The position numbers and the translations under genes were made by a program. A DNA stretch of 64,000 bases from a virus. The stretch covers positions 102,312-166,311 of IMG/VR virus record IMGVR_UViG_3300027969_000044. The stretch is one strand, 5' to 3'. Positions within the stretch are counted from its first letter, which is position 1. Every line of letters starts with the position of its first letter. The notes beneath the pieces are model-generated. The model saw nothing but the letters and a program-made list of their open reading frames with translations. It made no database searches and was not told the origin of the DNA. Below, one piece after another: positions 1 through 64,000 of the stretch.

Positions 1-3000
1 GTCATAGATAATGTCATTAAAGTAACTAGCATTATTAAGAATAATGTTGTGCTCTTTTTGTACAATATTCAATTGGGCAAAATAAATGCCATCACGTGTG
101 TTAACTGTTTTAATAGTAAACACATTGTCAAGACGTTGCATACTAATTTGATTGCTTGGCATAATTGTGCCGTCAGCTTTTAATATACTATATTCATAAA
201 AACGATTTAATATATTGTCAACAACTCCGTTGTCACTCTTAAATTTAAGAGCATTAGCAAATGGACTGATTGTAATAACACTGTCAGTATCCCATCCTTG
301 ACTAGACCAATATAAGAATTCTTTTGAAGCATAATTCCAATCAAGAATCTGTGACAAATCTTCTTGATATTCGTCAAATACAAATCCTTGAACAGATAAC
401 CATTCAGCGTAGCCAACAATTACATCATACACTTCTTGTACTGTTTTAAAGACTGTACCATAAGGAACTAACGATGTAGCGGTTTCAAAACTTCTTGGCT
501 TAATAACACTTACTCCGCCGTCAACTGGTAGCTTAGATAACTGAACAAAATAATTAGAATTAAATGTAGATCCAGATGTGTGACTGGTCTTTACTCTATA
601 CCATCCATTATTATAATACACAACTTGTCCGGTTTGATAAAATCTTGCGCCAGTTGGGTTAATTGCTCCAACCTGAATAGGACGATCAATCTCTTGGCCG
701 CCGGATTGCCATTCTACATACGGCTCGCTCTTACCACCAACTGTAAGCGCAGAGTCAGTTGTTGTATATACTGGATTAAAAATTGTAAAATACGGATAAG
801 TCTTATCATATCCCTTAAGAATAAATCCATCGGTAGTACGTTGAACAATTAATCCCGAGATACTGGCAACTTGTACAGGATTTCCTTGATTTAAAAATAT
901 CTGATAGTCTTCTGAATTTAAACTAACACCAGGATTTGATGTACTAGGATTAACAGAGTCAATAATAATTTCTAGTTTATCTTTAGATAAAAATCCGCCT
1001 GCTTTATGTAATAGTTGTAAATTTAAAGACGAAAGTTCTTCTTTAAGTTGACTAATAAAACTTTTACGTTCTTGTTTTCCTACTTCTACAAGAATTGGAC
1101 TATAGCCCGCGGCAGTGACTTTTTCGTCGTTAACCACATCGCCGTAAATTGATAAATGCGTTGGATTTAAAAATGTTCCAGTATCTGTATAAACGTATTG
1201 TCCAGCAACAGATTTTTTCATTCGACTTACGTCAAACATTAAACTAAAATAATCTGCCGGTAATGTTGTTGCCAATAAGATCTGTACGGCAAACGGCCAT
1301 AGACTATTTCTTCTCCACGCAGACTCAACTGGGCCGCCGTCACCAAACACCCAACTATCAGTTGTACGAATTGGGTTAACACCTATTGCAACATTTGCGT
1401 TATCAGGAGTTAAAAGATTTCCAGCACTATCAACTGGAATCATTTCTAACAATCCAGGACGAGAGTACATAGAGTTATATGTTTCTCCTGCCGGATCAGC
1501 AATCTTACCTTCAGATAAATCTTGCCACAACAATAAGTTATCAGATGTGTACGGAGCAGGACCATATACTTCTTGCCACCACATTGGCTGAACAGGGAAC
1601 CCCAACATTTCCCACGGATGAGTATGTGGTCGATCAGTGTCAAAGAAATATCTGTAAATACCTCTCCAGTTTCCTGGAATGCGGCGATTAATTGTAAAAT
1701 TCTTAGCTGTAGAATAATTATATGTTTTTGAATTATCAACATCTATAGTTTCGTTTGTCTCATAATCAAAACCATAAAAGCCAGCCCACTTTAGAAATTC
1801 TTTTTCTAAAATTCCCATTACATCCGCATAACCGTAATTACTCTTCCTGAACACACCAGGTAGTACCGAGTTAATATCAATTAGATCTGGATTGTAATCT
1901 ACTTTGATGTTGTTGTAAACACGTTTTTCAAACTCTAAAAGAATATCGTCTCGGAAGTCTCCATACGCTAGAGTTATACTTCCGTCATGTCCTTCAATAA
2001 CCATTTGAGGGCCATTGGCATACGTGTCATCGAGATACATACGTGGTTCAAATTTTGGATACAATCCTAACTTAGTCGGAGTGAACGGAACAAAACATCC
2101 TACAGTACTGGCATAATCTTTAACAGTAATTGTATCACCTTTTGTTAAGACAATGTTTAAAATTACAATAGGAAGATAAGGATCAAATGTATAATCCTTT
2201 TTATATAAAAGTTGTGTTATTTCTCCGGTGCTTACGCTTGTATGATAAACTATCACTCCTCTAGAATTTAACTTGTCTAAAGAAAATTCACCGTTGGGCA
2301 ACGAGTATTCGTTATTTCTAATATTAGAAACAGTATAATTTCTAGTAATAACATTAGCACCATACGGAAGCATATCACTATCACTATAGGGATAATTTCC
2401 ATCGCGAGTTAAATTTACATTGTGTAAAACAACATCCAGCGCATCAGCAGGAGTATATGTTTGTGTAAGGCTAGAAGCATTTTTTAATAATGTTAATTTA
2501 AATTGATTATATTGCCCACTAACTTTTCTTATAGATCTAACAACATCGTGCTCAGGATCACAAACAAAATAACTGGCAAAACTTAAAGGGTTTTTATTTG
2601 TGATTAAACGTGTGCCATATTGATTAAAATCTGGAATGTCTCGGATATTATTATGGCCAAAGAAATCTCCAACAAAATTGGGATGACGATCAGCCGCAGA
2701 CTTTGCGTGGTCGCTTAACTCACTTAGAGTAAATTGACCGTTAGGACCGTTTAATGGGTTATTAGTATAGCCAATAGATGTTTCATAATATCCTGTGTCA
2801 GTAGGAGTTGCTCCAGAATAAATCTTAAAAGTTACATTGTCGTTAACTGATAAAGAATTATTAAATGTTACAAATAATCTATCACGAGACGGCAATACTC
2901 TATAGTCAGTTACATTAAAGGCTTTTTTATTATTAACAAATACTTCAATATTAGGAGAAATAAATCCCGGATTTCTAATAGCGGTAATTTCAACATTTTT

Positions 3001-5019
3001 AGTTGCTTCTTCAATTACCTGGTATTGGATAATTGGAATAACATACTCTTTTGCTTCGGTCCAAACTGTAAGATATTTTTGTTCTGTATCGTTAACTTTT
3101 AAAAATCCAGAGTTAGTATAAACTGTAGAATTAACCTCGTTTACTAAATTTGTAAATGAGTCAGTCATATAATAGTTGTTAAACAAGTAATATCCTTGAT
3201 CAGCAACGTTTCTATATTCTAAAGGAAATCCTAGAACAGGATCACTAGCCCCAGAACCTACACTATAACCAAACATCTTTGTTCCAACAAAGTCACTGTT
3301 ATAATATGTAGAATCAGAAAAACTTCTGCCTTCACTATCAAATACGTCAAACAGGGGCGCTTGGTTTAGTTTCGTTTTTTGTTGTGCTTTTACCCATGCT
3401 CCAACACCGTTAGTAATTGTATAATACCAACTTGTGCCAGCATTAGTTGCGCCATTAGTAACAACAACACTATCTTTTTCATATACTTGACTGTCTTCAA
3501 CTTCAGCAAAATGAAGTCTAAAAGTGCCATCGTTATCAATAAACTCTGCCTTGTATACCTTATCTCTAACCAACGGATCTGTGTCAGCGGCAAATATAAC
3601 ACGCTGACCTTGTTCAACTAAATGTTGATCAACATAATATCCTATTTGTCCTTCGGCTTCACTAAACGCATCTGTAGTAATTGTATCAATGTGATCAACG
3701 TTTAATTGCGATTGGCTTCCAAAATTGGACAATTGAATGTTTGGTTTAAATTCAATAATAGGTCGCTTTGCTCTGTATTGTTGTGGCAAGTTAACATCAG
3801 ACTTATTTGCTGTTGCTGTTGCAATTAATACATCTTGATGGAACCAACGATTATATCGTGACCACGGATTTTTATCCTTGCTTATTCTTGAAATAGTAAT
3901 GTATTCAGGAACAATAGGAATAGTTAAAAAGTTATCAAACGGATACTGATCAAACGGACTAGCATCGAAGTCGTCATCAAGATAATCTGTATATGCTTCC
4001 GGTGTTTGAAGTTCAGCAATATCAATTAATCGAATAGCGGCTCCTACTCCATCAACAATAAAATCTTTGCCGCTATATTTTTCCGGAATAACGTCACCAA
4101 CAAAATGAACTTTCATTCCGTTAGTCAATACCACACCAGCATTAGTAGTGTAATTTTGTTTTCCTAAAACTTCTTTTTCAACGTTAATAACAGTATCTTC
4201 TGTTAAGGTCTTGACAACAATTTCTCCGCCTGTTAGAATATTGTCTTCGCCTACATAATACAATTTTTTAGGAGTATCGTCGGTGATATCAAGTATAACT
4301 TGTCCAACAGAAACACCGTTGTTAGATACAGTATCGTTATAAGCATCATCTGTGCCTTCACTACGTTTTGTTTTAATCCAGAAATTATGTGTGCTATTAA
4401 CATTGAAAATGTACTTTACGCCCCTATACAATGTCAACAATGGATTTGGTGTAAGGCCGTCTGGAGTTAATACAAAGTAAGTTTTTGTCAACGGATCATC
4501 AGATACGCTGTATGTACTTGCTGTATTTTTAGCAACACCAACAACAGGAATAGTATCCGGGCCTTGCGGTACCCAATAATACTGATCAAAGTTTATAAAC
4601 TTATCCCAATCAATGTGTGGGTCATAGCTGTAAAATTTTGGGCGAAATAGTCTGTCTAAATTATTAACAGGCGATCCGTCAAATGCTAACTGATTAATTA
4701 AATCGTCATAGCTAAATGCTTTAGCAATTTTTTGATTTTTATCTTTAACAATTAATCCCGGCTCAAGTTGATATTTTTTTCTAAAAGGAAGAGCCTCAGG
4801 AATATAAAAATCTTTTGAAGGATTGTATGTTGGAGTAATTTTGCTACCAACCCAGCCGCTGATCTTTTCAATCTTAGCCGGTTGAATAAGTTGGTCTAAT
4901 GTACCTGCTAAAAATTTTGTATTTTTATCTGTTCTAAAAACACCAGGAAGTAAATCTACACTACGACGATTGCCACCTGGATTGTTAACGTCAACAACAT
5001 TAATAATACTGTTACCCAT
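1..5019 (-). CDS. Giant virion structural protein, C-terminus beyond window
   Basis: An open frame runs without a stop from an ATG at 5017-5019 to the left edge, giving at least 1673 residues. It starts MGNSIINVVDVNNPGGNRRS and continues with DLLPGVFRTDKNTKFLAGTL, a start I associate with very large structural proteins next to gp6 in aquatic T4-like phages. Residues about 190-250 resemble a cupredoxin-like fold (LTLYRGVKYIFNVNS, then WIKT and LYYVGEDN), but the histidine expected before FWIKT is Asn, so metal binding is unlikely. The rest is Tyr/Asn/Asp-rich beta-type sequence with no enzyme motif I recognise. It starts 4 nt after the gp6 stop, with an AGGGG ribosome site inside the gp6 end, so it is probably translationally coupled. 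Likely role: baseplate-periphery or fibre-attachment protein (inferred from position). Confidence 0.7.
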   Translation of the reverse strand, partial: MGNSIINVVDVNNPGGNRRSVDLLPGVFRTDKNTKFLAGTLDQLIQPAKIEKISGWVGSKITPTYNPSKDFYIPEALPFRKKYQLEPGLIVKDKNQKIAKAFSYDDLINQLAFDGSPVNNLDRLFRPKFYSYDPHIDWDKFINFDQYYWVPQGPDTIPVVGVAKNTASTYSVSDDPLTKTYFVLTPDGLTPNPLLTLYRGVKYIFNVNSTHNFWIKTKRSEGTDDAYNDTVSNNGVSVGQVILDITDDTPKKLYYVGEDNILTGGEIVVKTLTEDTVINVEKEVLGKQNYTTNAGVVLTNGMKVHFVGDVIPEKYSGKDFIVDGVGAAIRLIDIAELQTPEAYTDYLDDDFDASPFDQYPFDNFLTIPIVPEYITISRISKDKNPWSRYNRWFHQDVLIATATANKSDVNLPQQYRAKRPIIEFKPNIQLSNFGSQSQLNVDHIDTITTDAFSEAEGQIGYYVDQHLVEQGQRVIFAADTDPLVRDKVYKAEFIDNDGTFRLHFAEVEDSQVYEKDSVVVTNGATNAGTSWYYTITNGVGAWVKAQQKTKLNQAPLFDVFDSEGRSFSDSTYYNSDFVGTKMFGYSVGSGASDPVLGFPLEYRNVADQGYYLFNNYYMTDSFTNLVNEVNSTVYTNSGFLKVNDTEQKYLTVWTEAKEYVIPIIQYQVIEEATKNVEITAIRNPGFISPNIEVFVNNKKAFNVTDYRVLPSRDRLFVTFNNSLSVNDNVTFKIYSGATPTDTGYYETSIGYTNNPLNGPNGQFTLSELSDHAKSAADRHPNFVGDFFGHNNIRDIPDFNQYGTRLITNKNPLSFASYFVCDPEHDVVRSIRKVSGQYNQFKLTLLKNASSLTQTYTPADALDVVLHNVNLTRDGNYPYSDSDMLPYGANVITRNYTVSNIRNNEYSLPNGEFSLDKLNSRGVIVYHTSVSTGEITQLLYKKDYTFDPYLPIVILNIVLTKGDTITVKDYASTVGCFVPFTPTKLGLYPKFEPRMYLDDTYANGPQMVIEGHDGSITLAYGDFRDDILLEFEKRVYNNIKVDYNPDLIDINSVLPGVFRKSNYGYADVMGILEKEFLKWAGFYGFDYETNETIDVDNSKTYNYSTAKNFTINRRIPGNWRGIYRYFFDTDRPHTHPWEMLGFPVQPMWWQEVYGPAPYTSDNLLLWQDLSEGKIADPAGETYNSMYSRPGLLEMIPVDSAGNLLTPDNANVAIGVNPIRTTDSWVFGDGGPVESAWRRNSLWPFAVQILLATTLPADYFSLMFDVSRMKKSVAGQYVYTDTGTFLNPTHLSIYGDVVNDEKVTAAGYSPILVEVGKQERKSFISQLKEELSSLNLQLLHKAGGFLSKDKLEIIIDSVNPSTSNPGVSLNSEDYQIFLNQGNPVQVASISGLIVQRTTDGFILKGYDKTYPYFTIFNPVYTTTDSALTVGGKSEPYVEWQSGGQEIDRPIQVGAINPTGARFYQTGQVVYYNNGWYRVKTSHTSGSTFNSNYFVQLSKLPVDGGVSVIKPRSFETATSLVPYGTVFKTVQEVYDVIVGYAEWLSVQGFVFDEYQEDLSQILDWNYASKEFLYWSSQGWDTDSVITISPFANALKFKSDNGVVDNILNRFYEYSILKADGTIMPSNQISMQRLDNVFTIKTVNTRDGIYFAQLNIVQKEHNIILNNASYFNDIIYD

Positions 5020-5022
5020 TTA

Positions 5023-8000
5023 TTATACCCCTGAAGCAGTTGTTACGATTGGAGTTGAAAGTCCAAGTGCGCTTGATGTTATAGCATCAATAATTTCAAT
5101 GTTGTCAACCGTTGCGGCATTAACAAATAGTTCGTTTGATTGGCATGACACTTCTAACAAACTTCCAAAAGAAGAATTAGATTTTGGTACAATTACAAAG
5201 TTTGTGATGTCTGGTGTTAATGAGTTCATTACGTAAGTTGAAAGTTCGCTAAAATAGAAAGGCTGGCCAAAGTCCCAATTTTCAATAGCAAAGAAATTTT
5301 GTATTGCTGTAAAAATTCTAGACTTAAGATCGTTATCACTAACATTATAAGAGCTATTTCTAACTGCTTTAAAAGTTGCCTGTAATGATAACGGTGCGTT
5401 TGAACCAAATAAAGGTTTGTACTTAATAGGTTGGAAAATAATTGTGTCGCTAATAGCCTTAATCTGTTCAAGAGCAGGAGAATAGTTTTCTTCTAAACTA
5501 CTGCTAGTTGGAGGTGTTGGTTCTGTTCCAGCACCCGATACTAACCAATTTCTGTAGGAGGTGTCATATGTCTTAGTCAACATAAAAATGTCAATTAAGT
5601 TTGTCTTGCTAGGATCTAATCTACGATCGTCGCCGCTATTATGCTGATAATGGAATTTTAATCTATTGCGGCCTACAAATGCTAGATAGTTTGTTGCTAG
5701 TTCAAATGTATTTGTAACAGCAGACCATTTCTTAATAACATTAACGTCTGAATTATAAAAATAATATACAAGGCTAGAGTCAAATTCTGTCACAACATCT
5801 TCATTGGGATAAGCTACCACTGTGTCTTCAGCAGGGTCAACTGGCATGTATTTCAAACCGTCATCTGACAATTTAAAATAAACAAAGTGATCTTTATATC
5901 CAGTATCTGCCGAAATAGCATCAGGCGCAACAATAGCAGTAAAGCTATCGGGGTCGTCTAATTGGCCATCATTTTGAGCATCATAAAAACTAACTTTAAC
6001 TTTTCTAGGATCTTGATAGCCATCTGGCTCAACTACTAAATCGTCAATTTCCCAAGCCAAATCAACTCCTAACGCAGAGTTAGAAGTATTACTACTGTTA
6101 ATTCCCAACACGTTAATTTGATCTTTAATAACTTGTGAATTTACAAAGTCGTAATTTTTTTGACTCTTGTCAAAAAAGAACGAAGTTTCTTGTTCACTTT
6201 CAAACAGATATTCTGTTTTTCTATAATACACTTTGTAGCTCTTTCCTGTCCATTCAAACGCAATTAACCAACTAGAGTCTAGATTCTGCGATGATGTATC
6301 TGCCTGATATAACAATGAGAAAGGGCTGTACAAATCTACGTCTGTTTCAGAAATAATAAACCACTGCCTTGTTTCTCTATCAAAACTTAATCCAAAGTTT
6401 CTATAAGATACACATAGGTTAACAATTGCAGTTTCTAAACTGTATGACCAAACGTTAACAAGTTTTGGAATAATTTTAGTAGGGACTGCGCCAGTAGGAA
6501 TTGCGTTACTTAAAATAACTGGTCCAGTTCCGTCAATTAATTTTCCGTTGCCGCCGTTTGCGCCATCACCGATTACATTAACTACTTTGGCCCAAATATA
6601 TTTTGTAGCACCTGGGATATTAGCAGAATCTAATACAATCTTTCCGTTGTAAAAACTACGTGGATAAGTTTTTGTGGGATCAGCTAAGTCTTTCTTGTCG
6701 GAAGCAACAAATTTAACTAACGATCCAGCCGTTACATACTGTAAACTATTTCCACTGAAATATCCTGTTTGCTGAGCTTTTTTACTAATAGAATCTTGAA
6801 AATATCCAGTAGTTTGATTTGTACTCTTTGTTACTAGATTCCATTCTGTTCCCAATACTGTAGCATCGGGGCGTGGCCATTCTTGATAATAGAAATTTCT
6901 CAGTCCGCTTGATGCGACTACTGTAGCGAGGTCACCCTTTAATACGCCATAAATTTCATTGCGACTAGTAAAAGTAAATTCAATATTTTCTTGTGTATTA
7001 GTTTTGTACAAGATTCCATCAGTACCAAAAATATTTGTACTAGAATACTTGCCGCTAACATCACTTAACTCGTAATACTTACTAATACCACTTGAGGTTC
7101 TGTTGATACTTTTAACCTTAAGAATATCTGTACCAGCACTTAACGGACTAATATTGTAATCTTCAGCAGTAATCATGCGATTCTGCGTATAGTATGTTTG
7201 TGGTGCTTTTAGTTTAATGTCAGCACTTGACTCTGCTCCGCTACTATTGCTTACAGTATATTGTAAACTTAGCGTTAACGTTAATATATGAGTCTGACCA
7301 ATTTTATTTTGATAAGGAACACTAATTTGTATGCCGCGCATTTGGTCAGGTTTAATAACGTAGTTCAACCCGTTGCTCTGACGATAGAACAAACGGAACG
7401 CTCCTTTTGGAAGATTTCCAAAGTTGCCATCAGCAAAGTTCAAATCAATTTGATCACTTTCTCTAGAAATAACCGCATATATGTTTCTACTTGAAGAATC
7501 TAAACTATTGTAAATTACGTTGTTGCCAGTTAAGCTAGGAACTTTTTCCCATTTAGTTGAATGAGTTCCGTTAGCATCTAACTGCCATAACCAAACATCA
7601 TCATCGTTAATATCATTAACGTTAACAGCAACAATTTCATTTTCAGTTGGTGTTGAGATATCAAAAGAACTGGCCTTTAATGTACCCTGACGGAAGCTAA
7701 CAAAGAAGCCAGTATTTTGACTTCCGCTTCCTCTGCTGTCATTTTTAAATAACATGTTAAATTGACTTGCTGGGCGAGGTGTATCTTCATATACATAACT
7801 CTTACCCGAGAATGTGCTACTAACAATTTCAAAAGGCATGTTTGTTCCGTCGATTGCTTTGTTGTATGAAAAGACTGGAACATCGGGATTGTTGGAATTA
7901 ATAGTGTATTGTTCTGTATTAATACCGTCAATTACAGCACGGTCGTTTGGGCGGCCAAATGTAAAATTGCCGGGCATAGCAGAATTAAGAATAGAAACAA

Positions 8001-8463
8001 ACTGCTGATACCATTCACTGTTTGTGCTGTCATTCCATGTAATTGTAGTTTCTGATAGGTTAGTACCGTTGGTATCTAACACATTATCTGTTGTATTAAC
8101 CGCGGAAATCTTTAAAAATCCCTTGGCGGCAACGTTTCTTTTTGGATTATAATTGATTAGTTTAGCAAGACGTAGTATGCTTTCACGACGCTCTGCTGTT
8201 TCTAAAAAGTTTTCTCTAGCGTTAAGATCAACACGGAAAGATAAGTTTTGACCTAGGTACGCAATAAGGTCAATAAGAGCAATATACTCACTAGAATCAA
8301 TGTAATCGTTAAAGTCTTCTGGATAATTTGCACGTAGATAATTGATCATCGTACGGCGTAGTGTTTCAAAGTCATACGACTTGAAATCCGCGTTACGGAA
8401 GCTTTGGTACAGTTTCTTCCAGTCTTCGGCGACTAAAAGTTTTGTATTTGTTGATGGTATCAT
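5023..8463 (-). CDS. gp6: Baseplate wedge subunit gp6
   Basis: A 1146-residue protein. The N-terminal 120 residues carry the gp6 pattern: WKKLYQSFRNADFKSYDFET, LRANYPEDFNDY, then SSEYIALIDLIAYLGQNL and ENFLETAERRESILRLA. In T4, gp6 dimers form the inner ring of the baseplate and join neighbouring wedges. The C-terminal part (FKAVRNSSYNVSDNDLKSRI, FFAIENWDFGQPFYFSELS) matches the J-like region conserved in gp6 proteins. At 1146 residues it is much longer than T4 gp6 (about 660), with the extra length in the middle. A late-promoter octamer lies 25 nt upstream. It follows gp25 and precedes the giant edge gene, the baseplate order seen in related phages. Confidence 0.92.
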   Translation of the reverse strand: MIPSTNTKLLVAEDWKKLYQSFRNADFKSYDFETLRRTMINYLRANYPEDFNDYIDSSEYIALIDLIAYLGQNLSFRVDLNARENFLETAERRESILRLAKLINYNPKRNVAAKGFLKISAVNTTDNVLDTNGTNLSETTITWNDSTNSEWYQQFVSILNSAMPGNFTFGRPNDRAVIDGINTEQYTINSNNPDVPVFSYNKAIDGTNMPFEIVSSTFSGKSYVYEDTPRPASQFNMLFKNDSRGSGSQNTGFFVSFRQGTLKASSFDISTPTENEIVAVNVNDINDDDVWLWQLDANGTHSTKWEKVPSLTGNNVIYNSLDSSSRNIYAVISRESDQIDLNFADGNFGNLPKGAFRLFYRQSNGLNYVIKPDQMRGIQISVPYQNKIGQTHILTLTLSLQYTVSNSSGAESSADIKLKAPQTYYTQNRMITAEDYNISPLSAGTDILKVKSINRTSSGISKYYELSDVSGKYSSTNIFGTDGILYKTNTQENIEFTFTSRNEIYGVLKGDLATVVASSGLRNFYYQEWPRPDATVLGTEWNLVTKSTNQTTGYFQDSISKKAQQTGYFSGNSLQYVTAGSLVKFVASDKKDLADPTKTYPRSFYNGKIVLDSANIPGATKYIWAKVVNVIGDGANGGNGKLIDGTGPVILSNAIPTGAVPTKIIPKLVNVWSYSLETAIVNLCVSYRNFGLSFDRETRQWFIISETDVDLYSPFSLLYQADTSSQNLDSSWLIAFEWTGKSYKVYYRKTEYLFESEQETSFFFDKSQKNYDFVNSQVIKDQINVLGINSSNTSNSALGVDLAWEIDDLVVEPDGYQDPRKVKVSFYDAQNDGQLDDPDSFTAIVAPDAISADTGYKDHFVYFKLSDDGLKYMPVDPAEDTVVAYPNEDVVTEFDSSLVYYFYNSDVNVIKKWSAVTNTFELATNYLAFVGRNRLKFHYQHNSGDDRRLDPSKTNLIDIFMLTKTYDTSYRNWLVSGAGTEPTPPTSSSLEENYSPALEQIKAISDTIIFQPIKYKPLFGSNAPLSLQATFKAVRNSSYNVSDNDLKSRIFTAIQNFFAIENWDFGQPFYFSELSTYVMNSLTPDITNFVIVPKSNSSFGSLLEVSCQSNELFVNAATVDNIEIIDAITSSALGLSTPIVTTASGV

Positions 8464-8487
8464 TTGCTATCTAACCCTTTGATAGCG

Positions 8488-8495
8488 TATTTATG
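8488..8495 (-). promoter_or_regulatory. Late promoter octamer CATAAATA before gp6
   Basis: On the minus strand the sequence reads CATAAATA, one mismatch from the T4 late consensus TATAAATA. It sits in the 52-bp gap between gp25 and gp6, 25 nt before the gp6 ATG. It would be read by host polymerase carrying gp55. Confidence 0.65.
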
Positions 8496-8515
8496 GCGCA
8501 GATAAACCAGGTATA

Positions 8516-8950
8516 TTATACAGACATGCCAACATTTTTGTCAAACGTTATCTGCATATTTTCGCTGATGTCAGTACCTTTGTACTTGAGAGTTAGTTCA
8601 ATTCTAAAGCCATAGTCGGCTTGTGTGATGTCTACTTGTACAGGTATTACACGGGGATCTGAGGCTAAAATACGATTTATATCTTCTGCTATTTGCTGTT
8701 TAATAGCCGGAGTTAACGGTTCAAATAATGTATCCCATATAGTTGTACCATACGTGGGATTCATCAATCTTTCACCTTTCCGTGTATTAAAATGATTCAG
8801 CAAATCTTGTTTAATTAATTCATAGTCAAATAACTTTACACTGGCTGTCTTGTCGTCAACAGTACTAAACCCCTTATAAAAGTGGCTTTGTTTTACGGTA
8901 CGTTGTTCTTTACCGTCTGCTGATGTTATTTGTGTTTTTTTATAGGCCAT
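8516..8950 (-). CDS. gp25: Baseplate wedge subunit gp25
   Basis: A 144-residue protein of the gp25/GPW family, which in T4 sits at the baseplate core where the sheath starts to polymerise. Diagnostic segments are KQDLLNHFNTRKGERLMNP followed by TYGTTIWDTLFEPL, and a C-terminal beta region (DYGFRIELTLKY). The MNPxYG and WDxLFEPL motifs are the family core. Length is close to T4 gp25 (132). The gene starts 15 nt after the gp5 stop and is followed by gp6, so it belongs to the same minus-strand baseplate operon. Confidence 0.93.
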   Translation of the reverse strand: MAYKKTQITSADGKEQRTVKQSHFYKGFSTVDDKTASVKLFDYELIKQDLLNHFNTRKGERLMNPTYGTTIWDTLFEPLTPAIKQQIAEDINRILASDPRVIPVQVDITQADYGFRIELTLKYKGTDISENMQITFDKNVGMSV

Positions 8951-8965
8951 GACATTATTTAACCG

Positions 8966-11221
8966 TTACGCAGTCATGGTTCCGCCGCCCTTTTTAATTA
9001 GGGCAAGGGCAGTGCCCATGTCTTTTGGATGTTGATTGTACGGTGATCCTGGTAAGCTAGCCCACTCTAAATTACATTTCTTAATGGCAACTTCAAATCG
9101 ACCTGCTTTAATGTCGTCCAATGCCTTGCGGCGTTTTAACAATAAAAGACATGCTTTATCTTGATTCTCGGGACTAAAATCTGCTAGGCCCAATTGACGT
9201 TTACACTCGTCCCAGGTAGTAGTTAAGAACTGATATGCGCCTGCCGCTGTTGAAGTTAGCCCCTTTCCGTTAACTCCAGCAGTAATAGCTTTTCTAGGAT
9301 GATCGGCAAAACTATCAAACTTTTTACCAGTAAACATTGTTTTGTATCCGTCGGGCCCAGCGGTGCCTTCGCAATTACGAATCATCCATAAAAACGCCGA
9401 AATATTATCTTGGGCAACATCTCCTGTCTTAGCAGGCGGTGTGCCACTTGTAGCAGGCGGTACTTTATATTGTGTTGTTGTTTTAGCTTCTTGACTAATA
9501 ACTGGACTTGTCTTAGATGACGGTGCCGGAGTAAATGCTGGCGCAGATGAGTACTTAACTTCTTTAGTTTCTTCATTTCGTTTTACTTCTGATAGAGAAT
9601 TAATTGTACCTAAGTCGGTAGCAGATTTGCTAAATTTTTCTTTGTTTAGATTTTCGTGTTGGTCCCATGGTTCAAATGTAGGAACACGTTTTAGTATACT
9701 AATTAAATCTTCTGCTTTGTAAAACTTACCATCGCTCCAGCCGTTTTCTTTATCTCTATTAGGAAGTGTAAATTGTTGTAACGGATTTACTACACTTGCT
9801 AAATCCGGAAGTTCTGCTTCAGTTGAAGCGGTTGCCGCAGTTGCGGCTGGACCATTCATATCAATAGTACCAGCAGTTTCAATATGATGACTCGATGTAA
9901 TATTTGATGACCCTTCGGTTGCTGTAACTTTCCAATCAGTAGCACTTATCAGATTCATGTCAGTATCTGTTTGTATAAACATGCTAGTAGCAGATTTAAT
10001 ATTCAAGTCTGCGTCAGATTGTATAAACATACTAGAATCTGATTTGATGTTAAAATTACTGTTAGATCTAAAGTAACTACTATCGCTAGAAGTAACATGT
10101 AACTCGCCGGCAGTACTCATTGTTATATTATCTGTTACATTTATGTCAAGTGTACTGCCAATTGTAATAGCGCCCTTGTCATTGACATTTAGATAGTATC
10201 CGCCTTTAACATCTTGATGGAAGTCGCCGCCGGCAAAAAAGTTAATATTTCTCTGAGCTTCAATGTTTACATCACGCTCTGCTCTAAAATTAAAATCTGC
10301 TTCTGTGTGTATACTAACGCTGTCATTAGCATACATATCAATTTTTCCATCGCTCGATAATTCAATCCAAGCAGTTCCTCTACTGTTAGCAATATAAACT
10401 AAATCCTGGCTGTTATGTAAAAGTATCTGATGTCCAGTCCGTGTTCTAATACGTACTAATTCATTTTCTCCTTTTTCATCGCCGTCATCCATTACAAATG
10501 TTGTGCCGCCTAGTCGACTTACAGGAGTCTGTATACCTTCTGTATTAGGTAAAGTAACTTTTTTACCTTTTGGATCTAAGGGACCGGGCGTACTAATACC
10601 AAAGACTCCACTTGGGATTTCTCTACGTGCGCTACTAGAAGTAACTCCACGAACAGTATCTAACAATAATCCCTGCGCTAACAATCGGTCGGCAAAAGGA
10701 TGTATTGGTTTATTGTAAGTGTTTACGTTAGGATTATCAGGTGTTCTAGATTTTTTATGAAATTCACCAGTGGGCAAATTCTTTGTACCATATTTCTTTT
10801 CTTGTTCGGGAGTTATTTCAACGTTCTGTGTGGACGCAAGACCCGGTGTCATAAAATTTTGATAACGATCTTGAACACACCCAAACCAATAACCTTGATT
10901 AGGGTCGCCGTCAAGAAAAATAACCATAACAGTACTTCCAATGTCGGGCGGTACCATCCAGAATCCGTAACTTTTTTGTACATCATTAAAGCTCGCGGAA
11001 TTTGTACCTTCGTAGCGAACCGAAGTGTTTCCAGCGAACGGACTTAGGTAGTTTACAACATGGGTTTGCTCTGTTTGATTAAAAGTGGCTCCTGTCTTTT
11101 TAAGCAAGGCAACTTCTAACGCACCCATATAACTAGGGTCTAAGTGGTTAGTAATAATTCCTAAGAACGGCCCCGGAGACGGTAATTCCGAACTTGACGG
11201 ACCTCTTGTTAACTCTGCCAT
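8966..11221 (-). CDS. gp5: Baseplate hub/spike gp5 with C-terminal GH104-type muramidase
   Basis: A 751-residue central-spike protein. Domain order: an N-terminal OB-fold (LGIITNHLDPSYMGALEVAL, then VMVIFLDGDPNQGYWFGCV), a middle beta-helix of short repeats about residues 280-450 (FNIKSDSSMFIQSDADLNIK and similar), a Pro/Ser/Thr linker about 480-605, and a C-terminal domain from about residue 606. The last domain (AFLWMIRNCEGTAGPDGYKT, SFADHPRKAITAG, STAAGAYQFLTTTWDECKRQ, CNLEWASLPGSPY) matches the lambda-lysozyme-like family (GH104, COG4678). Glu618 in NCEGT is the likely catalytic acid. In T4 gp5 a GH24 lysozyme lies between OB-fold and helix, so both fold class and position differ. Function: punctures the outer membrane and cuts peptidoglycan during tail contraction. 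Confidence 0.9.
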   Translation of the reverse strand: MAELTRGPSSSELPSPGPFLGIITNHLDPSYMGALEVALLKKTGATFNQTEQTHVVNYLSPFAGNTSVRYEGTNSASFNDVQKSYGFWMVPPDIGSTVMVIFLDGDPNQGYWFGCVQDRYQNFMTPGLASTQNVEITPEQEKKYGTKNLPTGEFHKKSRTPDNPNVNTYNKPIHPFADRLLAQGLLLDTVRGVTSSSARREIPSGVFGISTPGPLDPKGKKVTLPNTEGIQTPVSRLGGTTFVMDDGDEKGENELVRIRTRTGHQILLHNSQDLVYIANSRGTAWIELSSDGKIDMYANDSVSIHTEADFNFRAERDVNIEAQRNINFFAGGDFHQDVKGGYYLNVNDKGAITIGSTLDINVTDNITMSTAGELHVTSSDSSYFRSNSNFNIKSDSSMFIQSDADLNIKSATSMFIQTDTDMNLISATDWKVTATEGSSNITSSHHIETAGTIDMNGPAATAATASTEAELPDLASVVNPLQQFTLPNRDKENGWSDGKFYKAEDLISILKRVPTFEPWDQHENLNKEKFSKSATDLGTINSLSEVKRNEETKEVKYSSAPAFTPAPSSKTSPVISQEAKTTTQYKVPPATSGTPPAKTGDVAQDNISAFLWMIRNCEGTAGPDGYKTMFTGKKFDSFADHPRKAITAGVNGKGLTSTAAGAYQFLTTTWDECKRQLGLADFSPENQDKACLLLLKRRKALDDIKAGRFEVAIKKCNLEWASLPGSPYNQHPKDMGTALALIKKGGGTMTA

Positions 11222-11223
11222 TT

Positions 11224-14200
11224 TTAAGCTTCACTCCGATTTGATGCCACTAATTTATCTAGTGGGCTTTGAACTTTTGACGCTACACTTCCAAATTTAG
11301 AAGTAACCGATTTACCTAAGTCAGTAACCGAGTCAACTCCAAATCCTGCTATAGCATTTCCGCCTGTTAAACTTGTTAAGTTACTTAATCCCGACTCAAC
11401 TGACCCGGCAGATAACCCGGTAGCACTTGCCATCATTGATTTAGCAGAGCCTAATTTGCCTGCTAATGCTGTAGCATTTAATGAATTTAACGACGGTAGA
11501 CCGTCAGTTGATAAGTTAATATCGGCCGCCGATAGACTAGGAAGGCCGCCGGCAATTCGAGCAGAATTAATCTTACTCAATGCGTCCGGAGATATCTTTT
11601 TAATATCAGGTAACTCCGGAGCAGAAGCAATTAATTCTTTTGCAGTAGCTGGAATATTTTTTAAACTATCAGATGACAAGTTAGCAAGAGATACTCCCGA
11701 CTTTGTCACAGCATCCATGTCTACATCAGACGGAACATCTTTTGCCAAATCGCCCAATTGACTAGTGGCCTTGCTTTGTAATTTTCCGCCCAGGCCGGCA
11801 AGTTGAGAAGGATTTACTCCTAAATTCTGTGCCAACGCCGTAGGATCAGTTGGCAAGCCGCCGGCTAATCCTTTTACTTTATCACCTATACCACTTACAA
11901 GACCGGCTGCTGACCCACCTATTGATTTTACAGCAGACAACGCAGACGAGCCGGCATTAGAAGCTAATGATGTTAGATTAGAAATATTTCCAGTTGCAGC
12001 CCCCGCAACATCTGAACTTAATGTTGCGTTGGTTAATTGTGATGCGCTAGCAGACGCTTGATCAGCAACATTGGCTGTTAGGTCAGTTGCGGCAGATTTA
12101 GAATTTAATGCGCTACCTGCTATTTTTCCTGCTGATCCTAGTAAGGCGGCAGTACCAAGTCCAATATTAGCAACACCATTTAGTGTGCCTGCGCTAGCTC
12201 TAACAGCGTTAGATATTCCATAAAAATTAATATTACCTCCGGGCAATCCTACTTGTTTAGCAATGCCCGATAAATCTCCAGCAATATTACTTGCGCCAGC
12301 AACAGCTCCTAATAAAGTACTACCACCTGTTTTAAGAGCTCCCGCAAAATCGCTCAAGTTTCCTGGAAGACCAATACTCGGCAAACCTCTTGATAATAAT
12401 TTAGTCACATCAAACGTACTAGGACGAACTCCTGCTTTATCGACTGTAGCTGGAGCAGAATCGGCAACAACTTGTGCTCCAGATTTTGGCTTGGTAATTA
12501 ATTCAACTGGGTCTTCTGGTTTAACTCCGTCGTCGGTAATTTGTCCAGGAACTCGAATCAAACTTAAATTTTGTTTAAACTGGCCTTCTTTAAAATTAGA
12601 TTTTACAGTTGTTACTTGATAAATGCCGCCATACGATACAAAGTTTTTACTAAACGAGACTAGCCCGGTTTCTGGATCAATGTCGTTTGGATTTCTAAAG
12701 TTAACTCTAATTAATACTTGACCAGCTTGATGATCAGCCGTACCATCTGTTGTTAATCCTTCTTCAGCTTTTGTCGGTAATTGATTTCCAATTCCGCCCA
12801 TCACAAGATAAAAAGGATCTCCAACTATTTCCATTTCAGCTGTTGCTTGGTCAACACTTTCAAGAATTGCGTTATGGGCAAATTCAGCAAACTTATAATA
12901 AGGATCTGTCCTAGGTGCGCCAGCACGACCACCTTTAGTTTGATCTTGGTCAGACGGTCTTGAATATACTGACGGAAGTGTACTTTTACTATTGTCTTTT
13001 GTATCGCTAGCCGTGACAGTAACTTTTGTAGTTCCGTTTGGCCCCATAGCATTTGCCTGTTCAAGACTAGACTCGTTACCTGCTTTAGGAGGCATAGCTT
13101 GAAAATATAAACTATTAAACTGTAACCTAAAACTTAAAATATCTAAGTTTTTTCCTGTATAGATATAGTTGTATACACGCTTAACAATTGGCATAAGATC
13201 TTCCGGATCATGAGCAACACCTTTTTGTAACGGCAGTTTTGTAAAATGTACTTTGTGTGGAATTATAACGTATTGATATGTGTTTAACGGAAGGCCAGTA
13301 ATATCATCAAGTTCAGATTTAGGAATAACATTAATCTGTATCAAGAAGTAATCAATCATTCCGTGTTCATCTTTTGCAGCGCCAATATCTTTCATGATAT
13401 TTTCAAGATATAAACTATCTCGAATTACCGCTGTAACAATTTCACTAATTTTAGAACCTTGACTAAACTGTATAACACCACCTTGCGGTTCATATTTCAT
13501 TCCTTGGCTTTGCGGCGTTGGAGATGTTTTTTCAGACGTAGAATCTGTAGCATTAGCTTGAGCATCTGCCGCTTTAGATTCGCCAGGTTTGCCTTTCTTT
13601 TCAATTGGCACCATTTTTAAAACAGAATTATTTGTTAGATAAGGAGCCATCTTGGCTTTTGATAAAACATTATCTGCTGTCTTTGATAGTTCTAATTTTT
13701 CTCCGTTAGCCGCCGAGTCAGGAAAAACAATTTCATAGCTATCGTGATTGCCTGATTTACCTTCCTTCTTTTCATTAACTGCTCGATCAACAACTGTTTT
13801 GTTAACGCTTAAAAAGAAAGATCTTAAAACTTCTCCAACAGTACTACCTGTCATTTTAATATCAGTTAAAATCTTATCAGGCTCAGCAAATGCCATATCT
13901 CCGTTAGGAACACCCTGACAAACATACTTTGTGCCTTGCTCAGTTACTGTAATTTCTACACCAGTAAAATTAAAAACAAAATAGCGACTACTATTCTCAA
14001 TTACTTTAGGAGTAGGCAAATCGTCGTCATCTGGGTAGCCATAGAATTCGATCTTTAATAAAAACGATGCCTGGGCATAGCTTTCAAACCCGGCGGCGAC
14101 AGCTGCCACGTGAAGTGCTTCTAGAAATCCGTTAAGACTTAGTGGTTCAAATACTTCAAATCTAATATTAGTAGCAACTGATGTTCCTTGTTTTTCTCCA

Positions 14201-14541
14201 GGAGCAATAACACACTCAAACTCAAGATTATCAAGGAACATGTCAAATCGACCGGGACTTTCTTTATTAAATCCTTCTACTAGTGTTTTAGCATCAAGTT
14301 TTGAAGATCCAGAATCTGGCCCTGCTACAACTCCCTTAGCGGCATTGACATTAAAGCCTTTATCTTTTCCCCCAGATTTTAAAATTACATAATCTAAACT
14401 ACTCTTTCTATAGCTTTCTGGATTTTTAAGAGCATCCCTATCTAAACAGGCAAGAGTGAACATAGGAGTATAAGACCTATAGTCGTTTAGCACATTATAT
14501 TTTGCGCCGGGGATTGACTTCTTCTTGTCTAATTCTAACAT
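11224..14541 (-). CDS. Large baseplate hub structural protein (gp27-position)
   Basis: A 1105-residue protein directly upstream of gp5 (2 nt between stop and next ATG). The start MLELDKKKSIPGAKYNVLND and segments such as FEVFEPLSLNGFLEALHVAA and FLLKIEFYGYPDDDDLPTPK match a family of large proteins found before gp5 in aquatic T4-like phages, where T4 encodes hub protein gp27. A Ser/Thr/Gln linker lies near residues 320-355. Around residues 580-680 is a compact region ending in ISLVSF-like beta strands (LVSFSKNFVSYGGIYQVTTV) as in hub domains. From about 690 to the end the protein is low-complexity Ala/Gly/Ser/Leu repeat. Hub role is inferred from order and adjacency to the spike; no direct gp27 match can be claimed by eye. 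Confidence 0.65.
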   Translation of the reverse strand: MLELDKKKSIPGAKYNVLNDYRSYTPMFTLACLDRDALKNPESYRKSSLDYVILKSGGKDKGFNVNAAKGVVAGPDSGSSKLDAKTLVEGFNKESPGRFDMFLDNLEFECVIAPGEKQGTSVATNIRFEVFEPLSLNGFLEALHVAAVAAGFESYAQASFLLKIEFYGYPDDDDLPTPKVIENSSRYFVFNFTGVEITVTEQGTKYVCQGVPNGDMAFAEPDKILTDIKMTGSTVGEVLRSFFLSVNKTVVDRAVNEKKEGKSGNHDSYEIVFPDSAANGEKLELSKTADNVLSKAKMAPYLTNNSVLKMVPIEKKGKPGESKAADAQANATDSTSEKTSPTPQSQGMKYEPQGGVIQFSQGSKISEIVTAVIRDSLYLENIMKDIGAAKDEHGMIDYFLIQINVIPKSELDDITGLPLNTYQYVIIPHKVHFTKLPLQKGVAHDPEDLMPIVKRVYNYIYTGKNLDILSFRLQFNSLYFQAMPPKAGNESSLEQANAMGPNGTTKVTVTASDTKDNSKSTLPSVYSRPSDQDQTKGGRAGAPRTDPYYKFAEFAHNAILESVDQATAEMEIVGDPFYLVMGGIGNQLPTKAEEGLTTDGTADHQAGQVLIRVNFRNPNDIDPETGLVSFSKNFVSYGGIYQVTTVKSNFKEGQFKQNLSLIRVPGQITDDGVKPEDPVELITKPKSGAQVVADSAPATVDKAGVRPSTFDVTKLLSRGLPSIGLPGNLSDFAGALKTGGSTLLGAVAGASNIAGDLSGIAKQVGLPGGNINFYGISNAVRASAGTLNGVANIGLGTAALLGSAGKIAGSALNSKSAATDLTANVADQASASASQLTNATLSSDVAGAATGNISNLTSLASNAGSSALSAVKSIGGSAAGLVSGIGDKVKGLAGGLPTDPTALAQNLGVNPSQLAGLGGKLQSKATSQLGDLAKDVPSDVDMDAVTKSGVSLANLSSDSLKNIPATAKELIASAPELPDIKKISPDALSKINSARIAGGLPSLSAADINLSTDGLPSLNSLNATALAGKLGSAKSMMASATGLSAGSVESGLSNLTSLTGGNAIAGFGVDSVTDLGKSVTSKFGSVASKVQSPLDKLVASNRSEA

Positions 14542-14542
14542 A

Positions 14543-14839
14543 TTAACCTATCGAGTCTCTAATAGTTTCTAGTGTGGGGAGATAAATTGTTCGACCGGGT
14601 ACAAGATCATATACTGGGTCTTTGATAAGATCTTTGTTTCGAACAGCAAACACCCACCAATAACTAACATCTCCATATAAATCAAAAGATAATAAATCAG
14701 GCCTGTGCATGTAGGCGCTTGTTATAGTCCAAGAAACATCGTCTGCTTTTTGAGCAATGTTTCTAAAAGTCATTACGTCAAGATACAATCCATTGTCTGG
14801 AGTTTTTGCGTAAGGGCTGTTTGATGAGTATATTGTCAT
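14543..14839 (-). CDS. gp53: Baseplate wedge subunit gp53
   Basis: A 98-residue protein with the gp53 pattern: FRNIAQKADDVSWTITSAYM, HRPDLLSFDLYGDVSYWWVF, AVRNKDLIKDPVYDLVPG, and a final IYLPTLETI. The last part resembles the LysM-like end typical of wedge proteins. In T4, gp53 (196 aa) joins wedges together; short versions of about 100 residues are usual in aquatic relatives. It is tightly packed: its ATG lies immediately after the stop of the upstream tube-cap-like gene. Confidence 0.78.
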   Translation of the reverse strand: MTIYSSNSPYAKTPDNGLYLDVMTFRNIAQKADDVSWTITSAYMHRPDLLSFDLYGDVSYWWVFAVRNKDLIKDPVYDLVPGRTIYLPTLETIRDSIG

Positions 14840-16237
14840 TTATAGATATCCTTTGCCTCGTTGTTTTCCATTGAGCCAATCATTAACTCCGGCTTCTTGC
14901 ATTTCTGCTCTGCTGTACATCGGATTAAGAGTTAAAGTAATTGTACTAAGAACAGGAACAATGTTATTGCCAAACATAGTACTCTTTTTTCCTACAGCAA
15001 TGTAATCAACACTGTCTGGTAGATCGTGTCTAAAACTAGCAACTGCTACAGGAACGTTTCTTAACATGTAGTCTCCATATGCCTCAAGTCGACACACAGG
15101 CGGTGGTGCTCCCGAGTCTTTATCAGGACCAAATCTCATTTTAGTTAACGATCTCAATAAGTGAATAATTCCCAGTAACACTACTCCGTCTTCTTCTTTT
15201 TGTACAGTAAATTTAGCAGTTAAATTAATTGCGCCGATGGCACTATTTTTATAAAAGAACTGAGTATAGTTACTATGTAAAGTATTTAGGGGACTATATG
15301 AAGCAGAGTGATCAAAAGAAATAGTTGGAGTGTATGGAAATATTATTCCGCCAAATTGTCTTAATACACTTGAAGGGTCAGTGTTACTTGTTAAGTAGGC
15401 TTTAGGAACACGTAAAATTGCTCTTAAATCTTTGGCATCTTTCCATTCAGCTTTTGCGCCTCCGCCACCGCCTTTACTGACCAAAGAAGAATCAACTTTG
15501 CCTGTAGGAGTTCCGTTAGCAGATTCGTCAGCCGCGGCTCTTTCTGCGGCAGCACGTTGAGCGCCTTCTAAGTCTCCAAACTCAGTATCAACAGGAATAT
15601 CTCCGGCATTGCCACTATAGTCTTTTTGGCCGGCATTTTCATTAGTAGGTGCTTCCTCTGCTTTGATTGCCGGAATGCCTGATCCATCATCAAGCGTAGT
15701 AGTACCGTCGGCGTTGTCTGTTTCACTAGATCCGTCACTGTAATATCTTGTTGTTTGTCCGTTGGTAATTTCTACACTAGTAACACGCCGTGTGGTATCA
15801 GCTTGACTAGTGTCCGGTGTTGTAGAGGCGGCGTTTTCTACGTTTGACTTCGATTCACCATCAGCAGTGCTTTGGTCTGGATTGGCGGCTCTATATTGGA
15901 TAGACTCTTGTAAGGCTTCTTGACTCTTTTCAACAGAAAACTCAGCATTGGCTACTTTCTCTTGAGCGCCAGGAATTTGTACTTCTTCTAATTGTTGGAT
16001 TTCTCTTCGGAGAGAAGCCATTTCAGTACTCAGTGCTTGAAGTTGGTCAGGTGTTTTTGTGGGGTCGTTTAAGGCAGCGTTAAATGCCGCTTCAGCTGAG
16101 TTAAGATCAACATTGGCTTCACGCAACTCACTTTGGTATATTCGTAAAGATGTTTGCTTGTCCGCAAGCCATTCTTTAGCTGAGTCAACACTCGCCTGAT
16201 ATGATTCTACATCGCCCTTTTGTCTGTATTCTGCCAT
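14840..16237 (-). CDS. Baseplate tail-tube cap/initiator protein (gp48/gp54-like)
   Basis: A 465-residue protein, first gene of the minus-strand baseplate operon. Residues about 1-115 are a strongly helical, probably coiled-coil region (EEVQIPGAQEKVANAEFSVE), followed by an acidic low-complexity linker to about 265. The C-terminal 200 residues look like the gp48/gp54 tube-initiator family: AILRVPKAYLTSNT, GGIIFPYTPTISFDHSASYS, HSNYTQFFYKNSAIGAINLT, LLRSLTKMRFGPD, PPPVCRLEAYGDYMLRNVPV, then LPDSVDYIAVG. In T4 these proteins cap the hub and nucleate the tail tube. The long N-terminal helical extension is unusual. It could equally be the gp54 counterpart. A GAGGATC ribosome site precedes the ATG. 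Confidence 0.62.
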   Translation of the reverse strand: MAEYRQKGDVESYQASVDSAKEWLADKQTSLRIYQSELREANVDLNSAEAAFNAALNDPTKTPDQLQALSTEMASLRREIQQLEEVQIPGAQEKVANAEFSVEKSQEALQESIQYRAANPDQSTADGESKSNVENAASTTPDTSQADTTRRVTSVEITNGQTTRYYSDGSSETDNADGTTTLDDGSGIPAIKAEEAPTNENAGQKDYSGNAGDIPVDTEFGDLEGAQRAAAERAAADESANGTPTGKVDSSLVSKGGGGGAKAEWKDAKDLRAILRVPKAYLTSNTDPSSVLRQFGGIIFPYTPTISFDHSASYSPLNTLHSNYTQFFYKNSAIGAINLTAKFTVQKEEDGVVLLGIIHLLRSLTKMRFGPDKDSGAPPPVCRLEAYGDYMLRNVPVAVASFRHDLPDSVDYIAVGKKSTMFGNNIVPVLSTITLTLNPMYSRAEMQEAGVNDWLNGKQRGKGYL

Positions 16238-16259
16238 AATCGTTTGATCCTCTATACCT

Positions 16260-16267
16260 TATTTAAC
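16260..16267 (-). promoter_or_regulatory. Probable late promoter GTTAAATA for the baseplate operon
   Basis: Minus-strand GTTAAATA lies 23 nt upstream of the tube-cap-like gene, about the same distance as the octamer before gp6. It keeps the TAAATA core seen at the other gene boundaries. Confidence 0.5.
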
Positions 16268-16269
16268 CA

Positions 16270-16277
16270 GGTAAATA
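16270..16277 (+). promoter_or_regulatory. Possible late promoter GGTAAATA upstream of gp55
   Basis: A plus-strand GGTAAATA lies two bases from the minus-strand octamer, making a back-to-back pair. The same octamer occurs before the genes at 28025 and 33649. If active, gp55 would also be made late. The sigma-70-like promoter nearby is the better candidate for early expression. Confidence 0.35.
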
Positions 16278-16294
16278 ATGTGCCAATATAATGG

Positions 16295-16324
16295 TTGACT
16301 TAGTACTTGACAAAGTGTTACACT
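16295..16324 (+). promoter_or_regulatory. Sigma-70-like promoter for gp55
   Basis: TTGACT (16295-16300) and TACACT (16319-16324) are separated by 18 nt. A strong ribosome site AAGGAGG (16333-16339) follows, 10 nt before the gp55 ATG. This fits early or middle expression by host polymerase. Confidence 0.55.
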
Positions 16325-16349
16325 TAGTAATTAAGGAGGCCGCAACAAG

Positions 16350-17279
16350 ATGGCTATTATAAAAACTATGACCCTAACATCCTCACCCGTAACAGGTAGA
16401 AAGGTAAGATACTTAAACAATAAGGACTTACTAGCAGAGATACACAAAAGCAAGATTACATTTTCGAGCTTTACTAGCCCGGATTATACACAACACGACA
16501 TAATTTTAACAAATTTAGATAAAGTTAACGTCCGTACTGTAGCAGAGGCCAAAAGAAATAGGGCTAAACGTATTGGAATAGAAATTTTTACCAAAGCAAG
16601 ATTAGCCGGCGATAAAAAAATCAAGTTAGCAGAATGTACTCCTGACTACAAAACAATTGCAAAGACAGATGTTGTAATACGCATCATGACATTTGATCAT
16701 ATTCCGTCTGCGCCAGGACGTAAAAAGACAGTAAAAAGCACTGCCGATGCCCACGACAAAGTTAATTTTCCTCCATTCCAACATTGGAAATATGACGATG
16801 CTGATCAATTAAGTTGTGTCGGAAAGAGTCATTGGAAAGGTCCGTTAGACACTGGACACTTTAGCAAAGAACACGGACGTATTACTGAAAATTTAGGTAA
16901 AATGTTTATTAAGTTATCCGAAAGATATGCCCAAAGAAGCAACTGGCGTGGATATACATATAACGAAGAAATGCGCGGGCAGGCAATTTTACAATTAAGT
17001 CAAATTGGTCTACAGTTTGACGAATCCAAGTCAGAAAATCCGTTTGCTTATTACACAGCGGCGGTTACTAACAGCTTTACTCGTGTATTGAACATTGAAA
17101 AAAAGAACCAAAATATCCGTGACGACTTGTTACAGGATAACGGATTTATGCCAAGTTTAACAAGACAAACAGCGGCTGAATACGCAGAAGAAAATGCTCG
17201 ACAAGCGGAATTATATAAGAACTTTCGTATGCCAAAATCAGAGGATGTCCCGGACGAAGAACCTAGTGAAGAGGCTTGA
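16350..17279 (+). CDS. gp55: Late-transcription sigma factor gp55, with large internal insertion
   Basis: A 309-residue protein; T4 gp55 has 185. The N-terminus keeps the T4 landmark (VRYLNNKDLLAEI against T4 YVNNKELLQAI). The core sigma-2-like region is at about residues 175-250: LGKMFIKLSERYAQRSNWRG, YTYNEEMRGQAILQLSQIG, then SENPFAYYTAAVTNSFTRVL and NIEKKNQNIRDDLL. Between these two landmarks, where T4 has a short link, about 125 extra residues are present (KRNRAKRIGIEIFTKARLA, VVIRIMTFDHIPSAPGRKK). gp55 directs host RNA polymerase to TATAAATA-type late promoters, many of which are seen in this window. The acidic tail (SEDVPDEEPSEEA) is the expected place for a sliding-clamp contact, but no clear clamp-binding motif is seen. 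Confidence 0.88.
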   Translation: MAIIKTMTLTSSPVTGRKVRYLNNKDLLAEIHKSKITFSSFTSPDYTQHDIILTNLDKVNVRTVAEAKRNRAKRIGIEIFTKARLAGDKKIKLAECTPDYKTIAKTDVVIRIMTFDHIPSAPGRKKTVKSTADAHDKVNFPPFQHWKYDDADQLSCVGKSHWKGPLDTGHFSKEHGRITENLGKMFIKLSERYAQRSNWRGYTYNEEMRGQAILQLSQIGLQFDESKSENPFAYYTAAVTNSFTRVLNIEKKNQNIRDDLLQDNGFMPSLTRQTAAEYAEENARQAELYKNFRMPKSEDVPDEEPSEEA

Positions 17280-17305
17280 CCTTTACAGAATAAATCTGTT
17301 ATACT
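17276..17305 (+). promoter_or_regulatory. Sigma-70-like promoter for gp47-gp46
   Basis: TTGACC (17276-17281) and TATACT (17300-17305) with an 18-nt spacer lie across the gp55 stop codon and just before the gp47 ribosome site (TAGGAGA). It would drive the recombination genes with unmodified host polymerase. Confidence 0.6.
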
Positions 17306-17325
17306 AATTCTAGGAGATTCTATTA

Positions 17326-18339
17326 ATGGCACTTTTTAAGAAAGTAGCATGTTTTACCGACATACACTTTGGACTAAAATCAAATAGTCAATTACATAAT
17401 CAAGATTGCGAAGACTTCGTTGATTGGTTTATCGAAACATCAAAAAAGGAAGGTTGTGAAACTGCAATCTTCCTAGGTGATTGGCATCATAACCGTAACT
17501 CAATTAACTTAATTACGTTAGACACATCGATCCGCTGCCTGGAAAAATTAGGAGCGGCCTTCGAGCAGTTCTATTGGTTTCCAGGTAACCACGATCTGTT
17601 CTATAAAGACAAGCGTGATATTCATAGTTCTGCGTTTGGGCGTCACATTCCAGGTGTAACTGTTGTTGATCGTGTTACAACAATTGACAATGTTACCTTG
17701 GTTCCTTGGCTAATTGGCGACGAGTGGAAAACTATTAGTCAAGTTAAGAGCAAATACATGTTTGGGCACTTTGAATTGCCCTTGTTCTACATGAACGCAA
17801 TGGTACAAATGCCCGATCATGGTGAATTACAAGCAAGTCACTTCAAACATCAGGACTATGTGTTTAGTGGACACTTCCACAAACGTCAACAACGTGACAA
17901 AATTATCTACATGGGCAATGCGTTTCCGCACAATTTTGCCGATACATGGGACGATGCTCGAGGTATGATGACCTTAGAGTGGGACAGTGAGCCGCAGTTT
18001 ATTGACTGGCCAGACTGTCCTAAGTATAGAACCGTCAAACTAAGCAGGCTAATTGACGAAAAAGATACTATTATGAAAAGTAAGATGTATCTAAAAGTTA
18101 ATCTTGATATCGATATTACATTTGAGGAAGCAAACTTCATCAAAGAAACCTATATGGTCGAACATGATATTAGAGAAATTAGTCTAATACAAGAAAAAAG
18201 CAATGTAGATGGCACATCTGATGACTTACCTGATAGTAAGTTTGAAAGTGTTGATCAGATTGTAACAGAACAACTGGTTAATATCGAGTCTAAGGACTTT
18301 GATAAAGCAATTTTACTGGACATTTATAATAATCTCTAA
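17326..18339 (+). CDS. gp47: Recombination nuclease subunit gp47 (Mre11-like)
   Basis: A 337-residue metallophosphoesterase. The metal-binding motifs are in order: DIHFG near the start, GDWHHNR, FPGNHD, MFGHFELP, and SGHFHKRQ, as in SbcD/Mre11 and T4 gp47 (339 aa). With gp46 it forms the nuclease that resects DNA ends for recombination-dependent replication and helps degrade host DNA. Its stop codon shares one base with the gp46 ATG (TAATG), so the two are coupled. All catalytic residues appear intact. Confidence 0.95.
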   Translation: MALFKKVACFTDIHFGLKSNSQLHNQDCEDFVDWFIETSKKEGCETAIFLGDWHHNRNSINLITLDTSIRCLEKLGAAFEQFYWFPGNHDLFYKDKRDIHSSAFGRHIPGVTVVDRVTTIDNVTLVPWLIGDEWKTISQVKSKYMFGHFELPLFYMNAMVQMPDHGELQASHFKHQDYVFSGHFHKRQQRDKIIYMGNAFPHNFADTWDDARGMMTLEWDSEPQFIDWPDCPKYRTVKLSRLIDEKDTIMKSKMYLKVNLDIDITFEEANFIKETYMVEHDIREISLIQEKSNVDGTSDDLPDSKFESVDQIVTEQLVNIESKDFDKAILLDIYNNL

Positions 18340-20120
18340 TGTTTAAAATAAAAAATATAACTGTAAAAAACTTTATGAGTGTGGGCAACCAGACTCAAGC
18401 AGTCGACTTTGACAAAGAAGCATTGACGCTAGTACTAGGTGAGAATATGGACCTAGGCGGCGACGACAGCGGAAGTCGAAACGGCACGGGCAAAACTACT
18501 ATTGTCAATGCGCTATGCTATGCTCTGTACGGCAATGCGCTTACAAACATTAAAAAAGAAAACTTAATCAACAAAACTAACGGCAAAGGCATGTTGGTCA
18601 CTGTTGAATTTGACAACGACGGCGCAAGTTATCGTATTGAACGCGGTCGTAAGCCCAACGTACTCAAGTTATTTGTTAATAACGAGCAAAAGAAAGCCAA
18701 CGACGAAGACGAAAGTCAAGGCGATAGCCGCGAAACGCAGAAATTTATTGAACAGATGCTTGGTATGGCTCCTACAATGTTCAAGCATTTAGTTGCGTTA
18801 AACACATATACAGAGCCGTTCTTGTCTATGAAGGCAGCAGAACAGCGCGAAGTTATTGAACAACTTCTGGGTATTACACTTCTAAGCGAAAAAGCTGAGG
18901 GTCTTAAACTATTAGTCAAGACTACTAAAGATAACATTCAGCAAGAAACATTTAAGATAGAAGGCGTCAAAACTGCCAACGAAAATGTACAGAAAAGTAT
19001 CAACAGTTTACAAATTAAGAGCAATGCTTGGGACAGTAGGCAACAATCTGAACTTGAAAACTTAGGCAAAGCGATTGTAAACTTAGAGAGCGTTGACATT
19101 GATGAAGAACTTCGACTACACGAGTCTACAAAAGTGTGGACTGAAAACAATACCAAACTAAAAGATCTAACAAAACTAAAGTCTAGTCTTGAGTCATCTA
19201 AGATTCAAGCGGACAAAGCATTAAAGAAATATGAAACTGAAATTAAAACGCTTGCGAATAAGACCTGCCCTTCGTGTGAACAGGAATTACATGATCACAA
19301 GCATGAAGAAATGTTGGCCACAGCCCAAAAAGATTACGACGACAGTTTAATTTACAGTAAAAAAGTTAATAAAGATTTAACAAATGTAAACAAACAAATT
19401 GAAGACATTGGAGAACCTGGAAGGAAACCAATTACATTCTATGACGCCGAAGTAGATGCGCTGGGTCATAAGAATAATCTTGCCAGCCTCGAAAGAAGCC
19501 TTCACGAAAAAGCGTTGGAGGGAAACCCTTACGCGGAACAAATTCAAGAATTAACACACACAGCATTGGTCGAAATTGACTGGACTCCTGTTAATGATCT
19601 AGTCAAACTAAGAGATCATCAAGAATTTTTATTAAAGTTGTTAACAAACAAGGACAGCTTTATTCGTAAAAAGATTATTGATCAAAACTTGACATATCTA
19701 AACAAACGTCTAGGATATTATATCGACAAGTTAGGTCTACCGCATAGAGTGATATTTCAAAACGATCTAAATGTTGAGATTACTCAACTAGGACAGGACT
19801 TAGATTTTGATAACCTAAGTCGAGGCGAGCGGAATCGTTTGATTTTGTCGCTAAGTTTTGCGTTTAGAGATGTGTGGGAAAACTTATACAAGCACGTTAA
19901 CCTGCTATTCATTGATGAACTAATTGATTCCGGTATGGACGCCGCTGGCGTTGAAGCGGGATTGGCAGTTCTTAAGAAGATGGCTCGTGAACGTAACAAG
20001 AACATTTACCTAATCAGTCACAAAGATGAATTAATTGGACGGGTAAACAACGTCCTTAAAGTAATTAAGGAAAACGGATTTACCAATTATTCAAATTCAG
20101 CCGACTACATAGAAGAATGA
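18339..20120 (+). CDS. gp46: Recombination ATPase subunit gp46 (Rad50-like)
   Basis: A 593-residue SMC-type ATPase. It shows a Walker A motif (GSRNGTGKTT, Lys52), a Q-loop region (LVALNTYTEPFLSM), long flanking coiled coils, a zinc hook CPSC at residues 310-313, the ABC signature LSRGERNRL and Walker B LLFIDELIDSG, then an H-loop ISHKDE. Size is close to T4 gp46 (560). It pairs with gp47 to bind and process DNA ends. The ATPase head carries a longer loop between beta strand and P-loop (MDLGGDDSGS), common in T4-type gp46. Its TGA overlaps the ATG of the next gene. Confidence 0.95.
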   Translation: MFKIKNITVKNFMSVGNQTQAVDFDKEALTLVLGENMDLGGDDSGSRNGTGKTTIVNALCYALYGNALTNIKKENLINKTNGKGMLVTVEFDNDGASYRIERGRKPNVLKLFVNNEQKKANDEDESQGDSRETQKFIEQMLGMAPTMFKHLVALNTYTEPFLSMKAAEQREVIEQLLGITLLSEKAEGLKLLVKTTKDNIQQETFKIEGVKTANENVQKSINSLQIKSNAWDSRQQSELENLGKAIVNLESVDIDEELRLHESTKVWTENNTKLKDLTKLKSSLESSKIQADKALKKYETEIKTLANKTCPSCEQELHDHKHEEMLATAQKDYDDSLIYSKKVNKDLTNVNKQIEDIGEPGRKPITFYDAEVDALGHKNNLASLERSLHEKALEGNPYAEQIQELTHTALVEIDWTPVNDLVKLRDHQEFLLKLLTNKDSFIRKKIIDQNLTYLNKRLGYYIDKLGLPHRVIFQNDLNVEITQLGQDLDFDNLSRGERNRLILSLSFAFRDVWENLYKHVNLLFIDELIDSGMDAAGVEAGLAVLKKMARERNKNIYLISHKDELIGRVNNVLKVIKENGFTNYSNSADYIEE

Positions 20121-20371
20121 GAATAAACAAGTACAGAGAGCTATACAAAGCGTATTTAGATCTATTAGTTGATCTTCATAATGCCAATATTGACTTTGAG
20201 AGAAAACAAACTCAACGAGCAACTAGGGAATTAAGAAGAGTACTAAGTGATATGCGTAGAGTAACTGTTCCGCTTAGAGATGAAATTATTCTTTTACATC
20301 GCGAGATGAAAGCTGAACAACAGGCTCGTTGGGCTGAGAAAAATAAACAAAAAGGAAAACCAAATGAGTAA
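20117..20371 (+). CDS. Small basic helical protein of unknown function
   Basis: An 84-residue protein that starts in the ATGA overlap with the gp46 stop and ends 8 nt inside the next gene. It is predicted to be almost wholly helical and Arg/Lys-rich (QRATRELRRVLSDMRRVTV). No enzyme motif is seen. Similar short genes follow gp46 in other T4-like phages, so it may be linked with recombination or DNA binding, but this is only inference from position and charge. Confidence 0.7.
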   Translation: MRINKYRELYKAYLDLLVDLHNANIDFERKQTQRATRELRRVLSDMRRVTVPLRDEIILLHREMKAEQQARWAEKNKQKGKPNE

Positions 20372-20561
20372 TACAGTTGAACAACTACAACAACAAGTCG
20401 CAGAATTCTTAGCAGAAGATGCAAAATTTACATCGGGCAATAGCGCCGCAGGTACTCGTGCTCGTAAAGCATTAGGCGAAGTTGGCAAGCTAGTTAAAGC
20501 TCGTCGTAATGAAATCACTGCCGAGAAAAACGCTCGCAAGGAAGCCAAGGTTACAAAGTAA
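20364..20561 (+). CDS. Small Hc1/histone-like DNA-binding protein (probable)
   Basis: A 65-residue helical protein with the segment SGNSAAGTRARKALGEVGKL followed by KARRNEITAEKNARKEAK. The NxAAGTRxRKAL pattern is the core of the small histone H1-like (Hc1-type) family found in Chlamydia, Bacteroidetes and many T4-like phages. It would bind DNA non-specifically. Translation is coupled: its ATG lies 8 nt before the end of the upstream gene, with an AAAGGAAAA ribosome site. The family call rests on this short motif only. Confidence 0.55.
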   Translation: MSNTVEQLQQQVAEFLAEDAKFTSGNSAAGTRARKALGEVGKLVKARRNEITAEKNARKEAKVTK

Positions 20562-20564
20562 TCA

Positions 20565-20993
20565 ATGACTTGGTACCACAAAGGTTCCATAGTTACGGAA
20601 CTGCCTGAAGATTGCGTGGGATTTGTTTATCTTATCTCTTGTAATACTTCTGGCAGGCTCTATATTGGCAAAAAATTAGCAAAGTTTAGTAAAACGACCT
20701 ACAAGACGGTAACGTTGAAGAACGGCACAAAGAAGAAAAAGAAGATCCGAAGCAAAATTGATTCGGACTGGCAAGATTATTATGGCTCAAATATAGAACT
20801 CAACAAAGATGTTGAGCTTCATGGCAAAGACAATTTCACAAGAGAAATATTGCACTACTGTAAAAGCAAAGCAGAAACAAGTTACATTGAGGCCCGCGAA
20901 CAATTCGACCGCAAAGTATTAGAATCAAACGAATACTACAACGGACAAATCTCTGTCCGTGTCCATGGCTCCCATATAAAAAATAAAATTTAG
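20565..20993 (+). CDS. GIY-YIG endonuclease
   Basis: A 142-residue protein with a degenerate GIY-YIG core: GFVYLISCN...GRLYIGKK (residues about 19-37), a basic Lys-run insertion, SDWQDYYGSN, then FTREILHYCKSKAETSYIEA with the family Glu, and a YYNGQ end. This domain composition matches the small free-standing Seg-like nucleases of T4-like phages. No DNA-binding tail of NUMOD type is visible. It starts 3 nt after the preceding gene and is the last gene of the early module. Possible roles are homing or host DNA breakdown. It lies directly against an unusual structured gap, which may be its site or its companion element (inference). Confidence 0.75.
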   Translation: MTWYHKGSIVTELPEDCVGFVYLISCNTSGRLYIGKKLAKFSKTTYKTVTLKNGTKKKKKIRSKIDSDWQDYYGSNIELNKDVELHGKDNFTREILHYCKSKAETSYIEAREQFDRKVLESNEYYNGQISVRVHGSHIKNKI

Positions 20994-21458
20994 GCTCACA
21001 CGCGGTAATAAGCCAGCGCCAGCAAACATCGGGCGTCCTAAACCTGGATTTTGGATCACAGGGATGGAAATCTCTTGCCGCAAGAGTACTCAGCAACTAT
21101 CCTTTACAGGACGTAGATCGCAAATTCGCCGCGGTTTTGCTGTTTGAAAGATGAAAAAAGGCAAAAGGAAGGGAGAGAAACCCTGGTTTACTATGTATGT
21201 TAGCGTATGTATAGTAAATGCCGTTGTATAAAGACGGAGCTCGTGGTACCGGTCAACCGCCACTGTAACTGCTCTAACGCTAGGTGATACATGTTCGACT
21301 CAGATAATGTTTTCATTTTTTGCCCTGTCTGGGCAAAGTGTGACTGAACGATCTAGATAATACTTAAACTACTTCGTAGTAAAATAATAGTTTCACACTT
21401 AACTAAAAGAAATAAATGCTCTGAGCGTTAGCGAAAGAGCATACGAACGCAGTTCGTA
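20994..21458 (+). ncRNA. Candidate structured RNA / gene-free gap
   Basis: About 460 bases hold no convincing gene. Bases 21001-21060 are 32/60 GC and 21061-21120 are 29/60, higher than the flanking genes. Many perfect stems can be drawn: 21034-21039 with 21108-21113, enclosing 21043-21046/21059-21062 and 21072-21077/21081-21086 (a three-way junction); 21187-21194 with 21211-21218, extendable with G-U pairs; 21221-21224/21234-21237; 21237-21240/21271-21274 enclosing a GC-rich hairpin 21243-21263; 21201-21205 with 21278-21282, which would form a pseudoknot with the preceding hairpin loop; 21319-21325/21331-21337; and 21336-21343 with 21393-21400 enclosing 21368-21372/21376-21380. The strand is assumed. 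No match to a known RNA family is recognised, and no tRNA fits. Confidence 0.4.
21151..21231 (+). CDS. Possible 26-aa mini-protein in the gap (doubtful)
   Basis: An ATG frame encodes MKKGKRKGEKPWF followed by a hydrophobic end TMYVSVCIVNAVV, a basic-then-hydrophobic layout. The upstream GAAAG is a weak ribosome site. The frame lies across two predicted stems, so an RNA reading of the region is at least as likely. Confidence 0.15.
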   Translation: MKKGKRKGEKPWFTMYVSVCIVNAVV

Positions 21459-21459
21459 T
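21416..21459. repeat. Two tandem inverted repeats abutting a late promoter
   Basis: The first hairpin is ATGCTCT (21416-21422) with AGAGCAT (21436-21442). The second is ATACGAAC (21441-21448) with GTTCGTAT (21452-21459), a perfect 8-bp stem with a 3-nt loop. The second ends on the first T of the TATAAATA octamer. Such a layout could be an operator or an upstream transcript end; it is followed by A-rich, not T-rich, sequence, so it is not a standard terminator on the plus strand. Confidence 0.6.
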
Positions 21460-21466
21460 ATAAATA
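21459..21466 (+). promoter_or_regulatory. Perfect late promoter TATAAATA
   Basis: Exact match to the T4 late consensus, 40 nt upstream of the ATG of the candidate internal head protein, with an AGGAG ribosome site between. No sigma-70 -35 box is needed for this class. Confidence 0.8.
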
Positions 21467-21506
21467 AAAGAATACATTTTCCACATATAGGTTAGGAGTT
21501 AACTAA

Positions 21507-22349
21507 ATGAAAATCGCAGAATTAATAACAGAATCACAAACAACTGACGAAGGGGTATTAGGCTCTATCGCAAGTGGCGCAGGTAGTGTCGTAGGTGCTG
21601 TAGGCAAAGGCCTAGGTGCTATATCAGGTGCTTGGAAAGGTGCTAAGGATCAATATCAAAAGGGTCAGGCAGCAGGTCGAGCTCACGTAGGTGGATGGAA
21701 ACAGCCAACACCTAAAGATACTTCTGTTCGCGATCAGGAGTTTGCTCGTCTAACAGGTAAAGGCGGTGCCGCAGCCGGAGGCGCTCCAGCAGGTGGTGGA
21801 CAAGATCTTGCAGCTCAAATCAAAGCTAAAGAAGCAGAGTTAGCAGATCTAAAAGCACAACAAAAAGCCGCAGGTGCTCAACAAGCTCCGGCCGCACAAG
21901 AACCAACTCCTCTTGCTCCTCCTCCAAAGACTGAGCCAGGTATTGGTCAAGCAGTTAACTCAAACAATGCCGCAAGTACAAACACAGCACCATCTCCAGT
22001 TAAAGAGCCAGCTGTAAATTCTCTAGCACCTACTGATCCAGTTGGAAATGCTGTTCCGGGTGCTGACAAAGTAGCGCCAGATGCAGCAACACAAGCAAGA
22101 ATTGATGCCGCTCCGCAAGGCTATGACGGCGAGACCGGAAAACCAGTTGCTCCAGCAGGACAACCAAATTTACAAGTACAACAAGGCGGAAAGAATCCGG
22201 CACTTGATGCTCGTAGGGCCGCATTAGAAAAGAGTAAAGCAGATACAGCCGCAGGTAAAGGCGTAACTGGTGCTATGCAAAATATTAAGAAGACAGCAAC
22301 TAATGAAGATGTCGAATTCTACAGCAACTTCTTAGGGCGTATGCTTTAA
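21507..22349 (+). CDS. Candidate internal head protein with capsid-targeting N-terminus
   Basis: A 280-residue Ala/Gly/Pro/Gln-rich, mostly disordered protein. Its start, MKIAELITE followed by Ser, resembles the capsid-targeting propeptide of T4 internal proteins IPI-IPIII (MKTYQEFIAE, then Ala), and the I-T-E/S junction fits the gp21 protease consensus (Ile/Leu-X-Glu before a small residue). A Gly-rich hydrophobic helix pair lies at residues 17-45 (VLGSIASGAGSVVGAVGKGL), and the C-terminus ends EDVEFYSNFLGRML. It is read from a perfect late promoter and is placed next to the head and tail genes. It may be packaged in the head and injected, or act in the prohead core. The final 4 nt overlap the end of the convergent gp51 frame. 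Function is inferred. Confidence 0.6.
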   Translation: MKIAELITESQTTDEGVLGSIASGAGSVVGAVGKGLGAISGAWKGAKDQYQKGQAAGRAHVGGWKQPTPKDTSVRDQEFARLTGKGGAAAGGAPAGGGQDLAAQIKAKEAELADLKAQQKAAGAQQAPAAQEPTPLAPPPKTEPGIGQAVNSNNAASTNTAPSPVKEPAVNSLAPTDPVGNAVPGADKVAPDAATQARIDAAPQGYDGETGKPVAPAGQPNLQVQQGGKNPALDARRAALEKSKADTAAGKGVTGAMQNIKKTATNEDVEFYSNFLGRML

Positions 22350-22582
22350 AAGAACGGCAAGCCTGTATCTTTAGTAGTTTCTAAATTACTTTTTATTAAG
22401 TCAGAAATGGCAATTCGACTGTCCCAGTCCAGTTGCCATGCTTCTTCTATAGTTAATCCGCCTCGCATATACCAACAAAGTTTAAATAATTCTTTACGAA
22501 GTGCGTTTGATTCGTTTTCGAGGCTCTTAACGTACTCTATAATCTCTTCGTCAGTAAATGTTAAGAGCCGTTGCCGAAAAAA
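22346..22582 (-). CDS. gp51: gp51-like frame, reached by -1 frameshift from gp26
   Basis: A minus-strand frame with no usable start codon. From the slip site it reads FFRQRLLTFTDEEIIEYVK, then a helical part, CWYMRGGLTIEEAWQLDW, and ends NLETTKDTGLPFF. The WYMRG...EAW...TKxTGLPFF pattern is that of gp51-type baseplate hub assembly proteins in T4-like phages. No ATG, GTG or TTG occurs before the internal ATG of MRGG, which lacks a ribosome site. The frame is -1 relative to gp26 and overlaps its end, so a gp26-gp51 fusion of 365 residues is expected next to free gp26 (293). The layout resembles lambda G/GT tail chaperones. The gp51 identity rests on the C-terminal motif. Confidence 0.72.
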   Translation of the reverse strand, partial: FFRQRLLTFTDEEIIEYVKSLENESNALRKELFKLCWYMRGGLTIEEAWQLDWDSRIAISDLIKSNLETTKDTGLPFF

Positions 22583-23442
22583 CTTGCGTTGTCAAATCCT
22601 ATAGGAACTAGATAAGTTTCGGGGGCACCTAAATCAATTTGTTCAGGTGTTGACTGTACTGTTAACGGTTGCAGACCGTTATCTGTTTTTAGTTTATCAA
22701 TTTGGGTCTGTATCTTAGTAAACACATCTTTGTCTGCATTTTGGACAAATTCTAAAATAAAATTTGGATCTTCTACAACAGTATCTGGTGTTTTAATAGC
22801 ATATATGCTGTCGGCAATTAACTTAACGGTAACATCTGTCATAACGCTAAAGCTACGGTTAAATGCTGTTAGTTTGTCTTCGTCACTTATCTTATCATCG
22901 TTAACAATTTGCATTACTTTTTGTGCTTCGAACGATTTAAGTCCTGTGTCGGTCAAGTGTTTATAAGTTAGAGGACGAATAAAGCAAGTAATATTTTCAT
23001 TAATAACAACCTCGTCGTTCCATATTGTTCGTTGATAAATGCTATCTAACAGCATTCGAAGGTCGACGCTATGATCAACTGTTTCAGTTGTGTTTGGCAC
23101 CACATGAGTAATTTCCATCATTTCACCGTAGGTTGCCAGACGTATAGCAATTAAAATAGCATCTAAGTCAACGTTTGGAGTTTTCCATGCATCTTTAATA
23201 TTAGGAATACAACTTTGTATAACGTCAACAATACCTTGCCCGTTCATTAAGGCATCGGGAGTTTTAAATGTTAGCTCGTCTTTTGCGGTCATTGAGTAAA
23301 CAGGAATTTCTTTGTTTTCTGAGTAATCAATAGAACCATTCTCCCAAAATGCTCCCTGGCTTGGGAGTCTAATATAAATTTTTGGTTGACGCATATATTG
23401 CATCAACGGATTTTGTTTTGGTGGTTGCTTGAAAGTTGCCAT
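22561..23442 (-). CDS. gp26: Baseplate hub assembly protein gp26 (T4 baseplate family)
   Basis: A 293-residue protein with the T4 gp26 family core: IYIRLPSQGAFWENGSIDY, EIPVYSMTAKDELTFKTPDA, LMNGQGIVDVIQSCIPNI, then DLDAILIAIRLATYGEMMEI. This matches the gp26 pattern (Pfam T4_baseplate). The start is placed at MATFKQPPK because a GGAGAT ribosome site precedes that ATG; an upstream in-frame ATG eight codons earlier has none. T4 gp26 is 208 aa. A TATAAATA late promoter lies 41 nt upstream on the minus strand. The last codons carry the slip site that leads into gp51. It is separated from the main baseplate operon and faces away from the tape-measure gene. Confidence 0.85.
   Translation of the reverse strand: MATFKQPPKQNPLMQYMRQPKIYIRLPSQGAFWENGSIDYSENKEIPVYSMTAKDELTFKTPDALMNGQGIVDVIQSCIPNIKDAWKTPNVDLDAILIAIRLATYGEMMEITHVVPNTTETVDHSVDLRMLLDSIYQRTIWNDEVVINENITCFIRPLTYKHLTDTGLKSFEAQKVMQIVNDDKISDEDKLTAFNRSFSVMTDVTVKLIADSIYAIKTPDTVVEDPNFILEFVQNADKDVFTKIQTQIDKLKTDNGLQPLTVQSTPEQIDLGAPETYLVPIGFDNASFFGNGS
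22576..22582 (-). promoter_or_regulatory. Slippery heptamer T TTT TTC (-1 frameshift)
   Basis: In the gp26 frame the codons AGT TTT TTC contain T TTT TTC, a canonical X XXY YYZ slip sequence, 15 nt before the gp26 stop. Slipping by -1 gives TTT TTT and enters the start-less gp51 frame. No strong stem directly downstream was identified by eye. Confidence 0.65.
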
Positions 23443-23453
23443 TTTTGATCTCC

Positions 23454-23461
23454 AATAAATA
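23454..23461 (+). promoter_or_regulatory. Late promoter AATAAATA for the tape-measure gene
   Basis: Plus-strand AATAAATA, one mismatch from consensus, 53 nt before the ATG at 23515. It is paired with an opposite-strand octamer 21 bases away, so the two transcripts would overlap at their 5' ends. Confidence 0.55.
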
Positions 23462-23482
23462 AACAATGTGTATAGTACTCTT

Positions 23483-23490
23483 TATTTATA
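23483..23490 (-). promoter_or_regulatory. Perfect late promoter TATAAATA for gp26/gp51
   Basis: Exact match on the minus strand, 41 nt before the gp26 ATG. With the plus-strand AATAAATA it forms a converging late-promoter pair in the 72-bp gap. Confidence 0.75.
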
Positions 23491-23514
23491 TTAGCACTTA
23501 ACCCCAGGAATTTT

Positions 23515-26292
23515 ATGACCGGCGCATCCGAAGCAACCTTACAAGAACTCTTAGCTGTTAATAAAGCCACGGCGGCGGCAATTCAACAACTTGCAACAAA
23601 AGGCGGCGCTAGTGGTGGAGCACCTTCAGGAGGCGGAGGAGGCAGTTCCGCGCCAGATCCAAAAGGCCCAGGAATATTCAGTAAAGCTCTAAGCGGTGCT
23701 GGAAGTTTGTTAACCGGAACATTTAGTGCTGCCGCAGGAATTGCCAGTACAGCCTTTACACAGATAGCAAGTACTGGTAAAGCAGTATGGCAAGGTCAAC
23801 AACAATTAGCTCAGACTGCTATTGATGGTAGCGGAAAGTTATCGTCATTTGCTGATGCGATGAGTAACTTGCCTGGTATCTTAGGTCTAGTTGCTAGAGC
23901 CGCATCATTTCAAGCAAAACAATTAGAAGCAAACTTAAATCTTTTTCAACAGGTATCTCAAAGCGGAGCATTGTTTGGCGGAAGTCTCGTTGAAGTTAAA
24001 AAATCTGCACAATCAGTAGGATTAAACTTCAACGAGTTTGCTCAGTTAATGAAAGAGAACGTGGGTACTTTTCATAAGTTAGGAGGCACAGCACAAGACG
24101 GCGCCGACCGTTTGATTAAATTTAATAAAGGGTTTGTCAACGGAGAAGTTGGTCGACAGGTAATGAATTTAGGATTCAGTGCTAAAGAAGCTAATGGACT
24201 CTTAGGTAACTATGCTGAAACAATGGGCGGCATCAGCCAAGCTCAGTTAGATGATCAAAAGGGTATGGAGCAATCTGTAAAATCTTTTGCTAACGAACTT
24301 GCGTTAAGTGCAGCATTAGAAGGTATTAGCAGAGAAGAAAAAGCAAAACAAATGAAAGAGCAGGCCGCTAATGCCGCTCGTGAACTATTGCTGTCTAAAA
24401 TGACAGCAGAAGAAAAGCAACGATACGTTGAAGCGGAAAATCGTGCTGGCCTAATTGGCGGAAAAGCTGCCAAAGATGCGTTGCTATCTGCTACACTTGG
24501 CTTACCGCCAATGACAAAAGAAGCACAAGTGTTTGCCGCTACACAAAGTAAAGCTAACAAAGAAGTTTTAAATCTTGGCGAGATTGCCAAAGACGGAAGC
24601 ATAAGCGAAGCAGAGCGTCAGAAGCGTATGGACCAAACAACTGGTCGCGGCCAAAAGGCCATGGCAGAAAGCGCAGAAAAATACGGCAAGTCAATGAACG
24701 CTATCATTCTGGCAGGTGGTCCATTAGCAGGTAGTATGAGCGCAAGTGCTAAGGCCGCGGCAGAAGCTAATAATAAAGGTCTTAAGACAGAAGAAGATTA
24801 CGCTAATAATATTAAGAAAACTAGAGAACAAATACAAGAAGCAGAGAAGAAAGGCCAAGCAGGCGCCACAGAACAAGCCGCTATGCGAGCTAAGTACCAA
24901 GGCGGACTAATGGACAAACTTAATGCCGCCTTGGCCAAACTATTTCCTATTGTGGTTAAAGTAGTTGAAGTGTTTACAGATATGTTTTTATGGGCAGTAA
25001 ACATGGGAAGTAAAATTTTAGATCAGATATTAATTCCTGGCTTTAAAGAAATATTTGCCGGCGTTAGCATGGACAGTATTATTAAACCTTTTAAAGACTT
25101 CTGGAAAGGGCTTACTGGCGGATTTACTAGCGGAGAAATAGACTTCAAAGCAATTAAAGATACTATAGTTGGGTTCTTTAGACCAATAGTAGTAACCTTT
25201 GGAGAATTAATGAGCTCCATTAACTTTGAGGAAGTTGGGAAAACTGTTAGAACAGCCTTTACAACTATAAAAGATTTTATATCTGGAATTTGGAACTCAT
25301 TAAGTTCCGGTGGCGGCCTTGACAATGCTAAAGATCTATTCAAAGAATATGTTAGCTATATAACGCAATTTGTAGGACTAATATGGAAAGCAATAAGCGC
25401 AATTGATTGGAAAGGTATCGGTGAAAGTCTTGGCGCTGTATTAGGTAAATTGTTTAAAGCCGTTAAAGAAATATTCCAACCTATTATGATTAGAGCAAGT
25501 GAAATTTTTTCTCAAATAGGAAACGATATCGGGCCGGTGATGAGCGATTTAAGTGACATCGTTAAACTTGTATTTCAAAGAATAGGAGATGTAATTGATA
25601 TTTTAATGAAGTACGTCTGGCCAATTGTTAAGCCTATTGTTGATGGCTTGATGAATGCTATGATTCCGTTCTGGAATTATGTTAAAGATATTATCAAAAT
25701 TATTAAAGCAATATTAGCAGGTGATTTTAAATCTCTTCCTGATCTAATTGGTAGTGCTTTTAATAACTTGGTAGAAGGTGTACAAGCATTCTTAAAAGGT
25801 GTTTGGGAAGCGGCCAAGAAGATAGTAAATCCAACTAGTTGGTTTAGCGGAGATACTAAAGCTGAAGCAAAACCAACAAGTGGTCAACAAGCACCGGCTG
25901 TTAACGCGGCCGCGGCGTCAAGTAGTGCAGCAATTGATAAACTTGCTAACGATTGGGCATATAGTGTTTACACCAATAAAGCTACATTGGCACAAGTTCC
26001 AAAAGATGCGTTGGCAAAAGTTCAAGACATTCTTCAAAATCCTCCAAGTAGTTGGAAATCGGACGTTAATAAAACACAGCAACAGAACGCAACTGCTCCA
26101 AAAACAGAAACACAGACTGCCCAAAATACTGCCAAGACTGCTGAGAAGAAGGAAGAAAAAGTTGCCGCAACCCCTGCTGTAGACTTAAATAACAAAGATG
26201 CTTTAGTAGTTCTCAAGACACTAGCAGACTATCAACGTAGAACAATTGATGCTGTTAATAACTTAAATGGCAATATATTGAAAAGGGCTTAA
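23515..26292 (+). CDS. Tail tape-measure protein (gp29-like role, probable)
   Basis: A 925-residue protein. Features: a Gly/Ala/Ser-rich N-terminus; a hydrophobic stretch at residues about 60-95; long helical segments (LSAALEGISREEKAKQMKEQ); several hydrophobic segments in the middle (LFPIVVKVVEVFTDMFLWAV and, near residues 690-745, YVWPIVKPIVDGLMNAMIPF); a Gln/Ala/Lys-rich linker about 780-890; and a helical C-terminus DYQRRTIDAVNNLNGNILKR. Length, helix content and central membrane-active segments fit a tape-measure protein, which sets tail length and leaves the tail at infection. T4 gp29 is 590 aa; I see no direct sequence match to it. Next to gp26/gp51, whose frameshift layout is typical of tape-measure chaperones. 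AGGA ribosome site present. Confidence 0.6.
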   Translation: MTGASEATLQELLAVNKATAAAIQQLATKGGASGGAPSGGGGGSSAPDPKGPGIFSKALSGAGSLLTGTFSAAAGIASTAFTQIASTGKAVWQGQQQLAQTAIDGSGKLSSFADAMSNLPGILGLVARAASFQAKQLEANLNLFQQVSQSGALFGGSLVEVKKSAQSVGLNFNEFAQLMKENVGTFHKLGGTAQDGADRLIKFNKGFVNGEVGRQVMNLGFSAKEANGLLGNYAETMGGISQAQLDDQKGMEQSVKSFANELALSAALEGISREEKAKQMKEQAANAARELLLSKMTAEEKQRYVEAENRAGLIGGKAAKDALLSATLGLPPMTKEAQVFAATQSKANKEVLNLGEIAKDGSISEAERQKRMDQTTGRGQKAMAESAEKYGKSMNAIILAGGPLAGSMSASAKAAAEANNKGLKTEEDYANNIKKTREQIQEAEKKGQAGATEQAAMRAKYQGGLMDKLNAALAKLFPIVVKVVEVFTDMFLWAVNMGSKILDQILIPGFKEIFAGVSMDSIIKPFKDFWKGLTGGFTSGEIDFKAIKDTIVGFFRPIVVTFGELMSSINFEEVGKTVRTAFTTIKDFISGIWNSLSSGGGLDNAKDLFKEYVSYITQFVGLIWKAISAIDWKGIGESLGAVLGKLFKAVKEIFQPIMIRASEIFSQIGNDIGPVMSDLSDIVKLVFQRIGDVIDILMKYVWPIVKPIVDGLMNAMIPFWNYVKDIIKIIKAILAGDFKSLPDLIGSAFNNLVEGVQAFLKGVWEAAKKIVNPTSWFSGDTKAEAKPTSGQQAPAVNAAAASSSAAIDKLANDWAYSVYTNKATLAQVPKDALAKVQDILQNPPSSWKSDVNKTQQQNATAPKTETQTAQNTAKTAEKKEEKVAATPAVDLNNKDALVVLKTLADYQRRTIDAVNNLNGNILKRA

Positions 26293-26298
26293 TAATAT

Positions 26299-28008
26299 AT
26301 GAGTTGGAAAAAATACTTTACTCCGGTTAACACAACTGGACAGCGCGGACCAGTTAGCGGAGCAATGAGTATGGGAACCGGCCCGGGAGCCGCACGATCT
26401 AACTATTCAAGTTATTTGCCCGATGTTTATTCTGGACACCCAAACCGTTTAGAACGATATCAGCAGTATGATACAATGGACAGCGACAGTGAAGTTAATG
26501 CCGCTCTAGATATCTTAGCTGAGTTCTGTACACAATCAAATGACGAAAACGGAACACCGTTTGAAATATTCTTCAAAGATCAAGCTACACAAACTGAAAT
26601 TAAGATCATTAGCAAGTACCTACAACAGTGGGCTCGCTTGAACAAATTTACTAATCGTATCTTTAAAGTTGTTCGCAACACATTCAAGTACGGTGATTGT
26701 TTCTTCATCCGTGATCCAGAAACAAAAGCATGGATGTATGTTGATCCACAGAAAGTAGATCGTATTATTGTTAACGAAAGCGAAGGCAAGAAGCCCGAGC
26801 AATACATTATCCGTGACTTAAATGTTAACTTTCAAAACTTAACTGTAACTACAATTAATCCCGGCGTACCTGGAAACAGTATGGGCGGTGGCACAACCTA
26901 CGGACAATCGAGTAGTGGAATGAACCGCGGTATGACTGGTGCTGTTACTCCTAACTCGGGAAGCAGATTTAACAAACAACAAAACGAATGGGCAATTGAC
27001 GCAGAGCATGTTGTCCATCTAAGTCTAAGTGAAGGCTTAGACAATAACTTCCCATTTGGTAACAGCCTAATGGAAAGTATCTTTAAAGTTTATAAACAAA
27101 AAGAATTGCTAGAAGACAGCATTATTATCTATCGTGTACAGCGAGCTCCAGAACGCAGAGTATTTTACATTGACGTTGGTAATATGCCAAGTCACCTTGC
27201 TATGTCTTTTGTTGAGCGTGTTAAAAACGAAGTCAACCAACGCCGCATTCCTAGTGTTACTGGGGGTGGATCAAGTGTTATTGACAGTTCCTACAACCCG
27301 TTAAGTATTAACGAAGATTACTTTTTCCCACAAACTTCAGAAGGTCGCGGTTCTAAAGTTGAAATCCTACAGGGCGGACAAAACTTAGGAGAAATTGATG
27401 ACCTTAGATATTTTACTAATAAACTTTTTCGTGCTTTGCGTATTCCAAGCTCTTATCTACCTACCGGTAGCGATGATGGCGGAAGCAATTTCAATGATGG
27501 CCGAGTTGGAACAGCGTATATTCAAGAATTGCGATTCAACAAGTACTGCGAACGGTTGCAGTCTTTATTAAATGAAAAATTTGATATAGAATTTAAAGCA
27601 TACATGATGGAAAAAGGTATTAACTTTGATCCTAATTTGTTTGATTTAAAGTTTAATCCACCACAAAACTTTGCCGCTTATCGTCAAGCAGAGATGGATA
27701 CAGCCCGTGTAACCACATTTGGTACTATGGTAGCTATACCACACATCAGCAAGAGATTTGCGCTAAAACGTTTCTTAGGACTAAGCAAAGAAGAGATTGC
27801 AGAGAACGAAACACTATGGCAAGAAGAAAACGGACTGAGCAAAGAAAGTCAAACTGCAGCCGCTGAATTGCGTTCTGCGGGTATTACAGGGTCCGGAGCG
27901 GGCGCCGAAATGGATACATTAGGTGCTGGCGGAGAAGCTCCAGAACTAGACGGAATGGCAGCTGGTGCTGAAGCCGCGCCTGATAACGCACCTGCTCCTC
28001 CGGCATAA
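26299..28008 (+). CDS. gp20: Portal vertex protein gp20
   Basis: A 569-residue portal (T4 gp20 is 524). Recognisable parts: ERYQQYDTMDSDSEVNAALD, ILAEFCTQSNDENGTPFEI, VVRNTFKYGDCFFIRDPETK, HLSLSEGLDNNFPFGNSLME, YRVQRAPERRVFYIDVGNMP, EDYFFPQTSEGRGSKVEIL, and LRYFTNKLFRALRIPSSYLP. These are classical gp20 motifs. It forms the dodecameric ring at the capsid vertex through which DNA is packaged and which starts head assembly. The C-terminal 60 residues are Ala/Gly/Glu-rich. It begins the head operon: portal, core, protease, scaffold, capsid. Confidence 0.95.
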   Translation: MSWKKYFTPVNTTGQRGPVSGAMSMGTGPGAARSNYSSYLPDVYSGHPNRLERYQQYDTMDSDSEVNAALDILAEFCTQSNDENGTPFEIFFKDQATQTEIKIISKYLQQWARLNKFTNRIFKVVRNTFKYGDCFFIRDPETKAWMYVDPQKVDRIIVNESEGKKPEQYIIRDLNVNFQNLTVTTINPGVPGNSMGGGTTYGQSSSGMNRGMTGAVTPNSGSRFNKQQNEWAIDAEHVVHLSLSEGLDNNFPFGNSLMESIFKVYKQKELLEDSIIIYRVQRAPERRVFYIDVGNMPSHLAMSFVERVKNEVNQRRIPSVTGGGSSVIDSSYNPLSINEDYFFPQTSEGRGSKVEILQGGQNLGEIDDLRYFTNKLFRALRIPSSYLPTGSDDGGSNFNDGRVGTAYIQELRFNKYCERLQSLLNEKFDIEFKAYMMEKGINFDPNLFDLKFNPPQNFAAYRQAEMDTARVTTFGTMVAIPHISKRFALKRFLGLSKEEIAENETLWQEENGLSKESQTAAAELRSAGITGSGAGAEMDTLGAGGEAPELDGMAAGAEAAPDNAPAPPA

Positions 28009-28011
28009 TTT

Positions 28012-28019
28012 GGTAAATA
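28012..28019 (+). promoter_or_regulatory. Late promoter GGTAAATA, predicted leaderless start
   Basis: The octamer starts 3 nt after the gp20 stop. Its last A is 6 nt before the A of the ATG at 28025. T4 late transcription starts about 5-7 nt after the octamer, so the message would begin at the ATG. No ribosome site is present. Confidence 0.55.
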
Positions 28020-28024
28020 CTCCT

Positions 28025-28279
28025 ATGCTATTAAACGAGTTTATATATTTTAACGAAAATAACAAGGATCAAGAAGAAGATCCTAGCTACGATCCTTTCC
28101 ACGATCGAAGTATTATTACGTCTAAGGATATGCGTAAAACTCGTTTAACACTACGTATGATTCATGATCTACGCAAAGCTAGCGAAACAAAAGAGAAAGA
28201 ACGCATGGAAGATGTACAACTTATACAAGCAATGTACAGAAATCCAACACCTGAAGAGCAAGCAGCCGCTGGTCAATAA
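28025..28279 (+). CDS. Small prohead-region protein (gp67-position), unknown
   Basis: An 84-residue charged protein: MLLNEFIYFNENNKD, then an acidic stretch, DRSIITSKDMRKTRLTLRMI, HDLRKASETKEKERMEDVQL and a C-terminal PTPEEQAAAGQ. The RKTRLTL...LRK pattern occurs in short proteins placed between gp20 and gp21 in related phages, where T4 has core protein gp67. The ATG at 28025 is chosen because a longer frame from 27965 lies wholly in gp20. No ribosome site precedes it; the late octamer six bases earlier suggests leaderless translation. Confidence 0.65.
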   Translation: MLLNEFIYFNENNKDQEEDPSYDPFHDRSIITSKDMRKTRLTLRMIHDLRKASETKEKERMEDVQLIQAMYRNPTPEEQAAAGQ

Positions 28280-28310
28280 TAAACTGTTCTGATAACTCTT
28301 AAATTACAGA

Positions 28311-28318
28311 ACTAAATA
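28311..28318 (+). promoter_or_regulatory. Late promoter ACTAAATA before the acidic core gene
   Basis: Plus-strand ACTAAATA, followed by a leader of about 150 nt with a hairpin CCAAAAA/TTTTTGG (about 28367-28387) and a stem GGCTGT/ACAGCC (28413-28418 with 28432-28437). A second weaker octamer, TGTAAATA, lies at 28416-28423. Confidence 0.5.
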
Positions 28319-28371
28319 TTTTTAACAAAATATCACAAGGGACACCGCGCCCAAATCTGGTTTAACCAAAA

Positions 28372-28431
28372 ATGCTTCGTTTTTGGCCTATTTCACATAA
28401 GTATACTCGAACGGCTGTAAATACACCATAA
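28372..28431 (+). CDS. Leader mini-ORF, 19 aa
   Basis: An ATG frame in the leader of the next gene encodes MLRFWPISHKYTRTAVNTP. It shares an R-F/V-W-P core with another leader mini-ORF at 32541. No clear ribosome site is seen. It overlaps the CCAAAAA/TTTTTGG hairpin. Confidence 0.25.
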   Translation: MLRFWPISHKYTRTAVNTP

Positions 28432-28474
28432 GACAGCCTTGCCGCATCTAATCTAAATTAAGGAGAATACCGCA

Positions 28475-29491
28475 ATGTCTACAAAGATGGAACAACTTTT
28501 AGACTTACTCGTAAACGAAGAAATGGAAAAAGCTCACGAGCTATTTCATGATATCGTTGTTGAGAAGTCACGTGATATATACGAAAATTTAATTGCTGAA
28601 GAAGCAGAAGAAGACGAAGAAGAAATGGAAGAGTCCGCTGACGAAAAGGACGAAGACCAAGATGAATCAATCGACGAAGAAACTACATTTGAAATTGGCG
28701 GCGATGCTGCAGATGACATGATGGGTGACGTTGGTGCTGACGACGAAATGGGTGGACTTGGCGGTGCCGACGATATGGGCGGTGACGACGAGTTTGGTGG
28801 AGATGAACTAGGTTCTGGTGGTACTGACGAAGAGCGTATCGAAGACTTAGAAGATGCTCTAGCAGAACTAAAAGCAGAATTTGAAGCACTAATGGCCGAC
28901 GAAAAAGACGAGCCAGCACACAACGACGGTGAAGAAGACCCAGACTTCGGTGGCGAAGATGACGGTGAAGAAGCCGACGACGAAGATGAAGAAGACGAAA
29001 TGATGGGTATGGAAAGTACTCAAGTTCGTGAGTATGTTGAGAAAGTTGGTAACGACTGGGAAAAGAACAGCATGAAATCTCCACGTCCAGTAGGTTCTGG
29101 TACAGGCGATAAGGCTGGTCAAGCAACAGAAACAAGTACAAAAAGCGTAGGCTTACAAAATCCAAAAGGACGTCCTACAACAACCGCTAGCGCACACAAC
29201 CTAGTAAACGGTGGTACAGGCGTTGGTGAGATGAGTGGTACAAGTCCAAACGCAGATAGAGGTTCTCGTGGTTTAGTTGGCAACACAAAAGGTGAATTCA
29301 CTAACGGTGTAACAACAAACAAGAACGGTTCTACAACTGGCGTTAAGAAATTATCAAAAGTAACTCAAGGCCATGGCGCCGAGAAGAAAGGTCAAACTGC
29401 TGAATTCCAAGGCGTTGGCGCAAACACTGGAGGTCCAGCAGGACAGACAGGTAGCGGTAACACACGTTCTCCAGCTGATCGTAGACAATAA
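28475..29491 (+). CDS. Acidic prohead core protein (gp68-position)
   Basis: A 338-residue protein placed between portal and protease, where T4 encodes core proteins 67 and 68. The first 45 residues are helical (QLLDLLVNEEMEKAHELFHD, IVVEKSRDIYENLIAEE). Residues 45-175 are extremely acidic with Asp/Glu/Gly/Met runs (DDMGGDDEFGGDELGSGGTD) around one helical segment ERIEDLEDALAELKAEFEAL. The last 150 residues are Gly/Thr/Asn/Lys-rich and probably disordered. LIAE followed by Glu resembles, but does not ideally match, a gp21 cut site. Such acid-rich proteins fill the prohead core and are digested during maturation. AAGGAGAA ribosome site precedes the ATG. Core role inferred from order and composition. 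Confidence 0.62.
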   Translation: MSTKMEQLLDLLVNEEMEKAHELFHDIVVEKSRDIYENLIAEEAEEDEEEMEESADEKDEDQDESIDEETTFEIGGDAADDMMGDVGADDEMGGLGGADDMGGDDEFGGDELGSGGTDEERIEDLEDALAELKAEFEALMADEKDEPAHNDGEEDPDFGGEDDGEEADDEDEEDEMMGMESTQVREYVEKVGNDWEKNSMKSPRPVGSGTGDKAGQATETSTKSVGLQNPKGRPTTTASAHNLVNGGTGVGEMSGTSPNADRGSRGLVGNTKGEFTNGVTTNKNGSTTGVKKLSKVTQGHGAEKKGQTAEFQGVGANTGGPAGQTGSGNTRSPADRRQ

Positions 29492-29504
29492 TTAGGAAAC
29501 CTGG

Positions 29505-30137
29505 ATGAAACCTTTATCTTACCTAAGAGAACACCTAAGTTTTGATCAGGCTCGAGTTGTACTTGAGTCTGACGACAAGGATGGAAAGAACCTTTATCTA
29601 AAAGGCATTTGCATCCAAGGTGGCGTTAGGAATGCTAATCAGCGTGTGTACCCAGTAGGGGAAATTACAAACGCTGTTAAGACTCTTAACGACCAAATAC
29701 AAAACGGGTATTCAGTATTAGGCGAAGTAGATCATCCAGATGACTTAAAAGTGAATTTAGACCGAGTGTCTCACATGATCACAGATATGTGGATGGACGG
29801 TCCTAATGGCTATGGAAAGATGAAAATCCTTCCTACACCGATGGGTAATCTAATTCGTACTATGCTTGAAAGCGGAGTAAAACTTGGCGTTAGTTCACGC
29901 GGTAGCGGCAACGTTAACGATGGCAGCGGAGAAGTATCTGAGTTTGAGATCATTACAGTCGACATAGTAGCCCAACCAAGTGCGCCAGGCGCATATCCTA
30001 CACCAATTTATGAACATCTCATGAATGCACGTGGAGGCTATGGAGCGTGGATGGTCGCACAAGAGGTAAAAGAAGATCCGAAAGCCCAGAAGTACCTTAA
30101 GGAATCACTCCTTAATGTAATCAAAGGCTTAAAATAA
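29505..30137 (+). CDS. gp21: Prohead core protease gp21
   Basis: A 210-residue protease matching T4 gp21 (212). The likely catalytic His and Ser are in GEVDHP and LGVSSRG; other family segments are GICIQGGVRNANQRVYPV, VSHMITDMWMD, GKMKILPTPMGNLIRTM and FEIITVDIVAQPSAPGA. It cleaves scaffold, core and capsid proteins after (Ile/Leu)-X-Glu during head maturation. Candidate targets in this window are gp23 at LAE/A, gp22 at LTE/S and the 21507 protein at ITE/S. Lies between core protein and scaffold as in T4. Confidence 0.94.
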   Translation: MKPLSYLREHLSFDQARVVLESDDKDGKNLYLKGICIQGGVRNANQRVYPVGEITNAVKTLNDQIQNGYSVLGEVDHPDDLKVNLDRVSHMITDMWMDGPNGYGKMKILPTPMGNLIRTMLESGVKLGVSSRGSGNVNDGSGEVSEFEIITVDIVAQPSAPGAYPTPIYEHLMNARGGYGAWMVAQEVKEDPKAQKYLKESLLNVIKGLK

Positions 30138-30149
30138 GGAGAAACAGTG

Positions 30150-31250
30150 ATGTTGGACGCATTCAAACAATTGGTAGAGAGCGGTGTCATGTCAGAACAA
30201 GTAAAGTCTGAAATTGAAAACGCATTCAATCAAAAAATTCAAGAAAATCGCGACCAGGTCACCGCGAACCTACGTGAAGAGTTTGCTCAAAAATATGCCC
30301 ATGATAAGGGCGTTATGGTTGAAGCACTTGACAAAATGGTTAGCGAGCGATTGGCCGCAGAGATGGCCGAGTTGGTTACTGATAAGAAAAGTTTAGCTGA
30401 AACTAAACTAGCTTATAAGAGCAAAATGACTTCTGATGCACAAGTATTAGAATCATTTGTTATTAAACAACTTGGTAAAGAGTTAGGAGAATTCCAAGGT
30501 GACCGTCAAAAAGTTGCTGAGAATTTTTCTAAGTTAGAGCAGTTCATTGTAACAGCCCTAGCAAAAGAAATCAGAGAGTTTGCTGTTGATAAGAAGGACC
30601 TAGCTGAAACTAAAGTTAAGTTAGTTCGTGAAGCAAAAGCAAAATTCGACGAAGTAAGAGCACAGTTTATCAAACGTAGTGCTAAGATTGTTGAAGAAAG
30701 CATAACAAAGCAATTGAAAACCGAGATGAAACAACTCAAGGAAGATATTGAAGATGCCCGTCAAAACAGTTTTGGACGCCGTTTGTTCGAAGCGTTTGCT
30801 CAGGAGTATAGTTCAAGCTATCTAAACGAGAAATCTGAAACAAGTAAATTGTTAAAAGTTATCGATAAGAAAGAATTAGAGCTAGTAGAAGCAAGACAAT
30901 CCGTTACAGACAAAGCAAAACTAATTGAATCTAAAGAGCGCGAAATTCGTGTTACAAAAGATTTGATGGAGCGCAAAGCAGTAATGGGTGAGTTATTGGC
31001 ACCTCTGAGTGCTGAAAAGAAAGCGATTATGACAGAGTTGTTAGAGTCTGTTCAAACACAAAAGTTAAACATTGCGTTTGATAAGTATCTACCAGCAGTT
31101 ATGGAAGGTGACGTTAAGCGTGCAAAGGCTCCGGCAAAAGCACAACTAACTGAAAGCGCCTCTGTTACAGGTGATCGCGAAGTTAAACAGCCTCAGGTAG
31201 GCGTAGACAACATTTTAGATATCCGCAAACTTGCGGGCTTATCGAAATAA
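30150..31250 (+). CDS. gp22: Prohead scaffold protein gp22
   Basis: A 366-residue, almost wholly helical, Lys/Glu-rich protein between gp21 and gp23, the T4 gp22 position. Start: MLDAFKQLVESGVMSEQVKS. The conserved end region is FGRRLFEAFAQEYSSSYLNE, followed by a coiled coil and DILDIRKLAGLSK-like termination (VDNILDIRKLAGLSK). The ATG at 30150 is preferred over the adjacent GTG at 30147 because the AAGGAG site is then 9 nt away. T4 gp22 is 269 aa; this one is longer. The site LTE before Ser near residue 340 could be cut by gp21. It forms the assembly core that shapes the capsid and is then degraded. Confidence 0.9.
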   Translation: MLDAFKQLVESGVMSEQVKSEIENAFNQKIQENRDQVTANLREEFAQKYAHDKGVMVEALDKMVSERLAAEMAELVTDKKSLAETKLAYKSKMTSDAQVLESFVIKQLGKELGEFQGDRQKVAENFSKLEQFIVTALAKEIREFAVDKKDLAETKVKLVREAKAKFDEVRAQFIKRSAKIVEESITKQLKTEMKQLKEDIEDARQNSFGRRLFEAFAQEYSSSYLNEKSETSKLLKVIDKKELELVEARQSVTDKAKLIESKEREIRVTKDLMERKAVMGELLAPLSAEKKAIMTELLESVQTQKLNIAFDKYLPAVMEGDVKRAKAPAKAQLTESASVTGDREVKQPQVGVDNILDIRKLAGLSK

Positions 31251-31274
31251 TATATTCAAGGAGACAATATTAAA

Positions 31275-32450
31275 ATGTCACAATTATTAAATGAAAGATG
31301 GTCAGAGACCAAAGACGCTCTGCTTGAAGGCCTACAGGGTAACCGTAAAGCTTCTATGAGCGTTTGCTTAGAGAACACACGTAAGTACCTAGCAGAAGCC
31401 GCAACAAGTGGTGCTACTAGTTCTGGAAACATTGCTACACTAAACCGTGTAATTCTTCCAGTTATCCGTCGTGTTATGCCAACAGTTATTGCCAACGAAA
31501 TCATCGGTGTTCAGCCAATGACAGGCCCTGTTGGACAGATTCACACATTGCGTGTTCGTTATGCTGACACTTCTACTGAAGTTACAGCTGGTGAAGAAGC
31601 ACTAAGTCCATTCAAGATCGCTCAAGCGTATTCTGGTAACGACAACAACACAACTCCTCGTGCTGCCGCAACAAGCGCACTAGAAGGTCGTCCAGGTAAC
31701 AGAATGAGCATTCAAATCTTGAAAGCAAGCGTTGAAGCCAAGAGCCGTAAGTTATCAGCTCGTTGGACATTCGAAGCTGCACAAGATGCTCAAGCTCAAC
31801 AAGGTATTGACATCGAAGCAGAAATCATGGCCGCTCTAGCACAAGAAATTACTGCTGAAATCGACCAAGAGATCCTAGCTTCTTTACGTGGCTTGGCAAG
31901 TGTTGAACAAACATATGACCAGTCATTAGTTTCTGGAACAGCTACATTCGTTGGTGACGAGCATGCCGCATTGGCAATCCAAATCAACCGTGTTGCTAAC
32001 TTGATTGCTCAGCGTACACGTCGTGGTGCTGCAAATTGGGCTGTTGTTTCTAACTTAGCACTAACATTGCTACAGTCTGCTACAACTAGTGCTTTTGCTC
32101 GTACTACAGAAGGTACATTCGAAGCTCCAACAAACACTAAGTTCGTTGGTACATTGAACAACGCTATGCGTGTTTATGTTGACGCATACAAGAGTGATAG
32201 CGATGATGACAACCAAGTGTTGATCGGTTATAAGGGTGCTTCTGAAGCTGATGCTCCAGCATTCTATTGCCCATACATTCCTCTAATGAGTTCTGGTGTT
32301 GTATTAGATCCTAATACATTCGAGCCAGTAGTTGGCTTCCTAACACGTTACGGTTATTTAGAGTTGAACAATACTGCTTCTTCTCTAGGTAATGCCGCTG
32401 ACTACCTAGGTAAGGTCAAGATCACTACTGCTAACGTAAGTTTCCAGTAA
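31275..32450 (+). CDS. gp23: Major capsid protein gp23
   Basis: A 391-residue HK97-fold capsid protein. Recognisable gp23 segments: LNRVILPVIRRVMPTVIANE, IIGVQPMTGPVGQIHTLRVR, EAKSRKLSARWTFEAAQDAQ, HAALAIQINRVANLIAQRTR, ANWAVVSNLALTLL and YCPYIPLMSSGVVLDPNTFE. A gp21 cleavage site LAE/AATSG near residue 40 would remove the N-terminal propeptide. At 391 residues it is much shorter than T4 gp23 (521), consistent with loss of the surface insertion domain. Strong AAGGAG site upstream. A rho-independent terminator follows immediately. No gp24 vertex gene is present nearby. Confidence 0.96.
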   Translation: MSQLLNERWSETKDALLEGLQGNRKASMSVCLENTRKYLAEAATSGATSSGNIATLNRVILPVIRRVMPTVIANEIIGVQPMTGPVGQIHTLRVRYADTSTEVTAGEEALSPFKIAQAYSGNDNNTTPRAAATSALEGRPGNRMSIQILKASVEAKSRKLSARWTFEAAQDAQAQQGIDIEAEIMAALAQEITAEIDQEILASLRGLASVEQTYDQSLVSGTATFVGDEHAALAIQINRVANLIAQRTRRGAANWAVVSNLALTLLQSATTSAFARTTEGTFEAPTNTKFVGTLNNAMRVYVDAYKSDSDDDNQVLIGYKGASEADAPAFYCPYIPLMSSGVVLDPNTFEPVVGFLTRYGYLELNNTASSLGNAADYLGKVKITTANVSFQ

Positions 32451-32472
32451 TCCATTTTACGGATCAAACAAG

Positions 32473-32495
32473 AGCCCACCTCGGTGGGCTTTTTG
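32473..32495 (+). terminator. Rho-independent terminator after gp23
   Basis: A perfect 8-bp GC-rich stem AGCCCACC / GGTGGGCT with a 2-nt spacer is followed by a T run (32490-32494). It lies 23 nt after the capsid stop codon. Confidence 0.9.
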
Positions 32496-32503
32496 TTGGC
32501 TAT

Positions 32504-32511
32504 ACTAAATA
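32504..32511 (+). promoter_or_regulatory. Late promoter ACTAAATA after the gp23 terminator
   Basis: The octamer lies 9 nt after the terminator T run and 91 nt before the next gene. The leader holds hairpins ATTCAC/GTGAAT (32521-32536) and GCGG/CCGC (32543-32558) and a mini-ORF. Confidence 0.55.
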
Positions 32512-32540
32512 TAACGTATGATTCACATAGGGTGAATTTT

Positions 32541-32579
32541 ATGCGGAAATCCAACCGCGTATGGCCTAAAACGCTATAA
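32541..32579 (+). CDS. Leader mini-ORF, 12 aa
   Basis: ATG frame encoding MRKSNRVWPKTL with an AGGGTGA ribosome-like site 6 nt upstream. It lies between a late promoter and the structural gene at 32602. Compare the R-W-P core of the mini-ORF at 28372. It could be a leader peptide or a chance frame. Confidence 0.3.
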   Translation: MRKSNRVWPKTL

Positions 32580-32601
32580 ACATTCTTTAAGGAGAAATAA
32601 A

Positions 32602-33591
32602 ATGGGACGTCCTTTAGCAAAAAGATTTTTTGGTAACCGTAATATCGGTGCCAACGGCGAAACAAATTCAGTAAGAGATGCTGACGGTAACATTATTAAC
32701 CAAGGTGGCGATGATGGTATTGGCGGTGAAGGTGTAGCAAGTGTTGTATTAAACGCAGTGGGCGCCTATACAACTCGTCCAACATTCACATTTAGCGCAC
32801 CACAAATTCCAGGCGGTGTAACAGCAACTGGTACTATCACTTCTGAAGTTGAAAGCGTAACAGCAGTTGGCGGAACACAAACTGGTTACACAGTTGGTCA
32901 ACTAGTAACAGTTAACGGTACTGACGCAGTATTACGTGTTGCTACAATTGGCGGCACAGGCGGTGATGACGCATTAACTTTCGACTTCACTGGAGGTAGC
33001 CGTGGTAACTTTACTACATTACCAAGCGGTGCTCAAGCAACAACATCAAACGGAGCAGGTGCCGGTTTAACAGTTACTCTACGTTTCCGTGCTAAAGCAG
33101 TTGTAATTACTCAGGCAGGTTCTGGTTATTCTACTGCTCCAACTTCAACTCCATCTCAATCAGTAACATTTACTTCGGTTGCATTGACAACTAGTAACAC
33201 AACAATTAGAGCAGGTGCTGTTGGTAATCAAGAAAACGCAATCATTATCCGTGCTAAAACAACAGCCGGCGGTACTGTATTAGTTGGTGATATTACAGCA
33301 CAGAAAGGTTCACATCGTTATAAAGTTAAAACTGCGGACGGTACAGCAGTATGTAAATTAGTTACAACAGCAACTCCACTAGTTAATCAAGCCTGTATCC
33401 AAGCTACTGATATTACTGGTAACACTTATTTTGTAACAAAACTTACTGCTCGCAAGTGTGTAATTACACGTAAGTCCGGTGGCGCCGACTATGAGTTTGC
33501 TGATCCAACTACATTCCCAAATGGGCAAATTATTAAGTGGACATTAGGTACAGCAGTACTAAACAGTTCAGTTAAAGTTGAAAACGCTTAA
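32602..33591 (+). CDS. Virion structural protein following gp23 (possible head decoration)
   Basis: A 329-residue protein starting MGRPLAKRFFGNRNIGANGE, a start seen in structural proteins of aquatic T4-like phages. The body is Gly/Thr/Ala/Val-rich beta sequence with repeated short motifs (VGAYTTRPTFTFSAPQI and AGSGYSTAPTSTPSQS). The C-terminal third holds all three cysteines (TAVCKLV, QACIQAT, KCVITRK). Isolated as its own unit by a terminator and late promoter on the left and a second terminator on the right, next to the capsid gene; this suggests abundant independent late expression, as for a head decoration or neck protein. Function not known. Confidence 0.7.
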   Translation: MGRPLAKRFFGNRNIGANGETNSVRDADGNIINQGGDDGIGGEGVASVVLNAVGAYTTRPTFTFSAPQIPGGVTATGTITSEVESVTAVGGTQTGYTVGQLVTVNGTDAVLRVATIGGTGGDDALTFDFTGGSRGNFTTLPSGAQATTSNGAGAGLTVTLRFRAKAVVITQAGSGYSTAPTSTPSQSVTFTSVALTTSNTTIRAGAVGNQENAIIIRAKTTAGGTVLVGDITAQKGSHRYKVKTADGTAVCKLVTTATPLVNQACIQATDITGNTYFVTKLTARKCVITRKSGGADYEFADPTTFPNGQIIKWTLGTAVLNSSVKVENA

Positions 33592-33610
33592 TATAAGTGT
33601 GTATGACCAA

Positions 33611-33632
33611 GGGCTCTTCGGAGCCCTTTTTT
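33611..33632 (+). terminator. Rho-independent terminator with TTCG tetraloop
   Basis: GGGCTC, TTCG loop, GAGCCC and six T residues. It ends the 32602 gene and is followed after three bases by a late-promoter octamer. Confidence 0.92.
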
Positions 33633-33635
33633 GTT

Positions 33636-33643
33636 GGTAAATA
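33636..33643 (+). promoter_or_regulatory. Late promoter GGTAAATA, predicted leaderless start
   Basis: Same octamer and same spacing as at 28012: the last A is 6 nt before the A of the ATG at 33649. No ribosome site is present. Confidence 0.55.
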
Positions 33644-33648
33644 TATCT

Positions 33649-34191
33649 ATGTCTGTATCTACTTGGTTTAATCCCTTAACAATAACACAAAACTTAGATG
33701 AGGATTCTCATCTAATTCCATGGAAAACGCCCTTAGCATTTCCATTACTGTCTGCTAGAGATTTTATTCATATAGCAGGAACTGGCGGACCAGGACCTAA
33801 CATGGCAGACCTTAGATACAAAAGTACAGCACTAACCCTAACAAATTTTGGAATTACGTGTGATCCTAACCTAACTATAACAGGTGTAGAGTTAAAGTTA
33901 GATATAGAACGTAACGGCCGTATATCAGACTCTGAAATAAATCTGCGTGATCCAGATGGAAATCTAAGCATTAACAAAACATCTTATTCAGTAGATGATA
34001 GAAATCATTTACTAATGTTTAATAAGAACTCATACGGTGATGAGTATGATACATGGGGATTTGATATAACTGCAAATATGTTACAAGATTCCAACTTTGG
34101 AATTAACATACGAGTTCAAAGTCATCCGTTTTACCCACACAAGTGCAGAGTAATGATTCGCCAAGTGGCGCTACGCTACTATTTCGCATAA
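33649..34191 (+). CDS. Virion protein of unknown function
   Basis: A 180-residue beta-rich protein. Segments of note: VSTWFNPLTITQNLDEDS, KSTALTLTNFGITCDPNLTI, TGVELKLDIERNGRISDSEI, then DTWGFDITANMLQDSNFGIN and VRIQSHP-like VQSHPFYPHKCRVMIRQVAL. The WG...FGI...HP...PHK arrangement resembles small structural proteins in fibre regions of other tailed phages; no named family is claimed. The ATG at 33649 is preferred to a TTG six codons upstream that lies in the terminator T run. It has no ribosome site and would be leaderless. Its stop codon lies inside the next late promoter. Confidence 0.72.
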   Translation: MSVSTWFNPLTITQNLDEDSHLIPWKTPLAFPLLSARDFIHIAGTGGPGPNMADLRYKSTALTLTNFGITCDPNLTITGVELKLDIERNGRISDSEINLRDPDGNLSINKTSYSVDDRNHLLMFNKNSYGDEYDTWGFDITANMLQDSNFGINIRVQSHPFYPHKCRVMIRQVALRYYFA

Positions 34192-34194
34192 ATA
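34187..34194 (+). promoter_or_regulatory. Late promoter CATAAATA overlapping a stop codon
   Basis: The octamer contains the TAA stop (34189-34191) of the upstream gene and lies 18 nt before the ATG at 34213, with AAAGGAAA as ribosome site between. Confidence 0.6.
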
Positions 34195-34212
34195 TCACTA
34201 AAGGAAACTCAC

Positions 34213-35301
34213 ATGACTGCTGATGTTGTTAGATTGCCCGGTGATTATAAAATTGTAACCAAAGAAGGTGGTTCAATCACCTTAGACACGATTAACGTAG
34301 AGGGTGGAACAACCGGTACAATCACTTTGCGTGGTAATCTAGTCATTGAAGGCGACACCACGCTAGGTAACGTTAGCAACGTAAATGTACAGCAAACGGT
34401 AATTGACGATAATATGATTACCTTAAACGCAGGTGAAACTGGCGTTGATGTTATTAGTACTCCGGGTAGTCTTAATAGATCTGGTCTAATTATTGATAGA
34501 GGCGCAGATGCCAGCTTAAACTTAGCAGGTCAATTTTATCTAGATGATAGCCTTGCTACTGGACGTTGGAATTTAAGAACACTAACAGACGCAGAAGGTA
34601 GCGGAGCAACTACAACTCGTAAAGGTACGTGGCGTTTTAAAGTTAATAATGCGGCCTCAGTAATTTCAGTTGCGGCAATTAAGTTAGATAGATCTAACAT
34701 CAATGAAATAACATACGGCGGGATTCCTAGATTAAATTTAATTGGATATGATCCAACTAGTCCTGTAGCATTTGTATCAGTACAAGGTACAAGCAACTAC
34801 GCAGGCAATCTAGATTTGTATGGAGATGACAACGATATTCCCAATAAGAAATACGTTGACGATAAATTTTTATCTACAGGTGTAGACAAAGCTAATGAAG
34901 CAAAACGTCTTCAAGTTAATAACAGTTACATTACTATTACTGATGAAGGTGAAAACCGAACAGGGTTAATTGCGTTCTTTATTGATGATTACTTGCAAGC
35001 AGAAATTGGACCAGATTCTGTTTCTTTAGCAGGAATTTCGATTGGTGGAACAACAATTCAACCAAGTTTCACAGCAACAAACATGACGTTACAAACAACG
35101 TTTGGCTCTGAAATTATTTTAGATGGTCCAGTTACCTATCAAGTTCAAGAGATTGTTCCACAAGCTAGCCCCAATCAAGTAAAAGTATATAGCACTAGTA
35201 CTCCGGGTGCTGGCGGGACAGGATTAATGTTTATTAATCCAGAAGGTAGAGATGAACTAGTTAGCAGTAGAAAAATGATGATCTACAGTATTATATTTTA
35301 A
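34213..35301 (+). CDS. Fibre-type structural protein
   Basis: A 362-residue beta-rich protein. The N-terminal half carries a module found again in the giant fibres here: LVIEGDTTL...VQQTVIDDNMITLNAGETG, then RSGLIIDRGADASLNLAG (compare TQTIVDSTSTSIVDPVLDIG followed by NKGISVHY in the 52370 gene). It also has YGDDNDIPNKKYVDD, a common tail-fibre segment, and a compact beta C-terminus. The shared module suggests a role in fibre assembly or attachment. Start of an unbroken group 34213-36365 with a strong ribosome site at the first gene. Confidence 0.7.
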   Translation: MTADVVRLPGDYKIVTKEGGSITLDTINVEGGTTGTITLRGNLVIEGDTTLGNVSNVNVQQTVIDDNMITLNAGETGVDVISTPGSLNRSGLIIDRGADASLNLAGQFYLDDSLATGRWNLRTLTDAEGSGATTTRKGTWRFKVNNAASVISVAAIKLDRSNINEITYGGIPRLNLIGYDPTSPVAFVSVQGTSNYAGNLDLYGDDNDIPNKKYVDDKFLSTGVDKANEAKRLQVNNSYITITDEGENRTGLIAFFIDDYLQAEIGPDSVSLAGISIGGTTIQPSFTATNMTLQTTFGSEIILDGPVTYQVQEIVPQASPNQVKVYSTSTPGAGGTGLMFINPEGRDELVSSRKMMIYSIIF

Positions 35302-35311
35302 GGAATAAGAA

Positions 35312-35626
35312 ATGGCGATTAAAAATACAGCAGTTGGTACAGGCACACCAACTAACATTTACACCGCAAATGGAGAAAATGCTATTACTACAATAATGTT
35401 TTGTAATACTGCGGTTATTGATACTAACATTACCGTATGGATGGTCCCAGCCGGACAGTCTTTAAATAACAATATGATGATTTTAAACTCAGTTTATATG
35501 CCTGCCGGAGAAACATTTAGTATGGATACTGAAAGATTTATTTTTGCCGATGGTGATTCAGCTTGGTGTCAGGCAGTTGATTCAAACACAATATCTGCAA
35601 CTGTAAGTTACGTGAATACAAATTAA
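35312..35626 (+). CDS. Small beta-sandwich virion protein
   Basis: A 104-residue protein: TNIYTANGENAITTIMFCNT, then NITVWMVPAGQSLNNNMMI, MPAGETFSMDTERFIFADGD and a beta C-terminus. The pattern (trimer-like beta sandwich with VPAG...L.AGET...D.E) recurs in small proteins next to fibre genes and, more loosely, in the 129-aa protein at 40615. Probably an adaptor or decoration protein; function not known. AAGGAATAAG ribosome site upstream. Confidence 0.65.
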   Translation: MAIKNTAVGTGTPTNIYTANGENAITTIMFCNTAVIDTNITVWMVPAGQSLNNNMMILNSVYMPAGETFSMDTERFIFADGDSAWCQAVDSNTISATVSYVNTN

Positions 35627-35627
35627 T

Positions 35628-36365
35628 ATGAAATTTTATAAAAAATTACCATTAGATAATCATGCTCCTACTAGTAATCGTTTGAGTTTATTGGTAGACG
35701 GCCGACTTGTAACTGACAGTACAAACAGTTTTGAACTACCGCGAGGCCCAAAACTAGATCGACCTCCACAGATTGTAAACGGACAAATTCGTTACAGCAC
35801 AACGTTAAACGAAATTGAAGCTCGAGTCAACAATGTATGGGAAAAGATTCGTACGGTCAGGCCAGCAACTCTTGCGGTACAGAACTTAGGAGTTGGCAAC
35901 AATCAAGTTGATACATTTGGACCATTGAACACTGAATATAGTCCTTCATATGCTGCCGGCGATGCTAACGCAATGGTCTATGTTGATAACGTATATCAAA
36001 TTCCCGGAGTTAATTACACACTGGGTAGCGCAAACACTGCAACAAACAGAACAGCGCAAACAGCATTAGCAGGAACAAACACGCTATTTCTCAGTAGTCT
36101 AACAAACGTTATTATTGGTCAGAAAGTTGGCGGTAATCCTGCAATTCCTATAGCGGCATCAGTATATTCGATTGTTACCGCTTCAAGTGCAGTCGTATTG
36201 ACTTTGTCAATTACTGGAAATATTACTAGCGGTACTGCTATTACGTTTTCTTTTGGTACAGGAACTTACATTAATTTTAATGGAACAGTTCCGTTCAAAC
36301 CAGTCTATGCTGTGTTAGGAATGGATGGATATTTTCCTCCAGACGTTAACTACGCTGGCACCTAA
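35628..36365 (+). CDS. Fibre-region structural protein
   Basis: A 245-residue protein with an N-terminal segment LSLLVDGRLVTDSTNSFELP, GQIRYSTTLNEIEARVNNVW (a fibre-tip style RYNTTL...E..NN.W motif), a Gly/Asn-rich middle (YVDNVYQIPGVNYTLGSANT) and a Ser/Thr-rich beta region. The RYST...E...W motif is widespread in phage fibre proteins. Starts 1 nt after the preceding stop, so it is co-translated. Exact role unknown. Confidence 0.65.
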   Translation: MKFYKKLPLDNHAPTSNRLSLLVDGRLVTDSTNSFELPRGPKLDRPPQIVNGQIRYSTTLNEIEARVNNVWEKIRTVRPATLAVQNLGVGNNQVDTFGPLNTEYSPSYAAGDANAMVYVDNVYQIPGVNYTLGSANTATNRTAQTALAGTNTLFLSSLTNVIIGQKVGGNPAIPIAASVYSIVTASSAVVLTLSITGNITSGTAITFSFGTGTYINFNGTVPFKPVYAVLGMDGYFPPDVNYAGT

Positions 36366-36387
36366 ACAAGCACTTTTTCCAAACCCT

Positions 36388-36395
36388 AATAAATA
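36388..36395 (+). promoter_or_regulatory. Late promoter AATAAATA upstream of the first giant fibre gene
   Basis: One mismatch from consensus. Its last A is 6 nt before the A of the small ATG frame at 36401 and about 95 nt before the 36490 gene. No terminator or further octamer was found in the gene gaps from here to 60384, so this may be the main late promoter of the fibre genes. Confidence 0.55.
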
Positions 36396-36400
36396 CATCG

Positions 36401-36523
36401 ATGTCAGAATTTCTGGCAGTCGATCATACTGTGGTAAACCAGCAATGTAATTTGGTTATCCGTGAAACTCGGTGTTTAGGGGACTTTGAATGGCCATTGG
36501 TCGCATATCTGGTCCGTTATTAG
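36401..36523 (+). CDS. Possible 40-aa protein overlapping the fibre gene start
   Basis: The frame starts MSEFLAVDHTVVNQQCNLVI, continues RETRCLGDFEWPL and ends in TAG 34 nt inside the next gene in a different frame. Its ATG has the same 6-nt distance from a late octamer as two other leaderless candidates. The ribosome site of the 36490 gene (AGGGGAC) lies within it, so its translation could control the fibre gene. Two Cys residues are present. Coding status unproven. Confidence 0.4.
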   Translation: MSEFLAVDHTVVNQQCNLVIRETRCLGDFEWPLVAYLVRY

Positions 36524-39500
36524 CGCAGAACTTACTGCGTAATGGCGTTGACCTTGCTTTTGAAACAGACCTGTTATACCTCGATGTAACAAACGGCCGC
36601 ATTGGTATTAAGGAATCAGCCCCTAAAGCAGAGTTAGATGTCAATGGCGATATACTTGCCCACAGAATAAATGTTAACACAGCAACAATTGGGTTAACAA
36701 CGATCACAAGTTCTGAAACAAGTAGTACAATTTCAACACTACTTGGCCCGCTAAATGTTGTAGCTGGCATAAACGATTTAATTAACTTATATTCTAACGT
36801 AGAATTATACGGTAACTTACATGCTACTGGAAATATTACTGCGGACGGTAATATTGTTCTAGGCGATACAACTAGTTCTGATACACTTATTGTTGAAGCT
36901 GAAATTGAATCAGATTTGTTACCTAGTCTAACTTCAGGAACTGGAACAGTAGTAAACACTAGTACAGTTATATCACCGTATAGTATAGGTTCTACATCTG
37001 GATTTTGGTTAAACGGATATTTTGATACTGTAGTCACAAATAAAATTGCCCCAGGCACTGGAACAGACATAACTGTCTTCCCTAATCCTATACAAAACTT
37101 AGACGGATCTGCTAAAAACTTATTCACTATAAATGGCGACATTCGTGTATACGGCGGAAACCCTATTGGTACTGCTCCTGTTGTAAGTAATGTATTATAT
37201 GTTACTATGGACGGAGATGACGATAACGACGGGCGAGCAGAAGACTCAAGTCGTGCTTGCCGTACAGTTAGTGGTGCTGTAAAAAGTCCTTTTTATAAAG
37301 AAGGCACAATTATTAAAGTTCGTAGCGGATACTACTATGAAGATAATCCTATAGCACTTCTGCCATATACTGCTGTAGTAGGAGATGATCTACGCACAAC
37401 ATTCCTTGAGCCGATTAACAACGATACTGATCTATTTTGGGTTAATAGCGGAGTGTACATTGCTCAAATGGCATTCTTAAATCTTCGTAGAGGAAGTGTA
37501 ACACGATATGCTCCTGGCGGAATTGGTGAATACGAAACAGGTGCGTACTGTGTTGCGTTTCCTCCGTCACTAGACAATCCTATAGATGTATATCACAGTC
37601 CGTACATACAGAACTGTACCAACCAATCCGGGCCTTGGATGTACGATGGCACAATGTTTGTCCCTAATCATACTGTTCAAGTGCCTCGTGTTTGGGGCAC
37701 CGGAACATACCAAGCAAACACCACTACAGTAATTTTTCATAAAAATACTGCTTGTGTTGAAATGATCCAGCTTGGAGATACTATTAATGGATCTGGAATA
37801 TTAATGGACCCAGCTGTTCCGAACGCGGTAGTCACACACATTTCTAGACCAGATACGTTATATCTAAGGGCGCAGACCTTACTAGAAAAGAATAAGCCAT
37901 TTATACAAGCAGAAGTTATAGGATACCTAAGTTCTCAATTTCCTAATGTAGTTTATGATGCCAATACTTGTAAGCGGGATGTTGGCCTTGTTGTTGATGC
38001 TATTACATATGATGCTATATTAGGTGGCAACAAAAAATCAGTTACTGCCGGGGTATCATATTATAACGGAAACAGTCTTGTTATCAAAAGCACTGAGACA
38101 ACTGCTACTATTGCAGCCTTCCAATATGTAAACACATTGGCACAAAAAGTGTTAACAAATTCTGCGCCAACAACTTCATATCAAAATAATGTATATCAGT
38201 ATATTGATACAAATTTATATGGGGCTGAAGTAGCAGGGCCGGCCGTTACTGCTCGAGTCAATGACATTGTAGATATTATTCAAAATTGGGCAGGCATAGA
38301 AAATGCCGCGGCATTGATTAGTGCCAACAGATCTTTTATACAAACAGAAGTAATTGCGTTCTTGGATGATCAGTACACTTCATTAAATTATGATAGAGGT
38401 ACCTGCTATAGAGATATTGGATTGATTGTTGATGCTGTTCAATACGACTTGCTACATAAATCAAATGTACAAAGTATTATTGCCGCAGAAAGTTACTGGG
38501 AAGGTGTAACAAGTATTATTGCCGGCGAGCAGTACGAAACTGCCGCAGCCATTCAGTACGCAAGAAATTTAACATCTAATATTGTAAGCAATATTACAGC
38601 TACAACATACCAGTCAACAGTGACTCAAGTTATAACTCCAAGTTTGTCTGGAGGGGTGTTAGCTCTACCTTCGTTACAATCTAACTATAACATGATTGCT
38701 ACCGTAGTTACATCTGGTACAAACTACTTGCCAGTTAGTACAAACTCTACACTAACAGAATTCTTGCTAACTTTAAGTACTGTGACTGTAAATGTTTCCA
38801 CAACTGGATCTGTTTACATTGGTGATACTTATGTTTACCCTGTATTAGAAAAAGATATACCAAATCGTTGGGACGGCGGAAATGCGGCCGAAGGCGATAG
38901 AAGAATTGATCCTCATGGCTCCGGTGGCGGCGCTCTTGTTGATGGTAACGCTCCGTCAACCAGAAGTCCAATACAATCATTTGTGTTTGATGCATTTACT
39001 CAAATAACACAAGGCGGTCACGGAGTACATATTATTAACAACGGCTACGCTCAGTTAGTATCTGTGTTTACAATTTTCAACGACATTGCAGTTCATGTTG
39101 AAAGCGGCGGCATTGCTTCAATTACAAACTCTAACAGTAATTTTGGTGACTTATGTTTAGTAGCTGAAGGATTTGGTAAGAAAGAATTTAACGGCACCAT
39201 TTATAACGCACCGTTTGTTGCGTATGATCCTAACTCAAATACACTATCAGATGATGAAAATTATCCTTTAGGTTACTTCCCAAGATATCAAGAAGTAGCT
39301 GTGTTCATACCTGATTCAAGGAACCGTCCACATATTAGTTTAATAATGGAAGTTGTTCCACCGGACTATATTATTGATTATGAAGATCAAACAGTTCCTT
39401 ACCGCAACGAACAAGGGTTTGAAGGATTCTTGGCAGCAATTTCTAATACTAGTACGCTAGTTCAGGGCAGTCTAACGCTTACAGGAATTGATACAACCGG

Positions 39501-40602
39501 TATTGCTGTTGGTCACACTTTAAATATTCGTAACCAATACGGCGAAACTAGCTATCAAGGAATTGAATATATTTCAAGTGGTACCATAGTAACGCATGTT
39601 GGATATAAAACTGTTACTCTAAATAAACCTATTCAAAAGGGAGACCCTGGAGAAAGATTTAATGAAAATTATTTTAATTTATATTTTTCAGGAAACGCAT
39701 ACTATACAATTCTAAGCAGTATTTTAGGTCCAAGTCCAATACCTCCAGGTCAAAATAAAATTAGAGGTCAAGAAGTAGAAACAGTTGCGGCAATTAATTA
39801 TTTAAAAACTATTGCTAGCAGAGTAGTTTCTAATCTTGCAGTTACAACGACATATCAAACTGCTATTGGACAAACAATTGATCCTGCGTACAGCGGAGGC
39901 TCTGCAGCAGTATCATTTATTAATTCTGAATTAGACATAGTAACAGGAATTATATTACAAGGCCCTAGCGCAACACCAATTGTTAAGACGACCGGAACTT
40001 TTGTAGCAGGGTCAACTGCGGCTATTGCGCTATTAACTAAGAACAGAAAATTCTTAGCCTCAGAAGTATTGGCGTTTACAACAAGTACATATCAAAATTT
40101 CCAGTTTAATAACTTGAAGTGTTACAGAGATGTACAATTGATGGTAGACGCAGTTTGCGAAGATTTATTAACTGGCGGAAACTTTAAAGTATGTGAAGCC
40201 GGTAATACATATTATAGTAAAGATGGAACATATCATATTGTAACTATTGAAGAAGGTGTAACTAACCCGTTACTATTCCCAGATGGTTGTAAAGTTAATT
40301 TCTATCAACGCTCGTACATGAGCGCAAGTGGTTATCTATTTGAGTATGTTGGAGCAGGAACAGACTACGGAGCCCTGCCACAGGTAGGAAGAGTAGATCC
40401 TGTGCAGTCCAAGGAAGTAGTTCAAGTAAATAATGGTAAGGTATTCTTTACATCGACAGACCAAAACGGCGATTATCGTATTGGTCCAGGGTTAGTTATT
40501 AGCCAAGCGACAGGTGTATTGAGTGGAAGAACATTCCAGAAAAGTTTGTTCGCAGAAATGACGCCGTTCATCTTAGCAGTTGAAACAGGCAGCGAAGGAT
40601 AA
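36490..40602 (+). CDS. Large tail-fibre/structural protein, 1370 aa, with short repeat set
   Basis: Begins MAIGRISGPLLAQNLLRNGV, then a DUF1565-like right-handed beta-helix start near residue 236 (YVTMDGDDDNDGRAEDSSRA, IIKVRSGYYYEDNPIALLP). Two copies of a repeat with YDxxxCxRDxGLxVDA follow (Cys codons at 37969 and 38404), a central block GSGGGALVDGNAPSTRSPIQ, a third repeat (Cys codon 40119), and the end module VQVNNGKVFFTSTDQNGDYR followed by GPGLVISQATGVLSGRTFQK. The domain order is the same as in the 3183-aa protein at 41017, its paralogue. The beta-helix suggests a fibre or baseplate-peripheral spike that contacts cell-surface glycan; no catalytic residues are evident. AGGGGAC ribosome site. 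Confidence 0.75.
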   Translation: MAIGRISGPLLAQNLLRNGVDLAFETDLLYLDVTNGRIGIKESAPKAELDVNGDILAHRINVNTATIGLTTITSSETSSTISTLLGPLNVVAGINDLINLYSNVELYGNLHATGNITADGNIVLGDTTSSDTLIVEAEIESDLLPSLTSGTGTVVNTSTVISPYSIGSTSGFWLNGYFDTVVTNKIAPGTGTDITVFPNPIQNLDGSAKNLFTINGDIRVYGGNPIGTAPVVSNVLYVTMDGDDDNDGRAEDSSRACRTVSGAVKSPFYKEGTIIKVRSGYYYEDNPIALLPYTAVVGDDLRTTFLEPINNDTDLFWVNSGVYIAQMAFLNLRRGSVTRYAPGGIGEYETGAYCVAFPPSLDNPIDVYHSPYIQNCTNQSGPWMYDGTMFVPNHTVQVPRVWGTGTYQANTTTVIFHKNTACVEMIQLGDTINGSGILMDPAVPNAVVTHISRPDTLYLRAQTLLEKNKPFIQAEVIGYLSSQFPNVVYDANTCKRDVGLVVDAITYDAILGGNKKSVTAGVSYYNGNSLVIKSTETTATIAAFQYVNTLAQKVLTNSAPTTSYQNNVYQYIDTNLYGAEVAGPAVTARVNDIVDIIQNWAGIENAAALISANRSFIQTEVIAFLDDQYTSLNYDRGTCYRDIGLIVDAVQYDLLHKSNVQSIIAAESYWEGVTSIIAGEQYETAAAIQYARNLTSNIVSNITATTYQSTVTQVITPSLSGGVLALPSLQSNYNMIATVVTSGTNYLPVSTNSTLTEFLLTLSTVTVNVSTTGSVYIGDTYVYPVLEKDIPNRWDGGNAAEGDRRIDPHGSGGGALVDGNAPSTRSPIQSFVFDAFTQITQGGHGVHIINNGYAQLVSVFTIFNDIAVHVESGGIASITNSNSNFGDLCLVAEGFGKKEFNGTIYNAPFVAYDPNSNTLSDDENYPLGYFPRYQEVAVFIPDSRNRPHISLIMEVVPPDYIIDYEDQTVPYRNEQGFEGFLAAISNTSTLVQGSLTLTGIDTTGIAVGHTLNIRNQYGETSYQGIEYISSGTIVTHVGYKTVTLNKPIQKGDPGERFNENYFNLYFSGNAYYTILSSILGPSPIPPGQNKIRGQEVETVAAINYLKTIASRVVSNLAVTTTYQTAIGQTIDPAYSGGSAAVSFINSELDIVTGIILQGPSATPIVKTTGTFVAGSTAAIALLTKNRKFLASEVLAFTTSTYQNFQFNNLKCYRDVQLMVDAVCEDLLTGGNFKVCEAGNTYYSKDGTYHIVTIEEGVTNPLLFPDGCKVNFYQRSYMSASGYLFEYVGAGTDYGALPQVGRVDPVQSKEVVQVNNGKVFFTSTDQNGDYRIGPGLVISQATGVLSGRTFQKSLFAEMTPFILAVETGSEG

Positions 40603-40614
40603 AGGAGAATAACA

Positions 40615-41004
40615 ATGGCACTAATTCCATTAAACACATTTAAAACAAAGACTGCGGTATTGTCAACATCAACTACCGCAACTGTATATGTTGCCCCAAT
40701 TGGTGTAACTAGTATTGTTCTTATGGCACAAGTATCAAACACTGACGATACTAACGATCACGCAATAACTTTTAGTCATCACAGACGATTTAGGGTACTG
40801 CCAGACGCTCAAGGTAACAATGCTCAATCACCAAACGTTACTACAGAACTAGTTAGAAACTTTGTTATACCTGCCGCTGACGCAGGCACAATGATTACAG
40901 GTAAAATGATTATTGAAAGTCAAGATAGTATTAGGGCTTACACAAATGACACTACCGGTAAGATGAAACTAGTAATGAGTATTCTAGAAACAGCAAATAC
41001 ATAA
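40615..41004 (+). CDS. Small beta-rich virion protein between paralogous fibre genes
   Basis: A 129-residue protein: TATVYVAPIGVTSIVLMAQV, NHAITFSHHRRFRVLP, LVRNFVIPAADAGTMITGKM and IRAYTNDTTGKMKLVMSIL. The VYVAPxGVTSIVLMxQVSN pattern is typical of small trimeric beta-sandwich proteins near fibre genes. It has a good AAGGAG ribosome site and is packed between the two giant paralogues, so it is likely a connector or decoration of those fibres (inference). Confidence 0.65.
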   Translation: MALIPLNTFKTKTAVLSTSTTATVYVAPIGVTSIVLMAQVSNTDDTNDHAITFSHHRRFRVLPDAQGNNAQSPNVTTELVRNFVIPAADAGTMITGKMIIESQDSIRAYTNDTTGKMKLVMSILETANT

Positions 41005-41016
41005 TAAGAGATCGCA

Positions 41017-44000
41017 ATGCCAAGATTAATTAGTCAACGTAAGCCGGTTAAGCCACCGGAGAAGTTAACAGACGATAGGTGGGACTATCTTGCCTTAACT
41101 CAGGCCCAACCAAATTTAGGACTAGCTCCTACAAACAACGACGGCTATACATTACAGACTGATGAAACTGGTAAACAAACTTTTACTAATACTCTTGGAA
41201 AGTTAGAGTTTGATAATAGTATTATTACCAATACTCAACAAACAGATATTACAATTGAAAATCTCAACAACGGTAATATTATTTTAAGCCCGGACCAAAA
41301 AGTTTGGATCAAGAAAGATTTATTAGTTGAACAAAATACAGAAATTGATGGGCAGATTGTTGTTAAAGGCGACAATCCTCTCGGAACATTTCCAGTAATT
41401 AACTATACATTATATGTAAACGAAAACGGTGATGATGCCAATGACGGCCGCGCCATGGATCCGAGTCGTGCTAAAAGAACAATTAGCGGAGCAGTTCGCA
41501 GTCCTTACTATACAGAAGGAACTGCTATTCGAGTAGCTGCCGGACATTATTGGGAAGATAATCCAATCCCATTAAAGGCAAGTACTTCTGTTATCGGTAA
41601 CGACTTACGAACAACTTTTATTGAACCTCTAAATAAAGAGGACGATTTATTCCACGTTAACTCAGGTGTGTATATTGCTCAACTGGCAATGTTAAATTTA
41701 AAGAAAGGTAGTGTAGAAAGATATGCTCCGGGCGGTGGCGGCAAATACATTACCGGCGCTTACGCAACAGCGTTTCCTCCTAAGTTAGATGATCCTATCC
41801 TTGTTCAGTATTCGCCATACATTCAGAACTGTACTAATCAATCAGGACCATGGTTGTTTGACGGTACTATGTTCTTACCCAATCAAACAGTCCAAGTTCC
41901 ATTGGGGTCGGGTATTTCTAGTTTTGTTGTTGATACAAACACTCTTACTGTAGCAATGGCTACTGGAAGTATTGCTATAGGAATGAGCATCGACGATGAG
42001 CCTAACGTTGGGTACGAAAACGCATATAAATTATTAAAGAAAAACAAACCATTTTTACAATCAGAAATTGTTGCTTGGGTAAGCGCAACATATCCAACAT
42101 TTGTATATGACCGTGATTTATGTTATAGAGATGTAGGATTAATAATCGATGCGGTTGCGGGCGACTCTAGATTTGGCGGAAATTTACGTGCTCGAGAGGC
42201 AGGACTTTCTTACTGGAACGGCAATTATAGTTTAATTCAAAATGAACAAGCACAAACTATTGCAGCTATTGGTCGACTAAAACAGTTAACATCAAAAGTT
42301 ATTACAAATACAATAAACACTGGGTTATCTCAAACTTTAGTTAGTCAAGTAGTTGATCCGTTGCTCCCCGGCGGCAATATTGTTTCTACCCGATTAACTA
42401 CGGCTCTTGATATTATTTCAAATATGATTAGTACAGGGCCTTCTGGTCTTCCTGATCCTATTGAACCAGCTTACGGATTAATTTTTACATCTCAATTAAG
42501 CCCAGATCAAATTACAAGAGCAAGTACAGTAACCAATATTACAAGTACTTCAACTGGCCTTGCTAATGCTCAAACATTATTGCAATTAAACAAACAATTT
42601 ATTCAGAGTGAAATTGTTGCTTGGGTAGATCAAACATATCCAAATTTAAATTACGATAAAGAATTGTGTTTTAGAGATGTTGGGCTAATTGTTGACGCAG
42701 TATCAATTGACGGTATCATCGGTGGCAATATTCAAAGTAGAATAGCAGGTTTAAAATATTATACCGGTAACACGAGTAATATTCCTAACGAAATTCCTCA
42801 AACTGTTGCCGCAGTTGAATATATCAACGAGTTAGCACAGCAAATTATTGATAATCAAACAGTTACGCAATTAACAACATCTACACAAGTTATTCGTCCG
42901 TTACTAGTTGATGGAATTGACGCAAGTGAAGGAATTGCAGCCAGCATTAATATTATAACAAACATTATTGCCAACGGCCAACTAAGCGCACCAGCGCCTG
43001 TTTATCCAAGTTTAGATCAGTATGTTGTAACCTTAGATAAGAAAACAGTTGGTCCAGCAACTAGTTCTACAATTTATTTTGGATACACAACAGTTTACCC
43101 AGTTGAAGAGAAAAACATTCCAGAAGAATGGTTGTCTAAGAGAGCATTAAATCCGAGCGGCTCAGGCGGCGGAGCACTTGTCGACGGTAACGCTCCGAGC
43201 GCAAACAGTCCTATTCAGTCGTTTGTGTTTGATGCGTTTACGCAGTTAAATCAAGGCGGCATTGGTGTACACGTTATTAACAACGGCTATGCCCAGTTAG
43301 TATCTGTGTTTACAATTTTCTGCGACGTTGGTGTTCTAACCGAGAACGGTGGTATCTGTTCTATTACTAACTCTAACGCTAACTTTGGCAACTACTCTCT
43401 TGTATCTAAAGGATACGGTAAGTTAGAGTTCTCGGGAATTATTTGGAACCCTAAATTTCCAACTAACATCCCTAACGGCGAGTACTATCCATTAGGATAC
43501 TGGCCACAAAAAGGAAAGTGCGAAGTATATATTCCTGATCTAGTTAATCGTCCCCACATTGCTTTGATTATGGAAATTGTTCCACCAAAGACTTACATTG
43601 ATTATAACGGTGATCGTGTTCCTTATCTAAATGCTCAAGGGTATCCCGGATATTTAGGCGCAGCCGTTAATACTAGTACTATTACTGCTGGCGCATATTC
43701 TATCGATCACATCGACACCGCTGGCATTTCAGTAGGTCATAAACTTTTTATTAGAGATTTGTCTGGTGACGAGGGCATTGACGGAGTTCCGTATGCGTCA
43801 GAAGGAACAACAGTAGTTGATGTTGGATTCCAAAGTGTAACATTAGACAAACCTCTAAATTTAAATGCCGGAGACACTACTAACGACTTTTATTTTAATT
43901 TGTTCTTCTGTGGCAATGCCTACTATACAATTCTTTCTAGTGAAGTTGATAATACAGTTACTCAGAAGAGTACAGTTAGCTGGGTTAACGAGCAAGAAAA

Positions 44001-47000
44001 CGAAACATCGGCGGCAATTCGTTATGCTCGAGATGTTGTCAATAATGTAGTTTCAAATATTCCAGTATCAGATCCGTATCAAACAAGTGTAACGCAGGCT
44101 ATTGAATTAGAATACAGTGGTGGACAAAATGCTGTCGGAACACTAAGTGATAAATTTAATATCATTGCCGACATGATACAGTTTGGTCAAAACGCGGCTC
44201 CTGCTATTGTTAAGAACAGTCCATTAAGAACTTCAAATAAAGATTTGTTAAATGCGGCAAAATTAATAGACGATAATAAAACATTTATACAAGAAGAAGT
44301 TACTTCGTTTGTAGATGCTGAGTTAGTAGGGTTTACATATAACAAAGAAAAATGTTTCCGCGATACTGGACTAATTGTTGATAGTATTGCTTTTGATATT
44401 TTGTATGGCGGGACAAGCCAATCAACTTTTGCCGGACTACAGTACTGGAATCAAAATGGTTATACAGGAAAAATTCCAAGTGAAATTACAACAACAACTA
44501 ACACAATCTTGTATGTACAAGAGTTAGCCAAAAAAGTTGTTTTAAATGAAACTACTGGCACTAGATATCAAAATACTATTACACAAGTAATACTAACTGC
44601 TTCAAACTCTGCGTCTGTGGTAACCATTGATGAAGAATTTGGTGTAATTTTAAACATACTATCGAGCGGAACCGCCGGAGTTACTGACTTGATTATACCT
44701 AATGGTATTGCTAGTACGGCTACAGACGTAGTTTATGCTTATAATTTATTACAAGCTAACAAACGATACATTCAGAGCGAAGCTATTGCGTATGTCAATC
44801 AAACTTACCCGGCAGAATTTGTTTATAATAAAACTAAATGCGCTAGAGATAGTGGTATTATTGTTGACTCTATTATCCTTGACGTATTGTATCCTAATGA
44901 TTTAAATAGTCAATCAACTTTTGCTGGACTACAATATTGGAATCAAGACGGATATGTTGGCGACATTGCTAACGAACTAACAACAACTACAAATGCTATT
45001 AATTATGTTAGCCAATTAGCACAACAAATTGTACAAAATATTACTACCGGTACTCGTTATCAGTCTACTATTACTCAAATAACTGGATTAGTCGCTACTG
45101 CCAACGAAGCAACTAAGATAGCAACTGACTTTTCAGTTATTACAAATATTTTAACAGGCGGAACTGCGGGCGTTAGCGATTTACTAGTTGCTAATAATAT
45201 TGAACCTAGCACAGATATTAATACTAATCGTGCTTACGCATTGCTACAAGAAAACAAAGATTATATTTCTGCCGAAGCAGTTGCTTGGGTTGAAGCAAAT
45301 AAGACAGCAGGGTTCACTTACGATAAAGCCAAGTGCGGACGTGATACTGGATATATGGTTGATAGTATAGCATTTGATTTGTTACACGGTGGCAATCGAC
45401 AAGCAATTCAATCCGGTGTTTACTACTACGGCTTTTCTAATACGTCAAGTGCTATTCCAAATGAAAGCACACAAACTGTTGCCGCATTTAATTTTATCAA
45501 ATCAATTAGCAGACAAATTGTTCAAAATAATTTAGTAACACCTAAACAAACAGTTGTTCCTCAAGTAACCAATCTACCTCCGAGTACAGACATTCAGGGG
45601 GCAGTGTTTGGTACAAAGATTGATGTTATCACTCGAATTATTACATCTGGGACAAGTGTTGCTAATGAGCCAAGTCCTATTAGTCTAACACGTACTACAA
45701 GCACTAATGCATTGCTAGCCGCAAAAGTATTAGACGCAAATAGAGAATTTATTCAAGCTGAAGTTATTGCTTACTTAGATGAAACATTTAATTTCTCTTA
45801 TGACCCAGTATTGTGCTTCCGCGATGTTGGATATATGATTGACTCTGTAAGTTTTGACTTGTTACATGGCGGAAATAGGCAAGCAGTTCACAGCGGAGTG
45901 TACTACTATGGGTTTGATGCGTCGTCAAGTGCAGTGGAAGGGCAACGAATTGAAACTCAATATGCTTACGACCACATATCTGATTTAACAACAAAGATTT
46001 TAAACGGTGACGCAGTAACAACAGTTTATCAAACTACTATTACACAAGTAATATTACCGGCTGCTTCAGTAAGTGAGATTGTTGCGGCCGAAGAAAAGGT
46101 TAATGTAATTACAGGAATTATAGCAAACGGTCCAGGCGTTGCCGGAGCAAAGACTCCTATTGGCTTAACAGCAAGTTCAAGTACTACTGTACAAAACGCT
46201 TTCAACGCAATTTTAGCAAATAAAGAATTTATTCAAGCCGAAACTATTGCGTATGTTGATAGATCTTTTAGCAACTTCAGTTACGACCAAGTTAAGTGTG
46301 CTAGAGATACTGGAATTATTATTGATAGTTTAGCAACTGATTTGTTGTTCTCCGGATCAAGTCAATCAGCATTCTCTGGATTACAATATTGGAACCAAGG
46401 AGACTACACTGGTAGCATTGCTGGCGAGTTAACAACTACTACTAACGCAATTAATTATGTTAAAGACTTGGCAAGACATGTTATTTTAACATCAACAACT
46501 GGCACACGTTATCAGTCAACTGTTAGCCAAGTAACAAATCTTCCAGCAGGTAATATTGCTGCAGCCGATTTAGTTACTGCTGATTTTGATTTAATTGTTG
46601 ATATTTTAAACAATGGAACTGACGGTGTTACAGATTTAATTGAAGCAAATGGCAATGTAAGCAGTGATATTAATGTTACTCGTGCTTATGCGCTTTTACA
46701 AGCAAATAAAAATTATCTACAACACGAAGCCATTGCCTATGTTGAAGCAACTAAGACTGGCGGGTTTGAATTTGATAGAGAAAAATGTGCTCGAGATCTA
46801 GGATACATTTTAGAAGGCGTATATTACGATGTTGCATTGGGTACAACTTACCACGCAGTCACTAGTGGACAATCATATCAGCGAGGGATAGCAAGTTCTC
46901 AAGCGGTTCTTGATAAAGAATTAACACAAACTGTAGCGGCAATCAACTACGCTAAATCTAAAACAGCATTACTAGTCGGAAGCGATTCAACTGCTCTAAC

Positions 47001-50000
47001 AAGAAGTAATAATTCTTTTGCTAAAACAATTGATATTATTCAGAACGGTGGTACTAATACAATTAGTTTTCCAACGCCAACTGGTGGCAACATAAACAAC
47101 TCATATGCTCGTGATCAACTATTGGCAAACAAAGCATTCTTAAAAGCAGAACTAACTGCTTGGATTAATGTTCAGAAAGCAAACAACATTAGTCCATTTA
47201 CAGCATTGTTTAGTTACGATGTTGCCAAGTGTGAACGCGATGTTGGTGATATTGTCGATGCTCTATGTTACGACATTCTATACGGTGGGAACAGCGCAAC
47301 TAATATTGCCGCTAGAGCATATTTTGTTGGAGCAGTAAGTGTATTACCAAGTGACCAACGTGCGCCAAGCGCCGCCGCAATGGCAAGACTAAGTGCTGTA
47401 GCACAACAAGTTATTCAAGAACAAACTGTAACTAAGTCAGTTGGTAATAGTGCTACACAAGATAAGAGTAACAGTCCTGCTACGTCAACTGAAGCCGCAA
47501 CATTAGCAAGCCTAATGAGTATCATTACTAGTTCTATTACAAATAATAGTTTAGGTGGAATTCCTCAAATTGTTTACCCAGATATTTCTTGGGCAACTCC
47601 GGGAATTAAAACGGCTGCAGCTAATTTAAATGATAATATTGACATTCTTACCAAGCATACTGTTGATTATACACGTATTCAGTTCAGTAGTTTCTTCACG
47701 TACAATCAAGATAACTGCCTACGCGACACAGGGTTAATTATTGATAGTATTGCGTTTGATATGTTATACAATGGAACAAGTCAATCAACTTTTGCCGGAC
47801 TACAATATTGGAATCAATCATCATATACTGGTGCTATTGCTCAAGAGCTATCAACTACTACATCGGCAATTTCTTATGTTAAGTCACAAATTGTTCCTGT
47901 AGTAAGTACAGCAGGCGGAGCAGGATTGGCTACAGATGTTGCTAACAACTTTGATAGACTGTTAGACATTTTAAATAACGGAACTATTGGTGTAACAGAT
48001 TCAATTGTGCCAAATGGCGCAGCCTTAACATCAACAAACGTAGTTTCAGCGTATGACGCAATACAGACAGTTAAGGCCGCGGTAATTGATAATACAATTA
48101 GTTGGATCAATACAAATAATGCCGGCTTCAGTTACGATGAAACATTGTGTCGTAGAGACATTGGATATATTTTAGACAGTATATCTTTTGACTTACTACA
48201 CAGCGGTAACAGACAATCTATTACAAGCGGCGTTTACTATTATGGATTTAATAGTAGCTCGACTGTACTTGTAAACGAAATTCCACAAACAACTGCGGCA
48301 TATAACTTCATTAGAGATATTGTTGGGAAGATTGTTACAGGTACTGTAATTGATAGACCATATCAACCATATGTTAAACAAGTAACTAGTGCTAACACTG
48401 GAACAACAGCTGAAGCAACAACCTTGGTTAACAATATTAAAGTTATTACTGATATTATTAATCAAGGCCCAGACGTTGCCGGAGCAAAAACTCCAATTGC
48501 GCTTTCTGCTAATACAAGTACAGCCGTTAAAAATGCATTTGACTTACTGTTAGCAAATAGAGATTTTATTGTACAAGAAACAATTACCTATGTCAACGGA
48601 GAATTTATTGGCCCAGCATACGATAGAACTAAGTGCCGAAGAGACACTGGGTTAATTATTGATGCTCTAGCACAGGACTTATTGTTTGACGGATCAAGTC
48701 AAAGTAATTTTGCTGCCTTACAATACTGGACACAAAATGGCTACACAGGATCAATTGACGGAGAAATTACAACCACCACAAATGCTATTTCTTACATAAG
48801 TGATTTGGCACAAAAAATAGTGTTAGGTGATACTACAGGATTGAGATTTCCAAGTGGAGTATTACAAAAAACTGACTTGCCTTTTGCTACACAAGCCGAA
48901 GCAAATATAATAGCAGAAAAGTTTGATCTAATTATAGACATCATGACTAACGGGGTAGAAAATGTTACTGATAGAATTATTCCAAACTTGTTAACACCAA
49001 GCAGTGACATTAACATTCAACGTGCTTACGATATTTTAGAAGCTAATAAAGTATTCTTACAAAGTCAAGCAATTGCATTTGTTGAATCTACTAAGTCGTC
49101 AGGGTTCAGCTACGATACTGATCTATGTTATAGAGATGTTGGATATATTACTGATAGCGTAGCCTTTGATTTATTATATACAGGAAACAGGCAATGTATT
49201 CAGAGCGCGGTTTATTATTATTCTTTTGACTCAGACAATTCTGCTATTAATGATGAAATCGCGCAAACAAATGCCGCTTATGAATATATTAAGACTCTAG
49301 CGGCAAGTGTTATCAAGGGAGATTTTATTGAGAAGCCATATCAGTCAGTTGTTAATCAAGTATTGAGCAACACAGTTGGAACAGACGCAGAAATATTACA
49401 AATTTCTAATAATGTTGATTTAATAACTGACATTATAAGCAATGGTCCATCAAATGCTTTGGCAAAAACTCCAATAGGATTAACTCCTAGCACTGACGCT
49501 AATGTAACAGCGGCGGCTACTTTACTAATGGCTAACAAAGATTTTATTACAGCAGAAGTTATCGCTTATATTAATTCTAAGTTTGGCGGCTTCCAATACG
49601 ACAAAGCCAAATGTTTCCGTGATGTCGGATATATGGTTGATAGCGTTAGCTTTGACTTGTTACATGGTGGTAATAGACAAGCAATTCAATCCGGTGTTTA
49701 TTATTATTCTTTTAATGGCGATAGCACAGCAATACCTAATGAGATTCCACAAACTACTGCTGCCTACACATATCTTAAAACATTAGTTAATAATGTATTA
49801 ATTTCTAATCGCATAACATCGGTTTATCAAACAGCAACTACTCAAGTATACAACTTATCGCCTGCAACTGCTAACGAAGTAACAACAGTTGGAGCAAATA
49901 TTGATTTAATAACAAATATTATTTCAACAGGTCCGGCTGCGGCACCTACTAAAGTACCTGTTGGCTTAGTAGCAAGTAATTCTACAAATGTAAATAGAGG

Positions 50001-50568
50001 TTATGCGTTACTAAAAGCTAACAGACAATTTATTATTGATGAGGTGATTGCCTACATCAACACAACTTTTGTAAAATTTAGTTACAATAGAAATAAATGT
50101 TATCGAGATGTTAATAGTATATTAGACGCGGTAATTTACGATTTATTGTATCCTGGAAATTACAGATCTGTGAACACAGGTAACGGATATTTCTCAAGAA
50201 AAGGGCGTTATCATATTATTAATTTAGAAGAAAATCCTCAAGATCCATTAGACTTTATTGACGGTAGTACCGTTAACTTCTACCAACGTTCATATCAGTC
50301 TGCTTCTGGCTACTTGTTTGAATACATTGGTGCTGGTACAAACTATAGTGCCCTGCCGCAGATTGGACGTAAGGATCCTCAACAGTCTCATGAGACTGTA
50401 CAGTTGAATAATGGTAAGGTGTTCTTTACGTCAACTGACCAAAACGGTGACTTCCGTATTGGTCCGGGATTGGTTATTAGTCAGGCCACTGGTGTTTTAT
50501 ATGGTCGAACATTTGAGAAGAGTCTGTACGCACAGATGACTCCATTTATTTTAGTGGTAGGAGCATAA
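41017..50568 (+). CDS. Giant repeat-rich fibre/structural protein, 3183 aa
   Basis: Paralogue of the 1370-aa protein. The N-terminal beta-helix start (YVNENGDDANDGRAMDPSRA) is near residue 132, two repeats follow (Cys codons 42121 and 42665), then the central block GSGGGALVDGNAPSANSPIQ near residue 716, then thirteen further repeats of about 162 residues, and the same end module (VQLNNGKVFFTSTDQNGDFR, GPGLVISQATGVLYGRTFEK). Each repeat begins ALLxANKxFIQxEVIAYV, passes YDxxKCxRDxGYxVDSxxFDLL and ends in a TSGxxG-type loop. Length mostly differs from the paralogue by repeat number, so it may form a long shaft with variable length. Only one conserved Cys per repeat is seen. Function unknown; a fibre is inferred from neighbours. 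Confidence 0.75.
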   Translation: MPRLISQRKPVKPPEKLTDDRWDYLALTQAQPNLGLAPTNNDGYTLQTDETGKQTFTNTLGKLEFDNSIITNTQQTDITIENLNNGNIILSPDQKVWIKKDLLVEQNTEIDGQIVVKGDNPLGTFPVINYTLYVNENGDDANDGRAMDPSRAKRTISGAVRSPYYTEGTAIRVAAGHYWEDNPIPLKASTSVIGNDLRTTFIEPLNKEDDLFHVNSGVYIAQLAMLNLKKGSVERYAPGGGGKYITGAYATAFPPKLDDPILVQYSPYIQNCTNQSGPWLFDGTMFLPNQTVQVPLGSGISSFVVDTNTLTVAMATGSIAIGMSIDDEPNVGYENAYKLLKKNKPFLQSEIVAWVSATYPTFVYDRDLCYRDVGLIIDAVAGDSRFGGNLRAREAGLSYWNGNYSLIQNEQAQTIAAIGRLKQLTSKVITNTINTGLSQTLVSQVVDPLLPGGNIVSTRLTTALDIISNMISTGPSGLPDPIEPAYGLIFTSQLSPDQITRASTVTNITSTSTGLANAQTLLQLNKQFIQSEIVAWVDQTYPNLNYDKELCFRDVGLIVDAVSIDGIIGGNIQSRIAGLKYYTGNTSNIPNEIPQTVAAVEYINELAQQIIDNQTVTQLTTSTQVIRPLLVDGIDASEGIAASINIITNIIANGQLSAPAPVYPSLDQYVVTLDKKTVGPATSSTIYFGYTTVYPVEEKNIPEEWLSKRALNPSGSGGGALVDGNAPSANSPIQSFVFDAFTQLNQGGIGVHVINNGYAQLVSVFTIFCDVGVLTENGGICSITNSNANFGNYSLVSKGYGKLEFSGIIWNPKFPTNIPNGEYYPLGYWPQKGKCEVYIPDLVNRPHIALIMEIVPPKTYIDYNGDRVPYLNAQGYPGYLGAAVNTSTITAGAYSIDHIDTAGISVGHKLFIRDLSGDEGIDGVPYASEGTTVVDVGFQSVTLDKPLNLNAGDTTNDFYFNLFFCGNAYYTILSSEVDNTVTQKSTVSWVNEQENETSAAIRYARDVVNNVVSNIPVSDPYQTSVTQAIELEYSGGQNAVGTLSDKFNIIADMIQFGQNAAPAIVKNSPLRTSNKDLLNAAKLIDDNKTFIQEEVTSFVDAELVGFTYNKEKCFRDTGLIVDSIAFDILYGGTSQSTFAGLQYWNQNGYTGKIPSEITTTTNTILYVQELAKKVVLNETTGTRYQNTITQVILTASNSASVVTIDEEFGVILNILSSGTAGVTDLIIPNGIASTATDVVYAYNLLQANKRYIQSEAIAYVNQTYPAEFVYNKTKCARDSGIIVDSIILDVLYPNDLNSQSTFAGLQYWNQDGYVGDIANELTTTTNAINYVSQLAQQIVQNITTGTRYQSTITQITGLVATANEATKIATDFSVITNILTGGTAGVSDLLVANNIEPSTDINTNRAYALLQENKDYISAEAVAWVEANKTAGFTYDKAKCGRDTGYMVDSIAFDLLHGGNRQAIQSGVYYYGFSNTSSAIPNESTQTVAAFNFIKSISRQIVQNNLVTPKQTVVPQVTNLPPSTDIQGAVFGTKIDVITRIITSGTSVANEPSPISLTRTTSTNALLAAKVLDANREFIQAEVIAYLDETFNFSYDPVLCFRDVGYMIDSVSFDLLHGGNRQAVHSGVYYYGFDASSSAVEGQRIETQYAYDHISDLTTKILNGDAVTTVYQTTITQVILPAASVSEIVAAEEKVNVITGIIANGPGVAGAKTPIGLTASSSTTVQNAFNAILANKEFIQAETIAYVDRSFSNFSYDQVKCARDTGIIIDSLATDLLFSGSSQSAFSGLQYWNQGDYTGSIAGELTTTTNAINYVKDLARHVILTSTTGTRYQSTVSQVTNLPAGNIAAADLVTADFDLIVDILNNGTDGVTDLIEANGNVSSDINVTRAYALLQANKNYLQHEAIAYVEATKTGGFEFDREKCARDLGYILEGVYYDVALGTTYHAVTSGQSYQRGIASSQAVLDKELTQTVAAINYAKSKTALLVGSDSTALTRSNNSFAKTIDIIQNGGTNTISFPTPTGGNINNSYARDQLLANKAFLKAELTAWINVQKANNISPFTALFSYDVAKCERDVGDIVDALCYDILYGGNSATNIAARAYFVGAVSVLPSDQRAPSAAAMARLSAVAQQVIQEQTVTKSVGNSATQDKSNSPATSTEAATLASLMSIITSSITNNSLGGIPQIVYPDISWATPGIKTAAANLNDNIDILTKHTVDYTRIQFSSFFTYNQDNCLRDTGLIIDSIAFDMLYNGTSQSTFAGLQYWNQSSYTGAIAQELSTTTSAISYVKSQIVPVVSTAGGAGLATDVANNFDRLLDILNNGTIGVTDSIVPNGAALTSTNVVSAYDAIQTVKAAVIDNTISWINTNNAGFSYDETLCRRDIGYILDSISFDLLHSGNRQSITSGVYYYGFNSSSTVLVNEIPQTTAAYNFIRDIVGKIVTGTVIDRPYQPYVKQVTSANTGTTAEATTLVNNIKVITDIINQGPDVAGAKTPIALSANTSTAVKNAFDLLLANRDFIVQETITYVNGEFIGPAYDRTKCRRDTGLIIDALAQDLLFDGSSQSNFAALQYWTQNGYTGSIDGEITTTTNAISYISDLAQKIVLGDTTGLRFPSGVLQKTDLPFATQAEANIIAEKFDLIIDIMTNGVENVTDRIIPNLLTPSSDINIQRAYDILEANKVFLQSQAIAFVESTKSSGFSYDTDLCYRDVGYITDSVAFDLLYTGNRQCIQSAVYYYSFDSDNSAINDEIAQTNAAYEYIKTLAASVIKGDFIEKPYQSVVNQVLSNTVGTDAEILQISNNVDLITDIISNGPSNALAKTPIGLTPSTDANVTAAATLLMANKDFITAEVIAYINSKFGGFQYDKAKCFRDVGYMVDSVSFDLLHGGNRQAIQSGVYYYSFNGDSTAIPNEIPQTTAAYTYLKTLVNNVLISNRITSVYQTATTQVYNLSPATANEVTTVGANIDLITNIISTGPAAAPTKVPVGLVASNSTNVNRGYALLKANRQFIIDEVIAYINTTFVKFSYNRNKCYRDVNSILDAVIYDLLYPGNYRSVNTGNGYFSRKGRYHIINLEENPQDPLDFIDGSTVNFYQRSYQSASGYLFEYIGAGTNYSALPQIGRKDPQQSHETVQLNNGKVFFTSTDQNGDFRIGPGLVISQATGVLYGRTFEKSLYAQMTPFILVVGA
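44280..50170 (+). repeat. Array of 13 coding repeats, ~485 bp period
   Basis: Codons of the conserved Cys lie at 44353, 44840, 45334, 45813, 46297, 46786, 47230, 47716, 48148, 48634, 49127, 49612 and 50098, mostly 479-494 bp apart (two shorter steps of 444 and 432). Two subtypes are visible: type A with LLHGGNRQAIQSGVYYYGF (units at 45334, 45813, 48148, 49127, 49612) and type B with SQSTFAGLQYWNQ (44353, 44840, 46297, 47716, 48634). Units at 46786 and 47230 are divergent. The last unit is cut short and runs into the end module. Confidence 0.85.
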
Positions 50569-50569
50569 G

Positions 50570-52354
50570 ATGGCATTACTATTATCCGGTTCAGTTAGGA
50601 ACAAATCGTCACCTACTGGTTACACAAACTTAACAACGGTACAGTATTTCCTAGGTAATACTCCTACAACATCGACTGGTTATACATTGTCGATTCTTAA
50701 CGGTATTAGTACATGGACTAGTTCGTTAGGTAATCTACAAATGATTAACGGTGTTATTACTAGCCAGGCAACTGACGGTAGTATTACGCTTAATCCAAGT
50801 GGAACTGGTACTATTACACTTAACGGTCCTGTTAACATTCCAAGTTTGACAACAAACTTAAAAATTCCAGTACAGGCTGCAACAACAAGTAGTGTTAATA
50901 TTTTTGCCGCACCAATTGAAGTTGACGGAGTTACCCTTTACGATACTGCTCGTATCTTAGTTCGTCAACAAGACGATCCTACACAAAACGGTATCTATGT
51001 TGTTCAGTCTGTCGGTACTGGTACTAATGGTATTTGGGTTCGATCATCTGATGCTAGTAGTTCAACAAGTATTGCTGGCGCTATTCTTAACGCATCAGGC
51101 GGTGTTGTATACGGTGGCCGTTACTTTTTTACTACCTTCAAGAAGGGTGATGTATTAGGAACAGACCCAATTAATTGGTATCAATTCTTAGCAGACTCAT
51201 TAGCACAGGCTGTTACAGCCAAGGCAATTGATTCAAGTCCTATCGGTGGCCTATTACCAGACTACGGTCGATTCCAAAACTTAGTAGTAAACACAACTAA
51301 CTCTCAAGTTCGACTAACTCCTGTAGGAACAGGAAGTAATTTAACAATCTGGCCGGACTACGGGTACATGGATAACGTATCCATTGGTCTAAATTTTCCT
51401 GTAGCGGCTACATTTACTAACGTAACAGTTTTAAACAGAACTACATTTAGTACAAGTACATTTACTGGACCAGTCAGAATTGAAGATGCTACAAGTTCAA
51501 CAAGTTCAGCAACTGGTGCGTTAACAGTATTAGGTGGCGTTGGCATCCACGGCGATGTTTATGCTAATCACTATTATTCAAATGGTGTTCCATTAGATAA
51601 CATTTATTGGAATGGCGGCAAAATTACAAGTCGTCTATGGATAGACAACTACGAAGAAGCATATAATACACAAACTGGAGCCTTACAGGTAACAGGCGGC
51701 GCTGGTATCGGTGGCAACTTGTATGTTGGAAAGAGTATTACATTAGAAAGTAAGGTTCCAACAGACGCAGTTTATTTCCGAATGAGAAATACTGCTACTA
51801 ACGGAACAAGTTACACATGGGATGTTGGCGGATATAACAGAGCAGGTACAGCTGGATCAAGTCTAAATGAAGGTAGCTTAACACTTTATGATGACAAAAA
51901 CAATTTATATAGACTAGCAGTTTCAAAGACAACTGGTAATTTATTAGTTGGCGTTACCTATGATAATGGCGTCGACAAACTACAAGTTAATGGTAGCTTG
52001 GGGTTAGCTGATTCTCAAATTGCCTCAAGAGTAACCATTATAAATAATGCTGACCAAACAGTTATTGACAGTTTTCCTCTAGCTACTTACAGGTCTACTA
52101 AATTCTTTGTTCAGGTTACAGATGGCGTTGGCCCAGGCACAGCATTTCACATTGTAGAAATTATGATTATAGTTGATAATATTGGACAGACTTACAAGTC
52201 GGAGTACGGGATTGTAACCACTCAAGGAGAAAGAGGAACGTTCAATGTCGATTATAATACAAACGGTACTGGTTTAGTTCGTTTGTTGTTTACCCCAACA
52301 TCTGCGGCAACACAGAAAACAGTTAAAGTGCTAAGAACTAGCATAAGCAAGTAA
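50570..52354 (+). CDS. Tail-fibre protein with TGAL/GGVG repeats, 594 aa
   Basis: The N-terminus (ALLLSGSVRNKSSPTGYTNL) is followed by a Thr/Ser-rich beta domain with TLNPSGTGTITLNGPVNIPS, a segment seen in virion proteins of many phages (TLYDTARILVRQQDDPTQNG, IYVVQSV), and then two copies of the STSSATGALTVLGGVGIHG repeat that dominates the two next genes. The C-terminal half has DKLQVNGSLGLADSQIASRV and a compact beta end. It begins 1 nt after the stop of the giant gene. Probably a fibre segment or fibre connector that shares its shaft repeat with the 52370 and 60384 products. Confidence 0.7.
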   Translation: MALLLSGSVRNKSSPTGYTNLTTVQYFLGNTPTTSTGYTLSILNGISTWTSSLGNLQMINGVITSQATDGSITLNPSGTGTITLNGPVNIPSLTTNLKIPVQAATTSSVNIFAAPIEVDGVTLYDTARILVRQQDDPTQNGIYVVQSVGTGTNGIWVRSSDASSSTSIAGAILNASGGVVYGGRYFFTTFKKGDVLGTDPINWYQFLADSLAQAVTAKAIDSSPIGGLLPDYGRFQNLVVNTTNSQVRLTPVGTGSNLTIWPDYGYMDNVSIGLNFPVAATFTNVTVLNRTTFSTSTFTGPVRIEDATSSTSSATGALTVLGGVGIHGDVYANHYYSNGVPLDNIYWNGGKITSRLWIDNYEEAYNTQTGALQVTGGAGIGGNLYVGKSITLESKVPTDAVYFRMRNTATNGTSYTWDVGGYNRAGTAGSSLNEGSLTLYDDKNNLYRLAVSKTTGNLLVGVTYDNGVDKLQVNGSLGLADSQIASRVTIINNADQTVIDSFPLATYRSTKFFVQVTDGVGPGTAFHIVEIMIIVDNIGQTYKSEYGIVTTQGERGTFNVDYNTNGTGLVRLLFTPTSAATQKTVKVLRTSISK

Positions 52355-52369
52355 TAGAGGAATACGTAA

Positions 52370-55300
52370 ATGGCAATTGATCAAGATTTTGTTGTCCGAA
52401 AAGGTCTCATAGCACAGGGACAGACACAATCTTATTCCACAGTTAGCGGAACCTTAATAGTAGGTGGTGGTGCTGGTATTGGCGGAAACGTTAATCTTAG
52501 CGGAACATTGCTGGCTAGAAGCAATCCAAATGTAATAACTTCTGTTAATACATCAACTGGCTTTGGGTTTAGTCTTAACGATATTATTGTCACGGATTCT
52601 ACCACAACATCTACAAATTTAAGTGTAGCAAACTATGTTGGTCAAACCTCTATTAAAGGAACTACTGGTTCCGTAATTGCCACAGCCGTTAATTTATATA
52701 TTAAGGGTGCGCCAATTGCCGGTAACTCTGGTACTACAATTCAGAATGCTTGGTCGTTGTATGTTACAACGGGCAGTATGTATCTTGGAGAAACTAAAGG
52801 TAACCCATTTGGTGCTTCTGGCAATGCGTTACAAGTAGCTGGCGGAATTTCTGCAGGCAATGGTTTATATGTACAAGGTGGCGGAAATTTATTTGGTTCG
52901 TTCTATCTAAATGATAGTGAAATTATTACTCGCGGTAATCAAAATACAGGAACAGTTGTCTATAACGGTGACTTAATTGTAGACACATCTACACAGGCAA
53001 TTAGTACGGGAACTGGCGGCATTGTCATTAGACGTGGCGGTGGTATCGGAGTTGGCGGTAACGCATGGGTCGGTGGAACTTTAAATGTTCTTAATACTAC
53101 AACAATTTACAACGTACTCGATTCTTCAAATACCAGCACTGGCGCATTAACTGTTCGCGGTGGTGTAGGCATTGGCGGCATGTTATATGCTACTAGCGGC
53201 ACATTTGTTGCTGGATTTGCTAATACTACAGCAGTAAACGGAAATGCTGTAAGAATTCCTAATGGCGGATTAGGTGTTGGTGGCACAATTTATGTTGCCA
53301 ATACTAGCGACTCTGCTCTTACTGTAGAAGGTGGCGCAGACTTTGGTGGAACTATATTTGCCAATGGATTAACCCTATTAGATCCTACAACTGCTACTGG
53401 TTATTTGGCAGCACCGTTGATGGTAACCGGTGGAGCATATATTGGAGTTAATTTAATTGTTGCTTCAACTGACACTGATGCTATTAAAGTATTAGGCGGA
53501 ATTGATGTTGCTAAAAATATTACAGTACGTGGCGTTGGATCATTTACAAATAGAATTGAAGTAGCAAATACAAGTTACATTTCCGGCGCTCAAATTATTA
53601 CAACTGCCACAGTTGATATTTTTGCGGTTACAAGCCTAACAGCAGGAACCGATACAGCAGTCAGTGCCTCTACCGGCCCTGTAGTTGTTTGGAATACAAG
53701 CACATTAGACTCTGTTTTAAATCGTGGCAATGCTACTACTAATACTGTATTCATTAATAATAAATTAACAACAGTTGACTTAGGTGTTTCTGGCACAGCT
53801 ACTATCACTGGTACCGTTGTAATTCTTAACACAACCCAGTCTATATCAACTGAGTCCGGCGCATTACAAGTATTTGGTGGCGTAGGCATCCAGGGCGCAC
53901 TATGGGTTAACGATGCTAGTTACATTGGTGGCGCAAGAATTGTTACTACCAGTACATTAGGTAATTATGGCGTAACTGCCATGTTAGCAGGAACAGATAC
54001 TGCTATTAATACTACAACTGGTATTGTTACAGTATGGAACGAAAGTACATTACAAACAATTACTGACCGCGGAACATCTACCAACCATCAGTTATATTTC
54101 TCAAATACAGCAAGTTCAACCTCAAGCGATAGTGGTGCGTTAACTATTGCCGGCGGCGTAGGTATTGGAAAAGAGTTAAACGTACAAGGCAATTCTACAT
54201 TTAGTAGTGTTGTTAACATTTTAAGTCCAATAAATGCTTCAAGTCCAACTGACGGAGCATTATATGTTGCTGGCGGCGTAGGTATTGGCCAGGATTTATA
54301 TGTTGGCGGACAATTTGTATATACAAACGCTCTACAAGTTTATGGATTATTAACAAACTACGGTTCTGTACAAATTACAAGTACAGCAAATTCTATATCA
54401 ACTGACACTGGTGCTCTTGTAGTTGCCGGCGGCGGCGGCTTTGGTGGAGACATCTGGGCAAGAAACATTTATTCAAATGGTGGATCTGTTATTACAACAG
54501 GTACTATCGGTAGTTACGGTGTAAGTCAATTATATGCTGGTACAGATACCGCAGTAAACACCGCAAGTGGTGTAGTTTATATTTGGAATACTAGTACATT
54601 CCAAACTGTAAGTGATCGCGGAGCAACCAGTACTAATTTAATCACAATACTTAACACACTATCTGTTTCAAATGATATTTTAGTAGGCAGAGATGTTAAT
54701 GTTACTGGTAATATGACTCTAGCGGCAATGACTGCTACTGGAATTATTGATCTACAAAATATCTCAGATTCAATTAATGTACTAAGTGGGGCTGTAAGAA
54801 TTGCCGGCGGCCTAGGTGTTCAAGGTAACATCTATGCTGGAGCTGTTTATGATCAAAATGCTCGTGTTATTACAACTGCCACAGTTAATACTTTTGCGGT
54901 TACTGAACTAAGAGCAGGAACTGACACATCAGTAAGTACATCTACCGGTATTGTTTATGTTTGGAATACCAGTACATTACAAACTGTTACTGATAGAGGA
55001 AATAGCACAACTAATAAACTAGTGTTGCTTGATGAATCTACTTCATCATTAACTGTAGTTGGTGGAATTATTGTAGGAACTACTGCTACAGTTCAACAAG
55101 ATTTAAATGTTAATAACAATATTACTGTTGCTCTTAGATCTAATTTAACAGATGTTGGTATTTCTGGAATTACTACAGTTACAAACGTAACTGATAGTGA
55201 ATCTGTACTAACAGGATCTGTACAATTAGCAGGCGGACTTGGCGTTCAAGGAAACATTTACGCAAGAGCATTGTATGACGAAAATGCTCGTGTTGTTACA

Positions 55301-58300
55301 ACTGCTACTATTGTTGGGCTTGGTGTAACTAATATATCAGCAGGAACTGATACTGCCGTTAATACAGCAACTGGTGTTATTGTTATTTGGAATACTTCAA
55401 CATTCCAAACAGTCAGCGATCGCGGTAACACTACTACAAACACAATCTTTATCTCTAACACATTAACTGTTACAGATTTAAATGCTACTAACAATTTAAA
55501 TGTTACTTCTTCTGCCACAGTTGGCACGTTATACGCAAATAATACATCATATGTTAACAATGCTGAAATTGTAACAACTGCTACTATTGCCGGAGTATCT
55601 GTTACTAGGCTAATTGCCGGGACTGATACGGTTGTAAGTACATCAACTGGTGAAGTAACAATATGGAATGACAGCACACTTCAGAGTGTAACTGTTCGTG
55701 GAGCGACTACTGATCAGGCAATTAGTATTACTAATGCTACACCAAGCGGAAGTTATACCGAAGGCGCATTAAAAGTTAGCGGCGGAGCAGGAATTTCCGG
55801 TGACTTGTATGTAGGTCGTAGCGCATATATTACTGGTAATTTAGTTGTACTAGGTACACAAACTATTGTAGATTCTACAAGCACATCAATTGTAGATCCA
55901 GTGCTTGATATTGGCACAGGAGTTGATAATACTCCATTAGTTTTAAATGACTTATTAAACAAGGGTATTAGCGTACACTATTTTAATACTGGTACATCTG
56001 CCGAAGACAACATGTTCTTTGGACGAGACGAGTCTACTGGCAAGTTTATTGTAAAACACAACTATGGCGCAGGGCGAGTATCAAATCCAAATTATTCTAC
56101 AAGCGGAACAGATGCTGGTGTAGTAATTGGAAACTTATTAATCACTGATGCTACTAGCGCAACAAGTACGTATACTGGCGCATTGCACGTTGTGGGCGGT
56201 GGAAGTGTTGAGGGAGATTTCTGGATTGGTGGGACAGCCTACATATCTAACGCTGAAATTCTAACAACATCTACAATTGGTGGGTTTGGAGTTACAAACA
56301 TTCAAGGCGGCGCTGACATTTCTGTGACAACTGCTACAGGTAATGTTATTATTTCTAACACAAGTACATTACAAACTGTAACAGGACGCGGCAATAGTAC
56401 AACTAATAGTATTGTTATCCTTAATAGCACAGAAAGTGAAGATACATTAACAGGTGCGCTAACTGTAACCGGCGGTGTTGCTGTCGGTAAGAAATTAAAT
56501 GTAGGTACTACTGCTACTGCACAGGATATTTTTGGTACAAGAGTTTTTGATAATGGTAATCGTGTAGTAACTCAAGTAGAGCCAATTGCTGGAGACAGTA
56601 TTGGTCTTGCCAATGTTCAAACTAACGGAACATACACTACATTTAAAATTAACAACTTAGGTGTAACAGCTACAATTGGCACAACTTATTTAGGTGTAAG
56701 TACTGCCACTGGCGCAGTAACACTATATAACTTAGGTGTAACTAATTTAACAGGTACAGATTATATTGGCGTAAGCACAAGTACAGGATCTGTTACACTT
56801 GTTAACTTAGGCGTACAAACATTAAACGCAGGTACTGATACAAGAGTAAGTGCTAATACAGGAACAATTACTGTATGGAACGAAAGCACATTGAATAGTG
56901 TTGCTAGTCGTGGACATACAAGTACCTACGCAATTGACATTACTAACTTAACACAGTCTTCGGATTATACTTCCGGTGCGTTAACTGTGGCAGGTGGAGT
57001 AGGCATTGGCGGTAGTGTTTATATTAATAACATTTCGTTTATACAGAATGCTCAAATTGTAACTACTGCTACAATTGATCAATTTGCCGTTACTGATTTA
57101 CGTGCCGGAACTGATACTAGCGTGAGTGCAAGTCATGGTATTGTTACAGTATGGAACACAAGTACACTACAAACTGTTACTAATAGAGGAAATAGCACAA
57201 CTAACGTTGTCGTTTTTGCCAACACAACAAACGTATCAACTTCGTTATCAACTGCAAGCGTTGTAATTGAAGGCGGATTAGCTATTGCTAAAGATTTGCG
57301 TATTGGTGGGACATTCTTCTACGCAGGTGAATTACAGATCTCTAGTACGACAAGTTCAACTTCAACCGATACTGGTGCTTTAACGGTGCTAGGTGGCGTT
57401 GGTATTGGTGAAAATTTAAATGTAGGTGGCCAAGTTCACTTATTCAGCACTGCATCTGGAACAAGCACCGCGGCATTATTAGTTGACGGCGGAATTAGTG
57501 TTGCTAATACTTCGTACTTTGGAGCCATTTATTCCGGCGGAAGCATTGTACTAACTGATTCTAGCTTTAAAGGTGTTAGCGATATTAGAGCAGGAACTGA
57601 TACAGCAGTTAATACTGAAACTGGACATATTGTTGTTTGGAATACAAGTACATTACAAACAGTAACGGGTCGCGGAAATAGTACAACTAACGCAATTAAG
57701 ATTTTAAACACAGATGCCAGTAACGATGCTACATCAGGAGCACTAGTTGTTTCCGGTGGCGTAGGCGTTAGTGGAAATATACACGGTCAAACTATATTTG
57801 TTAATGACACATTACAAAGTGATGATACCGATTTATATCTAGCTTCTGGACTAGGTGGAAGTGTATTTGCTAACAATGTAGATTTATTAGCATACAGTTC
57901 AAAAGTTTGGTATGTAGCAACATCGGGGCTTAATACAAATGACGGCCGAAGAATTCAAAGTGCGTTCCTTACTGTTAAACACGCCCTATCTGTAGCGCAA
58001 AGTGGAGATGTTGTTTTTGTTGAATCAGGAACATACTCTGAAATATTTCCAATGACTGTTCCGCAAGGTGTAACATTAAAAGGTGCTGGAATTAGAGCAG
58101 TTACTATTGTTCCAACTAGTGGAACAATTTATAATTCGGCGTTCTTACTTAATGGCGAGACTAATGTTTGCGATTTAACAATTAGCGGATTTTTCCAACC
58201 TGGCTGGGCATTTGAGTTTGCTCCTGGAGCAAAAATCACAACCAAGAGTCCGTATGTTGAACGTCTTAGTGTTATTACTCGAGGAACTACTACAAGTGGT

Positions 58301-60373
58301 AGCGATCCTTACGGATTCCAGAGCGGAGATGCTGGTAATGGAGCATTAATTGATGCGTCTAAGCTAGATCCAACAAGTTTAGAACCGGCGATGTTGTGGA
58401 ACGAAGTAACGTTCATTGTTCCAAACGCTACTGGTATGTATATGACCAATGGCGCACGAGCAGAATTGTTAAATGGATTCTTCTACTTTGCCCATACTGC
58501 TATTCAAGCAGAAGCGGGCGCAGGCGGCTTTGGTAATGCTGGTAAGACACGACTAAAATTTAGCGGTGTCACTGGAACATTTGTAGGAGGCGATACGCTT
58601 GTTTACAAAAATGCAAAAGGCCAAACACTTGCTAGCGGAACAATTTATAATGTATCAGGTGGATACGTATATCTAAATGGTCCAGTATACGGATTTGAAA
58701 CCGCAATAGATAGAACTCCTAAGACTGTTACTACTAATGGCGGCGCAAAGGTTGCTACAGGAGAACATTATGCTGGTAATTCTAGCTTGTTGTTGTCTAC
58801 TACAACCGATTACTTAGAAGTATTAAGTGGGCCAGACTTCCAATTTGGCAGTACAGGCGACTATACAATTGAAGGGTGGGTTAAACCTCTAACAACTAAT
58901 AGTGGCCCACAATACATTTACTTTAAGGGCACTAATGGACTTAATACCACACGTCTATACATTAGTAGCGATAATAAAGTAAACGCAATGCACGGGTCTA
59001 GTGTAATAACAAGTACATCTACAATTATACAAAATGTATGGACACACCTTGCTATTGTCAGAACTGGTGGAACACAAACTGTAGATTTGTATATTAATGG
59101 TGTATTAAATGCCAGCGCAACAGGCATTACATCAAGTGTTGACAACACAGATCCGATTAATATTGGAAGCAATTCCGGAGCTAATGGATTTACTGGGTAC
59201 GTTGACGAACTACGAGTAAGCAATATTGCTCGCTATTCAACTACATTCATTCCATCTCCGACTGGTCTTGTAAATGATGAAGCAACCGTATTGATGCTAC
59301 ATTTTGAAGGCGCAAATAATTCTACTTCGTTTGTAGACAGCGGCGCTACAATACAAAATGTTTACTCAACTGGACTGAATCCAGCAACTGCTACAAGAAC
59401 GGTATTGGCTGACTATCATCAGTTTGGTGCCGAACTACGCTGTATTGGTAGTGCGGCTGTATTTGGTGATCGAGGTGTTGTTGCTAACGGTACTGGTACT
59501 GACTTAAAACTAATTGCCTTTAACCTAAGTCATATAGGTTCGGGTGGAGATCTAAGTGACGATGTTTCGTTAACAGTTCAATCTAATGAAATTATTCAAA
59601 CTAATGGTGGTAAGATTTATTACCAAACAGTTGATCAATACGGAGATTTCCGTGTAGGCGATAAGTTTTTAATTAATCAAAGAACAGGTGATGTAACATT
59701 TAATGCCAGCGCATTGAATTTAAATAATATCTCAAGTTTGTTAATTAGCGACGGAGTTAATAGTACAAATATCACTCCGGGTAATATCGCAGTAGGTAAT
59801 TTAAACTTAGGTGGAAATACAATTGGAAGCCTAACTGGAAATATTACGATTGCTCCTGCTAGTACATTGACTACAATTGATAGTAATTTAACAGTCACCG
59901 GCTCTGGTAACTTTGGTCAAACTTCATACGCTGCCGGATCTCAAATCTTAACTGCGGCAACAATTGGTAACTTTGGTGTTACTGATTTACGTGCCGGCAC
60001 TGATACCGCAATAAGTACATCAACTGGTAACGTAACAATCTGGAACACCAGTACATTACAGACAATTACAGATCGCGGCTTCACAACTACAAACCGTGTA
60101 AATATAGCTAACAGCACAAATGCTACTACATCTACTGACGGGGCACTAACAGTCCTCGGCGGAATTGGAGTAATAGGAGATGTACAAGTTGGAGGTAATG
60201 TTTACAGTGGAACTAAGCGTCTGTATTCACCAAACGTGACTATTTCATTAACAGCACCAACAACATCTACGAATAATATAGGAGATTTCTGGATTGACCC
60301 GAGCATTGGCGTTGAATATCAGTGGGTTCAGGACGGGACAAACTATTATTGGATTCAATTTACAGGTGTATAA
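52370..60373 (+). CDS. Giant tail fibre with tandem repeats, beta-helix and LamG domain, 2667 aa
   Basis: Residues about 1-1840 hold tandem units of the type GVTxLRAGTDTAVSTSTG, VxVWNTSTLQTVTDRGNSTT, STDTGALTVxGGVGIGGN; eleven AGTD-type motifs occur in the whole protein. From about residue 1847 a DUF1565-like beta-helix starts (VWYVATSGLNTNDGRR, FVESGTYSEIFPMTVPQG). A LamG-like jellyroll is inserted near residues 2127-2295 (YTIEGWVKPL, WTHLAIVRTGGTQTVDLYIN, GYVDELRVSNIARYSTTF). The helix then resumes, and near residue 2406 it has IIQTNGGKIYYQTVDQYGDF, the same module that ends the 36490 and 41017 proteins. One more repeat and a short tip (FWIDPSIGVEYQWVQDGTNY) close it. LamG and beta-helix both fit glycan binding at the cell surface. 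Confidence 0.8.
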   Translation: MAIDQDFVVRKGLIAQGQTQSYSTVSGTLIVGGGAGIGGNVNLSGTLLARSNPNVITSVNTSTGFGFSLNDIIVTDSTTTSTNLSVANYVGQTSIKGTTGSVIATAVNLYIKGAPIAGNSGTTIQNAWSLYVTTGSMYLGETKGNPFGASGNALQVAGGISAGNGLYVQGGGNLFGSFYLNDSEIITRGNQNTGTVVYNGDLIVDTSTQAISTGTGGIVIRRGGGIGVGGNAWVGGTLNVLNTTTIYNVLDSSNTSTGALTVRGGVGIGGMLYATSGTFVAGFANTTAVNGNAVRIPNGGLGVGGTIYVANTSDSALTVEGGADFGGTIFANGLTLLDPTTATGYLAAPLMVTGGAYIGVNLIVASTDTDAIKVLGGIDVAKNITVRGVGSFTNRIEVANTSYISGAQIITTATVDIFAVTSLTAGTDTAVSASTGPVVVWNTSTLDSVLNRGNATTNTVFINNKLTTVDLGVSGTATITGTVVILNTTQSISTESGALQVFGGVGIQGALWVNDASYIGGARIVTTSTLGNYGVTAMLAGTDTAINTTTGIVTVWNESTLQTITDRGTSTNHQLYFSNTASSTSSDSGALTIAGGVGIGKELNVQGNSTFSSVVNILSPINASSPTDGALYVAGGVGIGQDLYVGGQFVYTNALQVYGLLTNYGSVQITSTANSISTDTGALVVAGGGGFGGDIWARNIYSNGGSVITTGTIGSYGVSQLYAGTDTAVNTASGVVYIWNTSTFQTVSDRGATSTNLITILNTLSVSNDILVGRDVNVTGNMTLAAMTATGIIDLQNISDSINVLSGAVRIAGGLGVQGNIYAGAVYDQNARVITTATVNTFAVTELRAGTDTSVSTSTGIVYVWNTSTLQTVTDRGNSTTNKLVLLDESTSSLTVVGGIIVGTTATVQQDLNVNNNITVALRSNLTDVGISGITTVTNVTDSESVLTGSVQLAGGLGVQGNIYARALYDENARVVTTATIVGLGVTNISAGTDTAVNTATGVIVIWNTSTFQTVSDRGNTTTNTIFISNTLTVTDLNATNNLNVTSSATVGTLYANNTSYVNNAEIVTTATIAGVSVTRLIAGTDTVVSTSTGEVTIWNDSTLQSVTVRGATTDQAISITNATPSGSYTEGALKVSGGAGISGDLYVGRSAYITGNLVVLGTQTIVDSTSTSIVDPVLDIGTGVDNTPLVLNDLLNKGISVHYFNTGTSAEDNMFFGRDESTGKFIVKHNYGAGRVSNPNYSTSGTDAGVVIGNLLITDATSATSTYTGALHVVGGGSVEGDFWIGGTAYISNAEILTTSTIGGFGVTNIQGGADISVTTATGNVIISNTSTLQTVTGRGNSTTNSIVILNSTESEDTLTGALTVTGGVAVGKKLNVGTTATAQDIFGTRVFDNGNRVVTQVEPIAGDSIGLANVQTNGTYTTFKINNLGVTATIGTTYLGVSTATGAVTLYNLGVTNLTGTDYIGVSTSTGSVTLVNLGVQTLNAGTDTRVSANTGTITVWNESTLNSVASRGHTSTYAIDITNLTQSSDYTSGALTVAGGVGIGGSVYINNISFIQNAQIVTTATIDQFAVTDLRAGTDTSVSASHGIVTVWNTSTLQTVTNRGNSTTNVVVFANTTNVSTSLSTASVVIEGGLAIAKDLRIGGTFFYAGELQISSTTSSTSTDTGALTVLGGVGIGENLNVGGQVHLFSTASGTSTAALLVDGGISVANTSYFGAIYSGGSIVLTDSSFKGVSDIRAGTDTAVNTETGHIVVWNTSTLQTVTGRGNSTTNAIKILNTDASNDATSGALVVSGGVGVSGNIHGQTIFVNDTLQSDDTDLYLASGLGGSVFANNVDLLAYSSKVWYVATSGLNTNDGRRIQSAFLTVKHALSVAQSGDVVFVESGTYSEIFPMTVPQGVTLKGAGIRAVTIVPTSGTIYNSAFLLNGETNVCDLTISGFFQPGWAFEFAPGAKITTKSPYVERLSVITRGTTTSGSDPYGFQSGDAGNGALIDASKLDPTSLEPAMLWNEVTFIVPNATGMYMTNGARAELLNGFFYFAHTAIQAEAGAGGFGNAGKTRLKFSGVTGTFVGGDTLVYKNAKGQTLASGTIYNVSGGYVYLNGPVYGFETAIDRTPKTVTTNGGAKVATGEHYAGNSSLLLSTTTDYLEVLSGPDFQFGSTGDYTIEGWVKPLTTNSGPQYIYFKGTNGLNTTRLYISSDNKVNAMHGSSVITSTSTIIQNVWTHLAIVRTGGTQTVDLYINGVLNASATGITSSVDNTDPINIGSNSGANGFTGYVDELRVSNIARYSTTFIPSPTGLVNDEATVLMLHFEGANNSTSFVDSGATIQNVYSTGLNPATATRTVLADYHQFGAELRCIGSAAVFGDRGVVANGTGTDLKLIAFNLSHIGSGGDLSDDVSLTVQSNEIIQTNGGKIYYQTVDQYGDFRVGDKFLINQRTGDVTFNASALNLNNISSLLISDGVNSTNITPGNIAVGNLNLGGNTIGSLTGNITIAPASTLTTIDSNLTVTGSGNFGQTSYAAGSQILTAATIGNFGVTDLRAGTDTAISTSTGNVTIWNTSTLQTITDRGFTTTNRVNIANSTNATTSTDGALTVLGGIGVIGDVQVGGNVYSGTKRLYSPNVTISLTAPTTSTNNIGDFWIDPSIGVEYQWVQDGTNYYWIQFTGV
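53590..57720 (+). repeat. Ten tandem AGTD/VWNTSTLQ fibre repeats
   Basis: AGTD-type motifs start near 53641, 53988, 54536, 54913, 55340, 55617, 56304 (as GGAD), 56829, 57103 and 57591; an eleventh lies apart at 59994, after the LamG and helix domains. Spacing varies from about 275 to 690 bp because the linker GALTVxGGVGIG module is present in differing numbers. The DNA is diverged between copies, so this is an old protein repeat and not a recent duplication. Confidence 0.8.
58750..59255 (+). other. LamG-like jellyroll domain inserted in fibre beta-helix
   Basis: Segment with the order HYAGNSSLLLSTTTDYLEVL, YTIEGWVKPL, WTHLAIVRTGGTQTVDLYIN, DPINIGSNSGANGFTGYVDE and LRVSNIARYS. This is the concanavalin/laminin-G-3 pattern. 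Beta-helix sequence lies on both sides, so the domain is nested. Confidence 0.75.
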
Positions 60374-60383
60374 GTAGAATATT

Positions 60384-63300
60384 ATGGCAACATTAAACTT
60401 TCCTTCAAACCCAGCGATAGGTGATACCTATACCATAGGTACCAGAACATGGGTATGGAATGGCAACGGCTGGCAACTTCAAAGTGGAATTACTAGCTTT
60501 GATCCTTTTACTGCTCGTCGTGTTATCGTTACAACGAGTACAAATTCAACGTCTACTAATTCTGGAGGTTTAATTGTATATGGCGGCGCCGGTATTGGCC
60601 TAGATTTAACAGTTGGCGGTAGCATACATGTTTTAGCAGATGTATCTTCGTATTCTTCAACTAGTGGTGCCGTAACTATTGCTGGCGGGTTAGGTGTAAT
60701 TGAAAATGTATATGCTGGTGCGTTATATGATAATAATAGTCGTGTAATTACTCAAGCAACACTAGCTAATCAAGGTGTTACAGCGTTATATGCCGGCACT
60801 GACACCGCAGTAAATTCACAAACCGGTGTTGTTTATGTATGGAACACTAGTACTTTACAAAGTGTTACTGGTAGGGGAAACATCACTGACTCTGCAATTA
60901 TCATTAAAAATACATTTGATGCGTATAGTACCTTATCAGGAGCACTAACTGTCTCTGGTGGTATTGCGTTAGATAAAAATTTATATGGCGGCGGCAATGC
61001 TACATTCTTTGGACAAATATCCGCAGGCGGGCAATATAACGCAATTGGTACTACAGGAACTGTATCAATAGCATCTATGATTCCTACATTGGGTGTAGTA
61101 GGAACTACATCTAGCGCATATCAATTAATGGTTGCCAATCCGGATTCTACTGATGCGTTACTAGTCGGCGTGTCTAGATTAGGCAACGTTCAACTAGGGT
61201 CACTAGGTACTAATAACGGCAGTTTAGAAATATTTGCCGGATCTACATCAGTACCAGGATTACAAATTGGTGGCCTAACTGGTCAAGTGAGAGTAATGCA
61301 ACCAACATCATCAACTAACACCTATTCAGGCTCGTTAGTAGTTGTTGGTGGCGCAGGATTTGGAAGTACAGTTTACATTGAAAATACATCTTATGTAAAT
61401 GGCGCACAAATTTTAACAACTGCTACAATTGGCTTATGGGCTGTATCAGAATTAAGAGCAGGTACTGATACCTATGTTAACACAACGACTGGTATTGTAA
61501 CAGTATCAAACACAAGTACTCTTGATAGCGTTGTAAAACGTGGAAATGTAACTACGACCGCAATTAGAATTTCAAACGGAACTTCTGCCACTGATCAATC
61601 AACTGGAGCACTAACAGTAGTTGGTGGCGTTGGCGTTGGTGGATCTTTATACGCAGGTAATCTTTATGCCAACGGCTCAGCTGTAGTTACTCAAGCAACT
61701 CTAGGAAGCCAAGGCGTTACTTCTATAACAGCAGGCACAGATACAGTAGTAAACACATCTAGTGGTGCTGTATCAATCTGGAATACTAGTACACTAGAAA
61801 GTATAACAGGTCGCGGCGCAACAACTACTCGAGCTGTTAATATTACCAACACAAGTGGAACAACAAGTTCTACAACTGGTGCTTTACTTGTCGCCGGCGG
61901 TGTCGGAGTAGGTGAAAATTTATATGTTCAAGGTACAATCAGTGCCGCCGGCGGATTCCTTGGACTAGATCCAACAAGTATTTTTCAAAATACTTCTAGC
62001 GTAACTGTTATTGACTCTGGTACTGTAAGAAAAGTTATTATAACTATCGCTGATAATACAAATACTGTCTTTACAGCAACCGGCGCACAGTTCTTTTATC
62101 CTGTAACAATATATGCTAATCAAACATCTAGCGGAACAGACAGTGGCGCACTAACTGTAGCCGGTGGTGTAGGTGTAGCTGGAAGCATTTATGCTGGTAG
62201 TACAAGCTATGTAAAAGGTGAAGAGATACTTACAACTGCTACCGTTGGAAGTTATGTTCTTACAACTGTTACGGCAGGTACAGATACTGCCGCTAATACA
62301 ATCGGTCGTGTAATTTATATTTGGAACACTTCAACATTACAGAGTGTAACAAGTCGAGGAAGTTCAACAAACCAAGTTATTACGTTTACAAATCAAACAG
62401 AGGCAAGTAACACTAGTTCAGGCGCAATAGTTGTAAGCGGTGGCGCAGGCATTGGTAAGAATTTGTGGGTTGGTGGAAATATTTTCACTTATGGAAACGC
62501 AACTGTTTTAGGCAACTTAACAGTACTAGGTACGCAGACAACAATCTATTCTACATCAACAGTGATCCAGGATCCAGTTCTTAATCTTGGTGCTCCTGCT
62601 GATCTAACAGCACTACCTGCTGACGACGGATTAGATAAGGGTATTTTAGTTCATTACAATACTTTAACTAGTGTGTCTGGAGATACACACGCATTCTTTG
62701 GTCTACGTAGACAGGATGAAAAATTTGTATTCATTACACGGACTTCTGAACAAGGCAGAGCAGGTCTTGATAATCCATTTGCTACAACGTCTACACTAGG
62801 CGGCGCAGCCTTTGGTACATTAACACTAACTTCAGGCTACGGATCATATAGTCCAAACACTGGTGACTTACAGGTAACTGGTGGTGTTGGTATTCAAGGT
62901 AACTTATATACTGCTGGATTAGTTAGAGTTACAAGTGCTACAAGTGCTACAAGTACTACAACTGGTGCCTTACAAATTGTAGGCGGTGTTGGTATTCAAG
63001 GCGACTTGTATGTTGGAGGCAAGGGTGCGTTTGTTAACGGATTTGAAGTTGTTACAACCGCATCTATCGGAATAGGAGCAGTTGCTAATATTGTAGCCGG
63101 TACAGATACCGCAGTTACTACAGCAACAGGTAATGTTACTATTTGGAATACAAGTACTTTACAAAGTGTAACAAGCCGAGGATCATCAACTACTAACGCA
63201 ATTAGCATTACTAATGCTACAATTTCTAGCACAACAACTAACGGTGCGTTTATAGTCACTGGTGGAGTTGGCATTGGCCTAACTTTAAATATTGGTGGTG

Positions 63301-64000
63301 ATACTAGAATTTGGTCAACAACATCTAACTCACTACAAGCTGGCGGCGGCGCTACATTTGGCGGCGACGTTAACGCAAGCGGCACTGGTAACTTTGGAAC
63401 AAGTGGTAGCTTTGGTACAACATTAACTGTTGGTTCTTCTGCTACAAGTACAGGAACTAGTACAGGTGCTTTAATTGTACAAGGTGGTGTAGGAATTGGC
63501 GGCAACACAAATATTGGTCGCAATTTAACCGGTGGCGGCACAATTAATATTACAAGCACAGCAACACTAGGAGATAATTTACTACTAGGTAGAGGGGCTG
63601 TAACTAGAGATGTACACGGCAGTCAGTTTATATCTAATGGATATTTTGCTATTCCTGGCGATGCCCAAGCAGGTATATACCTAATTAGAATGGCAACAGA
63701 TAAAGATGTTCCGACGGCATTAACATTAGACGGAATTTCGGTTAGCACAGTTAATCAAATTTCGTTACCAAATCAATCTACTTACAATTTTAAAATATAT
63801 GTAAGCGCAAGATCAATTTCTAGCGACGACGAAGCAGGATGGGAATTTAACGGGATTATTAGTCGATATGCTAGTCCGGGATCAACATCTATTAAGGTAG
63901 TAAACAAAACAAAATTATGGTCTAGCAATGCTTTGTGGGATTGTAATGTTGTGGCAGATACAGTTAACGGTGCGTTACAAGTACTAGGAACAGGCGACAA
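60384..64000 (+). CDS. Giant tail fibre, C-terminus beyond window
   Basis: An ATG at 60384 opens a frame without stop to the right edge, at least 1205 residues. The start MATLNFPSNPAIGDTYTIGT then RTWVWNGNGWQLQSG is a fibre N-terminus widespread in aquatic phages. Five further AGTD-type units occur (near 60793, 61459, 61731, 62275, 63098) with GALTVVGGVGVGG linkers. Near residues 720-790 it has the module LTVLGTQTTIYSTSTVIQDP, followed by LDKGILVHYN and AFFGLRRQDEKFVFITR, shared with the 34213 and 52370 proteins. The last part in the window (FKIYVSARSISSDDEAGWEF) is a compact beta domain. Paralogue of the 52370 product; likely another long side or tail fibre. Confidence 0.78.
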   Translation, partial: MATLNFPSNPAIGDTYTIGTRTWVWNGNGWQLQSGITSFDPFTARRVIVTTSTNSTSTNSGGLIVYGGAGIGLDLTVGGSIHVLADVSSYSSTSGAVTIAGGLGVIENVYAGALYDNNSRVITQATLANQGVTALYAGTDTAVNSQTGVVYVWNTSTLQSVTGRGNITDSAIIIKNTFDAYSTLSGALTVSGGIALDKNLYGGGNATFFGQISAGGQYNAIGTTGTVSIASMIPTLGVVGTTSSAYQLMVANPDSTDALLVGVSRLGNVQLGSLGTNNGSLEIFAGSTSVPGLQIGGLTGQVRVMQPTSSTNTYSGSLVVVGGAGFGSTVYIENTSYVNGAQILTTATIGLWAVSELRAGTDTYVNTTTGIVTVSNTSTLDSVVKRGNVTTTAIRISNGTSATDQSTGALTVVGGVGVGGSLYAGNLYANGSAVVTQATLGSQGVTSITAGTDTVVNTSSGAVSIWNTSTLESITGRGATTTRAVNITNTSGTTSSTTGALLVAGGVGVGENLYVQGTISAAGGFLGLDPTSIFQNTSSVTVIDSGTVRKVIITIADNTNTVFTATGAQFFYPVTIYANQTSSGTDSGALTVAGGVGVAGSIYAGSTSYVKGEEILTTATVGSYVLTTVTAGTDTAANTIGRVIYIWNTSTLQSVTSRGSSTNQVITFTNQTEASNTSSGAIVVSGGAGIGKNLWVGGNIFTYGNATVLGNLTVLGTQTTIYSTSTVIQDPVLNLGAPADLTALPADDGLDKGILVHYNTLTSVSGDTHAFFGLRRQDEKFVFITRTSEQGRAGLDNPFATTSTLGGAAFGTLTLTSGYGSYSPNTGDLQVTGGVGIQGNLYTAGLVRVTSATSATSTTTGALQIVGGVGIQGDLYVGGKGAFVNGFEVVTTASIGIGAVANIVAGTDTAVTTATGNVTIWNTSTLQSVTSRGSSTTNAISITNATISSTTTNGAFIVTGGVGIGLTLNIGGDTRIWSTTSNSLQAGGGATFGGDVNASGTGNFGTSGSFGTTLTVGSSATSTGTSTGALIVQGGVGIGGNTNIGRNLTGGGTINITSTATLGDNLLLGRGAVTRDVHGSQFISNGYFAIPGDAQAGIYLIRMATDKDVPTALTLDGISVSTVNQISLPNQSTYNFKIYVSARSISSDDEAGWEFNGIISRYASPGSTSIKVVNKTKLWSSNALWDCNVVADTVNGALQVLGTGD

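Follow-up and report, generated by a model that had tools for sequence, protein, structure and literature searches.

A gp26-like gene of an uncultivated, T4-like phage is very probably, judging from its sequence and from that of its relatives, a T4-like PF12322 tail assembly chaperone (TAC) gene that gives rise to a short and a long form by -1 programmed frameshifting. The gene lies in a 64,000-nt stretch of DNA (the window) that corresponds to positions 102312-166311 of a 166,311-nt IMG/VR record. The original prediction had joined gp26 to a downstream "gp51" frame through a -1 slip similar to that of lambda G/GT, and our analysis supports such a junction, with both the candidate slip site and the downstream frame being kept in the relatives of the phage.

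The gp26-like gene and its surroundings

The features of the locus are compiled in Table 1. The gp26 product matched Pfam PF12322 with an E value of 3.8e-10 and a score of 40.3 bits, above the curated cut-off of 24.5, and PHROG 150 with an E value of 7.3e-14. The short form and the extension were modelled separately with AF2. The model of the short form had a pLDDT of 88 and its top named BFVD matches were T4-like baseplate hub assembly proteins; no solved structure was matched, either by sequence or by fold (PDB, E<=0.001). According to the Pfam model, the gene was the only PF12322 member in its own 166-kb contig, which is possibly incomplete, so that a second gene may lie elsewhere. The box upstream of gp26, a putative T4 late promoter element, occurs three times in the window, as compared with eight copies expected by chance.

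Table 1. Features of the gp26 locus (window coordinates)
Feature	Position	Strand	Basis
gp26-like gene (PF12322 T4_baseplate), putative short chaperone form, 293 aa	22561..23442	-	Pfam, PHROG, AF2
Entire frameshifted gene, predicted 365-aa long form	22346..23442	-	gp26 plus -1 frame
-1 frame extension after the slip, 76 aa (RQRLLTF...TGLPFF); stop 22348-22346	22349..22576	-	
Slippery heptamer T_TTT_TTC in gp26 phase (AG/T TTT TTC)	22576..22582	-	T6 run and phase invariant, 49 clusters
Spacer between heptamer and stem, 6 nt	22570..22575	-	5-6 nt in most stem-bearing close-family members
Stem 5' arm GGCTCTTAAC, includes gp26 stop codon (22563-22561)	22560..22569	-	RNA fold, covariation
Stem loop region, 28 nt	22532..22559	-	RNA fold
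Stem 3' arm GTTAAGAGCC	22522..22531	-	RNA fold, covariation
GGAG, likely gp26 ribosome-binding site	23450..23453	-	Sequence
TATAAATA, putative T4-late-promoter-like box, 41-48 nt upstream of gp26	23483..23490	-	
Tape measure protein, 925 aa, head-to-head with gp26	23515..26292	+	Several tape measure PHROGs, best E 1.9e-9
Portal	26299-28008		Downstream of tape measure gene

The gp26-like gene adjoins the gene of the tape measure protein, but the two are on opposite strands. Elsewhere in the window, three very large ORFs were found on the plus strand (36490-40602, 41017-50568 and 52370-60373, encoding 1370, 3183 and 2667 aa, respectively), the first of them being a tail fibre according to PHROGs. 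A 142-aa protein encoded at 20565-20993 (+) matched PHROG 447, named "NAD synthetase" (E 7.7e-36), as well as homing endonuclease families (E 4e-10); the protein is probably homing-endonuclease-like and the PHROG name misleading.

Frameshifting could be real and its product nevertheless be a structural component of the hub and not a chaperone. Some of the T4 genetics did place gp26 in the hub (PMC3004832), but the same review also counts gp26 and gp51 among the hub assembly chaperones and reports that the finished particle lacks gp51. The adjoining tape measure gene and the short/long logic of the locus are, in turn, compatible with TACs, and we regard a structural role as unlikely. As to the "hub assembly" to which the original prediction had assigned the fusion, this is an old T4 label; the architecture of the locus fits TACs, and published work already classes T4-like gp26/gp51 as such.

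The junction between the two frames

The 3' end of gp26 reads ...AAC GCA AGT TTT TTC GGC AAC GGC TCT TAA and thus contains a heptamer of the X_XXY_YYZ type in the zero-frame phase (22582-22576). The heptamer is 12 nt from the gp26 stop codon, or 15 nt when the stop is included, as in the original prediction, which had also placed the joined locus (22346-23442) and the heptamer correctly. The -1 open frame spans positions 22591-22346, runs for 71 codons beyond the gp26 stop and ends in ...TKDTGLPFF. A slip on T_TTT_TTC would couple 289 residues of gp26 to the 76 of the extension, which agrees with the fusion of 365 aa, as against 293 aa for gp26, that had been anticipated. At the level of predicted reading frames, there are therefore a short and a long form with a common N-terminus.

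The loci of relatives were gathered through gp26 homology alone, ignoring the junction. The close family was sampled with ~75 viral contigs plus Atu_ph07, Phosso and Vibrio 2.275.O, the jumbo phages with six genomes (RaK2, 121Q, Munch, BF, SCTP-2 and PAC2), and further loci came from cyanophages and from the KVP40, Aeh1/phiAS5, S13, ACP17 and Desulfovibrio 7757 phages. Clustering of the gp26 relatives at 70% amino acid identity resulted in 49 clusters (locus L052, with a truncated gp26, was left unscored). The identical junction was present in the close family, in all six jumbo phages and in each of the additional groups. The heptamer was TTTTTTC in 46 clusters, TTTTTTT in two and TTTTTTG in one, and both the T6 run and its phase were invariant, from RaK2-, 121Q-, PA5oct- and Atu_ph07-like jumbo phages to cyanophages and the KVP40, Aeh1 and S13 groups.

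The residue that precedes the Phe-Phe pair was of seven kinds (N, D, S, H, A, Y, R), and its codon ended in T in all 49 clusters. Given the codon use of each gene, a T-ending codon followed by TTT as the first Phe codon in every cluster corresponds to a log10 p of about -27.5, a value that is not an exact p-value given the common ancestry of the clusters. Phe-Phe pairs elsewhere in the same genes had many other codon spellings. The heptamer by itself is not rare, with 11 sites in the window as compared with 25 expected; the junction owes its significance to heptamer conservation, to the purifying selection acting on the -1 ORF and to the hairpin behind the slip site, and not to the heptamer count.

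The -1 ORF was open in all relatives with complete sequence and, in the family of the window, ended nearly always 215 or 224 nt beyond the gp26 stop. Its dN/dS was ~0.25 against locus L005 and ~0.14 against L004; only such close pairs were used, since pairwise values over the whole diverse set were near saturation and uninformative (median 0.69). The extension is under purifying selection by this measure, which argues that it is real coding sequence. Its AF2 model was compact and all-helical, with a pLDDT of 89.6. The Pfam search of the extensions revealed no family common to the members, and the BFVD matches to annotated chaperones were non-significant (e.g., the Moogle tape measure chaperone, E 4.8). 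The missing match to a TAC fold is weak evidence, because TAC sequences and folds diverge strongly.

Alternatively, the small frame could be a separate gene, whose translation begins either with termination-reinitiation at the stop codon of gp26 or at an internal ATG (22468). Some relatives do have TAATG at the stop, or an ATG 5 nt beyond it (phi-Grn1, cyanophages), and small ORFs have been annotated at the junction in loci L001, L091 and L191. In the window, however, no ATG, GTG or TTG was found in the -1 frame between the upstream stop and 30 nt beyond the gp26 stop. The first ATG of the frame is that at 22468, which is not preceded by a Shine-Dalgarno-like sequence, so that the absence of a start before an ATG devoid of ribosome site, as originally described, was borne out. 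A candidate start near the junction was likewise absent in 20 other clusters (21/49 with that of the window); where there was one, a Shine-Dalgarno-like sequence was nearly always absent, and none preceded the internal ATG in any of the 29 clusters scored. A protein initiated at 22468 would moreover omit the predicted long helix 11-38, and a separate gene leaves the invariant slip site unexplained. We have thus rejected a separate gene with its own start for the window, where its chance of being right is very small. Some relatives (cyanophages, KVP40 group) do have a start codon at the junction, the slip site being nonetheless retained; in these phages independent initiation may occur in addition to frameshifting.

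A covarying stem-loop downstream of the heptamer

The two arms listed in Table 1 form a perfect 10-bp stem located 6 nt 3' of the heptamer. The stem and its covariation are new here and had been missed in the original prediction. The folding energy was -17.2 kcal/mol, with z scores of -4.07 relative to dinucleotide shuffles and of -5.35 relative to sequences recoding the same peptide synonymously. Over the 49 clusters, the 60 nt that follow the slip had a mean z of -2.1 against synonymous recodings, with 28 of 49 at p<=0.05, whereas a distal control of the same ORF had a mean z of -0.32, with 3 of 48 (Mann-Whitney p 2e-8 between the two regions). Double changes were observed at 6 of the 11 pairs (16 cells vs. 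4.5 in shuffles, 0/500) among 20 relatives, a set picked for shared stem geometry and hence somewhat biased toward structure.

Frameshift cassettes are expected to have a structure 5-9 nt downstream of the slip site, and the stem found at this distance is a putative stimulator, weak or absent in some relatives. The stem had a z of 0.0 in RaK2 and was weak in the S13 and Aeh1 groups. We consider it a supporting, non-universal element, because it differs or folds weakly in such lineages. As regards an upstream Shine-Dalgarno-like stimulator, base counts around the slip revealed no consistent pattern.

The stem also bears on the possibility that RNA polymerase, and not the ribosome, slips on the T6 run, so that the mRNA would carry an altered number of T. 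Polymerase can slip on six consecutive T, and the resulting protein would be similar; six T are, however, short for polymerase slippage. The base that follows the run is conserved (C in 46/49), and a covarying stem follows at 5-6 nt, both of which are expected for ribosomes, making transcriptional slippage highly improbable. As to a sequencing error or gene decay having split a single ORF, the junction does sit in a homopolymer run, but we have rejected this explanation, whose probability is negligible: an error is excluded in practice because independent relatives with 24-89% gp26 identity, isolates as well as contigs from several phage families, share the same run, phase and downstream ORF in an identical layout, and decay is at odds with the selection on the extension.

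Under -1 ribosomal frameshifting, most ribosomes would terminate at 22561 and release the 293-aa short form. A fraction of them would be stalled by the downstream stem-loop with tRNA-Phe on TTT and TTC, slip one base back on T_TTT_TTC and bypass the gp26 stop, appending the 76-aa helical domain to give the 365-aa long form. If the two forms act as lambda gpG and gpGT do, the tape measure protein would be coated by many copies of the short form, and the extra domain of a few long forms would bring in the tail tube protein; both would depart before tail completion. The sequence itself shows the gene and its frames, the kept slip site, the selection on the extension, the covarying stem, the adjoining tape measure gene and the single copy in the contig; the occurrence of the slip, how efficient it is and a function as chaperone are inferred.

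Relation to T4 gp26/gp51 and to other tail assembly chaperones

The locus resembles lambda gpG/gpGT in the -1 slip predicted near the end of the short frame, in the C-terminally extended long form and in the adjoining tape measure gene, which in this phage is on the opposite strand. The lambda heptamer is GGGAAAG and thus differs from that found here. Another parallel is the TAC of phage Adele and of the Vandenendeviridae and Andersonviridae, a myovirus TAC with a poly-T -1 motif kept across genera and a downstream frame that is always open, as here; it belongs to a different family and its motif is GTTTTT (PMC12846349).

T4 shares with this phage the PF12322 N-terminal domain and the presence of short and long forms, but has two genes where this phage has one gene and a predicted -1 slip. 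T4 gp26 and gp51 both belong to PF12322 and cover PHROG 150 up to positions 235 and 280, respectively. The N-terminal domain comprises 293 aa in this phage vs. 208 aa in T4, and gp26 and the tape measure gene are head-to-head in this phage, unlike in T4. Exactly one PF12322 gene was found in 23 of 24 other phage records, a count that relies on a single Pfam model and missed the SCTP-2 copy, which was found by tblastn. With two such genes in T4 and one here, a single slippery gene would therefore correspond to the short and long pair of T4.

The relation to gp51 was clearest for the cyanophage type. The in-frame fusion of this type aligned with T4 gp51 over its full length, junction included (hhalign, probability 97%, E 7e-11), its extension alone matched gp51 with an E value of 1.7e-4, and the -1 ORF of P-SSM5 matched the gp51 PHROG 634, "baseplate hub assembly catalyst" (E 2e-31). 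The extension of the window family had no significant similarity to the cyanophage type (hhalign E 0.025, probability 2%), and the C-terminal domain of this phage is not detectably related to that of T4 gp51. The "gp51" name given in the original prediction thus holds by sequence for cyanophage- and Straboviridae-type relatives and not for the 76-aa domain of this phage, which is linked to gp51 by position and arrangement only.

The same layout of gp26 and a -1 ORF was observed in Ackermannviridae (CBA120 and others) and in some Vibrio and Pseudomonas phages (loci L192 2438-3405, L194, L211, L214, L212, L188 and L096). In these phages gp26 ends in NTT-TT[CT] and not in T-TTT-TTC, with a TAATG overlap in most of them and TAATT in those of the CBA120 type; here the ribosome may undergo a P-site slip or may instead reinitiate, perhaps on AUU. 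In BFVD, uncharacterised 507-553-aa proteins of the giant phages RSF1, RP12, SpecialG and Eowyn matched the gp26 model (E ~1e-7 to 1e-5, TM ~0.5), hinting at distant chaperone relatives in phiKZ-like phages.

It is somewhat more likely than not that a single slippery, stem-stimulated gene was the ancestral source of both tail chaperones throughout the T4-like supergroup, several jumbo lineages among them. Genes 26 and 51 of T4 would then have arisen through a later duplication, and the Ackermannviridae would have departed from the scheme independently by losing the tandem slip site.

The central idea has been published before, and what is gained here is the breadth, the stem and the lineage. 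Vladimirov, Gautam and Davidson (2022, Virology 566:9-15) reportedly identified the TACs of T4-like phages, among them those encoded by two genes, as well as poly-T slip sites. G-T frameshifting has been described as widespread in long-tailed phages "except T4" (Atkins et al. 2016, PMC5009743). A passage of PMC10885494, citing Vladimirov et al. 2022, describes T4-like phages in which a short TAC copy and a fused long one take the place of frameshifting, and another in PMC12846349, citing the same work, mentions poly-T slippery sequences in the TAC-N genes of T4-like phages.

The junction described here would correct the annotation of many jumbo and T4-like phages, in which the extension is now either overlooked or annotated as a short hypothetical gene of its own. 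It likewise favors an interpretation of T4 gp26 and gp51, which have for long been catalogued as hub assembly proteins whose function is not clear, as the short and the long TAC, and it supplies a concrete slip site and a covarying stem with which frameshifting in these phages can be tested.
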